NCBI GenBank assembly: GCA_030549775.1 | Contig: CM060180.1 | Coordinates: forward strand, 87,991,172 to 88,055,171 | Origin: Tamarix chinensis | Lineage: Eukaryota; Streptophyta; Magnoliopsida; Caryophyllales; Tamaricaceae | Reading direction: 5' to 3' | Length of the DNA: 64,000 bases | In this document: positions 1 to 64,000 of the stretch, piece by piece | Layout: every line of letters starts with the position of its first letter | Position numbering within the stretch: position 1 is the stretch's first letter | Position numbers and translations under genes: made by a program | Notes under the pieces: model-generated | Seen by the model: the letters and a program-made list of their open reading frames with translations, nothing else | What the model was told of the DNA's origin: nothing | The model's database searches: none

Positions 1-35
1 AGATGAGATAAAGATTCCTCTCCTGATTAGAAACA

Positions 36-300
36 TCAATTCTTGTTCTCCAATGGACTATATCTACTAAGATTTTCTTTGGTTGGTAATCTATTATGTG
101 CAACTATCCACATCAACTTGTGTGTTTGACTTGCATTTTTTAGCCATACTGTATTCCACCAAGCAGTAGGGGGAACTTGCTTCCTTTGTTTTTTCATGCA
201 CAACACTATGTAAACTTTGGATAAGAGGGAGACAATGATAGGTTTGAGCACTTCTCTAAGTTTGAAAATCATGTTCAAGAACAATGAGGAGGTGTCGGGT
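36..300 (-). pseudogene. LINE RVT zinc-binding domain (zf-RVT) remnant
   Basis: An 82-residue open stretch (284-36) contains the hallmark of the zinc-binding domain found C-terminal to plant LINE RTs: a WWNTVW segment followed by HKLMW and HNRLPTKENL. The family usually continues into a Cys/His cluster that binds zinc and probably helps nucleic-acid binding. That cluster would lie just past the stop or off the window and is not seen. The domain follows the RT on the same strand, as expected. Known from the family: the domain accompanies the RT polyprotein. Inferred: it is non-functional here because the upstream RT is broken. The call is safe at the level of domain type; exact ends are not. 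Confidence 0.8.
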
Positions 301-433
301 AAACTTTCTTCCTAGACCGAAGTCCCCCTTAAGTATTAAGTGTGAATCCACTTAATCCATAGGCTATTATTATCTATAGTGCGACACCAAATGTGCTTAC
401 CAACTACTACTATGTTCTAGACTTGAATATATA

Positions 434-1800
434 TCAAACCCAAGCCTCCTTATCCTTTAGGTAAGCATATAATTGACCAAGCAAACAATGATCTTCTAGT
501 AGGATTTTGTTTGACAATCTAATGAGAATTCCTATATATACTAATGAGTTTATATATGAGGTTTTTTTTGTTGAAGGAAAATTTGGCACCAATACAATGA
601 ATGCCATATATAATAGATTTGAGTAGTTGTATCCTTCATACATAGGGCAATATACTAGTCGACCAATGCTTGATCTGATTGGTAATTTTCTCACCTAACT
701 CTAACATGTGGTTCAATCGTAGACTAGAAGTCGATAGAGGGGCACGAAAATATTTAAAAGGCATTGACCCTACTGGGAAAGACAAGTAATCAAGTATACC
801 CGGGCACACCTCAGAGAAACACTAATCTTTATAAAGAGTTAATCGTCAAACCTAAAGCAGCACTGAACTTATCAAAAGTGGACCTTAAAATAGTGATAGA
901 AGCTAGATCCCCTAACAGAATAGGAGTATATCATTTGCAAATGAAAGGTTGATGGTTTTAGCTTCTTACATTTAAGACGTCCTATAAAACTATTTATATC
1001 CTATAGAGTTAGAATAATTCTTAATAAATATTCAAGAGCAATCACAAATAGGTTGGAAGAAAGTGGGTCACCCTACCTCAATCTCCTACACACTTTAAAA
1101 GATCAATGATTTTCTCCATTGATACAAATGGTGTAATGAACCTGGGTAACACAAGCCATTAGCATTTTAACATAATGAGGGGGAAACATGAGAACTATTA
1201 ATACCTTTTTCATGAAATCATAGTTTATTGAGTCATATGATTTATATCAATCAACATTCATCATACATCATGGAGAATTATTTTTCCTATTGTAGAACCT
1301 AATAAGCTCATATGCTGGTAGAATATTATCTCCTATCAATCTCCCTTTCATAAAGGCTAACTATGAGTTGTTGATTATCTTGGTTAAGATAGGTTGTAAC
1401 CAAGTAGCAAGAACTTTGGAGAGAAATTTTTATAACACAGAGTAACAAGCTATTGGCTCGAACTCTGTCACTTTACTTGAGTTTTCACACTTGGGAATCA
1501 CAGTGAGTAAAGTAGGGGTGAGGAACCCAAGGATTATGCTTGTGTGGAAATTTTCCTTCACATAATTCCAAATTTCTAAACCTATAGTGTCTCAAGAAAC
1601 CAATAGTATATCCATCGAGTCCTAGAGCTTTTGTGTTTCCTATAGAGAACAAAGCTAATTTGATTCTATCATAGGATATGGGCTTCAAAAGGTCTTTTTT
1701 GTTGTAGAAGATCTGCCATTGGCCCCTTTTTAAAATTTGAAAATTAACTAGTTCTATATCAAGGCTATTAATGCCTAGTATATTTTGATAAAATTCCACA
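434..1800 (-). pseudogene. LINE reverse transcriptase, broken
   Basis: This would copy element RNA into DNA at a nicked target. An open stretch at 1799-1485 holds ALFSIGNTKALGLDGYTIGF, the fingers motif of plant LINE RTs (normally KAPGPDG). Further along, near 1345-1320, is AFVKGRLIGDNI, then a palm segment with YDSINYDF, and near 1090-1030 the block matching RGLRQGDPLSP is read as RRLR-stop-GDPLS. The catalytic FADD box at about 948-921 reads FANDILLF, so one metal-binding Asp is replaced by Asn. The stretch 694-434 fits the RT thumb region that ends in a KEAWV segment (usually EGGLG). Several stops and frame changes separate these blocks. The motif order fixes strand and identity. It is dead as an enzyme. 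Confidence 0.85.
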
Positions 1801-2229
1801 AATACTTCCTATATTGAGTGTTGATATGAAGCTTATGTACCATCAAGTCTTTAGATTTTTTTTATCTAACATTTTGCTTGTCAAGATTTCATGCTTACAT
1901 AGAATAATTGATTATTAGGATCTCCTAATTATATCCACTCTATTCTAGATTTTTGGTTCAAAAAGCTTTCCTCACAATGAGCATAGTGTTCATATAGCTT
2001 AGCACAAGCCTTTTTCATCCTAATAGAACATAGAGTTATTAGGATTGTAATTTATATGTTGTTGAATTTCCTCAAGCCGTCTCTTCTAATCTTGAGCTTT
2101 AGCTAAAATTCTTCCAAACTTTGCTCGATTGAGGAGTTTTAGTTGTTACATGAGGTGATACAAAGCATTTTGTTTTTACTTTGCTAAGACTAGAGGTAGA
2201 TTACTATTGTTACATTACTTCTTTGAATA

Positions 2230-2995
2230 TGGCCTAGAAACGGTCATCATAAGTCCACATTTCTAAAACCTTGCTCTTAATTTTGGGTGTCCACAGATTT
2301 AAATTGATAAGTGTTGGGCTATGGTGAAAGAAGTAGACTAATGAGAATTCAACTATTGACCCTAAAAATGTATCCATCAATTTAACATTACCTAAGACTT
2401 AATCAAACTTACACATTATTCTATTTCCCCTAGCAGTCCTATTACTCGAGGTATATCTATCTCTAGTCGAAGGCAAATCATCAACAACTAGATTCTATAA
2501 GAAATGTTTAAAGTCTTCAACATCCCCCACATTTATGGTTGTACCTTGAAATTTTTATTTACTTTCTTGGACAACATCAGAGTCACCTAGAATAAGTCAT
2601 GGGTCATTTTGAATAGCTGTGGATTCCAACACTTGTAACAGACATTTCTTATCACTGCCTTGGTTATGAGGATAAATAAAAGGAATAAAGAAAACTATGT
2701 TAGTTACATTATTAGTGAAATAAATTTGAATACCCCATCCATGCACAGTAATTTTCTCAATATTCCACTATATAGGATCTCAAATGCACCAAATCCTACC
2801 ATTAGGATGGCGAGAGTAGTTATTTAACATAGCTAGATATGTACCCAATGTTTTAAAAATTGTTTCAATTGTGTTAGCCTTTAGTCTTGTTTCTAACAAC
2901 CCCATTATTGAAATCTTATTTACCTACATCCAGTGCCTCAACTCTTACTATTTATAAGGCTCATTAAGACCTCTTACATTCCAAACACCTAAAAT
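2230..2995 (-). pseudogene. LINE endonuclease (EEP family), broken
   Basis: The domain would nick target DNA to prime reverse transcription. Starting near 2985 the minus strand reads NVRGLNEPYK, the usual opening of plant LINE endonucleases, then GLLETRLKANTIE (Glu is a catalytic residue in the family), NYSRHPNGRIW, and at about 2590 LILGDSDVV, matching the GDFN motif with Asn lost. Near 2490-2400 is LPSTRDRYTSSNRTARGN, and near 2320 HHSPTLI, matching the terminal SDHSP motif with His kept. Several stops interrupt it. It lies between the ORF1-like region and the RT, the position expected. The order of motifs makes the call strong even though no open frame spans the domain. Confidence 0.8.
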
Positions 2996-3189
2996 ATGTC
3001 AATAGAAATAAGGAGAAGGTCAGTAGTCCCACATTTTCCTTTTTCCCCCACAGTTCCTAGGTTAATAAATGGAGAGAATATATTATTAGTCACTACATCA
3101 ATGGGTTGACTTTTCTCTAGTAAATGACCTCTCTAAAATTTATATTTCTGCACATGTTGTGATGACTCCCTTAGAGTTGCCTGTGTATG

Positions 3190-4440
3190 TATTAGTTTTC
3201 AAGCAAATTTATTATTATTTTTTGGGGTCTAGTATGATATATGTAAGTTTCTTGATTGATATACCGATCATGAACTAGATCTCTAAGTGGTCTTTGAATA
3301 TTAGCAAGTGCTTGGTAAGTTTCTTCCTCTATGATATATGTTTTAGGACCTGTGTTAGGAGTAGATTTAATATTGTGTCGAGTAGAAACACAACTATTGT
3401 AGTAAGAAAGCCTCCATTTGAAAACCATTAGTTATGTCAAGAGATTACCATCAGGGTATTCCTTATCCACAACATCCACAAACTTCTTTTTGACATCCAC
3501 CTCAACTAAATCCCTTACATAAGAAATTATATCCCTATAATTCTTAAATCCATCTAAGTACAAGGGTCTTCCAACAACACTAGTAACTCAACTAATTGGA
3601 TATTCATCCCAATAAACTAGGGGAAGCTTAGGGATTTTAATCTAAATAATGCATATTGTGAAATCTTCTTTCATATACTAGAATTTTCTTTGCCATGGCT
3701 TGAGGATAAAGGGTCTGTTCATAAATTTCCAATAAGGGCATTACAAAACCTAGTCCTTATCCTCGCTCGATGAAAATTTGGAAATCACAAATTGCTCTTC
3801 ATGCATAAAAAGTTTAGGAGGTTGTATTTTGGACCATTGTTTTTGGGTGAAGGAATTGATGTGCCCTAAACTAGGCTTGTAGCTAACTAAGTATCCAATC
3901 AATGTTCCCTATCAGAGTTTAAAATTCATTGCTACCCTTTCTTTTTGAATTTAAACTTTCCAACGATCTTCTGCCAAAGTTGAGGGAATGTAATTGAGAG
4001 TAAAGGATCTGGACATAGTTCTATTGTGAAGAATAATATCATTCCATGTCTTGTAAGGAATTGTTTCTGTATCAATCAAGTCTAGTGGAATCACATTAGA
4101 CCCTTCCTTAACTACTGGTGGAAGTGGATGATATTGTCCATTCAAGTTATCTATAGAAGTCGTTCATGGAGTAGAAATGTAGTCTCCTCCCAAAGAGCAT
4201 GATGAAGAATCGTCAATGGCAATACTTTCCCCATTAGCAAGACTAGGGTTTATAGGACCATGAATCTATGATTGAGAATTTTGTGGTTTCTCTGGAGTTA
4301 GATTTTTCTTGGAGTGAAAAGAAACAATGGCCATATGATCTTTGATAGTTGTGATGTTCAATCCCTTTTGAGGGGGAGCTCTCATCCTTCCATAAGTAGA
4401 TCTCCTTAGTTTCACCTCTTTCTCTTAGCCTTTTCCTCTA
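3190..4440 (-). pseudogene. LINE ORF1-like protein with DUF4283, broken
   Basis: The first ORF of plant LINEs and related proteins carries DUF4283, often followed by a CCHC knuckle, and is thought to bind RNA. The open stretch 4145-3951 ends in STLAEDRWKV, matching the segment just before DUF4283. From about 3960 to 3430 the minus strand gives, with frame changes, INSFTQKQWSK, RPFILKPWQ, IKIPKLPLVYWDEYPIS, VVGRPLYLDGFK and ISYVRDLVEVDV, which follow DUF4283 order closely. No clear CCHC knuckle is visible in 3428-3192, which is open for 78 residues but not recognised beyond its position. The N-terminal part (4440-4150) is low in recognisable motifs. Confidence 0.7.
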
Positions 4441-4479
4441 TGGAATATGTTCGGTGTTAGTAAGTTTTCATTGTTAGGC

Positions 4480-4996
4480 AAGATTTTATCGAAGATTCGT
4501 TAAGGATTTTTCAACTATTACCGCACCAATAACACAAAGTAATGAGGAAAGTGAAGTAAAGTGGAGTGTGGATATAAATAAAGCCTTTAAGACTTTAAAT
4601 AACAAGTTATGTTTGCATGAGTATTATCTTTACCAAACTTTGATAAATTATTTAAATTTACATATAATGCGAATGGAGTAGGGATATGGGGTGTAACCCC
4701 ACAAGTAAAATGGGCTATTACCTTCTCTAGAGAGAAATTAAATGGGGCTAAATTGAATTATTCAATATATGATAAGGAATTCTATGATATTATGAAGTTT
4801 AGAAACATAGAGACACTATTTGATGCCTAAGCTAGTTGTTTTGCATTCGAACCATCAGAGTTTACAATATTTGCAATGGAAAAAGACAACTAGTGCTAAA
4901 CATACCAAATGGGCTAGTTTCTTACAATCCTTTGTGTTTTCTTTTAAGTATTTCAATGGTAAGGAAAATATCATAGTAGATGGCTTATCTTAGAGA
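4480..4996 (+). pseudogene. Ty3/gypsy RT tail and RNase H remnant (element G3)
   Basis: RNase H removes the RNA template during element replication. The plus strand from about 4480 reads, with stops, a segment like the RT thumb (RIFQLLPHQ), then LPNFDKLFKFTYNANGVGIW, corresponding to the first RNase H block where the family has a D-A-S centre; here it reads Y-N-A-N, so the catalytic Asp is lost. REKLNGAKLNYSIYDKEFYD follows near 4730-4785, and the end of the domain near 4960-4995 reads KENIIVDGLS, matching ENVVADALSR. At least two frame changes and several stops occur. It runs into the integrase remnant at 5007. RT upstream of it is not in the window, probably displaced by the LINE. Confidence 0.75.
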
Positions 4997-5006
4997 TGTG
5001 TGATAC

Positions 5007-5805
5007 TTGTTTTGTTGGATCCAAAATTATTCTATTTTTGAAATATTAAAGAAATTATATGCAAAGGATGAAAATATTTTGGAAATTTATAATGAATGTA
5101 AAAAGAATAATAGTTGCAATAATTATGTGTTGCAAGATGACTTTCTTTTCAAAATTAATAAGTTGTGTATACCTTGTTCTATTGTACATAATTTACTTGT
5201 TAAGGAAATACATAAGGGGGATATAGCTAGTCATTTTTGTGTTCACAAAACCACAGAAATATTAGAAGAAAATTTCTACAGGAAAAAAATGATAAAACTA
5301 ATACAAGCTTTTATTGAAAGATGCGTGATTTGTCAAAAGAGTAAAAGTTTCTTTCCTAAGGGCATATATACTCCTTTTGCAATTCCTAATAAATCATGGA
5401 AGAGTGTTAATATGGAATTTATATTAGGTTTATCAAGGATATAATGGGGAAATGATTCTATTCTAGTGGGAGTTGCTGTGAAATGTTTTAGCTACATTTA
5501 GAAGATAATTTGGCATATGTTAAGTATTAAGTTGTTGTTTAATACATCTTATCTTCCACAAACTGGTTGTCAAATGAATGTGACTACTGGAACTTTGGAA
5601 AATTTATTAAGATGGTAAATCAATGAAATATAGGAACATTATTCAAATTGTAACTCTATAAAAGCACTAAAGATTAGGATATAAAACTTGCACATGCTGA
5701 ATGTGCTTATTATAGGAGTCCTTCTAGCATAATTCATTTGGTTCCCTTTGAAATTGTCTATAGGTTTAATTCTTAATTACCTAGTGATATGTTATCATTA
5801 ATAAA
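5007..5805 (+). pseudogene. Ty3/gypsy integrase remnant with internal deletion (element G3)
   Basis: The open stretch 5007-5444 (145 residues) is an integrase N-terminal region. The HHCC zinc-binding set is intact by eye: LVKEIHKGDIASHFCVHKT followed by FIERCVICQKSK. It then reads YTPFAIPNKSWKSVNMEFILGLSRI, where the family has MDF, so the first catalytic Asp is Glu. After a stop, a short piece near 5465-5495 (VGVAVKCFSY) joins almost directly to IKLLFNTSYLPQTG near 5525. In the family these are separated by about 60 residues that include the second catalytic Asp. This looks like an internal deletion. The remainder to about 5800 fits the end of the core. Chromovirus G1 begins at 5819 and ends this element. 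Confidence 0.8.
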
Positions 5806-5818
5806 AGGAGATATTAAT

Positions 5819-8800
5819 TGTAACACACCCATTTTTAACTACCAAAAAAATTTTGTTTTAAATAACGTGGAAACTAAAAATACACCTAGGAAAAATAGGG
5901 TGTTACTGCTGAACCTGATACAGGATAGATTTCTACTGCCTACCCCATATAATATACAAGGCTAACACCCAACTAATATTATAACAACACAGTTCATGAA
6001 TATGAAATATATAAAAATTTTGAAAGATTTTTAACATTGAAAGATCTTAACAATCCCCAACTAAATCATTATAGAAATATGAATAGATAAAAGTATAGGG
6101 CTATGTTAAAATAAAGTCACGATATGACAACAAAATCAAAACTACGGTTTGTTACAAACCACACAAGATCTCTAGGTATCCACGCTTTTATGCCTGACCC
6201 TCTACATGTAGGAATGAGTAGGTAGCCGAGCAAATGGGCACATCAGTATGCTACATATTGAGTAAGCCATGTTACTCCGTAAATGGTAACATAGATATGA
6301 AAATTCTATGGTACATAGCTATAATGTTTAAAAATCATCATGATAATGTCATACATTTATAAGTTGGAATTAACCAGATCATGCTAAGATGCAAAAATCA
6401 GAAAACACAAAATATATCATGCTCGAATTCATATTTTTATCACGTAGGTACTAACACATGTAAAAGCAGATTAAATCCAAGCAACACTATGCTTTATTTC
6501 CAATTACTCCATCCATTAGAGTATATCATTTACTTATCCACATATTGAGATTGGCCAATATTTAGATAACATTTCAATTAATAACAAGGTAGGCACATAA
6601 GCCATTACCCATGTGTACAAACCAACTATTATTCTTTTTGGTAATTCAATAATTGTCTATCCTTATCCAATTATTCATATTCACTTATACATTATCTAGG
6701 TCTTATCATCTAATTACTTATCATCTGCATTTTATTATCATTGAGTAATAGACTATGCACTATCCCATGGTCTCATATACAACGAAAGCCTATCTAAAAA
6801 GAACATAATTTTCGAGCTAAAGCCAATCACTAAAGTGGACATAAGTCCTAGTCAAAGCTAAATACCAAAATGGATATAAGTCTATGTCGGATCAAAACAA
6901 TATGGACATAAGTCCAAGGTTTAAGCCAACAACCTAGGTAACCTGACTCTATTGTATTAATAGCCCCTAGTACATCATTAGTGTCTAGAGTGGGTAAGGC
7001 ACCTACACCTCTTAGGATCCTGCCCAACTGTAAAGCTTGAAGGCAGAATAACCCTAGTAGGTAATTGAGGATTAGGTAATGTAGACCCATACATAAATTG
7101 ATTGACTTTCTCTTTACGTGATTAGTAGGTTATTCATAAGGATAAGTGATCACACATGGTACATACAAAAGCAAGTAAAGTATTTTACATGTCTATTGCG
7201 TATCAATCCTCTTCCTTTCATCTCCCTAACAATGTGGGGTTTCCATTCATCCTTGTCCAATATTATGCATATCCATTGTATTATTTTATTCAAGCCCAAG
7301 TTGTGTTTCATTACTATTTTTCAAAACCATCACATGTTATAAGTGGAATATCCATTTAGCCATTACAATACTCATAGATTATGTCATAAATTATGATCCA
7401 TTTACTCCTATTATTATGTAATTAATGCATAATAAAATCTATATTTTATCCCACTAATAATCATAGGACAGTCCAAAACATATCCTCAAAGCATAACAAA
7501 ACAAAAGGTATAGAAACAAGTTGAACAAGTTCATTTATCTAGCCCAACCAGTCGATCTGTTGTACCAACCATTCAATCTGTTTGGGTATATTAGCCCACT
7601 ATTCATATATCAGTCTATTAGTCCTGCCTGAAAAATTGATGTCTTTAAGAATAGAGTAAGACCAAGGTATCTAGAGGCACACCAGTTGATGGGTTGGGTC
7701 AACTAATCGATTGTTGTAGGAATCAAGTGATCTGTTTGACCTAACTAGTCAATCAGTTTGCTTGACAACAATATAAAACCATTAATTTTAGGAATAATCA
7801 TGTAGATAAATCATCCTTAACTACAATAGACCATGTATAAATATAGTCTAACACATTTTTAACTGAATTAACTTGCATATCTCAATATTGAATCATCGAA
7901 CCTATTTTTATCAATTTTCTTTATTTTTAACCAATGTATGAAATTTATCCATCCAAATCAAGTATGTAGGCTATATACATTCATACCCACATATATAATC
8001 AACTTAAAGTGACTCGCATCATACAGGAATACTCATAAGTCATTTTAGAAGAAAGAATCACTTACTTGATGCAATAAAAATTCCCTTAAACCATAAATCT
8101 AAATTGTGAAAATCTCTAATTTTAAAACTTTAAAAAACAAAAAATCTTAAACTAAAAGTTTCATACAAAAGTTATGACTTTTTGAAATTAAAATAGAAGG
8201 GAAAGAATGGCATACCACACTTAAATAAAATGTGGGAAATGCTCAACTAAACCACCCAATCTTTTTCCCAAATCTAACAAAAAATCTTCCTTACTTAATA
8301 ATAATAAGAGACAGAGATATGGAAAGGATTAGAATAGTACCATAACGTTTGAAATACAGAGAAGAGGGAAGTTGAATACAAATACTTTAGGATTTTGGTA
8401 GCTAAAATAAAGGCAAATCAAAGTGATGATTGGGGATATATAGAGCGAATCAATCTAAAGGAATGATAGAGGGTTCAGGAACACCTCAAAAGCCTTAAAA
8501 ACTACCTTTTGAATTTGAGCTAAATGGATAGGTTTTTTCTAAGATATGCTTATCTGTTCTCTAGAGCACAAATGATGTTTCTTAAGGCTCTAGGTCAATT
8601 AAGTCAGATTAGAATACACAAGAGAGGTAATGGAAGGTTAGTATGGAAGAAATTTTCTAGATGTTTAGAGTCGTGCTAGACATTAAAGCATTAATCTTAA
8701 AATTGTGTAGAGGAGAGAGGAGGAAAAAGACAAGGTTGATGTCGTCTCCCCTCCTCAATTGTCCTAATTAACTTCCAAATGAATATGAGGTAATTTTTTT

Positions 8801-9208
8801 GTCTATATGAATCATGAAAATGGTTAGCAATTTTTTTGCCACAATTTAGCATCGGCTGGTAAGGTCCCATTTTAGTGTAGGAAAATTTTCACATAATGAA
8901 TTTAAAAAGATATACCCTACTCGGCAAACTAGTCAATTGGTTTTGACCTACCAATCAACTATTCTACTAACTAGTCAATTAGTTCCCCAAACTATTCAAA
9001 TGGTTTTGACCTACCAATCAACTACAACAACAAACTAGTCGATCAGTTCTTGGAACAAGTTGATCGGTTTGCCTTCGTTAAACATTAATTTTCAATTCTA
9101 TTTCAAAGAAAATATTACCTTAAACCAAATCATACCATCAAGTTTAAATCAAAGGTCCAACATTTAGAACAATTCTCATTTAATATTTTCAAAAATGAGG
9201 GCATTACA
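5819..9208 (-). repeat. 3' LTR of G1 (about 3.4 kb)
   Basis: In plus coordinates it starts TGTAACACACCC and ends GGGCATTACA, giving TG/CA ends. The minus-strand view therefore starts TGTAATGCCC, typical of plant gypsy LTRs. Its start region is clearly repeated from 14152 onward (shared GTGAAAATACACCTAG-like block, then TGCCTACCC, and a TATAAAA-like block about 170 bases in). A candidate TATA box (minus strand CTCTATATATCC) is near 8435-8445. The conserved LTR module lies at 6190-6275. Short degenerate motifs like ACTAGTCGATTGGTT occur at 7540-7760 and 8925-9070. Open stretches inside it (6848-7090, 7118-7359) are chance. Confidence 0.85.
6190..6275 (-). promoter_or_regulatory. Conserved LTR stem-loop module (G1 3' LTR copy)
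   Basis: Read on the minus strand this has TTACTCAATATGTAGCATAC, then a spacer, then CTACTC, 8 nt, ATGTAG (arms at 6216-6221 and 6202-6207 in plus coordinates). The same arrangement recurs in LTRs of families A, B and G2. One position in this copy breaks the perfect stem. Its function is unknown; it lies in the downstream part of the LTR, so it may be in the transcribed R/U5 region. Confidence 0.6.
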
Positions 9209-9344
9209 TCATGAACCTTTCAAAAAGGTTTGCATCCCCAAAACTTGTAAAAATCAAATGACATCATTACACATAAGGTAAAACACACATCATATTCCCA
9301 TTCATGAACAAGGTTTAATACCCCCTCAAAAATATATTTACACT

Positions 9345-9540
9345 AAGGTAAAAAGATATCTAAATAACTTAGGATATTTCCTTGAATTTCCTCCTCAGCC
9401 TCCCAAGTAGTCACCTCTATACCATGTTGCGACCAAAGATCTTTTACAAAAGGATGATTTTTATACAAGTCTCTCTCGTCTTTGCACTAAGAAACCTCAA
9501 TGATCACTCTTAATATGTTAGAGATTCATTAAGCTCTAGC
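9345..9540 (-). pseudogene. Chromodomain-like integrase tail of G1
   Basis: Chromodomains at the end of chromovirus integrases bind chromatin marks and guide insertion. Minus-strand translation, with one stop, reads KDERDLYKNHPFVKDLWSQH followed by GIEVTTWEAEEEIQ. This matches the family pattern in which a short basic stretch is followed by PLVKVLW and then E-A-T-W-E. It is immediately upstream of the 3' LTR start at 9208, as expected for the end of the polyprotein. The first strand of the domain is not clear. Between this and the integrase core (9540-9825) only weak translation is seen. Confidence 0.65.
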
Positions 9541-9824
9541 AACTCTAGTAGGATAAAATGTGAAGGATCTAGTACATAGTTCCTCAGCTACAATATAAGA
9601 AATACATTGTGTACAGGTGATAGCACCATTTATAGAGCTAAGCAATGAGTTTTTTCACCAAAATAGTCTATAATTTCTTATAGTCTAATGTGAATAGAAC
9701 TAAGATTACCCTTTATGTTGAATCTCATAACTACATTGGTGACAAAGACCCTCAAAAGGACTCTATGACCTAACTCATAACCAAAAGTCTATCTTTTCAA
9801 GTCTACCTAGCTCTTATGTAAGTC

Positions 9825-10800
9825 TTAGATTACTCTCATTAGGTCTTGAATCGAACAGATGTGCCTTTTCATCTCCTCGATCATTTTAGGTCGCAACATA
9901 AGCATCTCACAAATATCATTCCAACAAAAGGAGCTACAGTAATTTATTCCATACAATGCCTCAAAAGGCACCATTATGATATTAGCATGGTAACTATTGT
10001 TGTAAAAGAACTCAATAAAGTTAAGAAATTCTTCCCAACTTGCCCCAAAGTACAATACACATGCTCAAAGCATGTCTTCTAAAGCCTAAATTCTCCTCTC
10101 TATCTTAATATCTGTAGGTAGGTGAAAATTTGTAGTCATCTTCATTTGAGTACCAAAGGCGGCTTGTAGTTTCTGCCAAAAATGTAACAAGAACCTAGAG
10201 TCTTAGTCAGACATAGTGTCCTTAGGAACTCCATGCTGCCTTACCATATGCTTTTTATATGTTTTAGCCAGTTGCTCTATGTTCCATGTCACCTTCATTA
10301 GTAAAACACGACCGAATTAGTCAAATGGCCTATAATGGATCAAATCCTCCAAGGGTTTTCAGAAGACCAAACATGAAGTCTATTGATATGTTTCCCCAGT
10401 TCCACTTAGTAAATAATAGTGGTTGCACCAACCCTACCTATCTCTTATGTTAAATCTTATCCTTTTGATAGATCAAACTATGGGTAATGAACTCTACCAC
10501 TTCCTACATTATGCTAGGTCACCAATATATCTTCTTCAAATCCTTATATAACTTGTCTCCTCCAAGGTGAACAAAGTAAGAAGTACAATGTCCTTCCTCA
10601 AGGATCCTCCTCTTAAGCTCCACACACCATGGTATTTGATATTGACATCCTTGTGGATCTACCATCTACAATACCCATTTGGGTTCTCTCGAGTTTGAAA
10701 TCACTAACTTTGTTAGCTTAGATCTCCTCAAAGATTGAAGGTATATTAATAAGAGCACTCATTTTTTACTTTTATACTTCAAATGGTAATTATTTCAATG
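9825..10800 (-). pseudogene. G1 integrase, broken
   Basis: Integrase joins element DNA to the chromosome. From about 10640 the minus strand shows the N-terminal region (RRILEEGHCTSYFVH, then GDKLYKDLKKIYW). The two His of the zinc site are kept, but the Cys pair expected near 10480 reads FITHSLIYQ, so both Cys are lost. The core follows: near 10250 HMVRQHGVPKDTMSD gives the second catalytic Asp, and FGTQMKMTTNFHLPTD follows. The open stretch 10055-9825 reads EFLNFIEFFYNNSYHANIIM and PFEALYG, the end of the core with the third catalytic Glu. Stops and frame changes occur throughout. Order and strand agree with RT upstream and the chromodomain-like tail downstream. Confidence 0.8.
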
Positions 10801-10839
10801 TCGAAATTCCTAATCTCCTTGCATAAATGATCTAATAAT

Positions 10840-12130
10840 ACGATCTTGCCAAGGAATGTGATGTCTTTCGGCTAAGTGCATCTACAACCAAATTGGCCTT
10901 ACCCTCATGTAGGTCAATTCCAAATCATAATCCTTGACAAACTCCAACCATTGAAATTTTATTAGATTCAATCCCAGCTATGTTAAGATATACTTAAGTC
11001 TCTTATGGTTAGTGCAGAAATTGCACTGAACTACATGGAGATATTGTCTCTAGATCATAAGAGTGAACATTACAACAACAAGTTCTAAGTCATGCTTAGG
11101 GTATGTTCTATTCATGAAACTTTAGTTATCAAGAGGGAGAAGCCAATACCCTTCTATGTTGGATCAACAAGAAATCAAAACCTTTCTTGGAGTAAACATG
11201 ATACACCTTAAATCCATAAGACCCACTAAGAAATATGAGCACTAGGGATGAAGCCAAATACCACTTCAACTCCTCAAAGGCTCAACTAAAGTTCTTATTC
11301 TACTAGAAGTGCATATCGTTCTTCAACTATTTAGTCAATAGTAGTGTAATCTTAGAAATGTCTATCACAAACATATGGTAGTAGTTTGCTAACTCAGGAA
11401 AACTTTGCACCTCATTGATAGAAGTAGGTACTGGACATTTAGAAACAACTTGAATCTTAGTAGATCCATCACCACTCCATCCTTAGAGATCACATGATGT
11501 AGGAAAACCACTTGATCTAACAAGTAATTGAATTTAAGAGTTTGGCATATAACATGTCGGACCTCTTCAATGCCAAAGTCTACCTCAAATGCTGCTCAAG
11601 CATCTCACAGTTAATAGAGTAGAAGAAGATGTTATTGATGAACACTATGATGAATTAGTCCAAGGAGGGATGGAATATCTAGTTCATAGGAGACATGAAA
11701 GCTATTAGAGCATTATTGAGTTTGGAAGGCATCATAATGAACTAATAATGGCCAACCCTTATCCCAAATGCAGTCATAGGGATGTCTTATTCTACTAACC
11801 TCAATTGATTACAGCTTGATTGAAGATCAATATTAGAGAACACCTTAGATCCATTAAATTGATCGAATAAGTCATCAATCCTTGGTAATGGATAACGGTT
11901 CTTCATCATCACCTAGTTCAATGTTCGGTAGTCATGCATAACCTCAAGCTCCAGTCCTTCTTCTTTACGAGCAAAACTAGTGCTTCCCATAGTCATATGC
12001 TTGATCAAATATAACCCTTCTGTAAAAGTTCCTCTAACTTAGCCATGAATTCTTTTATCTCCACAGGTGCCATATGGTATGGAGCCTTAGGTACTGTCTT
12101 TGTCCTTGACATACATCCACGGTTAACTCG
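10840..12130 (-). pseudogene. G1 reverse transcriptase and RNase H, broken
   Basis: RT signatures on the minus strand run from about 11960: [29 protein letters not shown] and [14 protein letters not shown] (first catalytic Asp kept), then DIPMTAFGIRVGHY. The active-site box near 11650-11620 reads FIIVFINNIFFYS where the family has FIDD, so both catalytic Asp are replaced by Asn. This is what G-to-A changes in GAT/GAC codons would give. RNase H follows and ends near 10950-10850 with EGKANLVVDALSRKTSHSL, almost the same as the end of the RNase H in G2. Several stops interrupt the frame. It cannot be active. Confidence 0.8.
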
Positions 12131-12398
12131 ACTTTTTAAATAGGTTGAATTATTAAAATCGCTACATAAAATATGTTTGGCAACTCATGAACCACGATTA
12201 TCTATTCCAATGGAGACTTAGTTGCTTAGGTATGTCTAATACTGCATAGTTAGAGTGGATATCCCTTACATATGAGGTTACTCAATGTAAATCCAACAAG
12301 ATCCTTGTGGAGTAATTAGGTTCACAATTCTCGTATGAAATCGTAATACCTTTTAGTCATCGTAGAACTACACATTGTTGTATACAATGGATTAGGGC

Positions 12399-12890
12399 TC
12401 AATACTTCTCTAGCATATCAATACCAAATATCACATCAAAATCAGGTAACTCTAGTTCTTTGAAGTCCAAAGAAAAATCTATTACTCCCACTACCAAAAT
12501 AACTCCTTGATAAAATCTAGAGTATACAATCCAATCCCCCAATGGCAACACCTTAGAAGTAGAGATACTACTAGAAGGAGATAAAGAAGCTCTAGCCACA
12601 AATGCATGTGCAGCAAAAGAGTGTGATGCACAAGAGTTAAACAATACATAAGAAAAAAGGTTAGAGATAACAAGCACACCAATCCTTTTCATTCCTAAAA
12701 GGGGTGAGGTCTTGGACCTTAGGCTTACTAACACAACTAGGGATACTAGTTGGCAATGATAAAACTCTCTAAGTTTATAGTTATGGCTACTAGATAGAGT
12801 CGATACTTTAACATCTAGTAAGAATCTACTTGATGTTGTTACTACTAACTCAATACTCATATGCTCTGTTTCCCCCTTTGCAACATCCAT
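12399..12890 (-). pseudogene. G1 aspartic protease region
   Basis: This is the longest open stretch of the element, 163 residues. The retropepsin core reads VLFNSCASHSF at about residues 104-114, where the family has LFDSGASHSF or LFDTGATHSF; the catalytic D is N and the G is C, so the active site is destroyed although the frame is open. The second half, ELELPDFDVIFGIDMLEKY, matches the conserved L-x-DFDVILGMDWL end. The N-terminal half has a TTSSRFLL segment and a NYKLREF segment that also occur in the G2 copy at 38191-38406. It lies between gag and RT. An open frame with a dead catalytic site suggests chance survival rather than selection. Confidence 0.8.
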
Positions 12891-12894
12891 GGTA

Positions 12895-13870
12895 CATCAC
12901 CTGGTTACACAAGCAGTCTACCCCCAGGTGATCTATCTTGCATTGCTTGTAGTGGTAGTGACTCTGTTTTATAGGACCCTTAGATAACCCTCCAACATAA
13001 GGTACAATCCCCACACTTTAGCCATATCTAGGCATAATCTATGTTTTGAAACAATCTTCTTCCCATCATCGGGATGCTTACAAAGTTCAAACTTTCACTT
13101 GCTTTTGAACAGAGCACTTCGGGCTTGGATTACTTAGGATGTCGCAAAAGCTTGCTTGTACATCCGTAACATATCTAGGGAAGTAACTAACAACAAATGA
13201 TTTTGGTTTCAAATCCCTAGCCTAATCTTGAAACAATGGACTTGCATTTTCTTGTTAGCTTATAATTCCTAGGCAAACTTGACCAAGTCCTTAAATAGAG
13301 TATAGTTCCCTTCAGATGACATGCACCCTTGGTGAAGCACAATGAATTCAACATAATTGGTCATGGAAAGGTCAGTCAGGCAAACATGGGCTTACAATGC
13401 CTCCTAGAATGGTACACATCCTATAGGTTCTCCACCCCTATGTTAGACACTCCTCCATTATGCGTTTTCCCTTCCTCTCAGATAGTATACTACCACATCA
13501 ACCCTACTATCTCCTGGGCATCTGTAAGTTATGAAGGTCTTCTCCATCTTTAAGACCTATTATTCCATGATGTTAAGGTCCTTCTTTCCCTCAAAGAATG
13601 ATGAGTGATGACCTCTAGCCCTCTTAAGACAATCCCCTAAAACTTCTGCAACCACTAGCGCCGATTGAAGTTGAGGTGCTTAGATTTGGCCCTTCATATA
13701 GACTTTTACTATCCCCATGAAAGCTTCAATGCACTCATAGCAGAGGTGAGTGGCCGTTGTGTCCTAGAGGCTAAAAATAGTTAGGGACAAAATTTATTCT
13801 ATTGAGTAATAACACTAGCAAAACAACTATCACACATTATATCTATGGCATTGTCTGAGCCCCACTCTTA
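12895..13870 (-). pseudogene. G1 gag remnant with degenerate zinc knuckles
   Basis: Gag forms the particle around element RNA. Minus-strand translation around 13650-13450 gives FFEGKKDLNIM, then KMEKTFITYRCP and VVVYYLRGR, matching the plant gypsy gag pattern (F-x-G-x-x-D-P, then M-E-x-x-F, then A-x-Y-x-L-x-G). The same blocks occur in G2 gag at 37440-37600. Near 13000-12900 two degenerate CCHC-like knuckles occur, read as KQCKIDHLGVDCLC and a later MYHGCCKGG. Several stops and frame changes are present. The region directly precedes the protease. Confidence 0.7.
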
Positions 13871-13924
13871 CTTATAGACATTCTAGGTTTGAAAATACTA
13901 AAAATTGTAAAAAAAAAAAAAGAA

Positions 13925-14151
13925 TCAAGGAGAAAAGGTTTAAAATCAAGACTGACACCATCCTATGGTATCAGCTTAAAAATTATTGGAAATGTATGTT
14001 TTTATAAAAGGATATGATAAAACTTAGGGTATCACCAAACTTATTTTCAAAGCAATGCATGTTTGTAAAAATTCTCTAACACCAACCTGCAGTGACAACT
14101 CAATTACGGTTTAAAGTAATATGCTTTTAAGAAAAAACTTTAATACCAACC
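13925..14151 (-). repeat. Multiplied primer-site region of G1
   Basis: Just inside the 5' LTR on the minus strand are about three diverged copies of a unit of roughly 75-80 bases. Each has a version of a GGTATNNNAG-like primer site: GGTTGGTATTAAAG, GGTTGGTGTTAGAG and a last one reading TGATACCATAGGATGGTGTC. Between them are runs like TTTTATAAAAACATACATTT. Plant retrotransposons normally have one site complementary to the 3' end of initiator tRNA-Met (TGGTATCAGAGC). The same arrangement follows the 5' LTR of G2 at 36877-37120. Confidence 0.6.
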
Positions 14152-16685
14152 TGTAAAACCCCTATTTTTCACTAGCGAAAAAATTCATTTAAAAAAGTGT
14201 GGAGAGTGAAAATACACCTAGCAAAAATGAGGTGTCATGGTTGTACTTGACAAAAGGTAGACATCTGTTGCCTACCCTATTTTAGATATAAGGTTAACAC
14301 CAACGAACCAATTTTTTTAAAATATAGTGGGTGAATATGAATTATATAAAAGTTTTGAAAGATTGTTTAATTTGAAAGGCCTTAATGGTTCCCAACAAAA
14401 TCATTACGAAAATATGAGCAGATAAAAATATGGGACTTCATTAAAATGAAGTCAAGGTATGACAGTAAAATCAAAATCATGATCCATTACTGACCCTATA
14501 AGATCTCCATATGTCCACGCTCTCAATCCTCGAACCTAAGATTAAATAAGCCCCTTACTAGCCATCCCTAAAAACATTCAAATGTCCCTCTACTCGTGAG
14601 AATGAGTAGGTTATCGAGAAATGGGCACATAAGTACGCTTGGGATTATCGAGAAAGGTTGGGATTAATCAAAACATGCTAACATTAATAACTAAGACAAC
14701 ACAAAATATATAACGCTTGATTTCATATTATAACTAGGTAAATACTCATATACGTAATATCAGATTAAATCCAAGTAACCACTAGAGTTTCTTTCTGATT
14801 ACTTAGTCCTTTAGATTATACAATTTCCTTATCCACATGTTAAGATAGGTTAATATTCATACAACATTTTAGTTAACATCTGATTAGGCACTTAAGATAT
14901 TACGTACATGTATAAATCAACTTTTATTCTTTTTGGTCATTCAACCATTTTCTATCCTTATCTAATAATTCATATTTACTTATTCATTATCTAGAACTTT
15001 ATCATCCAATTACTTATAATCGTTATTTCATTATTATCGAGGGATGGACAGGCACCACCCCATGGTCACACATAGAGCAGAATGCTTTCCAAATAAGGGA
15101 TATATCCTAGTTGACCTAGGAAACCTAGGAAACAAAACCCTTAATTACTGATATCCTCTAGTACATCATCAAGTTCTAGAGTAGGTAAGCCATTGGGATC
15201 TTTCAAGATCCTGCCCAAAGGTAGCTAAATGCCCTAAGGCAGACTAAGTCACAATAGCTAATCAAGGATCGGGTTACCCTAACCCATATGTAACTTGATT
15301 GTCTTTCACTTTACATGAATAGTATATTATTCATAAAACTATTGATCACACAACTCTCATATAAGAGCAAGCAAAGTATTTTCCATCTTTATTCCAAATC
15401 AACCCTTTTATTTCCATCCCCTCAATCATATGGGGTTTTCGTTCATCTTTTTCTAATATTATTCAGATCCATCATATTATTTTATTCAAGCTAATGCTTT
15501 GTTTCATTAATCTTTATCAAAACCGTCACATATCAAGTGGAATACCAATTTAGCCTTTATAATACTCATAGAGAAGAGAAAATCGATGATAACATCATAG
15601 GATAACTGTCACATATCAAGTGGAATACCGATCCATCATAAAATTATGACTCATTTACTCTTTTAATAAGGCCATTAATCCATGATAAAATATATATTTT
15701 ATTCCACTAACAATCATAAGATTTTCCCAAACATAGCTTCTAAGCATAACCATACAAAAGAAGAGAAAACTATATCAACAAGTCAAACTGGTGGATCAGT
15801 GTTGCTCCACTAGTCGATCGGTCACACTAACTACTTTGTCAGTTTGGGCTACCAATGAATTCATTTTCACAAACCATTAAACTATTCATAGATCATTCAA
15901 TTAGTCATACCCAAAAAGTCGACTCGTTTAAGAAGAAGGCAAGAATAAGGTCTCTACAAGCTTAGTTGATGGGTCAAGTTAACCAGTCAATTGTTGTAGG
16001 AACGTGTCGATCGATTAGCCTTAACACAACATCAAACAATTAAATTCAGCTAGAATCATGCTTATAAATCATTCTTAACAATATTAGAACATGTAAAAAC
16101 ATTATCTAACACATTTTCAACTAAATTAGCTTAAATATCTCAATAATGAATTATCTTGTACTATATTTATCAATTATCATTCTTTTTTATCTTATATATG
16201 AAATCTATCCATCCAAATAACTATACAGGCTATATACAACCATGCTAAGATATAGAATGAACAAAAAGGGTCTCACATTATGATGGAATACACAAATCAT
16301 TTTAGAAGGAACCATCACTTACCTGGTGTACCAAAAAATCTACTTAAATAATAAACTCCAAATTGTGAAAATTGTAACTTTTAAAACCTTAAAACAAAAT
16401 ATCTTGAACTAATAATTTCGTAAAAAAAATTATTAATTTTAAATTTAACATAGAGCAAGAAGAAATCTGTACCATTATTAAAGCAAAATAAGGAAGTACT
16501 CAACTAAACCACTTAATCTTTTTCCAAAATCTAACACTTTCTTACTTAATAATTAAAAAAAAAGTGACTTCTAGAGAAAGTATCAAAAAACTATTAGAGG
16601 TTAAACTACAAGGTTCAAAATGTAGAGAAGAGGGAAGGTGAACATAAATACTTAGGGATTTTATTGGATGAAAGATAGATTAATA
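14152..16685 (-). repeat. 5' LTR of G1, truncated
   Basis: It starts TGTAAAACCCC at 14152 and is recognisably the same sequence as 5819 onward for about 2.5 kb. It stops matching near 16680, at the point equal to about 8415 in the left LTR, so about 0.8 kb (the U3 start on the minus strand) is missing. Element A starts at 16686. The conserved stem-loop has a perfect 6-bp stem here: CTACTC at 14590-14595, 8 nt, GAGTAG at 14604-14609. Confidence 0.8.
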
Positions 16686-18129
16686 TGTAATAAAAATTTT
16701 TTTTAGCTAAACCTAATCATGAGTAACTAATATCAAAACCTAATTATAACCTCGGGAATTCATTTTTCTATCTTACCTTAAGTCTTTAATTCTAAATATT
16801 ATTTTTGGGTTATTAATATTTTATTCCCAACTTAAATGTAATCCTGAATAACTATTTGACCTAAATATAAATCTAAGCCCCCACTTTTTCCTTTCCCTTT
16901 TTCCTTTTTTTCCCTCTCCATATCTTGTTTAATTATTTTTTTTTCTCTCTATGCCGATCACCTTACCCTTTTTCTCCCCTTCATTTCCTTGGTGCATGTC
17001 TCCCTCTACCAAGCCTATCCTTTCCCCATCAATTCACAACTCTGGCGATTGTGGGTTGGGTTTCATTTTTTTGCCCGATGGCAACCTCCCTTCTTTTCCT
17101 CTCTCTTTGTATGCAAATATATATATACATATACCTTATTTAATGACCAAAATGTGCCTCCACCAAAACACTCCCAAGCTTGGGCAATTCCGACCACTTC
17201 TCCCCCCTCGTTTCAGCCATATTTTCTAGTTCAACCCCTAGCAACTACTGGTTGTGCCGTTGCTAGCCGTCCCTTACTTGACAACCCCAACTAACCCCCT
17301 GGTGTTACATAAGTTTTAGCTGACACCTCCTTCGAATTAGGGTTTTATTTTTCCCCATTCTTTTCTGCTCCATTACCATATTCCTTAATTAATTATATTT
17401 AAAATTCTAATTATCATTTTTTAATAGTTCTTAGGTGATATTCTAGAAGTTTCAAAAGAAGCTGTTGAGGATAACCGTGCTTAGAGATCGCAGCCTTTAT
17501 TAGCAAGGATACTAGTTGATTCTTCTGGTTTTGTGTCAAATGCTTGTATGATTATGTGTGTTATCATGCTATTGTTATTATACTATTAAAATGCATGTTT
17601 TTGATGATATGATATGTTAACATTAATTAGATGATAGGAAGGAAGTAAGAATAACAAAATATATACTGATACGATGATAGTAGGCTAAGTAATATTTTTT
17701 GGATGAGTGTAAATTATGGGAGAGCAATATGGGCCTAATAAATTATTATAATTGGGAAATAATTATATTTAATATGTTTGTTGATAAAGAGGCATTTGAA
17801 AATAATGATATTGAGGAAATGAGATTTTCAAGAAATAAGGGTTGTTGGCTATCTTTAAGGATATTTTGATCAATATGGGTGAATATGGGAATTTTTGTAT
17901 TTTAAGGTGTTAGATGGATTAAAATATGCCAATAATATGCCATGACATGTTTGGAAGTGATTATGAACTTCATAATATCTTCATATGAAAAAATACCCTA
18001 ATTTTGGAATATTAGCCTTAAAATGGTACAATTATTATTACATGGGTAACCTGTTAGAGTTAGGCCACAAATTTCAGATGCGTTGTTGATATCCGTATTT
18101 AGGGGATTTATATAATTAACTATTCCATA

Positions 18130-18262
18130 GGTAATAATGGTGGTTGGATGTATTTTCTCGGGGTTATATGTTATTAACCATTCCACCAATAAGAATAGTG
18201 GTTAGGAGCGTTTTACCTAGGGGTGGAATAATAGTTCAACTGGTTGAGAATAATGGGGTCCA
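18130..18262 (+). repeat. Stem-loop block in A LTR (related to B array)
   Basis: Three diverged units of the form TTCCA-N-TAATAATGGTGG or CCACCAATAAGAATAGTGG (18183-18201) are spaced by about 50-60 bases, with GGTTAGGAGCG-like text between. Similar blocks occur in the other A LTR (27001-27075) and in B LTRs. Confidence 0.6.
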
Positions 18263-18419
18263 TAAACTGAATGTAAATAAAATACTGTGTTATATGATGT
18301 TCAAATATTACGAAACTCAAATATTAATTATCTTATAGTGCTTTTTATATCTCGCATGTATACTACTTTTTACTATAAATGTATGTAATTATATGTTTTT
18401 CCGATTTGGACTATATTAT

Positions 18420-18500
18420 TCCCTTACTCTGTACATAGTATATTGATCATCCCTTTCATGGGTACTGCTCATTCCCATAAGTAGATCTACCCTATTTTTT
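18420..18500 (+). promoter_or_regulatory. Conserved LTR stem-loop module (A copy)
   Basis: This reads TTACTCTGTACATAG, TATTGATCATCCC, TTTCATGGGTA, then CTGCTC (18465-18470), 8 nt and AAGTAG (18479-18484). The last stem is imperfect here. The order is the same as in families B and G. Confidence 0.6.
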
Positions 18501-18853
18501 ATGGGATTGATGATTATTAGCTTAATGTGCTTGCCTTGGGTGAGTTCTAAATGAATTTATAAAGGGTAAGGTTATCCGGATATCTCTATCTCTCCATGGA
18601 CTTTTAGTTTTCTTTTTTCACTATTTATTCTTTTCTCCCTATTTCATATCATATATCATGGTGGAATAAAGTGCTTCCTACACCTGATTCCTAGGTATGA
18701 GGTTACTTTTGCCTTACATCCGACATAGATTGGGCATAGGGAGTACCTCTTTAAAATTGAATGCAGCGTGACACCCTTATGTTTGTGTTTTGGCTTCCGC
18801 TATTAGCTCCTTTAAAATTAAAATTTTAAGTTCCAAAATTTTGGGGTGTTACA

Positions 18854-18870
18854 TAAGGTATCATATCTTT
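18854..18870 (+). promoter_or_regulatory. Primer-binding-site-like stretch of element A
   Basis: Directly after the LTR end comes TAAGGTATCATATC, a diverged form of the TGGTATCAGAGC site used with initiator tRNA-Met. Position after the CA end supports the call. Confidence 0.55.
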
Positions 18871-19997
18871 TGGTTCTTGGGAATCATGTTTTGTTTAGAG
18901 ACTCAATTTTCACGATCCTAAATGTTTTTAAATTTTCCATTCTATTTTAAAAATCTAGATTAACAGTGTGAGGAAGTGGGAAATAGGTAGCTTGACTGGT
19001 CTTATTATGTGTGTTTGATGTGATGTGCTTATTAAGCTATGTAATTTTCTAACATGGTTTCAATTTTATACCTTAAGAAGATGCATTTGTGCATATTTTT
19101 CGCATCATGAATCGTGGTGAGCTAGTGCTACTACCGACATGGTCTCTGCTCGGGATTTAGGATCCCTTTACATCTCAAGGAGTAACTTGGATTCTATAGG
19201 CATGCATTTGAGGATTTAATACTCCCCACCTAGCTATGGTGAATTGATGAAGACAACGAGTTTGTTTCACAAAGACAATAGCCGGTGATTGTAGAAGAGC
19301 CCTTGTACATTTTATGTTTAGGAGCCCGATGATGTAATGATGCAATCTTAGTGGGTTATTTGATGACACGGATACTTGAAGAAGATTCTATCACGTAGTG
19401 TTTTTAGGATGTGGAACAAGAAGATGTTTGGTTCTCAGAGTCCCTACTATAGATGCACACGTGATACCAACCATTGAACCATGAGCCCTAAGATTTAGTC
19501 ATGGAGAGCTACCATATATGCCGTCAATTGAATAAGGATGAGATCATCAAAGAGTTAAAATCAACCCTCTAATAGCCTTTGGATTAGGACACATCAAATC
19601 GAGTTAGTTTGATCATTCTCCTTCTTCTTTTCATGTTTGCATTGCGAGTGGACTTATTGCTTAACCATTTGATCCTTGGCTTGCACACACTTCGGACTAG
19701 GGTTTCTTGTTTGAGTTCTTATTATGCTTTGTTTATATTCTACATTTTTCCCTCTACACTTTTATCTCCATTACTTTATTCTTTGTGGGTTTTTTTATAT
19801 AAACTTCTTACCTTATGAAATACCTCTTTTAAGAGGGTATTACCCTAAATTTTCGACCATGATCCCTTATAGTGTTTGCCATGTAACTTTAGAGACCACC
19901 GCTGCTCTTATCCACTCCACTCTTACCCTTTCCAACCTTTGCATCATTGATCACATCTCCAATCCTCATAACCCTTAACCCTCTAGGTCTTTATCAT
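18871..19997 (+). other. Interior of element A, unrecognised
   Basis: About 1.1 kb between the primer site and the integrase tail. No gag, protease or RT motif could be read in any frame. An ATG-led stretch near 19107 (MNRGELVLL) sits where gag should start but is stopped after about 19 codons. The open stretches 19609-19978 are hydrophobic or Leu-rich frames without a recognisable family. It may be decayed leader and gag, or unrelated filler. Confidence 0.5.
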
Positions 19998-20270
19998 TTT
20001 AAGGAAGTACATCACAGATTCACCCCATATGATGAGAACCAATGAGATCGAGCTCGACGATTCCTTATTCTTCGAGGAGAGGCCTTTGCAGATTTTTGGC
20101 AGTAAGCTACAATACACCTAGACGAGCTCGGTTCTGCTAGAGAAGATTATTTGGAGCTGTCATAGAGTAGATGAGGTGACTTGGGAGACCTAGAATGACA
20201 TGCACCAATCACACGTCGAGCTTGTTAGCATGTGTTTCTTAGGTTTCAGGATTCTCTCTCTTTTAAAAGG
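19998..20270 (+). pseudogene. Integrase C-terminus and chromodomain-like tail of element A
   Basis: The frame reads ILRKYITDSPHMM, corresponding to the family's L-R-K-Y-V-x-D-P-S-H-V block that ends the integrase. It then gives RTNEIELDDSLFFEERPLQI and, after a stop, IIWSCHRVDEVTWE, matching the chromodomain-like block with V-E-E-A-T-W-E. Only one stop falls between. This is the normal end of a chromovirus polyprotein, and the 3' LTR begins about 130 bases later. It shows that element A derives from an autonomous chromovirus that has lost most of its coding region. Compare the better-preserved equivalent in G2 at 47762-48230. Confidence 0.75.
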
Positions 20271-20403
20271 GTAGTTCCTCATAGTATAGTGTGAACTTCA
20301 CTAGAGTTAACCATCAAGATTACCTTATTTACATTCATTTCCTCTTATTCCCAACCACAACTTCTTGACTTCGGTGACAAAGTTTATTTTAAGGTTGTAG
20401 TGA

Positions 20404-20529
20404 TGTAATACCTTAAATTTATAGCTAAACCTAATCCTGAGTAATTAATACCAAAATGTAATTCCAACATCGAGAATTTATTCTTTTATCTTACCCTAAA
20501 TCCATAATTCTAAATCTTAGCCTAATCAA
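20404..20529 (+). repeat. 3' LTR of element A, first piece
   Basis: It starts TGTAATACC and matches 16686-16800 through blocks such as AGCTAAACCTAATC and CATAATTCTAAAT. It is cut by B1. The flank before B1 is ATCAA (20525-20529). Confidence 0.8.
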
Positions 20530-21371
20530 AATCTTACCCAAAACCCTAATTTAGGGAATCATGGCCAAATAAGAAATTATTAGGAAGACTAATTAAATAA
20601 ACTATTTTCTTTTTATTATTATGGATTTAATTAAGGTAAATCTAGGAGAAATTATAAATAATTTTAAATATGAAAAAACTTGAGTATTTTGCTAATTAAA
20701 ATAGAATTTAAGGAAATTCTTTAAAAATTCCTAAATTAGCCTAAAAATAGAATTTAATTATTATTTTTAATAGTCATATTTTATTAAATATCCCAAATTA
20801 CCCAAAATACATTTGATTATGGTAATTCACCTTTTCCTTTCTTTTCCTTTTTCCTTTTTTCCTTTTGTCCCCGTCTTTTTCCTTTTCTTTCCTTTCCTTC
20901 TCTTCCTTTTTTTCTCTTTTTCCCTTGACTTGGGCCAGCCCACTGGCCCAACTTCTCCTCCCCCAACACGACCCAGCCTCCCTGCGCCACTCCTTCCCTC
21001 TCCCAGTCAATTCGGCCCTCCTTTTTTTTTCTTTCTTTCTTCTTTTCCCCTAAACAGTCGGTCCAGCCCTCTCCTCTCCCACCTATGTCATCTTCAACAT
21101 CCAGCGCGCACCTACAGCCCGAAATCAGTACCGGAAAAGCCTTCACCAACCACACCGTCCACTCCATCCATTCCTCCCCTCTCTTCCCGGTTGACTTACC
21201 TACCATTTTGACAAGTCCATTCCGCCTCTCTCCTGCGTGCCATTCCTTCTCCCGACAAGACATGGCCTACACATGTAGACCTGTGCCAGCCATTCTCGTC
21301 AAACAGAGACCCATAACCCTTGCCCCTCTACTCTCCCACTCCTCCTTGTCATTTTCCCCTTTTGATTGGCC

Positions 21372-21380
21372 TATAAATAG
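21372..21380 (+). promoter_or_regulatory. TATA box of B1 LTR
   Basis: TATAAATAG preceded by ATTGGCC, at the same LTR position as TATAAATAC in B2 (40620) and TATAAATA in B3 (63441-63448 on the minus strand). Presence in all three copies supports a promoter, with transcription starting in the GC-rich stretch downstream. Confidence 0.65.
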
Positions 21381-21884
21381 CCCTAAAGGCTTCCATAATC
21401 GAGTTTGGATTTAGTAGCCAAGAAAAATGACCCAATGACCACCGCCTAATCAGCCTGTTATTCCTCCGCCGTCGGCCGTCTTTGCCGCCCACTCAAGCCA
21501 CCAAAACGCTCCCTGCACCGTCGTCTACACAACCGAGCCACCAGCCTTCCTTACCTTGCCTTGCATGAGCCACCTCGGCCGTGCGAAATCACCTTCCCGA
21601 ATAGTCCATTTGACCTTGTGCGGCCCCTTGTGCCGCCGGTTGCCGTCGATTCCGCCACTTGTAGCACCGCCTCTACCCCCCAAAACAACCAGGGAATCTT
21701 GCCCTACCACCCCACACCTCCATTTTCCCCTACTTCCCTTTCCCCTAGCCTCCACATCCATCTCTCCACTCCCTCCTTCCTCTGCTGCCGCCGGCTCCAC
21801 CACCCAGCCTAGGTTGTCTCCCAACTCCTTAACCCCTAAACCCAGTATATAAAAGTGTTAATGTTTTTAATATTATTAACTATT

Positions 21885-21902
21885 ATTATTAGTGTTATTA
21901 TG

Positions 21903-21943
<41 letters not shown>

Positions 21944-22099
21944 TACTACTACTATTATTACTATTATGCCCTAACGTTTATTCCAGAGAATTTCTAATTA
22001 ATGGTATTAATTCAGGCTAAAACCTTGTTGTGTTATTATTATTATTATCACTATTATTATCCTTATTATTATTATTACATTATTATTATTACCACCACT

Positions 22100-22140
<41 letters not shown>

Positions 22141-22149
22141 TATTATTAC

Positions 22150-22186
<37 letters not shown>

Positions 22187-22256
22187 GTTATTATTATTAT
22201 TATTATTATTATTGTTATTTTTATCATCATCGTCATCATTATTATTATTATTGTTA

Positions 22257-22287
<31 letters not shown>

Positions 22288-22299
22288 TATTACTATTAC

Positions 22300-22335
<36 letters not shown>

Positions 22336-22603
22336 GTTTATTACTCTAACTATGATTATCATTATTATTATCTCTATTCTTATTATTATTTTCAGTATTC
22401 TTATTATTATTAGCATTATTAATATTATTATTATTATCATTATCATTCTTATTATTATTTTCATTATTATGGTTGTGGTTATTATTATTATTATTATTAT
22501 GATCATTATTATTGTTGTTATTCTTGTTGTTGTTATTATTATTATTATTACTACTATTACTATGATTTCTATTATTATTATCATCATTATTATCACTATT
22601 ACC

Positions 22604-22646
<43 letters not shown>

Positions 22647-22660
22647 ATAATATTGTTATT
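21885..22660 (+). repeat. (ATT)n/(ATC)n microsatellite in B1
   Basis: Almost 800 bases of trinucleotide repeat, mainly ATT with a run of ATC near 22098-22140 and scattered ACT and GTT variants. It creates long false open frames rich in Ile, Tyr or His on both strands. The equivalent positions in B2 and B3 also hold trinucleotide repeats but with different motifs. Confidence 0.95.
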
Positions 22661-24019
22661 AGTAATATTGAAACCCTTACTTTAATACTATGAATATTAC
22701 TAAGACTTACTTTGATTAGTAGTGATTCGATTAACCATCTTGAGAATAATAATAACTCTACCTTTTAATTATAAACTACTATTATTAATATTAGCCGTAG
22801 TATTAGGCCATGATAGGGGTAAGATAGGAAATTATGGTAATTTCGGTAGAGGGATATTAACCCATAGTATTTCCCTCTTATAGGTGAATCGAGTCAAAAC
22901 CCTCAGGAAGCATAGGAGCTTGCTCCAAGCCCGACGATGTTTTAGGTAAGGATGTAGCTAAAGCTGTCTATGTGTTACGTGTTTTACTTGCCTTGGATTC
23001 CTTGTACTATTAATATGTTGTGTTCTATATGCTACTATCTTATCTGTTTTAATTTGTAGCGCAGCTTGGAAACGAGGTGTGTTCTCATGCTCTTATCCGG
23101 TATGTGCTAATATGGATATGCTGCAAGTATGATGTGATGTGATGTGGCCCTTAGGACATGCATGCTAGGTTATTTGATGTGGTTTTGTGGGATGGAAGCA
23201 TGAAAGAGAAAAATGGGAACGTAAGATAACTAAGGGGAAGTAAGTTGGCTAACGTAGGTAAGGATGACCTAAGTAATCTATGATCCATGAATGGATGAGT
23301 AAAAAGGGAATTAAATAAAATGAAAGAGTGGGAGAAACAAAGGTTTACATGGGAGGAACTAGGGTTTGCATGGAAATATTAGGGTTTGTCATGGTAGAGA
23401 TCAAGGGATTTGCATGGGGAGGTTAAGGTCCGCATGGGGGTGAACCTTATATATGGAAAGTTACTTTGGGACGTGGGGAAGGCAATAGAAGGTCTGTTTG
23501 GGTGACTGGAGTCTCGAGGTGAAAAATAGTACGTAGGATTATATAAGGGTACCTAGGGACCGAATAGGGCTTGGGAGGAAACCTTAATTTGAGAAGGTGG
23601 AAAAAGAAAAAGAAAAGAATAAAAATAAATGAGGAGGAGTGAGGTATGAGTGGAGAGTTGAGTCTAAAGGTCATGACACATGGAGCGTTAAAATAGTGTG
23701 GGTTGTGAGAGGCAGAGAAGGAAGAGCCACATAAGCCCAAATTAGGGTTTCTAGAGAAAACCCGAGGGTAAGGTGGTGAGTGGACCTTGGGGTATAAGGT
23801 GGTGGGCCTTTACCCACACACTTAGGAGTTGGGTTCCCAGTGTCAGAAAGTGGGTTAAAGGATGGATGTCAGGGTGAGTTAAGAGGTGCAAAAGCCACAA
23901 GAAATGGGACACGCTCTACTGGAAGGATAAGTGCGGATATAGTTAGCCATGCATGTCAAGGGTGAAATTCTTTCGAATAAGATACGTTAAGACACTAATC
24001 ACTTAAAGAGAAATATGTT

Positions 24020-24315
24020 GAGCCGGACCCAGACCGGTCCACTAGCGAATAATAGTGGCCAGGAGTATTTTTCCCTGCATAACAGTTCCACCGGCTATAA
24101 TAGTGGGGGTTTCCATGCTCAACAAACCAAACATAATAATGATAAGACATGGGAAATATAGTGGAGCACCATGAGAGTCAGGGACAGACCGGTCTACAGG
24201 CGAATAATAGTGGCCAGGACACGTTGCCCTGCATGACCGTTCCACTAGCGAATAATAGTGGCCAAAAGCATTATGCCCTGCATGACCGTTCCACCAGCTA
24301 TAATAGTGGGGTTCC
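24020..24315 (+). repeat. Stem-loop array in B1 LTR
   Basis: Five diverged units. Two have a perfect 6-bp stem, CCACTA-8 nt-TAGTGG, at 24039-24058 and 24242-24261. Others read CCACCGGCTATAATAGTGG (24089-24107) or start from GGTCTACAGG. Between stems is a shared GGCCAGGAG...CCCTGCATGACCGTT-like text. Similar arrays occur in B2 at 44985-45385 and in A LTRs. Confidence 0.75.
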
Positions 24316-24495
24316 CGCACTCACATGGATTGATAAAAACTATGATGTGAATCGATTATATTTATCAGAGATCTAAAGAATAAGTTATCTAGTCCATAGC
24401 CGGTATTGTTTATCTATGTTATCGCATGTTGTCCACGTAATTATGCCATGTATGCTATGTCATGTGTTTTTCTGTATGTTAGGCTTAGTGTATCT

Positions 24496-24592
24496 GTTAC
24501 CTTACTCAATACGTAGCATACTGATCACCCGTTTCATGGGTCCTGCTCATTCCCACGAGCAGAAGACCCGTCTGAGTTTGTGCAGGTAGGGG
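24496..24592 (+). promoter_or_regulatory. Conserved LTR stem-loop module (B1 copy)
   Basis: Order: GTTACCTTACTCAATACGTAG, then ACTGATCACCC, GTTTCATGGGT (ACCC-7 nt-GGGT stem), then CTGCTC (24543-24548), ATTCCCAC, GAGCAG (24557-24562), a perfect 6-bp stem, then GACCCGTCTGAGTTTGTGCAG. Present in every B, A and G LTR whose downstream part is complete. Confidence 0.7.
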
Positions 24593-25018
24593 ACGTTGTC
24601 TTCGATGCCTACGATGCTAATGAGGCATCGGGTAGGGCTGAGAGTTGAGCCTGGACCTAGTTCGGGGGTTGAGAGTGATGTGGCCGGAGTTCATCCTCCG
24701 TTTTGTTTCCCTGTATTATTTTATTTTATTTTATCCCGCTGTATGATGTCCTCTGACATTTGGAACTTTAAAACTATACTTTTGGGATGTACCTTTTGAT
24801 TTCCGCACTCTGATTCCATATGAATTATGTTTTATTAGTGACTCACATTTGATGTTATTCTTTTTTATCCTTAGCACTTAGTATCAGGACGGTAGGAGTG
24901 AACCGATATGGTATTAAGTGTGGCGGTAATGCCCCAAGTTTACGGTTTTATCTTTCTACTTCCGCTAAAACCTTTTAATTAAATGAAAATTTTTAGTTGT
25001 AAATTTGGGGGTGTTACA

Positions 25019-27190
25019 ATTAATATTTTTTCCCAACTAAAATTTAACCTTGGATAATTTTTTACCCTAAGCTAAAATCTAAACCCCCATGTTTTCCTTT
25101 CCCTTTTTCCTTTCTTCTCCCCTCTCCATATCTTAGTTAAAAAATTTTTTCTCTCCACACCGATAACCTTACCCTTTTTCTCCCTTCCATTCCTTGTGTG
25201 CACATCTCCCTCTCCTAAGCCTACCCCTACCCCATCAATTCCCAGCTCCTAGACTTTTGAGTTGTGTTTGATGCCTGTACCCGATAGAAACCTCCCTCCT
25301 CTTCCTTGTGTGTATGTATGTATATGTATGTATGTATATATATCTATATATATATATATACCTCATTTAATGCCCTAAAATTACCTCCTTATTCCTTCAA
25401 TATTTTGTTGAAAAACCATCCCAAACACCCTCTTCTTTCCCACTCCACACCATTGCCAAAACGGCTAAAAAAAACACCCTCAAAACCCCACCTTTGGCAA
25501 CCCTTGCTGCACCACATCAAGCACTACCAGAACAAAATCCCATTCCCTCACCCTTAGTTGTAGAAAACCTCACCAAAACACCCCTATCTATAGTAAAACT
25601 ACCCATTCCTACCCCCAAGCTTTGGTAAAATCCACTAAAACACCCCTAAGATTAGGCAAAATCCACCAAAACACACCCAAGCTTCAACAATTCCAGCGGT
25701 GATCCCCCTCCTTTCATCATTCATAGCTATTGCAACCCACATAGAAATGGCACTTGTGTTATTGCTAGCCCTTTCTTGCTCAGCAACCCTAATCGGACCC
25801 TTGGTGTTACATAGTTTTTAGCCCACACCAACTTCGAACCCTGGTTTTGCTTTTCCCCATTCTTTTCTCTTCCATTACCTTATTCGTTCATTAATTAATA
25901 AATAATTCTAATTATGTTTTTTTAATTTTTCTTAGGTGATATTCCTAAAGTTTTAGAAGAAGCTATTTAGGATAAGCAAGCTTAGAGACCAGAGCCTTTA
26001 TTAGTAAGGATACTAGTCGATGCTTCTGGTTTTGTGTCAAACGCTTGTATGATTTTGTGTTTTATCATTTATTGTTATTATACTATTAAAATGAATGATT
26101 TTGATGATATGATATATTAATATGAATTATATGATAGGAAGGAAGTAAGAATAATAAAAGATGTACTGATATGATGTTATTACGTTAAGTTGTATTTTCA
26201 TGGGAGAATATAAATTATGGGAAAGTAATATGGGCCTAATTAATTATTATAAGTGGAAAATAATTATATTTAATATGTTTGTTGATAGAAGGAGGATTTG
26301 AAAATAATGATACTAGGGATGTGAGATTTTCGTTAAAGAAGAGATATTGGCTATCTTTAAGGCATTTTAGTCAACATGTGTTAATATGCAAATTTTTTTA
26401 TTTTAACTTGTGATATGGATTAAAATATGCCAATAATATCATGCGAATTTTTTGGGAGTGATTATGAAGGCCATAACTTCTTTAGATAATAAAATAGCCT
26501 AATTTGGGAATAATAGCTTTAAAACAATAATCTTACTATCACATGTGTATAAAGTTAGAGTTAGGCCAGAAATTTTGGACATATTGTTAAGGATGTATAT
26601 TTTATTTGATAATTATACAAGCCTTATGGGAAAATGTATGACTTACTTGTGAAATTATGGTATTTAGGAGCCCTATGAATAGTAATTTTTAAGATACTAT
26701 TATCTGAGGAACATATACTAAATTTGGTGAATAAATGATCAATATGGGTAAAGTTATGCTTAAATTATGAATTAAAGGCTTTTAGGGAAAGTGAGCATCT
26801 TAATCTTTGAGAATAGTCTTATTGTATGTATATTCATGTGTCGCTTGCATGAAATATTTTTCTTACTCATTACACAAGTGATGAAAAAGGTATTAACAAT
26901 TTAAATTGAAAAGATCATGAGTTAGGATCGATTATATATGTCTGTTCTAACAGATATTAGTTGGGTGCATTTTTCACACGGTTTGAATATTATTACCATT
27001 CCACCGGTAAGAATAGTGGCTAGGAGCATTTCATCCTACTGTTGAATAACTGTTCCACTAGTTGAGAATAGTGGAGTCCTTAAACTAAATTTAAAATAAA
27101 TCCTGAGAACGATTATAATCATTTTTAAGACACTTATCACGTAAAGTGGAATACTACGTGAGTCAGGACCTGTTATATATGTCTAATCCC
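25019..27190 (+). repeat. 3' LTR of element A, second piece (3' truncated)
   Basis: Starts ATTAATATTTT, resuming the match to element A's 5' LTR at about 16807. Pyrimidine-rich block, TA-alternating run (25327-25360), and the CTTAGGTGATATTC block (25931) all follow the order of the 5' LTR. A stem-loop with a perfect stem lies at 27055-27074. Similarity fades at 27110-27190, before the conserved module, which is therefore missing. Open stretch 25306-25557 is chance. Confidence 0.75.
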
Positions 27191-27632
27191 TTGTGTGAAG
27201 AGTGATTATTTGATCCTTTACTTTCTTTGTCCCTTCTTGGGTGATGATGAGATTATCCTATATTTGTTTTATAGTTTAGCACGATTATATGCAATGGTAC
27301 TCCGTTTCACCAATCCTGCAATGAAGAATCATGATGGATTTATCATCAAGTGTGAGGCTTCTCTTTCTACCATCTATGAGCTCTTGCCTTGTCTTTTTCA
27401 CTAATTCACAATTAACCTCTTTAGTGATTTTGATTGGCCCTTCAATTACCATGGACCATGTGTTAGAGTTTTGTGATTTTATAAAGAAAATCATTCTACT
27501 CTTCTAGTAGGCAAATTTCTAATCATTGAATAATGGTGAATTAGTGGTGGATATTCCTTAATTTTGACAAATGGAATCAATTCCGCTTGTAGATCCTTTT
27601 CACCTTAGAATTTTGTATCCTTTAAGAGATTC
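27191..27632 (-). pseudogene. Ty1/copia gag (UBN2-type) fragment
   Basis: The open stretch 27494-27285 on the minus strand reads IKSQNSNTWSMVIEGPIKIT, followed by a K-E-V-N-C-E-L-V-K-K-T-R segment and a DDKSIMILHC segment. This matches plant copia gag proteins of the UBN2 group, where a W-x-V-I-x-x-G-P-x-I-P block is followed by a V-x-K-P-R block and then D-x-K-K-x-x-x-N-x-K-A. Upstream on the same strand (27600-27500) a frame-shifted piece fits the preceding Y-x-x-W-K-x-R-M region. A primer site and LTR follow on the correct side. The rest of this element is missing; element A's truncated end abuts it near 27190. Confidence 0.65.
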
Positions 27633-27650
27633 CCTTAATTTTATACTAAT
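27633..27650 (-). promoter_or_regulatory. Primer-binding-site-like stretch of the minus-strand copia
   Basis: The minus strand reads ATTAGTATAAAATTAAGG, a diverged form of ATTGGTATCAGAGC. It lies between the gag fragment and the LTR start at 27651, the expected position. Confidence 0.55.
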
Positions 27651-29440
27651 TGAAAACACCTTAAAGGGGCTGAATAGGGTATTATGGAATGGAGATGAAT
27701 GAATAAATTTTTTTACACACACAATAGAGTAGCTCAAGAGCAAATTACAATTTATATCCACCAGCAAAATTTAATTCTTTTTTTGATTTTTACATAGCAA
27801 CATTATTTTATTTATGATACTTGTCTACTTATTTATGATTTCTAAAATCTCAATAGCCTTCTAAGAGATGCTTTATAACTTAACCTATTTATCTTTTCTT
27901 GACTCTCCACAATAATCTCTCAAGAATAATAGGCAAACACCTATTAACCCTTTGAAATTAATTTTTTTTGTTGCGATTACAAATTATTATCTCTAAGAAT
28001 TCAAGATATGAAACTATAGAGCAGTGGATGAGATTTAATCTAGTTACATTTATAAGAGATATTACAATTTATGAGTAATTTGAGTTAAGAGGCTACGTAA
28101 AGAGAACATTTCAATAGAACTCATGATATGAAAATTTAGAGAATTTGAATGAGGAATTGGATCATTTAAGATTATCTGGTTACTTACAGTTTCATTTTAG
28201 TTGAAAAAGTAGTTCTAATAAATGAATAAGGGCCTTATTTATAAGGGTTTTCCTTATTATATAGTTGTGTAATAAATGTAGCAGTGCCACCCAATAGTTA
28301 GAAAATCAGCATTTAATGTTCATTAATCAATCAATCTAGCAAAATATGTGAATCACTTATATGACAAGTCAATCAATGGTTGAAACTACTCAGCTAAATA
28401 GTTTTAGACAAAAATGGAAAGTTAGCATTACATTAACCAATGGAATGGTTTTTTAAAGCATTCAATCAAATTTGCATAATGCACAATGTGTCTTACGACC
28501 CAATATGATTAGTGACATTGTATGGTAAAACTAGTTGATGTATTTATGTCATCAATCGATCAATTTGTTCTAGTTGGTCAATCGGTTATAAACTAGCTAA
28601 TTAGTTTTACAAAATTAGTGGATGAGTTTAAATAGAGATGAACAGGCTTTTCTAGGAGTAAAACCAATGGGATGGTTGGTCAAATTTGTTGATTAGTTTC
28701 CTATAACTAGTTGATCTATTTCGCTAAACTAGTTGATGAATTTAAGCAAAGACAAATATGTCTCTACATGATTGAAAACAATAGACTTGTTAGTCGAGTT
28801 TAGTTAGTTAAAGTAGTTATTGGTTTTCAAACTCTTTAATCAATTTAGCATAAATAATCATTCAATTTTCTACTCCAATCAATTTGTTTGAGTTTAATTC
28901 ATTTTATGACTTTGATTTCACTGAATGACTCAATTTCTCTTTAGACTAGTAAACTTGTTTGACTGGAACCAACAATTTAGTTTGAAAACACTTATAAAGA
29001 GATTAGAAATCAAGATCAACCATGATATCTTATAAAATGAAATGAAATCAAGTGTTTCAAATAGTTTTGCTCAAAATGTGAACTTCCTCAAATTAACTCA
29101 TCAAATGGATTTTGTAACTTAATAAATATGATATGGAACCTTCAATTCTTGGTTATCATTCATGAGCTAATCTCTTGCACTTGAAAACTTGCCTCCTCTT
29201 TTAAATTTGTACATTTGAAGAAATGCATTATGTGGGTGCATCTAGATTTCTTTTTAAGTTACTAATAGTACATGCACTCTTTAGTAAACACATTAGTTAT
29301 CAAGATGTGATTGTTTTAAATAAACAAGGACAATGTCATTGTTTGTACCACACACTTTCCTAAGATCCCTCAAAATTTGTTTAAAATTATTCTGATATAA
29401 AATAAATTAGTCTTAATTTTGATAAGCTAATGAACTTATA
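27651..29440 (-). repeat. Copia LTR, far end uncertain
   Basis: It begins TGAAAACACCTTAAAGGGG in plus coordinates; AACACCTT-GGGGGTGAATAGGGT-like ends are known from plant LTR retrotransposons. The body has many ACTAGTTGAT/ATCGATCAATTTG-like short motifs (28500-28990). No matching second LTR is in the window and the right limit is a guess. No coding signal was seen. Confidence 0.45.
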
Positions 29441-31856
29441 ATAAATATGTGAATTGTAAAAGTACCTATAGATTTGTTTGCTTACTCAATCAACTTGTAT
29501 CCTCAGAGATTGACAATTTTATTCTCAAAAAACCAAATGACTATTTTGCTCAAACTAATCGATTGGTTCCCAACTATAATCACCCTCCATCATGCCATCA
29601 TTCCTGCATTTACCCCTCGATTACCTACACTCAACCATACTGGTCTTGTCTCTCTCCCTCGTATGGATATTGAACAACCCTAACTTCTATACGCTATATT
29701 CCCAATTTAATTTCATTGTTTAACTATTGCTCTTTCTCTCCTTTTCCATTTCCTTAATTAAAATTGTTAAATGGTAAGTGTTCTTCATTCTTGTGCTTTT
29801 CCTATTTGTTGAGAAAAAAAATAGAGGCTAACCTCTTATATTTTTCACTCCCTTGATTGAATTTTTATTCTTTATTTCTCTCTTAATCATAGCTTTAGTT
29901 CTTCCTTATCTAAGAAAGGTTAAAGATTCTAGCTTTGTTTTCCTTGGAATTGAGTTTATGAGTAAAGGTTTGGTTGCATTTTTATTTTTGGATTTGTTGT
30001 TCTAATTTTATTTGATTTTAACAAAGTGTTAGAAAGGAGTTTTAATCGTTTTTAGTTTTAATTCTCTTGTTCTATGCTAGAAGAATTGCTTCGAGGTAAA
30101 GCAGCCTTATCTTTAATATGAATGCTATTTTTATGTTAATCATAGGCTATTTCTATTCTAAAATAAAGAATGAGGTAGAATTTCTTTCTAAAATTACTTA
30201 TTGATGGTTTCTCCAATTTTATACTTGATTTGGGAGTTTGATTATGATTTTGTTTAATTTCATGCATTACCCTATGTGTTTCCATATGTGCAACATGTCT
30301 CTATATGTGTTTTATGATATCATAGCATGCAAGGTTTTATAGGTTAAAGTTTGGTGATCTTTCTTATCTGTATTGTAATTTTGGGTGTTATTTTACTCAG
30401 ACCAGTTTATCTAATTGTTGAACCCACCAAGTAGGAAATTTTGACCTGCTAGTTCTAAGATCACTTGATTAGTTCGATAAACTAGTAGACTGGTTTCTAT
30501 AAACAGTTGATTTGTTCACCTAACCCATCAACTAGTGACCTTATAACCAATTTGTTCTTGTCTCTACTTAGACCCATCGACTTGTTGAACCAAACCCCTT
30601 AACTATTTATTATAAATAGTTTATCAATGCAACAAACCAAGCGAATTGTCTGCTAGTGTTATTTTTTGATCAACTTAGGTACAACTAGACCTATAAAATA
30701 GTCTTAGAGACTAATCAACTTATCCCACTATATGCTACCTATTTCTTAGTTATTTATTGTTCATATTTAGGGCCTCATATGGTAATAACTCCATGTAAAT
30801 GCAACATTCAAATTATGATTTTGACCATGTTTAAGTGGGTGAGGTTATCCTAGTATAAGCACCTTAGAACTTTTTATTATCCATTACCTAGGTAAGTGTG
30901 GTTTCCTAACGTTTTAGCCCTCGCAGCTGAGGCATTCAAGTTGTGGTGGGTTAGGTGCCTAAGTACAAGCCCCTTTGTTGTAGTTCAATCATGTAAGGTG
31001 CGTGTGGTATCGCAATTTTTGTTACCCCTCAAGGTAAGTGCACTTGATGTGTGGTGGGTGTGGTATTCTATTGTGTTTATTTACTACAATCACTTTTGTT
31101 CATGCTAGAAAATTAGGTGTAATTAACCAAACTACTTTAATAACTAGAAATAATTTTTTCACGAAAGGAAGAATTATAATAGTATTTACATTTTTTTGTT
31201 GGGACATATTTATTGTATTACCATTAATCCATGATTTCCATGTAAGAATCTCTTATTGTGTTGCTGCCATGATCCTAAGTGTTAATATATATTGGTGCAG
31301 TTGTCACCATTTTATTTTACTAGTACTTCACTGCAATGATACTGCACTTGTGTGGTTATTGCCATGATAGGACTTGTAGTCCAGGGAGTAGAGGATGATT
31401 TGTAGGGTTATGAATCTCATTTATAGTATGTTAAGGGTGATAATGTGGGCCAGTAGCTAGTCATTGATTGGAGCGGAGGATTGCATTTTTTCTTAAGAGT
31501 TAGGCTAACCGGCTAGAGGATTTTTTCACATTGTATTAGAATGTTTTCATTCTTCCAGGTATTTATACTCTTATCATCGATTTCCATCATTTTTATTTTG
31601 CAAAATTTCATGCTCTTCCCATCTATATTATTGTTCTCATTTTTGTTATCACCTGTACTTTTATATTATTATTATGAGCCTTCATCTTTTTGATCGTTGT
31701 TCTTATCTACCTTGCATCAGGCTTTTGTCAGATGATGATCACACCTCTCTCATAGCTCATGTGGTGGTAAAATTTCCTAATTTTTCTTTTCAAACTCTTC
31801 CTCATTACCTTTAAAATGAAATGTTTTGTTTTGTAAATTGGGGGTGTTACAATTTG
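29441..31856 (+). repeat. Gypsy-type LTR remnant related to G1/G2
   Basis: The right end AAATTGGGGGTGTTACA (to 31856) is an LTR end. Upstream text follows the order of the G2 LTR only loosely: a TATATTCCC element near 29690, a CTCTCCTTTTCC tract, then a block of ACTAGTAGACTGGTT-like motifs at 30410-30660. The left limit was not found. Open stretches 30896-31367 show no recognisable family. Low confidence about which element it belonged to. Confidence 0.45.
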
Positions 31857-32844
31857 ACCTATGAGGTTAGCACATATTTCTAATATGACCCCCATCTTTA
31901 AACCATCTATAATGTGTTCATAATATGTTAAATATAGAACAAGTGGCTTTGGTTTGGGGAGTATATTGAAAATATGGTTGAATATATGTTTTTAAAAAAC
32001 CAATAAACTGATATTCCTTAAAAAAAACAAGTGGTTTATTGAGAACTTACATTTCGGTTTTGAACTATCATTTAACCTTTTTTGCATTGAATTTCCTATT
32101 TCTTTTCAAATTTTGTTAAAACATTAGATTTAAAGTTTAATTATGCTATTAAGAATATTTGATTTATTTGGGATTATTTTCACATTATTTAGAGTCCTAT
32201 ATCATTTTATTTATTAAAATTTTACCAAACCAACTTTTACACACGCTTTCATCACTAACGTAGCTTTCCTCACTCCTCTCGTGTACCTCTAATCATAGAT
32301 TATGTGTAGGAATTTATTCTATTTTATATGGTAGCCTTCAAACATAAGATTTATGGCATATAAAGTATATTTTGGATCTCTTTATGTCTGGACTATGTGG
32401 AGGATGATTTTTGTTTATAATTTGAAGACCTAAGAAAAACACATAGAGGAGAGGTCATGTTTTTTAAAATAATTTATTTTTCTTCACTAGTTGTCATAGT
32501 TATATTTTAGGTTGATGTTAAATGTCAAGAAATTAACATGGCTTCCCTTGTTAAGTACATGGTTTGTGTTAATTCCAAATTCCAATCACAATATGATTTT
32601 TAATTGTTCTATTTGGTTAAGTATAAATTGTACTATTTAGTGAACCATAGGGGGAAAATATTGCATTAAAAGAGATAATAGAGGATTATAAATTGAGATT
32701 GTATTCAACTTGTCATTTCTAGATTTCCTCTTTATTTTATCAATAAACTTCCTACTCTAAGCTAATTTTGTACATCATTTTTATTCTTTCCATTTGTTTT
32801 TCATATTCATTTTTTTGTAAACTATATTATGGAATGGCAATAAG

Positions 32845-32860
32845 TAGTATTAAAGCCTAG
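32845..32860 (+). promoter_or_regulatory. Primer-binding site of copia C2
   Basis: TAGTATTAAAGCCTAG is a diverged form of TGGTATCAGAGCCTAG, the initiator tRNA-Met site common in plant copia elements. It is preceded by GGCA at 32836-32839, a plausible LTR end, and followed by gag. Confidence 0.6.
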
Positions 32861-32899
32861 TTTATTAAATCAAGATTGATTTAATCATGTTAGATCACA

Positions 32900-33458
32900 T
32901 ATAGGCTTGAGTGATAGATGATGGAAAGATAAAGGTTGATACATTTGATGGTTTTGATTCCTTTCTCTAAGAATGAAACTTAAAGATTATTTATATTCCA
33001 AGGATCTCCATCAACCCTTGGAATGACTTAAGCCCACATATATTGATGAGACCAAGTGAAATGCGGTACGAAAAAAATACACTAAGATTAATTTAGATGT
33101 GCCTTGTATCAAATATAGCATTCAACATCATAGATCATATAATGTTGGCAGGTGTGATAAAAGAGCTTGGCAATATGTATACAAAATAGTTGGTGATGAG
33201 CAAGGTATTTCTTATGGGAAAAAATAAATCTTGAGATGCTTGATGGTTTACCTATGGTGAATTACATAAATGAGTTTCATGTAGTATTTAGATATTTTTG
33301 TTTTGTTGAGATATCTATTGAAGAAGATTTTCGAGTTTCATTTTGTTTTCATCTCGGCCAAAGTGTTAGAACACTACTATTATTGCTACTAGCAATTTTG
33401 ATGGAAAATCTGAGTAGACATTTGATGTTGTCAAATAAGTAAATATTGGTGAGAAAAT
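32900..33458 (+). pseudogene. Copia C2 gag, first half
   Basis: Gag packages element RNA. Translation with frame changes gives VDTFDGFDSF (family: F-D-G-x-N-F), then DYLYxKDLH-like text at 32975-33020, then VFLMGKN near 33207. The open stretch 33236-33442 reads MLDGLPMVNYINEFHVVFR and later LLLLLLAI, matching the L-x-x-L-K-M-x-x-G-x-x-V-x-x-H-I-N-E-F and R-x-L-L-L-L-x-S-L-P blocks of the UBN2/copia gag domain. The last readable piece is TFDVVK just before the G2 insertion at 33464. The zinc knuckle continues on the other side of G2. Confidence 0.75.
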
Positions 33459-33463
33459 TTGCA
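33459..33463 (+). repeat. Left target-site duplication of G2 (TTGCA)
   Basis: TTGCA directly precedes the LTR start. The same 5 bases follow the right LTR end at 50483-50487. Confidence 0.85.
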
Positions 33464-36400
33464 TATAACACCCCATCTTTTCTTAAAGTTTTGAATGGGA
33501 GATTATGCAAATTTTAGTGTTTGATTTTGATTTGATTTAAGGTAAGATTGGATTTGAAATAAGGTTGGACAATTAAATTTAATTAGTTTTTTAGGTGAAT
33601 TGATCGCCTAGTTTGCTGTTTTACCATAATAGGTTTTACTCGACTAAACCTATTAGTTGGTTGGGAAATCAATCTACTAGCTTGTAGTATGGCTAACTGG
33701 TTAGCCAAGATGATCGACTAGTTTATTGAGCTAAGAATATTGTTAAAAAAATATTTTTGGTTCAATTTTCTTATACTAAAATTGAACCTTGTTAACCTAT
33801 GCTAAATTCTTCTTAAGACTTTTTTCTCATTTTCATAACACATTTGGCCTTTGAATACTACCTCATATCAATATGAGAAGTCAGTTTGAAAAATAGAGGA
33901 GCATGACATTAATTTTATCCGTTTAACCTCTCTCCTCTTCACATTCTAAGATCATTACTTCAATCTTAGACTTGACTCTTCTTAGCTTGGAGATTTTTTC
34001 CACACTAATCTTCCAATGCCTTTCCTGTGAATTTATTTTTTGAACCTATTGAAATGCGCTCCTCCATAATCACCATTTGAGATCTAGAGGATAGGTAAGA
34101 ATATTTGGGAAAAAATCTTCCTATTTAACTTCAATTCAAATAGTGGGAATTAAGGTTTTTATTTTGTTCTTTACCACAGTGTGGTTCATATTGATTTGTT
34201 GGCTATATATATACCTAATCACCACCTTTATTCACTTTTCTTTGACCAGCAAAAATAACTAATCTCTCAAGTATTCACCTTCTCTGTCTACATTTAATCC
34301 TTAAATTTGAATTCATTTCACTCCTATAATCATTTCTCTAGCTCCCTATTATTTCAATTCATAAGTAAGAAACTATTAGATTTAGAAAAATGGTTAAGTG
34401 TTTTAGCTAAGAATCCTTTGTTTTCTTCATTAGAGTGTGGTATGTTCATTCTTTTAAGTCTATTTCAAGTTGAACTTATAAAACTTTATTCGCAAGTTCC
34501 TAGGTTAAAACATGTGTTTTCAAGGTTTTGGAAGTTGAAGATTTTATAGGTTGAGGCTGTTTGCTTAATGAAGTTTTTTTTTACATCAAGTAAGTTATTC
34601 TTACTTCTAAAATGGGTTATGGGTAATATTGTATGTTATAGAATTCAATAATTTTTATATTACATTTTAGCATGAATATATAACTTATGGAACTAATTTG
34701 GATGGTTATATTGGGTTATGAGAAAAAAAACATGAATCTTGAGGAAAGGTTAGGTTGTGATGATTAATGATGAAATGTACACCTAATGTAAGCTAAAAAT
34801 GTTTTATGTGAAGTTAGAACATATCTCAATGGGGTATGATAAAGATTTATAAGCTTGATATACATAAAAATGAATGTTTGGTGTTGTTGTAGGGTAAACC
34901 AATAGATTGGTTAGGACAAACTAATCGATTAGTTCCTAAAACTATAAACTGTTTCACCTTATCCTTCTATTGGTTAGCTTATAGAGACCTTCCTCTTTCT
35001 CTCTTCTTAAACCTTTCAACTTGTTGTGTAGAATTGATCCACTAGTCTATGAACAATCATCTAGTTTTCCCAAACTAATCGACCAATACATGGAAAAGTA
35101 TGGTTTAATCATGTAAAACTATGGTATAACCGAGCCAAACTGTTCGAATGGTTGGCCAAAAGTAATCAACTTATTCGTGTAATTGATTAACAGGTTATAC
35201 CAGACCAATCAATTGGTTTGGCTAGTTTTTAATATTTTTTTCCAATTTGGTCCAATTATGCTTTGAGGATATTCATGGGGATTATTTAAAGGATAAAATA
35301 GATATAGTATTATGAATTAATAATCTAATAAATGGATTAAATTGACCATGATTTATGACATACTCAATGAGTATTGTAATCGCTTAATGGGTGTACAAAT
35401 ATGAGATGTGATGGTTTTGAGAAAATAAGTAATGAAGCATGACATGTGCTTGAATAAAATGATGTAATGAGAATGATTAACATTAAACAAGCATAAATGG
35501 AAATGTCACACATAGGTGGGGGATAGATATGGATTAATATGGGAGAAACATGTGAATGTCTTGCTGGCTCTTTATATGGGCCTTGTATGATAAAGCAATA
35601 TCACAAATAATGTAGTAATCACGTAAAGCAAAAGACAATCAAACTATTTATGCGTTTGGGTTACCTGAACCTTGATTAGCTACACAAAGTTCATCTATCT
35701 TTTAGCATTTACTAGTGCCTTTCGGCAGATTCCTAATAGATCCCGTTACCTTACCTACTTTAGACATTGTTCATGTGTATCAGGAAGTATTGATACTAAA
35801 GGGTCTAGTTTCTTATGTGGTCAACTTCTGCACAGAATTACGTCAATCATTGTTGCCTTTAGCCTTAACTTATGCTCATTTTGGTGATTGGCTTCGATCT
35901 GAACTTTATGTCCCTTGGATTTGATAGCCTTTCATGGTATATATGATAATAATTGTCAAAGTTGGGTAATGTGGGAGCAAATGGTTTGTATGATAGTAAT
36001 GCTAAAAGTTTGCACGGATGCTTGGATAATATCATAAATGAATAGCTAGTTAATGAATGGAAAGATTGACTTGATGTGACCTATAGTAATACATGGATAA
36101 GGATGGTATAACCTAATTGGTTGTGTAGGTTGGAAAATAAACCCTAGTGGTTAACCAGACTAATCTTCTTCGTACATATGTGATTATTAATGTTATTATA
36201 CTATGATGATAAGCATGAAAAATTCTCATTGGCCTCAGCTATGCATGAGAGTACATGTTCATGCAATATTACACTTACTTATATGGCAATGGCCTGACCC
36301 ATGTTAAGTATGATGTCCATGTCATGATAGAATCTTATATGCTTGTGACTTCCATTAGGAGGGAACATGGATTACTCTCTACGTAGCATACTGATATACT

Positions 36401-36876
36401 AGTTTACTCAGTCACATGCTCATTCCTAAAAGTAGAGCGCCATGTGCAGGTTTTTGGGGATGGCTAGTAGTGGTGCTACCTTAGCTTGGGATTAGAGCTT
36501 GATAATATGGGCATTCAAAGGAATTTGTGGAGTTCGTGATCGACCATGTTTTGGGTCATGGCCTAATCTAGTTTTCTAATTAATATGGCCATGTATGCTT
36601 AACTTATCATTTTTCCAACTTTTGACATTGTTAGAGACTACCAAAATCCATTATTGTAAATGAAATTTTAAAGGTTGATGTAACATAATTTTGTGTACTC
36701 TATTTTAAATTGGGTCTTCTGGTTTTACCTCATATATAATATAGGATTGGTGGTGAATGTCTACCCTATGTTAGGTCTGGCAGTAGCAGACCATTTTGCC
36801 TAAGTGTATTTAATGTTTTACCACTTTTTCATTATATAAAATGAAATTTTTTAATAGTGAAAAAGGGCGTGTTACA
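33464..36876 (+). repeat. 5' LTR of G2 (3.4 kb)
   Basis: Starts TATAACACCCC (family start is TGTAACACCCC; the G is A here) and ends GGGCGTGTTACA. Blocks such as GGAGATTATGCAAATTTTAGTG at 33500 recur at 48380 in the 3' LTR. A TATA element (CTATATATATA) lies at 34203-34213. Short ACTAGTCGATTGGTT-like motifs occur at 33590-33730 and 34895-35225. The conserved module is at 36372-36452. Open stretches 34307-34549 and 35672-35924 are chance. Confidence 0.85.
36372..36452 (+). promoter_or_regulatory. Conserved LTR stem-loop module (G2 copy)
   Basis: Reads TTACTCTCTACGTAGCATAC, TGATATACTAG, then ATGCTC (36416-36421), 8 nt, AAGTAG (36430-36435), then CCATGTGCAGG. The stem has mismatches at its ends in this copy. 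Absent from the shortened 3' LTR of the same element. Confidence 0.6.
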
Positions 36877-37120
36877 TGTTGGCATAGGGGATTTTTCTTA
36901 AAATTACATTACTTTTGAAAATAATTAAACTGAAACCATCAGTTGTATCAAAGCTTTTCCTTAAAAAAAAATCAAAGCTCTTTCTTAAAAAGGCATTACT
37001 TTTGAGAATAGTTAAACTCATACCATAGGATTTTTATCAGAGCATTTTCTTATAAACATGTCATTTTGAACTATTTTTAAATTGATACCATAGGATGGTA
37101 TTAGCCATGATTGATATTTT
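36877..37120 (+). repeat. Multiplied primer-site region of G2
   Basis: After the LTR come about three diverged copies of an 80-90 base unit. They carry TTGGCATAGGGG, then AACCATCAGTTGTATCAAAGC, then ATACCATAGG-TTTTTATCAGAGC, and last GATACCATAGGATGGTATTAG, separated by text such as CATTACTTTTGA(A/G)AATA(A/G)TTAAACT. Each contains a version of the TGGTATCAGAGC site. The G1 element has the same feature. Confidence 0.65.
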
Positions 37121-37289
37121 TTCCTTTGATTTGTTTTTGCAAGTTTCAGTATTTTCAAACCTAAAATGTCCATGAGTGAGAGTGGGTCCGAAATGTATTG
37201 TATAGAGTCTCAATGACAATTTGTTGTATAAATCTTGGCACTTGGTGAATTAATTTCTCCCCTAATTACTCCTAATCTTTAGGAATCGA

Positions 37290-38190
37290 TCACTGCTAAC
37301 TACTGCTATGAGTACATTGAGGCTTCATGGAGACTTTCAGAGCCTACATGAAGGGTCAGATTTGAGCATCAGAGTCATCACTATTGTGAGTAACTGCACC
37401 AATTCTAAAGGAATAGCTTAGGAGGGCTAGGCATCGTCACCCACCAATCATTGAGGGCTAGAAGGACCCTAACATCATGGAGAAAAGGGTAAAGGATATG
37501 GAGAAAACTTTCACCACCTATGGTTTTCCTACAGTTAGGAGGGTGGACATGGCGGTATACTATCTGAGAGTAAGGGTAGACGCATTGTGGAGGAGGGTCT
37601 AATGTAGAGGTAGAGAACCTAGAAATTGGGGACCATTCATAAAAGTAATGTTTTCACGCTTTTACCCAACTCACCTTTAAATGAAGAATTATGATGAGTA
37701 TATGACTCTTTAGTAGGGAGGCAAGTCCACTGAGGAGTACTACATGGAATTGGTCTAGTTTGGTTTTGAAGTTGAGGCAAATGAGGTGAATGCAAGTCCA
37801 TGTATGCATGATTAGTTTGGGATCATATATCAAGAGCTAGTAATGAGAGTTTCTCCACCAAACAAGGTAAGGATGTATGAGTAGGCATTTGAGGCTTCCC
37901 AAGTCATCTAAGCCCAAAGAGGTATGTTGAGGAGTAAGAGGAAGTTCAATGGTCACTAGCATTCTAGCAAGAGAAAGAAAGCCTTTTGAGGTGGAAGCAT
38001 AGCACTAGATATGGAAGGAGTAAGGGCCATTACTCAAGTTGGAGGTCCATATAGGGAATGTGCCAAGGAGAGGCACTACCACAACAAGTGATGCAGAAAA
38101 TATCACCCTTAGGTAGACTATAGAGGCAACAAGATGAGGTGCCATGGATATGGCATGATGGGGCACAGAGCTTATGAGGGTTGAGTTAGG
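37290..38190 (+). pseudogene. G2 gag remnant
   Basis: Particle protein. From 37440 the frame reads RKDPNIMEKRVKDMEKTF, TTYGFPTVRRVDMAVYYLR, with a stop a little later, matching the plant gypsy gag core. Further pieces are FIKVMFSRFYP near 37640 and STEEYYMELV near 37730, matching the F-x-x-x-Y-F-P and V-x-E-Y-x-x-x-F blocks. Near 38060-38190 a degenerate knuckle region has RYHNK-like text and MRCHGYGMMGHRAYEG, in which the first two Cys-His pairs are partly kept. About ten stops interrupt. The matching G1 gag is at 13870-12895 on the other strand. Confidence 0.75.
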
Positions 38191-38760
38191 GTGGTAGAAT
38201 CCAGAGGAGCTAGTCTAGAGCTCATAGTACAAGATTCATTCAATAGCTATAACTACAAACTCAGAGAGTTTCTCCCGCTACCAACAAGTTTTATAAGACA
38301 AGCTAGTCAGCTAAGAGGCGAAAGGCCTCACCCTTTCCAAAAGGTGCATGTATCAGCTAGTGCCATGGAAGTTCCTTTGAGAGGATGCCTTAATGTGATT
38401 AGCTAAGCAGAGGGATATCATCATGCTAGTGTGGTGATTCGTATGTTTAACATCTCTACTTTTCCAACGTTTATATTATTTGACTATGGTACATCAAACT
38501 CCTTTATGTCATCTGCATTTGTAGCTAGAGCTGCCATATCTCCTTCCCACAGTATTTCCACTTCTATTATGTTTCTTTTGGGGATAGGATTACATGCTCT
38601 CAATTCAATAAAGGATTAGATTTTGTTGTTGGGGAAATAGAATTCCTATTATACCTCATAAACTCAAGTTGCGTGATTTTAAAGTGATCATCGGGATGTA
38701 TATGTTAGGGAAGTACTGAGTGTTGATTGATTGTGCATAAAAAAACATGGTTCTATGAGG
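38191..38760 (+). pseudogene. G2 aspartic protease region, broken
   Basis: Open from 38191 to 38406 and again from 38431 to 38619. The first piece has the NYKLREF segment also seen in G1. The second has the retropepsin core as ILFDYGTSNSF (family LFDTGATHSF); the catalytic Asp and Gly are kept but the intervening Thr/Ser is Tyr. It continues VARAAISPS and GIGLHAL. After a stop at 38617 the end of the domain (VIIGMYMLGKY-like) is readable near 38685-38715. G1 and G2 differ in which active-site residues are lost, which shows independent decay. Confidence 0.75.
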
Positions 38761-38889
38761 ACCAAAGGGTAATAGGATTTTGTATCAAAAGTGTGAAACT
38801 AATGCCTGTGCAAGGATCATGTTCGCAATCACAATGAGAAACCTTGGTTGTAAAGGGTATCCGCTCTTCTTTTGTAGTGCCTAAGACAT

Positions 38890-39715
38890 AGAAGTAGTTG
38901 AGACGTCGTTAGATCAAATAGAAATGGTGCATGAGTATCGTGATATATTCCCTAAGGAAATCCCAGGAATACCACTTTTTTGAGAACTTAAGTTCAACAT
39001 GGACTTATTGCTAAGGACAAATTCGGTACCTAAGGCCCTATATCTTATGGTACTTGCAATGATGAAAGAATTGTTAGCTTAGTTCAAGGAGTTACTAGAT
39101 TAAAGTTACATCTAACCGAGCACATTTCCACAGGGAGCATCAATCTTGTTTGTTAGAAAGAAGAATAGGACCTTGAGTTTTGGCATCGACTATTGAGGTT
39201 TGAATCAAGTGACTATAAAAGGAATATTATTCTTTGCCTGGGATCGATGACCTATTTTGTCAACTAAAGGGAGGCAAGGTATTCTATAAGGTTGATTCAT
39301 GGTTAGGCTACCATCAACTAAGGATAGCAGAATAAGACATACCCAAGATTAATTTTTTGATGAGATAGGTCCACTATAAGTTTGTAGCAATGCCTTTTCA
39401 ACTAAATAATCTACTAATAGGTTTCATGCCCCCCATAAATAAGATATTCCATCCGTTCTTAGAATAAATCATTGTTTTCTTAATCAACGACATCCCCATC
39501 TACTTTAGTGATCGGGTGATGCATGATCACCATTTAAGAAAGATTTTGGTATTGCTAAGATCACACTAGTTGTATGCTAAACTCTAGAAGTGCAAGTTCT
39601 AGATAGACCAAGTGGCTTTTCTTGTGTATATAACTCAAATAATTGAGTGGTAATACATCCAGCCAAGATTTAAGTTTCTAAAAGGCCAGCACCAACTTAT
39701 GTCAACGAGGTGTGC
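38890..39715 (+). pseudogene. G2 reverse transcriptase, part before B2
   Basis: Copies element RNA to DNA in the intact family. Readable pieces: VHEYRDIFPKEIPGIP near 38925-38975, LFVRKKNRTLSFGIDY near 39150-39195, [20 protein letters not shown] near 39275-39325 (first catalytic Asp kept), MPFQLNN near 39390. The active-site box near 39475-39495 reads FLINDIPIY where the family has FIDDILIY, so one Asp is Asn. The thumb starts near 39570 (LYAKL-stop-KCKF). The last readable codons before B2 are in PAPTYVNEVC at 39685-39715, just short of the conserved FLGLAGYY block that follows B2. Confidence 0.8.
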
Positions 39716-40619
39716 TGAAATACCCCAAAACTTAATTTTAAGAATTATAGCTAATTAACAATTTATTATGGAATTAATTAAATTAATTATTTTTATTAAA
39801 ATAAAAGGAAATTAATTAAGGCAAATATAGATGAAAATGATAAATATTTATATTAGAAAAATTTAGATATTTTGCTAATTAAAATAGAATTTATGAAAAA
39901 TCATCCAAAAATCCTTAATTAGCCTAAAATGGATTTAAATATTATTAATTTTAAATATTCCAAATATTCAAATTAATTTAACCAACCCAAATCCCTTATT
40001 TTTCTTTTTCCCTTTTCCTTTTTTCTTTTCTTTCCTTTTTCTTTGTTTTTCTTTCTTCTTCTTTTCTTTTTCTTACCTTTCCCTCCCCTGACCTGGGCCA
40101 GCCCAGCAGCCCAAGCCCCTTCCCCTTCCCCTTCCTTCTCCTTCCCATATTTGTTCCCCTTTTTTCCTTCATTATCCTTTTCCACGACCGAATCCTTCCT
40201 TTCCTTTCTTCCTCTTTCAGCACAGCACAGTAAGTTGCGTTTCATTTAACTCCCAGCTTACCGGTCTAGTTCTTCCTCTTCTTTTCTTTTCTTCCGGGCC
40301 ACTAAGTCCGCATCCTTCTCCTTCTTCCTTCTTCCCCCTTCGACGTCGACCTACAACTACAACGCCCAAAGCCCTTAGTTTTTCACTGCAGGCCTTGCCC
40401 CTTTGACCGTCCATTACTCTTCTTTCTCTTCCCTCTGACTCGCAGGCTACCTTGACCCACCCTATCTCACATTTTTTTTCACACACGATTCCCTTCTTCC
40501 TGCGTACGACCCTACCACGTTTTTCTTGAATTTCTCTAACAACCATCACTATCGGTGATCCTAACCGACTGACTTGATCCTCCCGTTCTTTGCTCTAACC
40601 TTAGCCACCTCATTTGCTC

Positions 40620-40628
40620 TATAAATAC
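40620..40628 (+). promoter_or_regulatory. TATA box of B2 LTR
   Basis: TATAAATAC preceded by TTTGCTC, at the same LTR position as in B1 and B3. A GC-rich stretch follows in each copy. Confidence 0.65.
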
Positions 40629-41304
40629 CCCCATAATCAGCAAGGGTCGAGTTTTTGAATTCCTACCCAAAAAATCCCCCTTGTGCGCCGGCGCCCCTTT
40701 AGACACCATTGTCGTCGCCTTCGGCCAACACCGCCGCCCTCTCTGCCCACCCAACTAATCCTTGCACCACCCTTTCACTAACTACACCTCTCTTACCCCT
40801 CGATTTTCCCTACACAAGTCACAATGGTTGTGCGAAGTCCCCCCTGATCAGCCCTTTCTTCCACCTCTGCCACCCTTCGCGCCGCCGTCCACCATCACTA
40901 CCGCCGCTTCCACTACCCCTTCCATATTCTCAAAACCCCTGTAGACCATCCTCTATCTCTCCTAACTTTCTTTTCTTCTTCCTCCCTCTCCTCCTCTCTT
41001 TCTCTTTCTCTTCCTCATTCGGACACCACCACCGCCTTCGTGCACTGCCACCTTTGGCTGCACCGCCATCCTCATTCTGTTCCTCTCCTTCTAGACAACC
41101 ATAATCACCCCTATCCCCACTCACATTCTCCCTATCTTGTTCCCAGCCTTCAACTTTTCCCCTTTTCTTCTCTTTTTCCGACCACCATTGATGCCGCCGT
41201 GCACCACTGCCGGTGTCACCCGTCATCACCAGTCTAAGGTTGAACCCTAAACCCTCTACACCCTTTTTCACTATTTATATAAGCTTTATTTATTTCATTT
41301 TCCT

Positions 41305-41330
41305 TTAATTTAATTATAATAATAATAATG

Positions 41331-41400
<70 letters not shown>

Positions 41401-41910
41401 TATTATTTTTCAATGTTAGTAGTATTATTCTATATAGGGTTGAGACCCTATTATGTCTGTTTCAAAATTTTAGTATTAGGATTATTAAGATCATGTCTTA
41501 TTATTATTAATGTTATTAATATTTGTATTATCATTAGTATTTATTATTATTAGTATTAGTATTATTAGTATTATTATTTATTACTTTTATTGTTATTCAA
41601 TGTAGGATCAAAACACTACTTCATTTTATCTTCGATTATTAACATTACTATTATTACCATTATGATTATTATTAATTTTCAATATTATTATGGTTTTTAT
41701 CACTAATATTATTACTATTTCTATTATTATTATTTTTTATATTATTGTTATTATCATTGGCCGAAGCCCTTACTTCACTTTATTTTTTAATTATACCCTT
41801 ATTATTATTATTAGGGTTATTATTATTATTGTTAGTATTATCATCATTGTTATTATTAGTATTATTTCCATTTTCATTATTATTATTATTAGAATTAAAT
41901 CTTCAACCCT
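41305..41910 (+). repeat. (AAT)n/(ATT)n microsatellite in B2
   Basis: A run of AAT units (about 41310-41360) switches to ATT units (41360-41400) and then to interrupted ATT/AGT text to about 41890. It sits at the same LTR position as the arrays in B1 and B3. Confidence 0.9.
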
Positions 41911-41922
41911 AATATTATCAAA

Positions 41923-43300
41923 TTTTTTTTTATAGAAAGTGAATTGTATATCATCAAGAATAATTATAAATGAAGTTGTAGAATTGATCTACCATCCCCA
42001 CCATACCTCTAAACTTATCACTCCTACTAGGATGAGTACATAGAGAAGACATGGTCAAGGTAATACGATGAGCTAACCTTTTCAAGTGCTAAGCAATATT
42101 TGAAAAAATAACATCATTCCTAGCCTTCGATACTTCATAGAAAGCTACAACATAAAAACAAGAATAAAATTGAGATTTTGTTGCACCTCTACCCCTTACT
42201 TTGGAGAAGTATCTCAGCAAGTCCTGCCAAGATCTATGTCTCTTCCTTTCCCTACAAGCCTTACTTATAGCAAACCATATTTTATTCACTAAAGGACAAT
42301 GGCAGAATAAGTGAGAAATATTTTCCTCCCGAGAACAGAAAATGCATTCAAGATTGACGGATGGAACAAAGTTGATTAAGACATCCTTTGTAGGAAGCCT
42401 TGAGTGAGCAGCTAACCTGAAAATAAGCTTATGCTTTGGAGCTGCTGGGTTAGATCAAACAAATTTCCACCGCCTTACTTTAGGAGGTGAATACCTTATT
42501 GTATCATACACCTCTACAATTTGGTAAAGATGATTCCTCTGTCAATGCTGGAAAATTGGGAGCAAACAAGGTCTTAATCCAAAAATCTTCTTCAGCAGCA
42601 CAAAAGCTGTGCAAGGCAGGTGACAAGATGCAACTTCCTGCCTTTTTATGAAATAGGAATGAACCCATTTAATCTATAAAGCATCCTTCTTCTGACATAT
42701 CTGCCATAAAAGCTTCCCCACTACTGCCACATTCTAGTTATATAAGTCCAGAATACCTAATCCCCCCTCCTTCTTAGGTATGTAGACCGCCTTCCAAGCT
42801 ACTAAAGCTCTCTTAGTCTGAGACACTTTCCCTGACCAAATAAAAGCCCTGCGTAACCCCGCAACTTTATGCAAAATCTTCTTAGGAAGAAAAACAAATG
42901 GCTCCAATAATTAGTAATGCCAAAAATGACTGATTTTAACAATTTTAACCTATCTACATAAGATAACAACTTATTAGCCTAATGATGCAGCCTTCCTGAA
43001 ATTTTATGTAACAAAACCATCATATCTTCTACTTTTAACTTAGAGGCATCCAAAGGGATCCCCAAATATTTCAAAGGAAATTTCCCCTCCTAAAAGTGCA
43101 GATCGGAAAGAATTGAGCTCTTCCGAACCTTGTCCACACCACCCACAAACACTCTACTCTTATCTGGACTAACATGAAGCCTTGAAACAATAGAGAAATC
43201 AGTTAAAATAAATCTAATACCCATCACAAATGATAAATCAGCTTTGTAGAAAACCAATAGGTCATCTGCAAAAGCTAAGCTGATAATCCTCAATTGCTAT
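41923..43300 (-). mobile_element. 5'-truncated LINE inserted in B2
   Basis: The minus strand carries the 3' part of a plant LINE. The RT starts at the catalytic box: 43293-43090 reads ISLAFADDLLVFYKADLSFV, with FADD intact, then FSIVSRLHVSPDKS and VFVGGVD. It continues RAFIWSGKVSQTKRALVAWK and EGGLGILDLYNWN (about 42870-42740), and the zinc-binding domain APKHKLIFRLAAHSRLPTKD near 42450, with a well-kept Cys/His set ECIFCSREENISHLFCHCP near 42350-42300. The open stretch 42289-42089 is the following segment. The 3' end is next to nine T at 41923-41931, i.e. a short poly(A). Few stops are seen, so it is younger than the LINE at 1-4440. Typical 5' truncation. Confidence 0.85.
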
Positions 43301-43959
43301 TATTTCTTATATCTTTAGCAAGATAGTAATTAGTTAATGTCATTTTTATTAATATGTTATTATTTTATCAGAAACCTATGCTTAGAATAAATTTGTATGT
43401 AATAGTATTTCTGGGAGGAGGATATCTAATCTTTAACTTTTTCCTCATATATGTGAGGCCAGTTAAAGCCCTAAGGAGGCATAGAAGCATGCTCCAAGAC
43501 CAGTGTCGATTTAGGTAAGGGTGTAACTAAGGCCTTAAGTGTGTTGATGTTCATTCTATGCTTTGTATGTGTTGTATATTATACTTATCATTATAATTAT
43601 TTTGTATGTGGTATGATGTGGAGTTGAAGTATGTTTCTATATTATTATATGGCATGTGTATTATGTATATGTGGTGAAAAGTTGTGTAATGTGATGTAAT
43701 GTGTTGTGAGGATTTAGACATGCATGTGAGGATTTTAAATGTAGTATTGTGTGGGGGAGAGGATGAAAAAGGAGAATGGGGAAAGAAGTTAACCAAGGGG
43801 AGTAAGTTATCCAAAAGGGAAAGAGGTTAAACAGGGTGAGTAAGTTAACCAAAGGGGAATAAATTGACAAAGGGATGTGAGTTGAACTAAATATTTTAAT
43901 TATACATGCATGGATGAATAAAAAGGGGGTTTTAAATAAAATAAAAGAGTAGGAGAATC

Positions 43960-44385
43960 TATGATTTTGCATGGAAGAATCTAATCTATGGTATTGTATG
44001 GGAGAATCTAATCTATGGTTTTGTATGGGAGAATAAAACCGAGGTTTTATATGGATTGAACCTAGGGTTTTGTATGGATGGACTTAGGGTTTTTCATGGC
44101 AGATTCTATAGTCTTGTATGGGAGGATCTAGTCTAGGGTTTTGTATGGATTGAATCTAGGGTTTGGTATGGATGAATCTTAGGTTTTGTATGGAAGAATC
44201 TAGGATTTTATATGGAGGAATCTAGGGTTTTATATGAATGGATCTAGGTTTTGCATGGATGGATCTAGGGTTTGCATGGAGCAATCTAGGGTTTTGTATG
44301 GATGGATCTAGGGTTTTCATGATTGAATCTTGGGTTTCATGTGGAATTTTTAGGGTTTCACATGAAAAAGATTCAAAGGTTGCAT
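43960..44385 (+). repeat. CTAGGGTTTTGTATGGA-type minisatellite in B2
   Basis: Around fifteen diverged units of about 22-33 bases, each a version of GGATCTAGGGTTTTGTATGGA. B1 has only a few such units at 23340-23440 (CTAGGGTTTGCATGGA). The AGGGTTT core resembles the plant telo-box, but the unit is too long and too varied to be telomeric DNA. Confidence 0.8.
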
Positions 44386-44984
44386 GAGATGTGTAAAGTC
44401 CGCATAGGTGTAAAATTTACGTATGGAAAGTTGATTTGAGGTGTGAGGAAGGTAATGTAAGTGTTTTTTGAGTGTTTGAAAACTTTGGATGAAAAATAGT
44501 ACTTGGAACAATATAAGGGTACGTAGGAGACAAAGCTAGTGTTTATTGTGGACAATTAGAGTTTGATGTGGCTACTTAAGGTTTTTGTGGTAGCACATGT
44601 ACTTGGTGATTAAAGTGTAATGATGAGGGTGGAATCTATGTGTTGTGATTTATGGAGTGTTAAAATGATTTGGGTTGTGCGAGATGGAGTAGGGTGGGCT
44701 ACTTAGGCCTAAATTAAGGTTTCTGGAGTAAGGAAATAAGTGGACTTAGAGGTGTGTAGTAGTGGGCCTTGACACATATACAGTGGAGATGGAATTATAT
44801 GGCGAGTTAGAGTATAGAGGAAAGGTTAATGGGGCAAGTTTAGGAGGTACAGGGTTCTCATAATATGGTATGGGTCATTTGGAGGATAAGTGCAGAGGGA
44901 GTGAGTCATGCATGTCTAAGGTAAAGTTTCTGAATAAGACACTGTAATACATTAATCATTTAAGGTGGAAGATTGTTGAGCTAG

Positions 44985-45385
44985 GCCTAGACCGATCCAT
45001 CAGTGAATAATAGTAGTTAGGGTATGATATCCTATATGTTATCGGTCCATCGACGAATAATAGTGGTTAGGAATTGTACCTGTGTGTTTCTAGTCCACTG
45101 ACTATAATAGTGAGGGATTCCATGCTCAACAAACCGAACATAATTATGCTAAGACATGAGAAAGACTCTAAGTACTTACAGTAAAACACCACGAGAGTCG
45201 GAGCTAGACCAATCTACAGGCTAATAATAGTGGCCAGGAGCTTTATGCCCTATATGTTTCCACTCCATCAGCAATAATAGTGGTTAGGAGCTTTAGGCCC
45301 TGTGTGTTTTGGTCCATCGGCAATAATAATGGTTTGTGCACCTTTATGTATAAGGTCTACCAGCTATAATAGTGGGGTTCCCACA
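44985..45385 (+). repeat. Stem-loop array in B2 LTR
   Basis: About seven units such as CCATCGACGAATAATAGTGG, CCATCAGCAATAATAGTGG and CCAGCTATAATAGTGG, spaced about 50-60 bases with GGTTAGGAGCTTTAGGCCC-like text between. The right arm TAGTGG is more constant than the left. Same position as the array in B1. Confidence 0.75.
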
Positions 45386-45581
45386 CTTGAATGGAATTAA
45401 TAGAAAGCATGGTGTGAAATGATTATTGATAAGAGATCATTAATTAGCTAATCTTGACTATAAATGGGCTTTGTATATTTTTCTGGATGATCATATGCAT
45501 TTATGTTAACATGTTGATCTTTATGCTCTTTTTATTTTTCTTCATGGTTTATGTGATTTTATGTGTTGGCCTTAGTGCATT

Positions 45582-45674
45582 GGTTACCTTACTAAGTACG
45601 TATCATACTGATCATCCTTTTCATAGATGTTGCTCATTCCCACGAGTAGCAGGCCCTTCTGACTTTGTGTAGGA
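45582..45674 (+). promoter_or_regulatory. Conserved LTR stem-loop module (B2 copy)
   Basis: GGTTACCTTACTAAGTACG, ACTGATCATCC, TTTTCATAGATG, then TTGCTC (45630-45635), ATTCCCAC, GAGTAG (45644-45649), then GCCCTTCTGACTTTGTG. The stem forms with two G-U type pairs as RNA. Confidence 0.7.
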
Positions 45675-46113
45675 GGGAAAGACATCAGGTGGGACTGAGT
45701 GTTGAGCATGTTTTGGCTCCAAGTTCGAGAGTAGTGTGGTCGGATTCACTCTTCTTATTTTTTATCTCCTTCTATTATTTCTTTTGTATTAGATTTACAC
45801 TTTTATGATTCATTACTTGAATTGAGTATTTTAAATGAACCTTTTATCAACTGTAAGCTTATTTCTCTGTTGGATATGAATTACAATTCTTTATGTGTAC
45901 TTTGATTTTTTATTTTTGATCATTCTAGTTCTGTTATGAACTTTTGATTTGTGTTTAATGTCAATATTTTCTTAGCCTTAGCATTTGGTACCGAAACGGT
46001 CGCAAAGAACCGGTTTGGTCCTAAGTATGGCGGTAACATCCCCAGAATTTATAGGTTTTAAATTTTAAATTCTTCCGCTTTTAAAAAAAATTAGTGAATT
46101 TTGGAGTATTACA

Positions 46114-46680
46114 CGTGTAATAATTTGGGATTGGTAGGTTACTACCATAAGTTTGTGGCAGAATTCTCTAAGATAGCATAACTGTTGACACATCAACTAG
46201 AGAATGCTACATGGTTTCACTGGGATGAGAAGTTTAGTTAAGTTTTTGAAAGTAGAAGGAGTAATTGGTTTAGTCCCAGTGCTCATGTTGCCAAGCGGGT
46301 TTCATGATTTTGAGGTGTACAGTGATGCTTCGAAGTATGATTTAGGTTGTGTGTTGATGCGACATAGAATAGTAGTGGTATATTCTTCTCATTAATTGAA
46401 GTGACATGAATAGAACTATCTGATGCATGTCTTAGAGTTTTCTATAGTAGTGTTTGCCCTTAAGATCGAGAGGCATTATCTCTATGGACTTTAGTGCAAG
46501 TTCTATACTTACCATACGAGTGTCAAGTACATGTTCATGCATAGGGAGTTGAATCTAACACACCACCAATGGTTAGAGTTGATTAACAATTATGACTTAG
46601 AGTTGACCTACTATGTGGGCAAGGCCAATTTGGTAGCAAATGCTCTTAGTCGAAAGACATCACATTCCTTGGGCATGATT
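46114..46680 (+). pseudogene. G2 RT end and RNase H, part after B2
   Basis: Resumes with NNLGLVGYYHKFVAEFSKIA, the conserved end of the RT (family FLGLAGYYRRFV). RNase H follows: VYSDASKYDLGCVLM near 46315-46360 keeps the first catalytic Asp, while the block normally YTDHKSLKY reads YTYHTSVKY near 46505-46535, losing another. The open stretch 46531-46878 begins there and reads ELNLTHHQWLELINNYDLEL, then VGKANLVANALSRKTSH, matching the end of RNase H and G1's copy. Separated from the first half of RT by B2. Confidence 0.85.
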
Positions 46681-48230
46681 ATGTTGATAGATCACTTGTG
46701 CCAAGAAATTAAGAAGTTTGAGATCGAGCTGAACACAATACGTTATCTAGAGGTAAGATTTATGGCACTCAGCATTATCCCTTCAATGTTAGAGGAGATT
46801 TTAGTTAATCAATATGGTGATGCTATGCTCGAGAGAATCACAACTAGTATTATAGAAGGTAGGGCTAAAGTACTCTAAATGCATGGGGATAGTAGTATCA
46901 AATACTGAGGTTGGTGGTGTGTACAAGGAGGATGTGTTGAGATTAAGAAAAAGATCCATCAATAATGATATTTTACTCCTTATTCTATCAACACTAAAAA
47001 GGATAAGTTATACAAGGATTTGAGGAATGTGTATTGGTAGCCCTGCATGAAGAAGAAAGAGGAAAAATTTGTGGCCTAATGTTTGCTTGTCAGAATGTTA
47101 AGATCAAACATAAGAGACAAGCAGGATTAATGCAACCACTAGAAGTTCTCGAGTGGATGTGGTATATCATATCTATGGACTTCATGGTTTTTCTTCCAAG
47201 GACCCTTAATCGATTGGATTCTATCTGGGTTATTATAGATCTTCTAACTAAGTCAGTTATTTTCATACCAATAAATATGATGTGGAATATGGAGCAATAA
47301 AAAAAACTTATAGGAAACACATTGCGAGATTACATGGAGTCACTAGGGATATTATGTGAGATTAAGATTCTAGGTACTAATCGCACCATTGATAAAAGTT
47401 GTAAGCCACTTTTGGTATCCAAATAAATATGAGTAATGTTTTCTACCCATCTACGGATGGTAAAATAGGGATAACCATTTAGATATTGGAAGACATGCTT
47501 CAAACATTTGTGCTAGTCTTTGGGGGCAGTTGGGAAGATATTTGGACTCGATCAATTTCTCTGACAACAACAAGTACCACACAAGCATCAAGATGGAACC
47601 TTTTAAAGATTTATACAAGGGAAACTTTCATAGTCCTTTTTGTTGGAACAACATCACGCAACCACTTGTTTTGGAACCAAAAATGATTAAAAAGATGACG
47701 AGGCACATCCGATTGTTTCAAGACTAAATGAGAGTAGTCTAGGACTATTAGAAGAGCTCTAATGATCAAAGAATACATACCTATGGTTATGGGGTGGGTG
47801 ATAGAGTCCTTTTTTAGTGTCTCTCCCACTAAAGGAGTCATGAGGTTTGGTAGGAAGGATAAGTTCAGTTCAAGGTATACTAGACTATATTGTGTTGGTG
47901 AAGTTGCCTATAATTTATCCTTACCAATGGAATTGTCATGTGTTCACAATGTCTTTCATATATATCAGCTAAAGAAGTATGTAGGGGATACTTCGCACTT
48001 TATTTGACTGGAGTAACTAGAGCTTGATGAATCTTGAATTATAGAGAGTGACCGATGAACATTCTAGATACAAAGAAGAGAGAGAAGAATATGAAGATCA
48101 TCCCATTAGTAAAGGATCTTTGTTTATGGCATGGCACCAAAAGGCTACATGGGAGTCTAAGGAGGATATTCTAGCCAAATACCTAGAGTCATTTTCTTAG
48201 CATGTACCTTAGTGAAATCCTATTCTTTAA
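46681..48230 (+). pseudogene. G2 integrase and chromodomain-like tail, broken
   Basis: Pieces in order: DKLYKDLRNVYW near 47000, then an HHCC region in which the second half is disturbed; WYIISMDFMVFLPRTLNRLD near 47160-47220, keeping the first catalytic Asp; INFSDNNKYHTSIKMEPFKD near 47545-47605. The open stretch 47762-48007 (81 residues) reads SPTKGVMRFGRKDKFSSRY, VGEVAYNLSLPMELSCVH, FHIYQLKKYVGDTSHF, the well-known C-terminal part before the chromodomain. A chromodomain-like end follows at 48060-48200: IIPLVKDLCLWHG and ATWESKEDILAKYLESF. The open stretch 47090-47320 on the other strand is a shadow. Confidence 0.8.
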
Positions 48231-48345
48231 GGGGTAGTGACCCTTTTTCTTAGATGTGATGATTTGGTATGTCTTACTATACAATAAGTACTATGATTGG
48301 AATATTTATAGGCTTTAGGGATGAAGCCTCTTTGAGGGGTAATGA

Positions 48346-50482
48346 TATAATATCTATCTTTTTGTTAAGTGTTAAATAGGAGGTTATGCAAATTTTAGTG
48401 TTTGATTTTGATTTGGTGTTATTATTTGGTTTTAGATAATTGGATTTGAAGTGAGGTTTTAAAATAAATATAATGAGTATTTCAAGCATGCAAATAGACT
48501 GGCTTATGAATCGATTGACTGGTTCATCATTTTAGAAAAAAAAAATTTACTCTACTAAACTAATCAACTTGTTGGGGAATTAATCGACTCATGTGTAGAA
48601 AATTCGACTAATAGTCTAAAATGATCAACTGGATTTTTTAGTTGGGTATATTTTCAAAACTCAATTTCTCTGCAAAATTTCTTATACTAAATTGGAACCT
48701 TGTTAACCTATGCTTATTTGTTCCTAAGAAATCCTTAAACTTTTCCATGATGCATTTTTCCCAAAAATACTACCTTAGCTTGATCTTAGGAGTCAATTAG
48801 GAAAATTGAAGGGGAGATTTGAGCTTTACTTTATCTTCTTCCACCTTTCTCCTCTACACATTCTGAGATCAATGCCTTGACCTTAGACTCGACTCTACTC
48901 ATCTTAGACATTCATTCTAAGCTAGCCTTCCATTACCCATATTGTGAATTATAGTTCTGGACCAATTGACCTACACTCTTCTATAAATACCATTTGAGAT
49001 CTTGAGGATAGGTCAACATATCTTGGATTAAATCCTTCTATTTACCTGGAATTTAAATCGAGAGAATAAAGGTTTTTTATTTTTTCCTAACAACACTATG
49101 ATTCATAGTGCTTTGTTGCTCTAAATATAACTAATCTCCCTTTTTATTCACTTATCTTTCAGCCACAAAATATACCTAACCTCTCTAGTATCGACCTTCT
49201 CCCTCTACACTTCAAGCCTTAGAGTCAAATTTCTATCATTCCTTTAATCCTTTCTCTCATGTTTTAATTATTAAGCAAGAAAGAGTTAGATTTAGGAAAC
49301 AACATTGATTGGTTTAGTTGAGTATCCATTATTTATTCCATTTGGTGAGGTATGTTCATTCTTTTTCCTCTATTTCAAGAACGTTTGAGTAAAATTTTTG
49401 TTCTTAATGTTTTGGATGTTAAGGATTTCTCGGGTTGAGTGCTTCTATCAAGGAAAGTTTTCCCTACATCAAGTACGTTATTCTTTCTTCTATGATGCGT
49501 TTTTGGGAATATTACATGTTATAGGATTTTTTTAAGTTTGATATTACATGTTAGGTAAATTATATAGCTTATGGAACTAGTTTGGATGGTTAGATTGTGT
49601 GTTATAAGTGAAAAGCATGAATCTTTAGAAAATATTGGGTTCTAATGATTAATAATGAAATTTGAAACTAAAGTAAGCTAAAAATGTATTATGTGATGTT
49701 AGAACATGTCCAATGAAGTATGATAAATATTTGTAGGAATGAAAATGCATGTTTGGTGTTGTTTTCAGGCATACCAATCAGCTAGTTTGCTCAAACAAAT
49801 TGACTAGTTCCTAGAACAATCAACTAGTTAACCAACCCATCAATTGGTAAGCCTCTAGAGTCCTTGGTCTTGATAACTGCTTAAACCCATCAACTTGATG
49901 GGAGGAATTGATTGATTGTTTTACGAATAGTCGACTTACTAGCCTAAGCTGATCGACTAGTTTGAGGAAAAGTTCGGTTGGTTTGTGTATTTTTTCTTTT
50001 CTATTTCGTTATGCTTTAAGGCTATACATGGGATTATTTAAGGGATAAAATACATACATTATAATGAATCAATGATCTAATGAATGGATTAAATGGACCA
50101 TGATTTATTACATACTCAATGAGTATTGTGAAGACTCAATAGGTGTACCACATATAAAAAGTGATGGTTTTTAGAAAAAGAGTAATGAAGCTTAGCATGA
50201 GCTTGAATGAAATGATAGAATGGGCATGATTAGCATTGAACAACCATAATTGGAAACCCCACTCACTTGTGGGGAATGAAAATGGATTAAAATGGAAGGA
50301 ATATGCAAATGTCTTGCTTGCTCTTTATATGGGCTTTGTGTGATCACGTAACCTCATAAATAATATACTAATGTTTTAGGTATGCCTTTAGCACCCCGCT
50401 TTTCCTTATTATGTTTTGTATTTTCCACTTCAACATTGTTTAAAATAATTTTTTTTTTGTAGTGAAAAATGGGAGCTCTACA
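48346..50482 (+). repeat. 3' LTR of G2, internally shortened
   Basis: Starts TATAATATCTATC after GAGGGGTAATGA, a likely polypurine tract, and ends GAGCTCTACA. It matches the 5' LTR well to about 50370, then jumps to the last short stretch, so about 1.2-1.3 kb present in the 5' LTR (about 35620-36830), including the conserved module, is missing. The following bases are TTGCA (50483-50487). Confidence 0.85.
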
Positions 50483-51480
50483 TTGCATAAACAAGTTGCA
50501 TACCAATTTTATTAGGAATTATTTAAATGTTGGTGATAGAGGATATGGTAAAAAGAAATTCTTTGAGAGATGTGGCAAATCAAAGTCTAAAACTTTTTAT
50601 GAAGTAGATTATTGGAATTGAGCTAACAAAGGTCATTTGAAACTATATTTCAAGAATCCTAATAAAAAAAAAGTAGCAAAACTATGTTCAGGATAGTGAT
50701 CGGTTTGCTTGTTTTATTCATGCACCCAATCCTGTGGTGTGTAGTTTAGAAGGATCATTAGATTCATGGATTGTAGAATTAAGGTGTCCTTCCCTTCCAC
50801 TTCCTAGAGGAACCTATTTGTAGAGCTTCTTTTTAGTTTAATTTAGGAAAGTGTATCTTGCTCACAATAAATACTTGGAAAATTGTAGCAATGAAGATGA
50901 GTTAATTCTGACCTACATTAATTACAAGTGAGAGCTATAGGATATTAGATTCATTCCTTTGTTGAAAAATAATCATACATGAATTAGTTATTAAATGGAT
51001 CAAGTCATAAAACTATGCTTTGGGAGAGGCCTTGGGAGGTCACAAAGGGAGCTATGATGATAAGGAAAAAAAGTTTTAATGACTCAATTTACTCTAAGTT
51101 GTGCCATTATAGGCTTGCCCACAAGAGTAAATAAGGTATGAACATTTTTTTTCTTTAAGGGGTATTTTTTTCATGTTATAAAGATGTTGACTTGGATCTT
51201 TGTAAATGTTATGTTTTTGGCAAATGAAAGAAACCCATGTTCACTAAGATATATGGGGCTCAATGCTAGAACTATCAGTTGGAGACTTGGAATATTACAC
51301 AAATTTGAATGATAACTACAACAAGAATATGTTGGTCCACTTCTTTAACTAAAAATCTAATGTTTTCATTGTGTTAAAGTCATGGAAGAGTGAGGTTAAG
51401 ATTGGGACCGGTTCAAAGCTCAAGTGAATAGGTTTAATAATGGAGGTGAATATTCCATTTTTATTTGAAGATTTCAAGTG
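50483..51480 (+). pseudogene. Copia C2: gag end, protease and integrase remnants
   Basis: The right part of copia C2 after G2. A Gly/Lys-rich stretch (GDRGYGKKKFFERCGKSKSK, 50533 on) leads to a degenerate knuckle, NKGHLKLYFKNPNKK, where the C-W-N-C-G start is lost. The protease start reads DSWIVELRCPS near 50763-50795, where the family has D-S-W-V-L-D-S-G-A-S; the catalytic Asp is Glu and Gly is lost. Then FRKVYLAHNKYLEN and DIRFIPLLKNN near 50840-50970. The integrase start RLAHKSK-stop-GMN (51110-51140; family R-L-G-H-M-S-x-x-G-M) is followed by a D-I-W-G-S block near 51245, LVHFFN and VFIVLKSWKSEVKIGTGSKL near 51330-51420. RT is not seen. Confidence 0.75.
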
Positions 51481-52600
51481 TTATGGTTGAGTTTTTTCAT
51501 TATGATGGCTTCATTCCATATGCCTTTTATCATTATCATTATTATCTCTTTATTTCAATGTGGTTATTCAATGTTAATTCATGCTAAGTTAATAATAAAT
51601 TTGCTACATAAATTAATAATTTTTGTTGTTGTGAAGCATGTTTTTCCTTCTTTTGAAAATCATGAATATTTATGTGTGCTTTATGGTGAATAGCACATTC
51701 GTCATATATTCATCATGTTCTTCATTTTTTCAACTTATTTTTAATATAATTACATAATAATTTCATTAGTGGGGAAAATCATATTTAATCTTGTTTTTCA
51801 CTATTTTAAACATAATATGGCATAATTTCCTTTAAAATGCCTTTAGAATAAATTAGAGCCAAACGTTGAACACAATAATTGACCATTGAACTTTTGACCC
51901 TTGTGATTAGTAACCAAACGCTAATAGAGTTTCAATAATAAATTAATTGTTGTTTTTATATTTAAGCTTTTAGACAAAAACTTGCATTTCTTCTTGATTG
52001 ATAAATCTAATTTTTATGAATAGTAAATTTTCCAAATTGTGGTTTAGGACCACATTTTGTATTAGTCTAGCTATTTTAATCCGTATTTTTCACTAAGTTT
52101 GGGCACAACAATAAAAATGATCTGTTCATGTTCTTACCTTAGTTTTTTGATATACATATAAACTTATGAATAGGTCACTAATATATTTTAGTCATTAATT
52201 AACTTAATATATCAATAATTAGTTAGGTTGGAATTTATGACCATGTTGACATATGTTTAAATTTATTTTTTTCTCAAAATCTTATTAAGTAAATACTTTT
52301 TTATTTTATATAATTTGGAAAGTATCTCTCATAACCTATGACCTTTGATCTTAAGGTTATTTTCTATAGAATATTAAGGTGTCATTTAATTCATGATGAT
52401 CTTCTTCATCACCTCTTTTATAGATGATCTCTGGTCATTTCTATGGGTTTTATGTTAACCTTAAACACATATATAATATAATAATTATGTGCTCTCGAGT
52501 TATTAATATGTTAGTAGGTTTGGTTTTAGCATACAAAATACAAGATCCCTTAGACATATCATTTTTTTTTCTTGTAAAATGCTAGGTGCTATTAGTTGAT
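51481..52600 (+). other. AT-rich stretch without recognised feature
   Basis: An open stretch at 51478-51693 (71 residues, hydrophobic) continues just after the copia integrase pieces, but I cannot match it to integrase. The rest is AT-rich with no motif in any frame. It may be the decayed remainder of copia C2 or its 3' LTR. Confidence 0.5.
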
Positions 52601-54073
52601 GATTTGAGTGTCTTGGAGCTGATTAAATGATCCTATGAATATCATTATTTTATTATTTTTTTCACATAAGGGAGTCATAGGGTGTGATTCTATCTTCTTT
52701 TTCCACATTTTGATTTCTCACATGAAACGCATGATTTTAACCTGAAAACAGCTCTCTTATCCTATGAACTTACAACATTCCCCACTTTTATGAATACTAA
52801 TAGGCTTAATGCGTTTAGCCACCTGCTTTCAAGACATGTGCAAGAATGGCGACTTCGCACCGTCTTAGGGAATCTATTTACCCTTAAGATCACATAAGTT
52901 GTAGTCTAGGTCATAATTCCAAGTCTGCATGCTGACAACAGCTACATGCACAAATTCATGAATCAGGTAGCTTTCACCTAGGGACAACTATAAGGCACTC
53001 CCACCTAGTAATGGGGCAGATCTAACCATTGAGCTCTAAAGAATAATTATCCTACTAGCATGGATGAACTTTATAAATACCTTACGAAGAAAAGAAAAGA
53101 GGCATTAATCAATTAACCGTGAGGGATATCGAAAGAGAAGAAAGTCAAAAATTCCAAAACATAAAGGATAATCAACAACGATGATGGAAGATTAGTGAAG
53201 TAAGAGAACAAAGGAGGAGAGTCTTAGTAAAGCTTCATTAAGAGAGGAAAAATGAGTTATAAGGTTAGATAAGGGTTGGAAAACTTTGATCCCCCCAATC
53301 CCTTCCCTTCTTTCTCTTCTTTATTTTATGTTGGTTGGGAGATGTTTAGCTTCAGCTAGGTTTGAGGGAAAGGAAAAGTTGATAGACTTTGTTGCTCTAA
53401 ACTTGACATTCCTAGTCCTGATGGGCTTAATGATATTTCATTTTGTTAAGTTGAAATTATCTAAGTGTTGAATGTTGTCCATATTAGGTGCCTAACAAAA
53501 TTCTACATCAACATGATAGTGTGCAGAACTTATGATGACAAAAAGTGGCAAGGGTGATACTAAGAGGTGAAGAAACCTTATCATTAACCCTTCAACCCTT
53601 ATTGTGCGATATTGGCAGGACTCATGCACCATGACGGAGATGGCCTGAGAGTATGTTTCACCATTGAGTGAAACCAAATAAGGATAGGAGGATTAATATC
53701 CATTGAGCTCAACATTCTATGAGTTGTTATAGGGTACACACATTTAGACTTAGCAACTCTACTCTCACAACTGCACCTCCTTATTTCACACACATCTATC
53801 CTAAATTGAATCTATTAACTCTCTACGTACTTTATTATTTCTTACAATCTCAACATCACCTTATTATCATTATTTGCATCAATAGATCTATAGGATACTC
53901 GACTTTACCTAGCATAAATTCACTCATTTTAGTCCATGTGGGATCGACATCCTCTTACCTCTTCATTACTTGGGCGATCGTGTATACTTGCTTGAGCTAT
54001 GCTGTGTATATTTTACTACACTCACCCTACTAAAATCTTTTGACTAAACACACACTACCACACATCAACACAC
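52600..54073 (+). repeat. 5' LTR of Athila-type element (start uncertain)
   Basis: A TATA box (TTATAAATAC, 53071-53080) is followed by about 1 kb and then text typical of the end of such LTRs: CCATGTGGGATCGACATCC near 53934 and GGGCGATCGTGTATACTTGC near 53970-53990. It ends near ACACACA at 54073, 10 bases before the primer site. The left limit was not found. Open stretches 53286-53471 and 53719-54033 lie in the LTR and are not protein-like. Confidence 0.6.
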
Positions 54074-54083
54074 ATAAAGTTTC

Positions 54084-54101
54084 TAGCACCATTACCGAGG
54101 A
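54084..54101 (+). promoter_or_regulatory. Primer-binding site, tRNA-Asp type, of Athila element
   Basis: TAGCACCATTACCGAGGA is a version of TGGCGCCGTTGCCGGGGA, the site characteristic of Athila elements, with mostly G-to-A and C-to-T changes. It is distinct from the initiator tRNA-Met sites elsewhere in the window. Confidence 0.75.
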
Positions 54102-54219
54102 GTGAAAAGGTTGAATTTTTGCTACATGTTAGTGGATAACATTTTGTGGATTTTTCTTGCACATAGCTAACAACAGAATTTTCTTTAAATTTTTTATTGT
54201 TTTGTTTTTAAAGGACTAT

Positions 54220-55790
54220 CCCTTACATGACAAGAACTGATCAGGGTGCCTTAGTACAAATTGATCTAGAAATAGAGCTCACTTTGGGTAGAACTCGAGC
54301 CGCCCTACACCATCTATAACATCATGAAGAAGGATGAATATGAGAAGGTTTTGGAAACATGAGTAATTTAGGTCCATAGTAGGTTGAAAATGGTAACAAT
54401 GGATTACCTAATCCACAGCCTAACTAAAGGGAAGGATTACCTATGATCTTAGCCCCTCACATCAATATAAATCCTGTATGAATCCAAACTCCACCTTGAG
54501 GAGATGAATACAACTGAGCTATTTAGAATTATGCTACGTCAGTTCAAGATCATCGAAACCCTACCATTTTTAATATTAAAACTCAAGCCCCATATTGTTA
54601 GTTTAAACTTGTTATATTCCACATGTTACAAAAAATAGGACAACATAGTGGCTAACCTACTAAAGATCCACACGTGGACTTGACAGCATTTATGGAAGTT
54701 AGTGAGTTAGTTATAACTTTTAGTTTTAGGGAGTTCCAGAAACATCCCTCCGACTTAAGTTATTCCCCTATTCCTTAAGAGATAGTGCTACGGAGTGGTT
54801 GGCTTCCCTACTGGCCTATTTAATCACTTCCTTGGATGACTTAATTCAGAAGTTCCTCATGCAATACTTCCCTCCAAATATACATGCCAAGCATAGGCAT
54901 AGCATCACTACATTCTTGCTAGAGGAAGATGAGACACTCCATGATGCAAGGGACATATTTAAGGAATTGTTAAGAAAAAGTATAAACCATCGAATCCTTC
55001 ACTAATTACAAATAGAAATATTCTGTCATGAACTTAACCTCTTGAAACAAAACTTGGTGGACGCCTTAGCCAATGGAACCCTACTTAGTAAAACTTTTGA
55101 CCAAGCTTATGAGATTATCAAGACCATAGCTTGCAACAACAAAAATAGGGTAATGCCAGGAGTGTTCATAAGCTATGGCCACTAGGAGATTCAAAGTGGA
55201 TGCCACCATAACCCTACTAGGTGAGGTATCCTCTATGGCTAATCTATTGAAAAATATTACTCTCACTAACTTATAGATGCAAAGAAGAGAAGAACAATCC
55301 ATTACTCCCACATCTATTGTGTCATATGCATAATGCGGAGAAGGTCATTTTTTTGAAGTGTGTCCAGCAAATCAAGTGTTGGCGAATTACCTGGGAAACC
55401 TATCTATGAGCTCTCAATAGCCTTACAACAATCAGTACAACCCTACTTAGAGACAACATCCTAACTTCTCATGGGCTAACCAAAACAACATTCAAAACCT
55501 AGCCAACCATTAAAACCAATAGTGTTACTTCAAACGTCATCCCTAGCCTCTTCAACAATCACAAACTCACCAACCACCTACCCAACATAATAATTCCAAC
55601 TCCTTAGAAACTATTCTAAAAGAATATATGGCAAAAAAAAATGCAGTAATACAAAGTAACACCGCCTCCATAAGAACGATAGAAATACAAATGGGGCAGC
55701 TAGCTAAAGCCCTAAGCAACAAACCTCACAACACTTTGCCTATTCAAACTAAGAACCCCATGAGAGATGGAAAGAGTAGTGTAACGCTAT
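54220..55790 (+). pseudogene. Athila-type gag, broken
   Basis: Particle protein. Pieces in order: DPHVDLTAFMEVSE near 54670, LRLKLFPYSLRDSATEWLAS near 54750-54810, then the open stretch 54799-55005 with KFLMQYFPPNIHAKHRHSIT and FKELLRKSINHRI, matching the Athila gag core (F-P-F-S-L-x-D-K-A, then F-F-P-P-x-K-T, then F-K-D-L-L-R-K-C-P). After a stop: LVDALANGTLLSKTFDQAYE near 55055-55110. A zinc knuckle GEGHFFEVCPANQ near 55340-55370 has lost its first Cys. HPNFSWANQNN near 55460, and the open stretch 55628-55882 with IRTIEIQMGQLAKALSNKP, matching the L-x-N-L-E-x-Q-V-G-Q-L-A block, end the region. Confidence 0.85.
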
Positions 55791-56089
55791 TACCCTTAAA
55801 TTGGGTATGCAAATTACACCACCATAACAAAATGATGAAGATAAGGAAAAATCCCACACTAACAATCTTGATAGCAATGTAGAAACAATCGAGAGAAAGT
55901 TGAACTGCACACCTTCCAAACTATAGATTAACCTCACCCATGAATTAGAACAAAACACTACTCCAATACCTAATCCACATAAGAGAAGTAAAAAAATGTT
56001 GAACATCAACATCAAACCCATTAATCCATCACCACCACGACTTTTGAGACTCAAGCAATAGTAGTAGGATAAGCAATTCGATAAGTTCC

Positions 56090-56700
56090 TTGAAATTCTT
56101 TACTAGTTGTATATAAACATCTCATTGGTTCAAGCCCTCCAACAAATGACCAACTATAAAAAAAATTTAAAGGACATTTTAACAAGAAAAAGAAGACTTT
56201 GTGATAACAAAATTTTAGCTATAACCTAGGGAAGTAGCTAGATTTTCTAACAAAACCAACCTAGAAAATTATAATACCCTAGCAGTTTCAAAATTCCCTA
56301 CCCCATCGGTGGCAAGTATTATGGTAAGGCCCTTAATCACCTCTATGCTAGTGTCAACTTAATTCCTATGTCTATTTTTAGGAAAGTAAACATTAAGTAA
56401 TAATGGCCTACCACTGACACATTGTAACTCACTCATTGATCATATGTTCATCTTGAGGGAAAGATCGAAGATGTGCTAGTAAAGGTGGATAGGTTTAACT
56501 TCCTAGTAGACTTCATCATCCTTAACCATGAGGCTAACAAAGAGGTTCCTATTATTCTTGGAAGACCTTTCTTGGCAACTTGTAAGACCTTGATTGACAT
56601 ATAGAAGGTAGAATTGTTGATAAGGAGCATATCACATTTAATGTCTTCAACTCTATGAAACTATCGGAGGAGAACCTAGATAAATTTTTGTGAGTTGATA
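56090..56700 (+). pseudogene. Athila-type aspartic protease, broken
   Basis: YGKALNHLYASVNLIPMSIF near 56310-56375 matches the family's CDLGASINLMPLSIF active-site block with the catalytic Asp changed to His and Gly to Tyr. Then WPTTDTL, EGKIEDVLVKVDRFNFLVDF near 56455-56510 and PIILGRPFLATCKTLIDI near 56550-56600, which is the conserved second half. Stops break it in two places. It lies between gag and RT. Not functional. Confidence 0.8.
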
Positions 56701-56879
56701 TTATTGACTTAACTATCTATGATGAGTTTGTTGTCAGAACATTTCATAAAGAATTTAAGTTCTTTGATGAAGACTATCTAGAGTGAAGCTATCTAACTAT
56801 TATCCCAAGAGCACTATGAAAAGGATATAGTATGGTGCAACTAGATAGAACGTGGAACACCTAGATAGTCTCCATCTAG

Positions 56880-58200
56880 CTCATCTATAGAGCAACCGAG
56901 ATGACTCAATCAAATGATGGAGGAGGTGGTGAAGAAGGAAATCGTTAAAAGGCTCGATGTAGGTATCATATATCCAATTTAAGATATCAACTAGGTAAGT
57001 CCTGCTCAATACGTCATGAAAAAAGGAGGTATGATGGTTGTTCACAATTTTGACAATAATTTGATAACAACCCACACAGTCATAAGGTAGGAAATTTGCA
57101 TGGATTATCAAAAACTCAAGAAGGTTACCTAAAAATACCATTTCCCCTACCTTTGCATTAACTAAATGTTAGATAGATAGGTAGGAAGGGCCTTTTATTA
57201 TTTTCTAGCTAGATACTCAGCTTACAATCAAATAGCCATTATACCTGATGACCAGCATAAGATCACATTCATATGCCTCTACAACACATTTGCTTTTTGG
57301 TAGATGCCTTTTGGCTTGTTCAATCCTCCTATAACTTTTCAATGGTGCATAATAGCCATTTTAATTGACATGGTAGAAGAAATAGTACAAATCTCTGGGA
57401 TAACTTTTCTATTTTTTGGGAAAGTGTTGAGAGTACCTAAAGTACTGGGAAAGAGTGTTGGTGATATGTGAAGAGAAAAACATGGTTCTTAACTTGGAAA
57501 AATGTCACTTCATGGTTCAAGAAGATATTGTGCTAGGTGGTAGATTCTCACAAGAAATAGGGTGAAGGACTAGAGATTGATAGGGTGAAGGTGGAGATTA
57601 TCAACACATTACCTCATCTCACCACTACTAGGTTTGTGAGAAGTTTCCTAGGACATGTTGGATTTTACCAAAGATTCATCAAGGACTTTTCAAAATTTAC
57701 TGAACCCCTTTATTAGATATTGGAATATAATAGAAAATTTGACATCAAAAAAAGTTGTAAGATAGCCTTTAAGAGGGAAAAACTAGCACTCATCAAAGCC
57801 CCTATTATTGTACGACCAAACTAGACTCTACACTTTGAATTAATATATGATGCGAGCAATTACGTAATAGGAGAGTTATAGGATAATGGAATAACAAGTT
57901 ATTCCATAGTATCAACTATGCTACTAAAACATTTAATGAAGCACAATTGAATTACATAATAACTAAAAAAGAGTTACTAGTATTAGTGTAGGAATTTGAT
58001 AAGTTTTGATCTAATCTCCTACAAATTTAAGTGGTTGTATTCACCCACCATGCTACTATACACTATTTACCTACAAAAAAGATGCCAACCTAGATTGCTA
58101 AGATGGATTTTACTCTTACAAGAATTTAACATCTAGGTCAAGGACTATTAGGGGAAGTACAATTAGATTTTAATTCATCTCTCTAGATTAGAAGGGTACA
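56880..58200 (+). pseudogene. Athila-type reverse transcriptase and RNase H, broken
   Basis: Pieces: EVVKKEIVKRLDVGIIYPI near 56930-56980, QYVMKKGGMMVVHNFDNN near 57010-57060, ICMDYQKLKKVT near 57090-57125, then YCFLARYSAYNQIAIIPDDQ-like text (57195-57255; the family D-G-Y-S-G-Y has lost its Asp), MPFGLFNPPITFQWC near 57305-57345. The active-site box, normally VFMDDFSVFG, reads QISGITFLFFG near 57390-57420, losing both Asp. Later LEKCHFMVQEDIVL, RSFLGHVGFYQRFIKDFSKF near 57640-57700, then RNase H with YDASNYVIGE near 57845-57875 and a terminal block. Frame changes and stops occur throughout. Confidence 0.8.
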
Positions 58201-59723
58201 TAAAGTATCAAACACTAGTTTGGTTTAAAGAGGAACTACCCAACAAAGAATCTTAAAAGTCAGATAGGATTAGCCACCCTAATAAACAAATATAGCCAAC
58301 TACTTGGCATGCAAAATACAACCCCGTGACAGATCTCGCCAATAATTGAACATATTCTTCCATGACCTCCTATACTACAAATAGGATAAACCATTCCTAT
58401 TCTAATAGTGTGTTGATAGATTAATGCGAAGTTTCATAAGTGACAATGGGGCTAAGAAAATCTTAGTCAGCAACCACCAGGCAACATACGAAGGTCATTT
58501 TGGAGGAATAAGGACTACAGCTAAGGTCCTACAAAGTAGATTCTATGGGCGCAAAATATTGAAAGATGTTAGGTAGGAGGTCCAAAAATATGAAAATCAT
58601 CAATGCGCTAGAAACATCATAGAAAGGAATGAGATGCCTCAAACAAGAATATTAGAAGTTGAATTATTTGATGTATGGGGCATCAATTTCATGCGCCCAT
58701 TTCCATCTTCCTTGGGTAATGAGTACATTTTAGTAGCAGTGGATTATGTCTCCAAATAGATAGAGGCAACTATGTTACCAACTAATGATGCTAAAGTGGT
58801 GATCTGCTTCCTACAGCAGAATATTATCACACGGTTTGGGACCTCTATAGAAATTATTAGATGGTGGTACTCATTTTTGCAACAAGTTGTTTCAATAGCT
58901 CATTTAGAAATATTAAATTCATCAAATGATAGCCACAACCCATCACCCACAATCAAATGGTCAAGCTAAGTTGTCTAATAAGGAAATTAAAAGAATCTTA
59001 GAGAAAGTTGTTAACCCTAATAGGAAATACTAGTTAGTTAGACTAAATGACTCATTGTGGGCATACAGAAAAATATTGAAAACACCTTTGGGAATGTCAC
59101 TTTATAGCATTATGTTTTGAAATACTTTCCACCAACACCTTGAGTTAGAGCATAAATCATATTAGGCTCTTAAATTTGTTAACCTAGATCTAATCGTTAT
59201 AGGAGAAGCTAGGAAATTAAAGCTGAATGAGCTTGAAAAACTTAGAATTGTTTTAGATAATAGTGAATAGTTATACAAGGAATAGCCAAATAAATTTCAT
59301 GACTAGCACATGAAACAAAAAAAGTTGTATCCTAGGAATTTAGTGTTGCTCTATAACATAAGAGTGAAGTTGTTCCTAGTTAAGTTGATGTCAAGATGGT
59401 TAGGACAATATGAAATTGTTCAAGTATATCCCTATAGGGTAGTGGAACTTAAAGGCCCAAAAACAGTAGGAATATTCAAGGTTAACGGCCACTATGTGAA
59501 GCTTTATAATGTTGAAAATCTTAACAAGGAAGTTCAAACACTTTCCTATGAACCTTATGAGGTTAGGGTAAGTTTTTTGGCTGAGGAAATAAAACCAAGT
59601 GCTCGTAGGAGGCAACCTATGTTATTTTTTCCCCTACACTCATATTCAACATGCTTTATTTTATTTTTATCTTATTTTAGCTCTTTCTTGAAAATGGAAA
59701 CTATTATATGCATACCCTCTTAG
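58201..59723 (+). pseudogene. Athila-type integrase, broken
   Basis: Pieces: GHFGGIRTTAKVLQSRFYGR near 58497-58555; [16 protein letters not shown] with one Cys of the zinc site lost; [20 protein letters not shown] near 58673-58733, where the first catalytic Asp is Asn; [28 protein letters not shown] in the open stretch 58772-58969, where the block normally I-I-S-D-G-G-S-H-F reads IIRWWYSF, losing the second Asp. Then the end of the core with frame changes (58970-59300). The open stretch 59310-59723 has LVLLYNIRVKLFLVKLMSRW, YPYRVVELKGPKTVGIFKVN and GHYVKLY, the conserved C-terminal part; its start at 59310 is not a real start. Confidence 0.85.
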
Positions 59724-60160
59724 TGTAGCAATGACCATGCTATTGAGTAGGTGAAAGGGGTGGCAGAAAGGTATGCTCTATGCATCATGAGCATAACGGT
59801 TATTGACGATTCCAATCTTGTAGGCTGACATGGTGTATCAGATGTTAGGAGGTGATATAGAGTACATATATCTTTGCGTCACTACCCCTACATATGTTCA
59901 CCATGTCTAGCTGTGCATCTTTTTCAAATCTCACCTGTCTAGTCATTTTCATCGATCCAACCTACCTTCCATTTCCCAAATATCGAGGAAAGTCTTCCAT
60001 AACCTTTAACTGTAGGAACAATACTTACTCGATGACTACCTCCCTCTCTTACCCACCTTAGCTATATAATTTGAACCCTCTATCGCCACCACCTAAAGGG
60101 ATAAGACACCATAGTGCATAATTGTTCCTATATCATCCACACTTTCTGCATCAAACACTA
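59724..60160 (+). other. Spacer after Athila pol, nothing recognised
   Basis: About 440 bases between the end of the integrase and the downstream ORF. No motif in any frame. In Athila elements a spacer separates pol from a further ORF. Confidence 0.5.
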
Positions 60161-61260
60161 AAATGCCACAAAGAACAACTCGCTTAGTAACAAAAGTAGC
60201 AGCTAAACCTACTTAGAAATACAAGAGACCCACTACTTCAAGAAAATGCCCAACCCTATTAGCTACCTCAAATGACTTCTCCTCAATAGAAAAAAATGAG
60301 GTAACCTTTTCTTCTACTCCACTAACAAAGCCTTTGGAATGTTCAGCAAACTCCCTAACCATATTTCAATCTAAAATAGCCCATGAACATTTCAACAAAT
60401 TAACCAACCGTGATTTCTACTTCGATTGAGGTTTCACCTTACTTGACCTACTATAGTATCTCGCTGACCCTATCAACCACCATCATTAGGATACCTTTTA
60501 CAAGCACCCTTAAGAATATTCACCACTAATAGTCATAAAATTTTACATCAACCTTAATTTAAGGTGGAAAATAAAGATAGTTTATATTCCATGAGAAGTT
60601 AGTTTCGTATCTCTTTACAGCCAATAACAACTTTTACTTCATATCATCTCTTGATATTGATGAATAATCTATGATAATTGAAAACCCTAAGATAGAAAGC
60701 GTAGCTGACATCCTCACAACTATAACAAAGCTGGGAACCCAATGGCGAGTCACCTCCAATGGCACTCGCCACTATAACCACCCATAACTCAACCCTCAAG
60801 CCAATGTCTAGTACTATTTCCTTATAAGCCATTTAGTAGCCACACACACCATCGATGTGCGAACAATCATACAAGACCAACCAGAGCTAGTGACCCCTAA
60901 ACCACAAGGTCCCATCTTCTACCTATCCTTGGCTACTAGCATTTATGCTAGGGTAGTAGTGCCTCTAGAACCCCTTGAGGAAATGGTTACTAGTTCATAA
61001 TCCGTTAATAAAATTCTCATCAATTGGTTTTTCAACAGCCCTTGTTAACTCCCAAAGCCAAATCACCATCACAAAATCTTGCGCATCATCAAGAAGGGTT
61101 AGAGGAAATGGTGCAAGCATTGAGGGACAATATGGACATATTACTTAGAGGATAGGAGGAGATCATTACAATTGTTATGACACTTTTAACAACATTAGAA
61201 TTCATCAAATTTATTATTCACAAACTGGAAGGGTTCAGCCAAGGATGAAAGTATCACTTA
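60161..61260 (+). pseudogene. ORF downstream of Athila pol (plant transposon-protein type), broken
   Basis: Starting MPQRTTRLVTKVAAKPT at about 60163, the frame is interrupted soon but later pieces can be read: IAHEHFNKLTNRDFYFD near 60376-60427, then DTFYKHP near 60490-60512, then PLIVIKFYINLNLR near 60525-60562 and DSLYSMRS near 60575. These follow the order of the Pfam family called putative plant transposon protein (Transposase_32 type), which has an E-x-x-x-x-R-x-F-x-x-E-R-G-F block, then W-x-x-F-C-x-H-P, then V-R-E-F-Y-A-N-L, then V-R-G. In Athila elements such an ORF occupies the place where retroviruses have env. The end (61080-61250) has a Leu-rich EEMVQALRDNMDILL stretch. No transmembrane segment is visible. 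B3 ends this region. Confidence 0.6.
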
Positions 61261-61729
61261 AGCCTTTAGAGGAGGAACAATTTGGACACCCACAAGAGCC
61301 GATAGGGGGTGTAACACCCCAAAATATACACATTTTTTTAAAGCAATACTCATAAATTAAAACCGTAAATTCTAGGGATGTTACCGCCCCACTTAGTACC
61401 AGACCGGTTCACTCCTACCGTTCCAGTACCTAGTGCTAAGACTAAGAAAACACCATTAATAATACCATACAAATTCAAATTTATAAAAATGAGAATAAGA
61501 GTACGCGCAAGTCTTACATAATTTGAAATACCGGCTATTGTTTTTCCATATAATAACTAAACAACATTAGTAAAATTGTTTCAACAATTCAAACATAATA
61601 AAAGATAACATGAATCATAAATTTAAAAAGGACAACCGCCACGTCACTCTAAAGATTGATCTAGCCCAGCTATCACTCTGCCCCTCCAGTTGTCCCGTAG
61701 ACATCGATAGCATCAAAGTAGTTGTCTCC

Positions 61730-61824
61730 TACCTGCAATAGATCAGACGGGCCTTCTACTCGTGGGAATGAGCAACACTCATGAAAAGGGTGATCAGTAC
61801 ACTACGTACTGAGTAAGGTAACCT
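61730..61824 (-). promoter_or_regulatory. Conserved LTR stem-loop module (B3 copy)
   Basis: Minus strand: GGTTACCTTACTCAGTACG, with a perfect CAGTAC-5 nt-GTACTG stem, GATCACCC, TTTTCATGAGTG, then TTGCTC, ATTCCCAC, GAGTAG (61775-61756), then GGCCCGTCTGATC. This is the copy in which the first stem is perfect. Confidence 0.7.
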
Positions 61825-62134
61825 AGTACTAAGGCCAGCATAAAACACATTAATTCATGCAGGATAATGATCAACATACATTTACAAACCCACACATGTG
61901 ACACATAGAGGCATAAAATAAAACCCATAATTTATAATCAACAAATCCATACATGAGGCCCAAAAAGATCCTGATTAATCATTTAATCTTTCTTTTATCA
62001 AAAGTCGATTTACACCATGCCTTTTATCAAATCCATAATAATTAACTATACAAAATATTACTTAAAAATACAAATAAATTACTATTTCCATTCGAAAAGG
62101 GTGGTGATATAAGGGTTTCTACCCTTCACCAAAA

Positions 62135-62154
62135 TAGTATTAGTAGTAGTAGTA

Positions 62155-62234
<80 letters not shown>

Positions 62235-62243
62235 AACAACACC

Positions 62244-62300
<57 letters not shown>

Positions 62301-62309
62301 AACAACACC

Positions 62310-62374
<65 letters not shown>

Positions 62375-62393
62375 TAATAATAACAACAACAAA

Positions 62394-62436
<43 letters not shown>

Positions 62437-62445
62437 GTAAAACAT
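62135..62445 (-). repeat. (AAC)n/(AAT)n microsatellite in B3
   Basis: In plus coordinates AGT, then AAT, a long AAC run (62184-62340) with ATAACAACACC interruptions repeated twice (62232 and 62298), then AAT again. It makes false Leu-, Cys- or Tyr-only frames on the minus strand. Same LTR position as in B1 and B2. Confidence 0.95.
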
Positions 62446-63440
62446 TATTAATAATACTCTTATTAGTAGAATATTAATATCAATAATACCATAAATATTA
62501 AAATTACAAGGTGGCTTTCAAAACCACCCCATTTAATAATAATACTATTCAAAAATTTAATAATGATATTAATATTATATATATATATATACTTATAATA
62601 TAAAAGTTAATAAAGATAATAATAATAATATAATTAGTAATAATGTTAAAAATGTTAATAATAGATGTAAAAAGCAAATGTGCGAGACTTGGTTAAAATT
62701 TTAGGTTTCTAACCCTCCTGAAATAAATACAATATTAAATAAATAATTACACTAATAATAATAATATTTATAATATTATTAATAATAATAGTAAACATGT
62801 AATAATTCCATTAAATAACCAAAATTCGAGAATAATAATTTATCTAAGTCAAGAATACTCCTAAATCTGTCAAAAAAAATTTAGCAATTAGGATTCCGTT
62901 GATAACATTAAAAATTAGGATAAAAGCTGAATGATTATCAATAAATCAAAAGGAAGTGTTTAAAAGGTCTAGGGTTTCACCTTGAGTTGGAGGGGATGGG
63001 TGCAACCGGCGGTGGTTCCCGAAGGTGGCCGGAAAAGTGATCTAAGAGGGGTGAAAATGAAGAAAAAGAGGTAAGGGGGAAGGAGAAAAATAAAATAAGT
63101 TTATGGGTCAGTGGAGGACACTTAGCAGGAGATATTGGGTGGTTTAGAGGGTGGCAGAAGTGGCGGATGTGGCAGTGGATGGTGCTTTAAGGTTTCGAGG
63201 TGAAAATTATGGCGAGATGAGCAGCAAACTTTGCATGGTTATAGAGACCCGTGTAAGGAGAATCGAAGGATGTAGATGGTTTAGTTAATTAGAGAGTGTT
63301 GCAGGAAAGATTTTGGGAGGAAGAAGAGGCGACGAGGTTGGCTAACGGTGGAGAACGGGGCATCTAATGGTGCAGTGGAGTACAGACGGGTGCTTAGGGT
63401 TTTCGGGAAAATAAAGGTCAATTTCAAGCCATACAAGGGG

Positions 63441-63448
63441 TATTTATA
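63441..63448 (-). promoter_or_regulatory. TATA box of B3 LTR
   Basis: Minus strand TATAAATA within CTATAAATACCCC. Same position as in B1 and B2, with the GC-rich stretch (63440-62980) downstream in the sense of the element. Confidence 0.6.
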
Positions 63449-64000
63449 GCATTGGAGGGTAGGCTTGAGTTGTGGAGGTTACCTGAAGATCAATTTCGAT
63501 GGGAAAATGGGTTGGTAATGCTGTTGATCGGGCGGCACAAATTCAAAAATTTGCCTAAACTTCACGAGGGAAAATGAGGCATCGTGGGGAAGGAAAAGGG
63601 AAGTGGGGCATTTCAAATTGAAGTGTTAGTCGAGGGGAAGAGAAGAGGCGGGAGAAATGCCGGTCATGACACGTGTGGCCCGCGGCGCCATTTTCGGGAG
63701 AAGAAGGTCGCATGTTCGACAACGGCGGAGGAGGGAGGAAGAAGAAAGGGATGAGCCAGTGGTTTGAGGAAAAAGAAAAGAAAGAAAAGGGAGGAAACTG
63801 GGCGGTTTGGCGTAAGGGTTAAGGCTTTTAAATGAAACGGTGCGGTTTGGGTATAAAATTGAAGAAACGCAGCGCGCTGGCTGGTGAAGGAGAGAAAGAA
63901 AAAATATGCGGACGGGCGTGGGCCGCGGCAGGAGAAGAAAAGGAAAGAGGGAGAGTGTGCCGCTCCAGGCCCAAATCGGGGAGGTAAGAAAAAAAGAAAG

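Follow-up and report, generated by a model that had tools for sequence, protein, structure and literature searches.

The long terminal repeats (LTRs) of several otherwise different retrotransposon families of Tamarix chinensis share a short ordered block, a sequence-conserved element that probably acts as a folded RNA and whose function is unproven. The stretch analysed here, referred to as the window, comprises 64,000 nucleotides and is a stack of old, nested LTR elements, in a source genome of 1.32 Gb assembled in 28 contigs, twelve of them large. The first-pass annotation had placed the block at seven positions, in families A, B, G1 and G2, and all seven copies are present: a profile built from 65 genome copies, none of them from the window, recovers each one, with E values from 1.4e-21 to 4.1e-11, as follows:

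24500..24587, plus strand, block copy B1, E 1.4e-21
45587..45673, plus strand, block copy B2, E 6.5e-17, HP2 arms TTGCTC/GAGTAG
61733..61818, minus strand, block copy B3, E 3.9e-20, HP2 arms TTGCTC/GAGTAG
18422..18500, plus strand, block copy of the A 5' LTR, E 1.5e-18, one HP2 pair broken
6195..6267, minus strand, block copy of the G1 3' LTR, E 6.2e-17, two HP2 pairs broken
14575..14641, minus strand, block copy of the G1 5' LTR, E 4.1e-11, HP1 region decayed, HP2 arms CTACTC/GAGTAG
36371..36451, plus strand, block copy of the G2 5' LTR, E 1.1e-14, two HP2 pairs broken

Profiles made from a single family (B, A or G alone) match the window copies of the other families as well, with E values from 6.5e-20 to 0.04. 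The weakest cross-family match is the G1 copy at 14.6 kb (0.013 with the B profile, 0.04 with the A profile), which in this comparison does no better than a chance-like match at 4364-4405 (0.015 with A).

The block comprises more than the single 6-bp stem-loop reported at first, designated here HP2: a 7-bp hairpin, HP1, occupies the TACGTAG...TACTGAT part, and a further one, HP1b, lies between HP1 and HP2. The elements of copy B1 are arranged as follows:

24507..24523, plus strand, HP1, intact form CAGTACG-TAG-CGTACTG, with five of seven pairs in B1 (pairs 3 and 6 broken)
24526..24542, plus strand, HP1b, CACCC-GTTTCAT-GGGT(G), outermost pair broken
24543..24562, plus strand, HP2, CTGCTC-ATTCCCAC-GAGCAG, intact, the stem-loop first reported
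24581..24587, plus strand, 3' edge of the block, TGCAGGT, with TGYAGG frequent there in all families

The arm sequences originally cited for B1, B2, B3 and the 14.6-kb G1 copy are correct on inspection. The 6-bp stem, described as common to the seven copies, is intact in four but broken in A (arms CTGCTC/AAGTAG, one pair lost), in G1 at 6.2 kb (CTACTC/ATGTAG, two pairs lost) and in G2 (ATGCTC/AAGTAG, two pairs lost). Likewise, the GTCTGA/TTTGTG segment given as the last part of the block is a feature of the B group but not of A or G, which share approximately TGYAGG at that place.

The host elements were delimited by their LTR ends, which are of the TG...CA type, here TGTAACACCCC...GGGGTGTTACA, and identify them as LTRs; the LTR 3' ends of G1, G2, A, B1 and B3 show 0-1 mismatches, and that of B2 shows two:

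5819-about 8396 (3' LTR) and 14152-about 16662 (5' LTR), minus strand, G1, LTR 3' ends matched, 5' ends not located
about 33464-36876, plus strand, G2 5' LTR, from LTR ends, the 5' end with 1-2 mismatches
about 16690-18853 (5' LTR) and from near 20405 (3' LTR), plus strand, A, end matched, starts placed by eye
about 20529-25018, plus strand, B1 LTR, end GGGGTGTTACA at 25008-25018, start placed by eye from the B2 match
about 39716-46113, plus strand, B2 LTR, 3' end with 2 mismatches, 5' end with 1-2 mismatches
3' end at 61310, minus strand, B3 LTR, end matched, 5' end not located

After the 5' LTR, primer binding sites are present in G1, TGGTATTAAAG at 14148 (minus strand), and in A, AGGTATCATATC at 18856, the latter of the iMet type. 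Similar sequence follows the LTR in 4 of 24 G copies, two of them of the GGTTGGTATC type, and in none of the eight B copies (L001-L008), which therefore look like solo or 3' LTRs. B1 is probably a solo LTR nested within the 3' LTR of A, and B2 probably a solo LTR nested within G2. A probable, imperfect target duplication, ATCAA/ATTAA, flanks the B1 insertion at 20529-25018.

Coding remnants of the Ty3 order were seen in G only, and the internal regions of B were not identified. The Pfam search of G returned RVP_2 at 12402-12896 (minus strand) and 38407-38616 and SH3_Tf2-1 at 47738-48004, all above the cut-off, together with RT_RNaseH_2 at 46201-46392 and Integrase_H2C2 at 10522-10665 (minus strand), both below it; the order of these pol domains fits Ty3. 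Pfam gave no match for the G piece taken as reverse transcriptase, 12008-12184 (minus strand), and none to a chromodomain at 48045-48197 or 9346-9486 (minus strand), two pieces that by eye resemble the chromodomain of Tekay/Del-type chromoviruses. In element A, the LTRs enclose about 1.55 kb, in which no stop-free piece exceeds 87 aa. A Retrotrans_gag fragment at 54730-55002 (PF03732, E 2.9e-06) derives from another element.

The block is abundant across the genome. A 23-mer from it, TACTCAGTACGTAGCGTACTGAT, has 6,044 exact genome copies and the HP2 stem-loop YTRCTCATTCCCACGAGYAR has 11,496, with 0 for the reversed control in both cases. At 20 sites hand-chosen among the first 32 matches of the 23-mer listed, all on a single contig (C1), HP2 is recognisable 20 times, and the middle hairpin reads by eye CACCC/GGGTG in 15, CATCC/GGGTG in 2 and broken in 3. 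When 3.1-kb loci (8 B, 30 A and 30 G) are compared colinearly between families, conservation is highest at the block; these loci were picked by the likeness of their block to the window copy of their own family, a choice that favours the block somewhat. Colinear matches at the block occur in 240 of 240 B-A locus pairs (next highest 25-nt bin, 130), in 213 of 240 B-G pairs (next bin, 44) and in up to 433 of 900 A-G pairs (next bin, 96); secondary peaks of conservation fall at the LTR end and at 200-600 nt upstream. The flanks on both sides have mostly diverged past alignment, yet the block can still be aligned between families. Its description as a shared module of otherwise different LTRs is borne out.

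The position of the block within the LTR is also nearly constant, most copies having some 420-540 nt between it and the LTR 3' end. Counted from locus position 1500, the distance to that end is 445-455 nt for A (27 of 28 copies), 520-546 nt for B (all 8) and 501-541 nt for G (19 of 24); of the 30 loci in each of A and G, two in A and six in G gave no end and are excluded from these counts. Whole LTR lengths in the window range from about 2.2 to 6.4 kb, a factor of 3, and the near-constant 3' spacing despite this variation suggests a constant R/U5 behind a variable U3. The position of the block is compatible with R/U5. Of 30 G copies, 11 have a TATA[AT]A motif 80-100 nt before HP1, the sole 20-nt bin reaching 20%; A and B have no such bin near the block. 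The block motif has 0 matches in viral contigs, and four scattered bacterial or archaeal records that carry it were taken as chance. Searches of the literature outside subscription papers turned up no description of the block, and PMC11656987 gave none in the part consulted; a kiwifruit NAC gene paper that matched the sequence strings concerns unrelated coding DNA.

Little-decayed B and A copies are able to fold, as predicted from their sequence, into three adjacent hairpins. Eleven copies, hand-picked mostly for little decay, were folded: the 61-nt core of five B/B3 copies forms HP1, HP1b and HP2 with z scores from -4.6 to -5.7 and 0 of 500 shuffles as stable, and the block of the A copy L015 behaves alike (z -4.7, 0 of 500), while a second A copy, L029, reaches -1.8 and four G copies fold weakly (-0.5 to -2.9). 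Averaged over the copies of each family, a longer stretch gave modest mean z values of -1.3 for B (10 copies), -1.7 for A (30) and -0.4 for G (32). The block of the B copy L004 folds best of 194 windows, none of the 193 others being as good; in L015, the block is surpassed by 2 of the 193 others. RNAalifold returned no structure for 36 G rows and, for A, one different from the three-hairpin arrangement. The antisense strand of the block folds about equally well in B, and for the G-U variants in L122, L087 and L015 the sense strand folds better than the antisense.

Of 160 copies from seven groups, 61 keep every HP1 pair and 71 every HP2 pair (window copies, 1 of 7 and 4 of 7, respectively). In a separate count on 80 copies, the HP1 and HP2 cells are paired in 84.9% of cases versus 12-49% when the partner is slid. 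Two further hairpins, HP3 in G (GGYCAT/ATGGCY) and HP4 in B/B3 (CGATGCCT/AGGCATCG), are suggestive; by eye their changes are again mostly C>T/G>A. A pseudoknot between the HP2 loop and a downstream GGGGATG fits B and G1/G2 by eye, not A, and fits G3/G4 worse; it was set aside. The Rfam search gave no gathering hit in the window, hammerhead included, and at E up to 5 on four loci it produced two weak matches, both outside the block and neither a hammerhead.

Selection of the pairing through compensating changes is not supported. The first-pass annotation had read the varying arms of HP2 as compensating changes and hence as a structure kept at the RNA level, to be abandoned if no significant covariation appeared above phylogenetic expectation; on that measure the argument is refuted for HP1 and HP2, as the two sides of the highlighted HP2 pair vary independently and no pair significantly exceeds the phylogenetic null. 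The arm changes cited are all C>T/G>A transitions: the GC to AU change at HP2 pair 3 comprises two transitions at symmetric CTG/CAG sites, and the G-U versions of HP2 are single C>T changes. Counted in the first 100 genome matches listed, with a pattern that allows only transitions at four positions, HP2 pair 3 is GC in 36, GT in 41, AC in 14 and AT in 9 (expected 38.5, 38.5, 11.5 and 11.5; Fisher p 0.34), and pair 1 is CG in 74, TG in 16, CA in 7 and TA in 3 (Fisher p 0.40). The sides being independent, the pattern first reported is what independent decay yields.

Covariation was assessed with a custom-written, R-scape-like test combining Fitch counts, a FastTree tree, random replacement of substitutions on the tree, an APC-corrected G statistic and 60 null sets. 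Two sets were used, (i) 136 copies (133 distinct) and (ii) 169 copies (166 distinct); for the latter, an E filter of 1e-8 admitted 33 of the 36 G3/G4 loci and removed three, and nine copies outside the seven groups were tested and are absent from the group counts. Twelve B2 copies and the 20 listed 23-mer sites were read and left out of the test. Every HP1 and HP2 pair gave E > 340, though their variable sides carry up to 38 substitutions, and within families the pairing stands at the level given by independent shuffling. In a pair count on 80 copies (A1), three measures lean slightly positive, a kind of result that relatedness alone can give: cells changed on both sides were matched by 10 of 500 shuffles, the covariation score by 15 and the paired cells by 29. 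Two measures do not, the number of pairs and the pair types being reached by 444 and 417 of 500 shuffles, respectively. C>T or G>A changes account for 443 of 964 inferred substitutions (46%). A bias of G-U over A-C pairs was discarded as a sign of selection, with 42 wobble-keeping C>T versus 37 pair-breaking G>A events. The copies probably differ mostly through neutral decay since they were inserted, which leaves covariation tests with low power for selection in active elements, and such elements may still use a structure here. More generally, in repeats decayed by C>T/G>A, G-C pairs turn into G-U and A-U spontaneously and easily mimic compensating change.

The sole real exchange of letters, absent from the first-pass annotation, is in HP1b, and it amounts to one evolutionary split. 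Pairs 1-3 are mostly C-G, A-U and C(U)-G in B, B3 and A, versus G-C, U-A and G-C in G1-G4, none of these inversions being a C>T/G>A change. At pair 2, 74 of 75 A/B/B3 copies have A-T and 81 of 85 G copies have T-A; pair 1 is C-G in 65 of 75 versus G-C in 64 of 85; and pair 3 is C-G or U-G in 73 of 75 versus G-C in 40 of 85, with 26 of the 85 G copies unpaired. The hairpin is weak in G, where pair 4 is mismatched in 82 of 85 copies and about 1% of shuffles attain the same end-to-end pairing. Among 4,851 column pairs, pair 2 takes second place, and its E value of 3.75, the best in HP1b, reflects that a single split between clades carries everything.

The explanation we prefer, tentatively and with slightly less than even confidence, is a sequence-conserved leader element near the start of R/U5, read as hairpins and letters by the Gag/reverse-transcription machinery. 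On this view, related plant Ty3/gypsy-type elements of two proposed clades (B, B2, B3 and A versus G1-G4) carry a single conserved cis element, about 60-90 nt long, in their LTRs. Lying near the start of the transcribed R/U5, it would be part of the RNA's 5' leader and, should R include it, would recur at the RNA 3' end. There, it may be read for packaging, dimerisation or strand transfer by a factor that recognises specific sequence, most likely the Gag/reverse-transcription machinery that the families share. Such a role would account for the stricter conservation of letters than of pairing, which suggests reading by sequence, perhaps together with structure, and for the occurrence of the block in A, nearly without coding room, as in parasites of shared particles. 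A leader RNA element is favoured on four grounds: where the block lies, the hairpins next to one another, the letter exchange in HP1b, and the fact that A carries it. A bolder extension, which we consider rather improbable, makes the three-hairpin leader, with its kept and in HP1b partly inverted letters, a common packaging or strand-transfer tag of autonomous and non-autonomous plant Ty3-type families; if true, one particle set could move all tagged families, which would help explain coding-poor LTR families at many thousands of copies.

The main rival to the reading as leader RNA places the element at the DNA level: host factors would bind the block as double-stranded DNA, as a downstream promoter element, for example at the ACGT core of TACGTA or the CTGCTC/GAGCAG dyad, and the hairpins would be a by-product of the dyads. 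It accommodates the conservation of letters rather than pairs, the fact that every hairpin is also a DNA dyad, and the comparable folding of the antisense strand in B, but three abutting dyads with different letters sit badly with it, HP1b pairs 1 and 2 are kept with inverted letters in the G clade, unlike a fixed DNA site, and the G-U variants favour the sense strand; we regard it as unlikely, if a serious contender. Shared descent was originally set against function as the competing option. The families are indeed related, as their shared LTR ends and similar 3' spacing indicate, and the HP1b inversion is a single split; however, descent and function are not alternatives, the block being alignable while its flanks mostly are not, and this divergence around a kept block requires constraint in active lineages or repeated exchange, so that a block inherited without present function is quite improbable.

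A similarly small probability is given to a control of 3' end formation, in which hairpins in R would bring poly(A) signals into proximity: inspected copies of each family have T-rich stretches roughly 100-250 nt past the block, but T-rich sequence is common in the AT-rich DNA here. Still less probable is a splice acceptor, composed of a TACTGAT-type motif and TGYAG|G, which we take to signify a branch point and a 3' splice site, with the hairpins shortening the gap between them from 55-62 nt to about 15-24 nt. By eye, a CTRAT- or TTGAT-type motif and TGYAGG recur at about the same spacing across families, and the hairpins lie between both motifs with a suitable spacing once folded (24500-24587); nevertheless, no intron start was identified, the start predicted for G would lie only about 50 nt upstream of HP1, and the pyrimidine tract is weak in G.

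Several known systems offer parallels to the leader element preferred here. The TAR and poly(A) hairpins of HIV are located in R, retrozymes carry hammerhead ribozymes in their LTRs, and the BARE elements are of the Ty1/copia type. The likeness to HIV consists in hairpins in the R of an LTR, where the block's placement would be the same, and no homology is claimed; retrozymes share structured RNA in plant LTRs, and the G copies contain a CTGATG string, but no hammerhead or other Rfam family exceeds its threshold in the window. According to the accessible part of PMC5454406, hairpins and a pseudoknot in the Ty1 5' leader (TIPIRT) serve RNA dimerisation and packaging, and that leader structure was probed and compensatory mutants tested. 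In both cases, an LTR-retrotransposon RNA would bear cis-acting hairpins close to its 5' end, whereas the block is known from DNA copies, shows no covariation and is likened to Ty1 without sequence comparison. Barley BARE1 and BARE2 share packaging and dimerisation signals, and a Gag-less relative is packaged in the particles of the other (PMC3735527, accessible part); the likeness lies in a coding-poor relative, here A, that keeps RNA signals, the present elements being of the Ty3 type and known from sequence alone. Hidden Markov models have revealed LTR modules (ends, TATA and poly(A) signal) conserved in variable LTRs (PMC3601003, accessible part); these and the block are short conserved units in variable LTRs, and the block is not described in that part of the source.

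Plant Ty3-type LTRs are usually too variable to model, and for the plant LTRs of Metaviridae this failed because LTR length varies (PMC3601003, accessible part). A block that stays fixed amid mostly changing surroundings helps to locate these LTRs, solo ones among them, and offers a testable candidate signal for the choice of RNAs that are packaged or copied.

Further features accompany these LTRs. In A, B and G, an inverted counterpart of the LTR 3' end, ...GGGGTGTTACA, lies about 75-100 nt before it, giving a terminal hairpin:

24920-25018, 46025-46113, 18768-18853 and 5819-5910, terminal hairpin sites, with partners GTAATGCCCCCGAGTTTAC in B, GTAACACCCCATTTTT in G and GACACCC in A

B LTRs contain a second strong fold at 24870-24922, where CACTTAGTAT...GTACTAAGTG encloses a CGGT/ACCG stem (z -5.5 for window 1890 of L004), and the A copy L015 has another strong-fold stretch near 1740-1760. 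Long trinucleotide arrays (TTA/TAT or AAC) lie within or beside B-type LTRs at 21867-22669, 41362-41891 and 62184-62392. Upstream of the block, 48-50 bp tandem repeats with AATAGTGG occur in B1 (24200-24309) and B2 (45223-45334), and A carries AATAGTGGGGTCC at a like place, a feature shared with B1 and B2.
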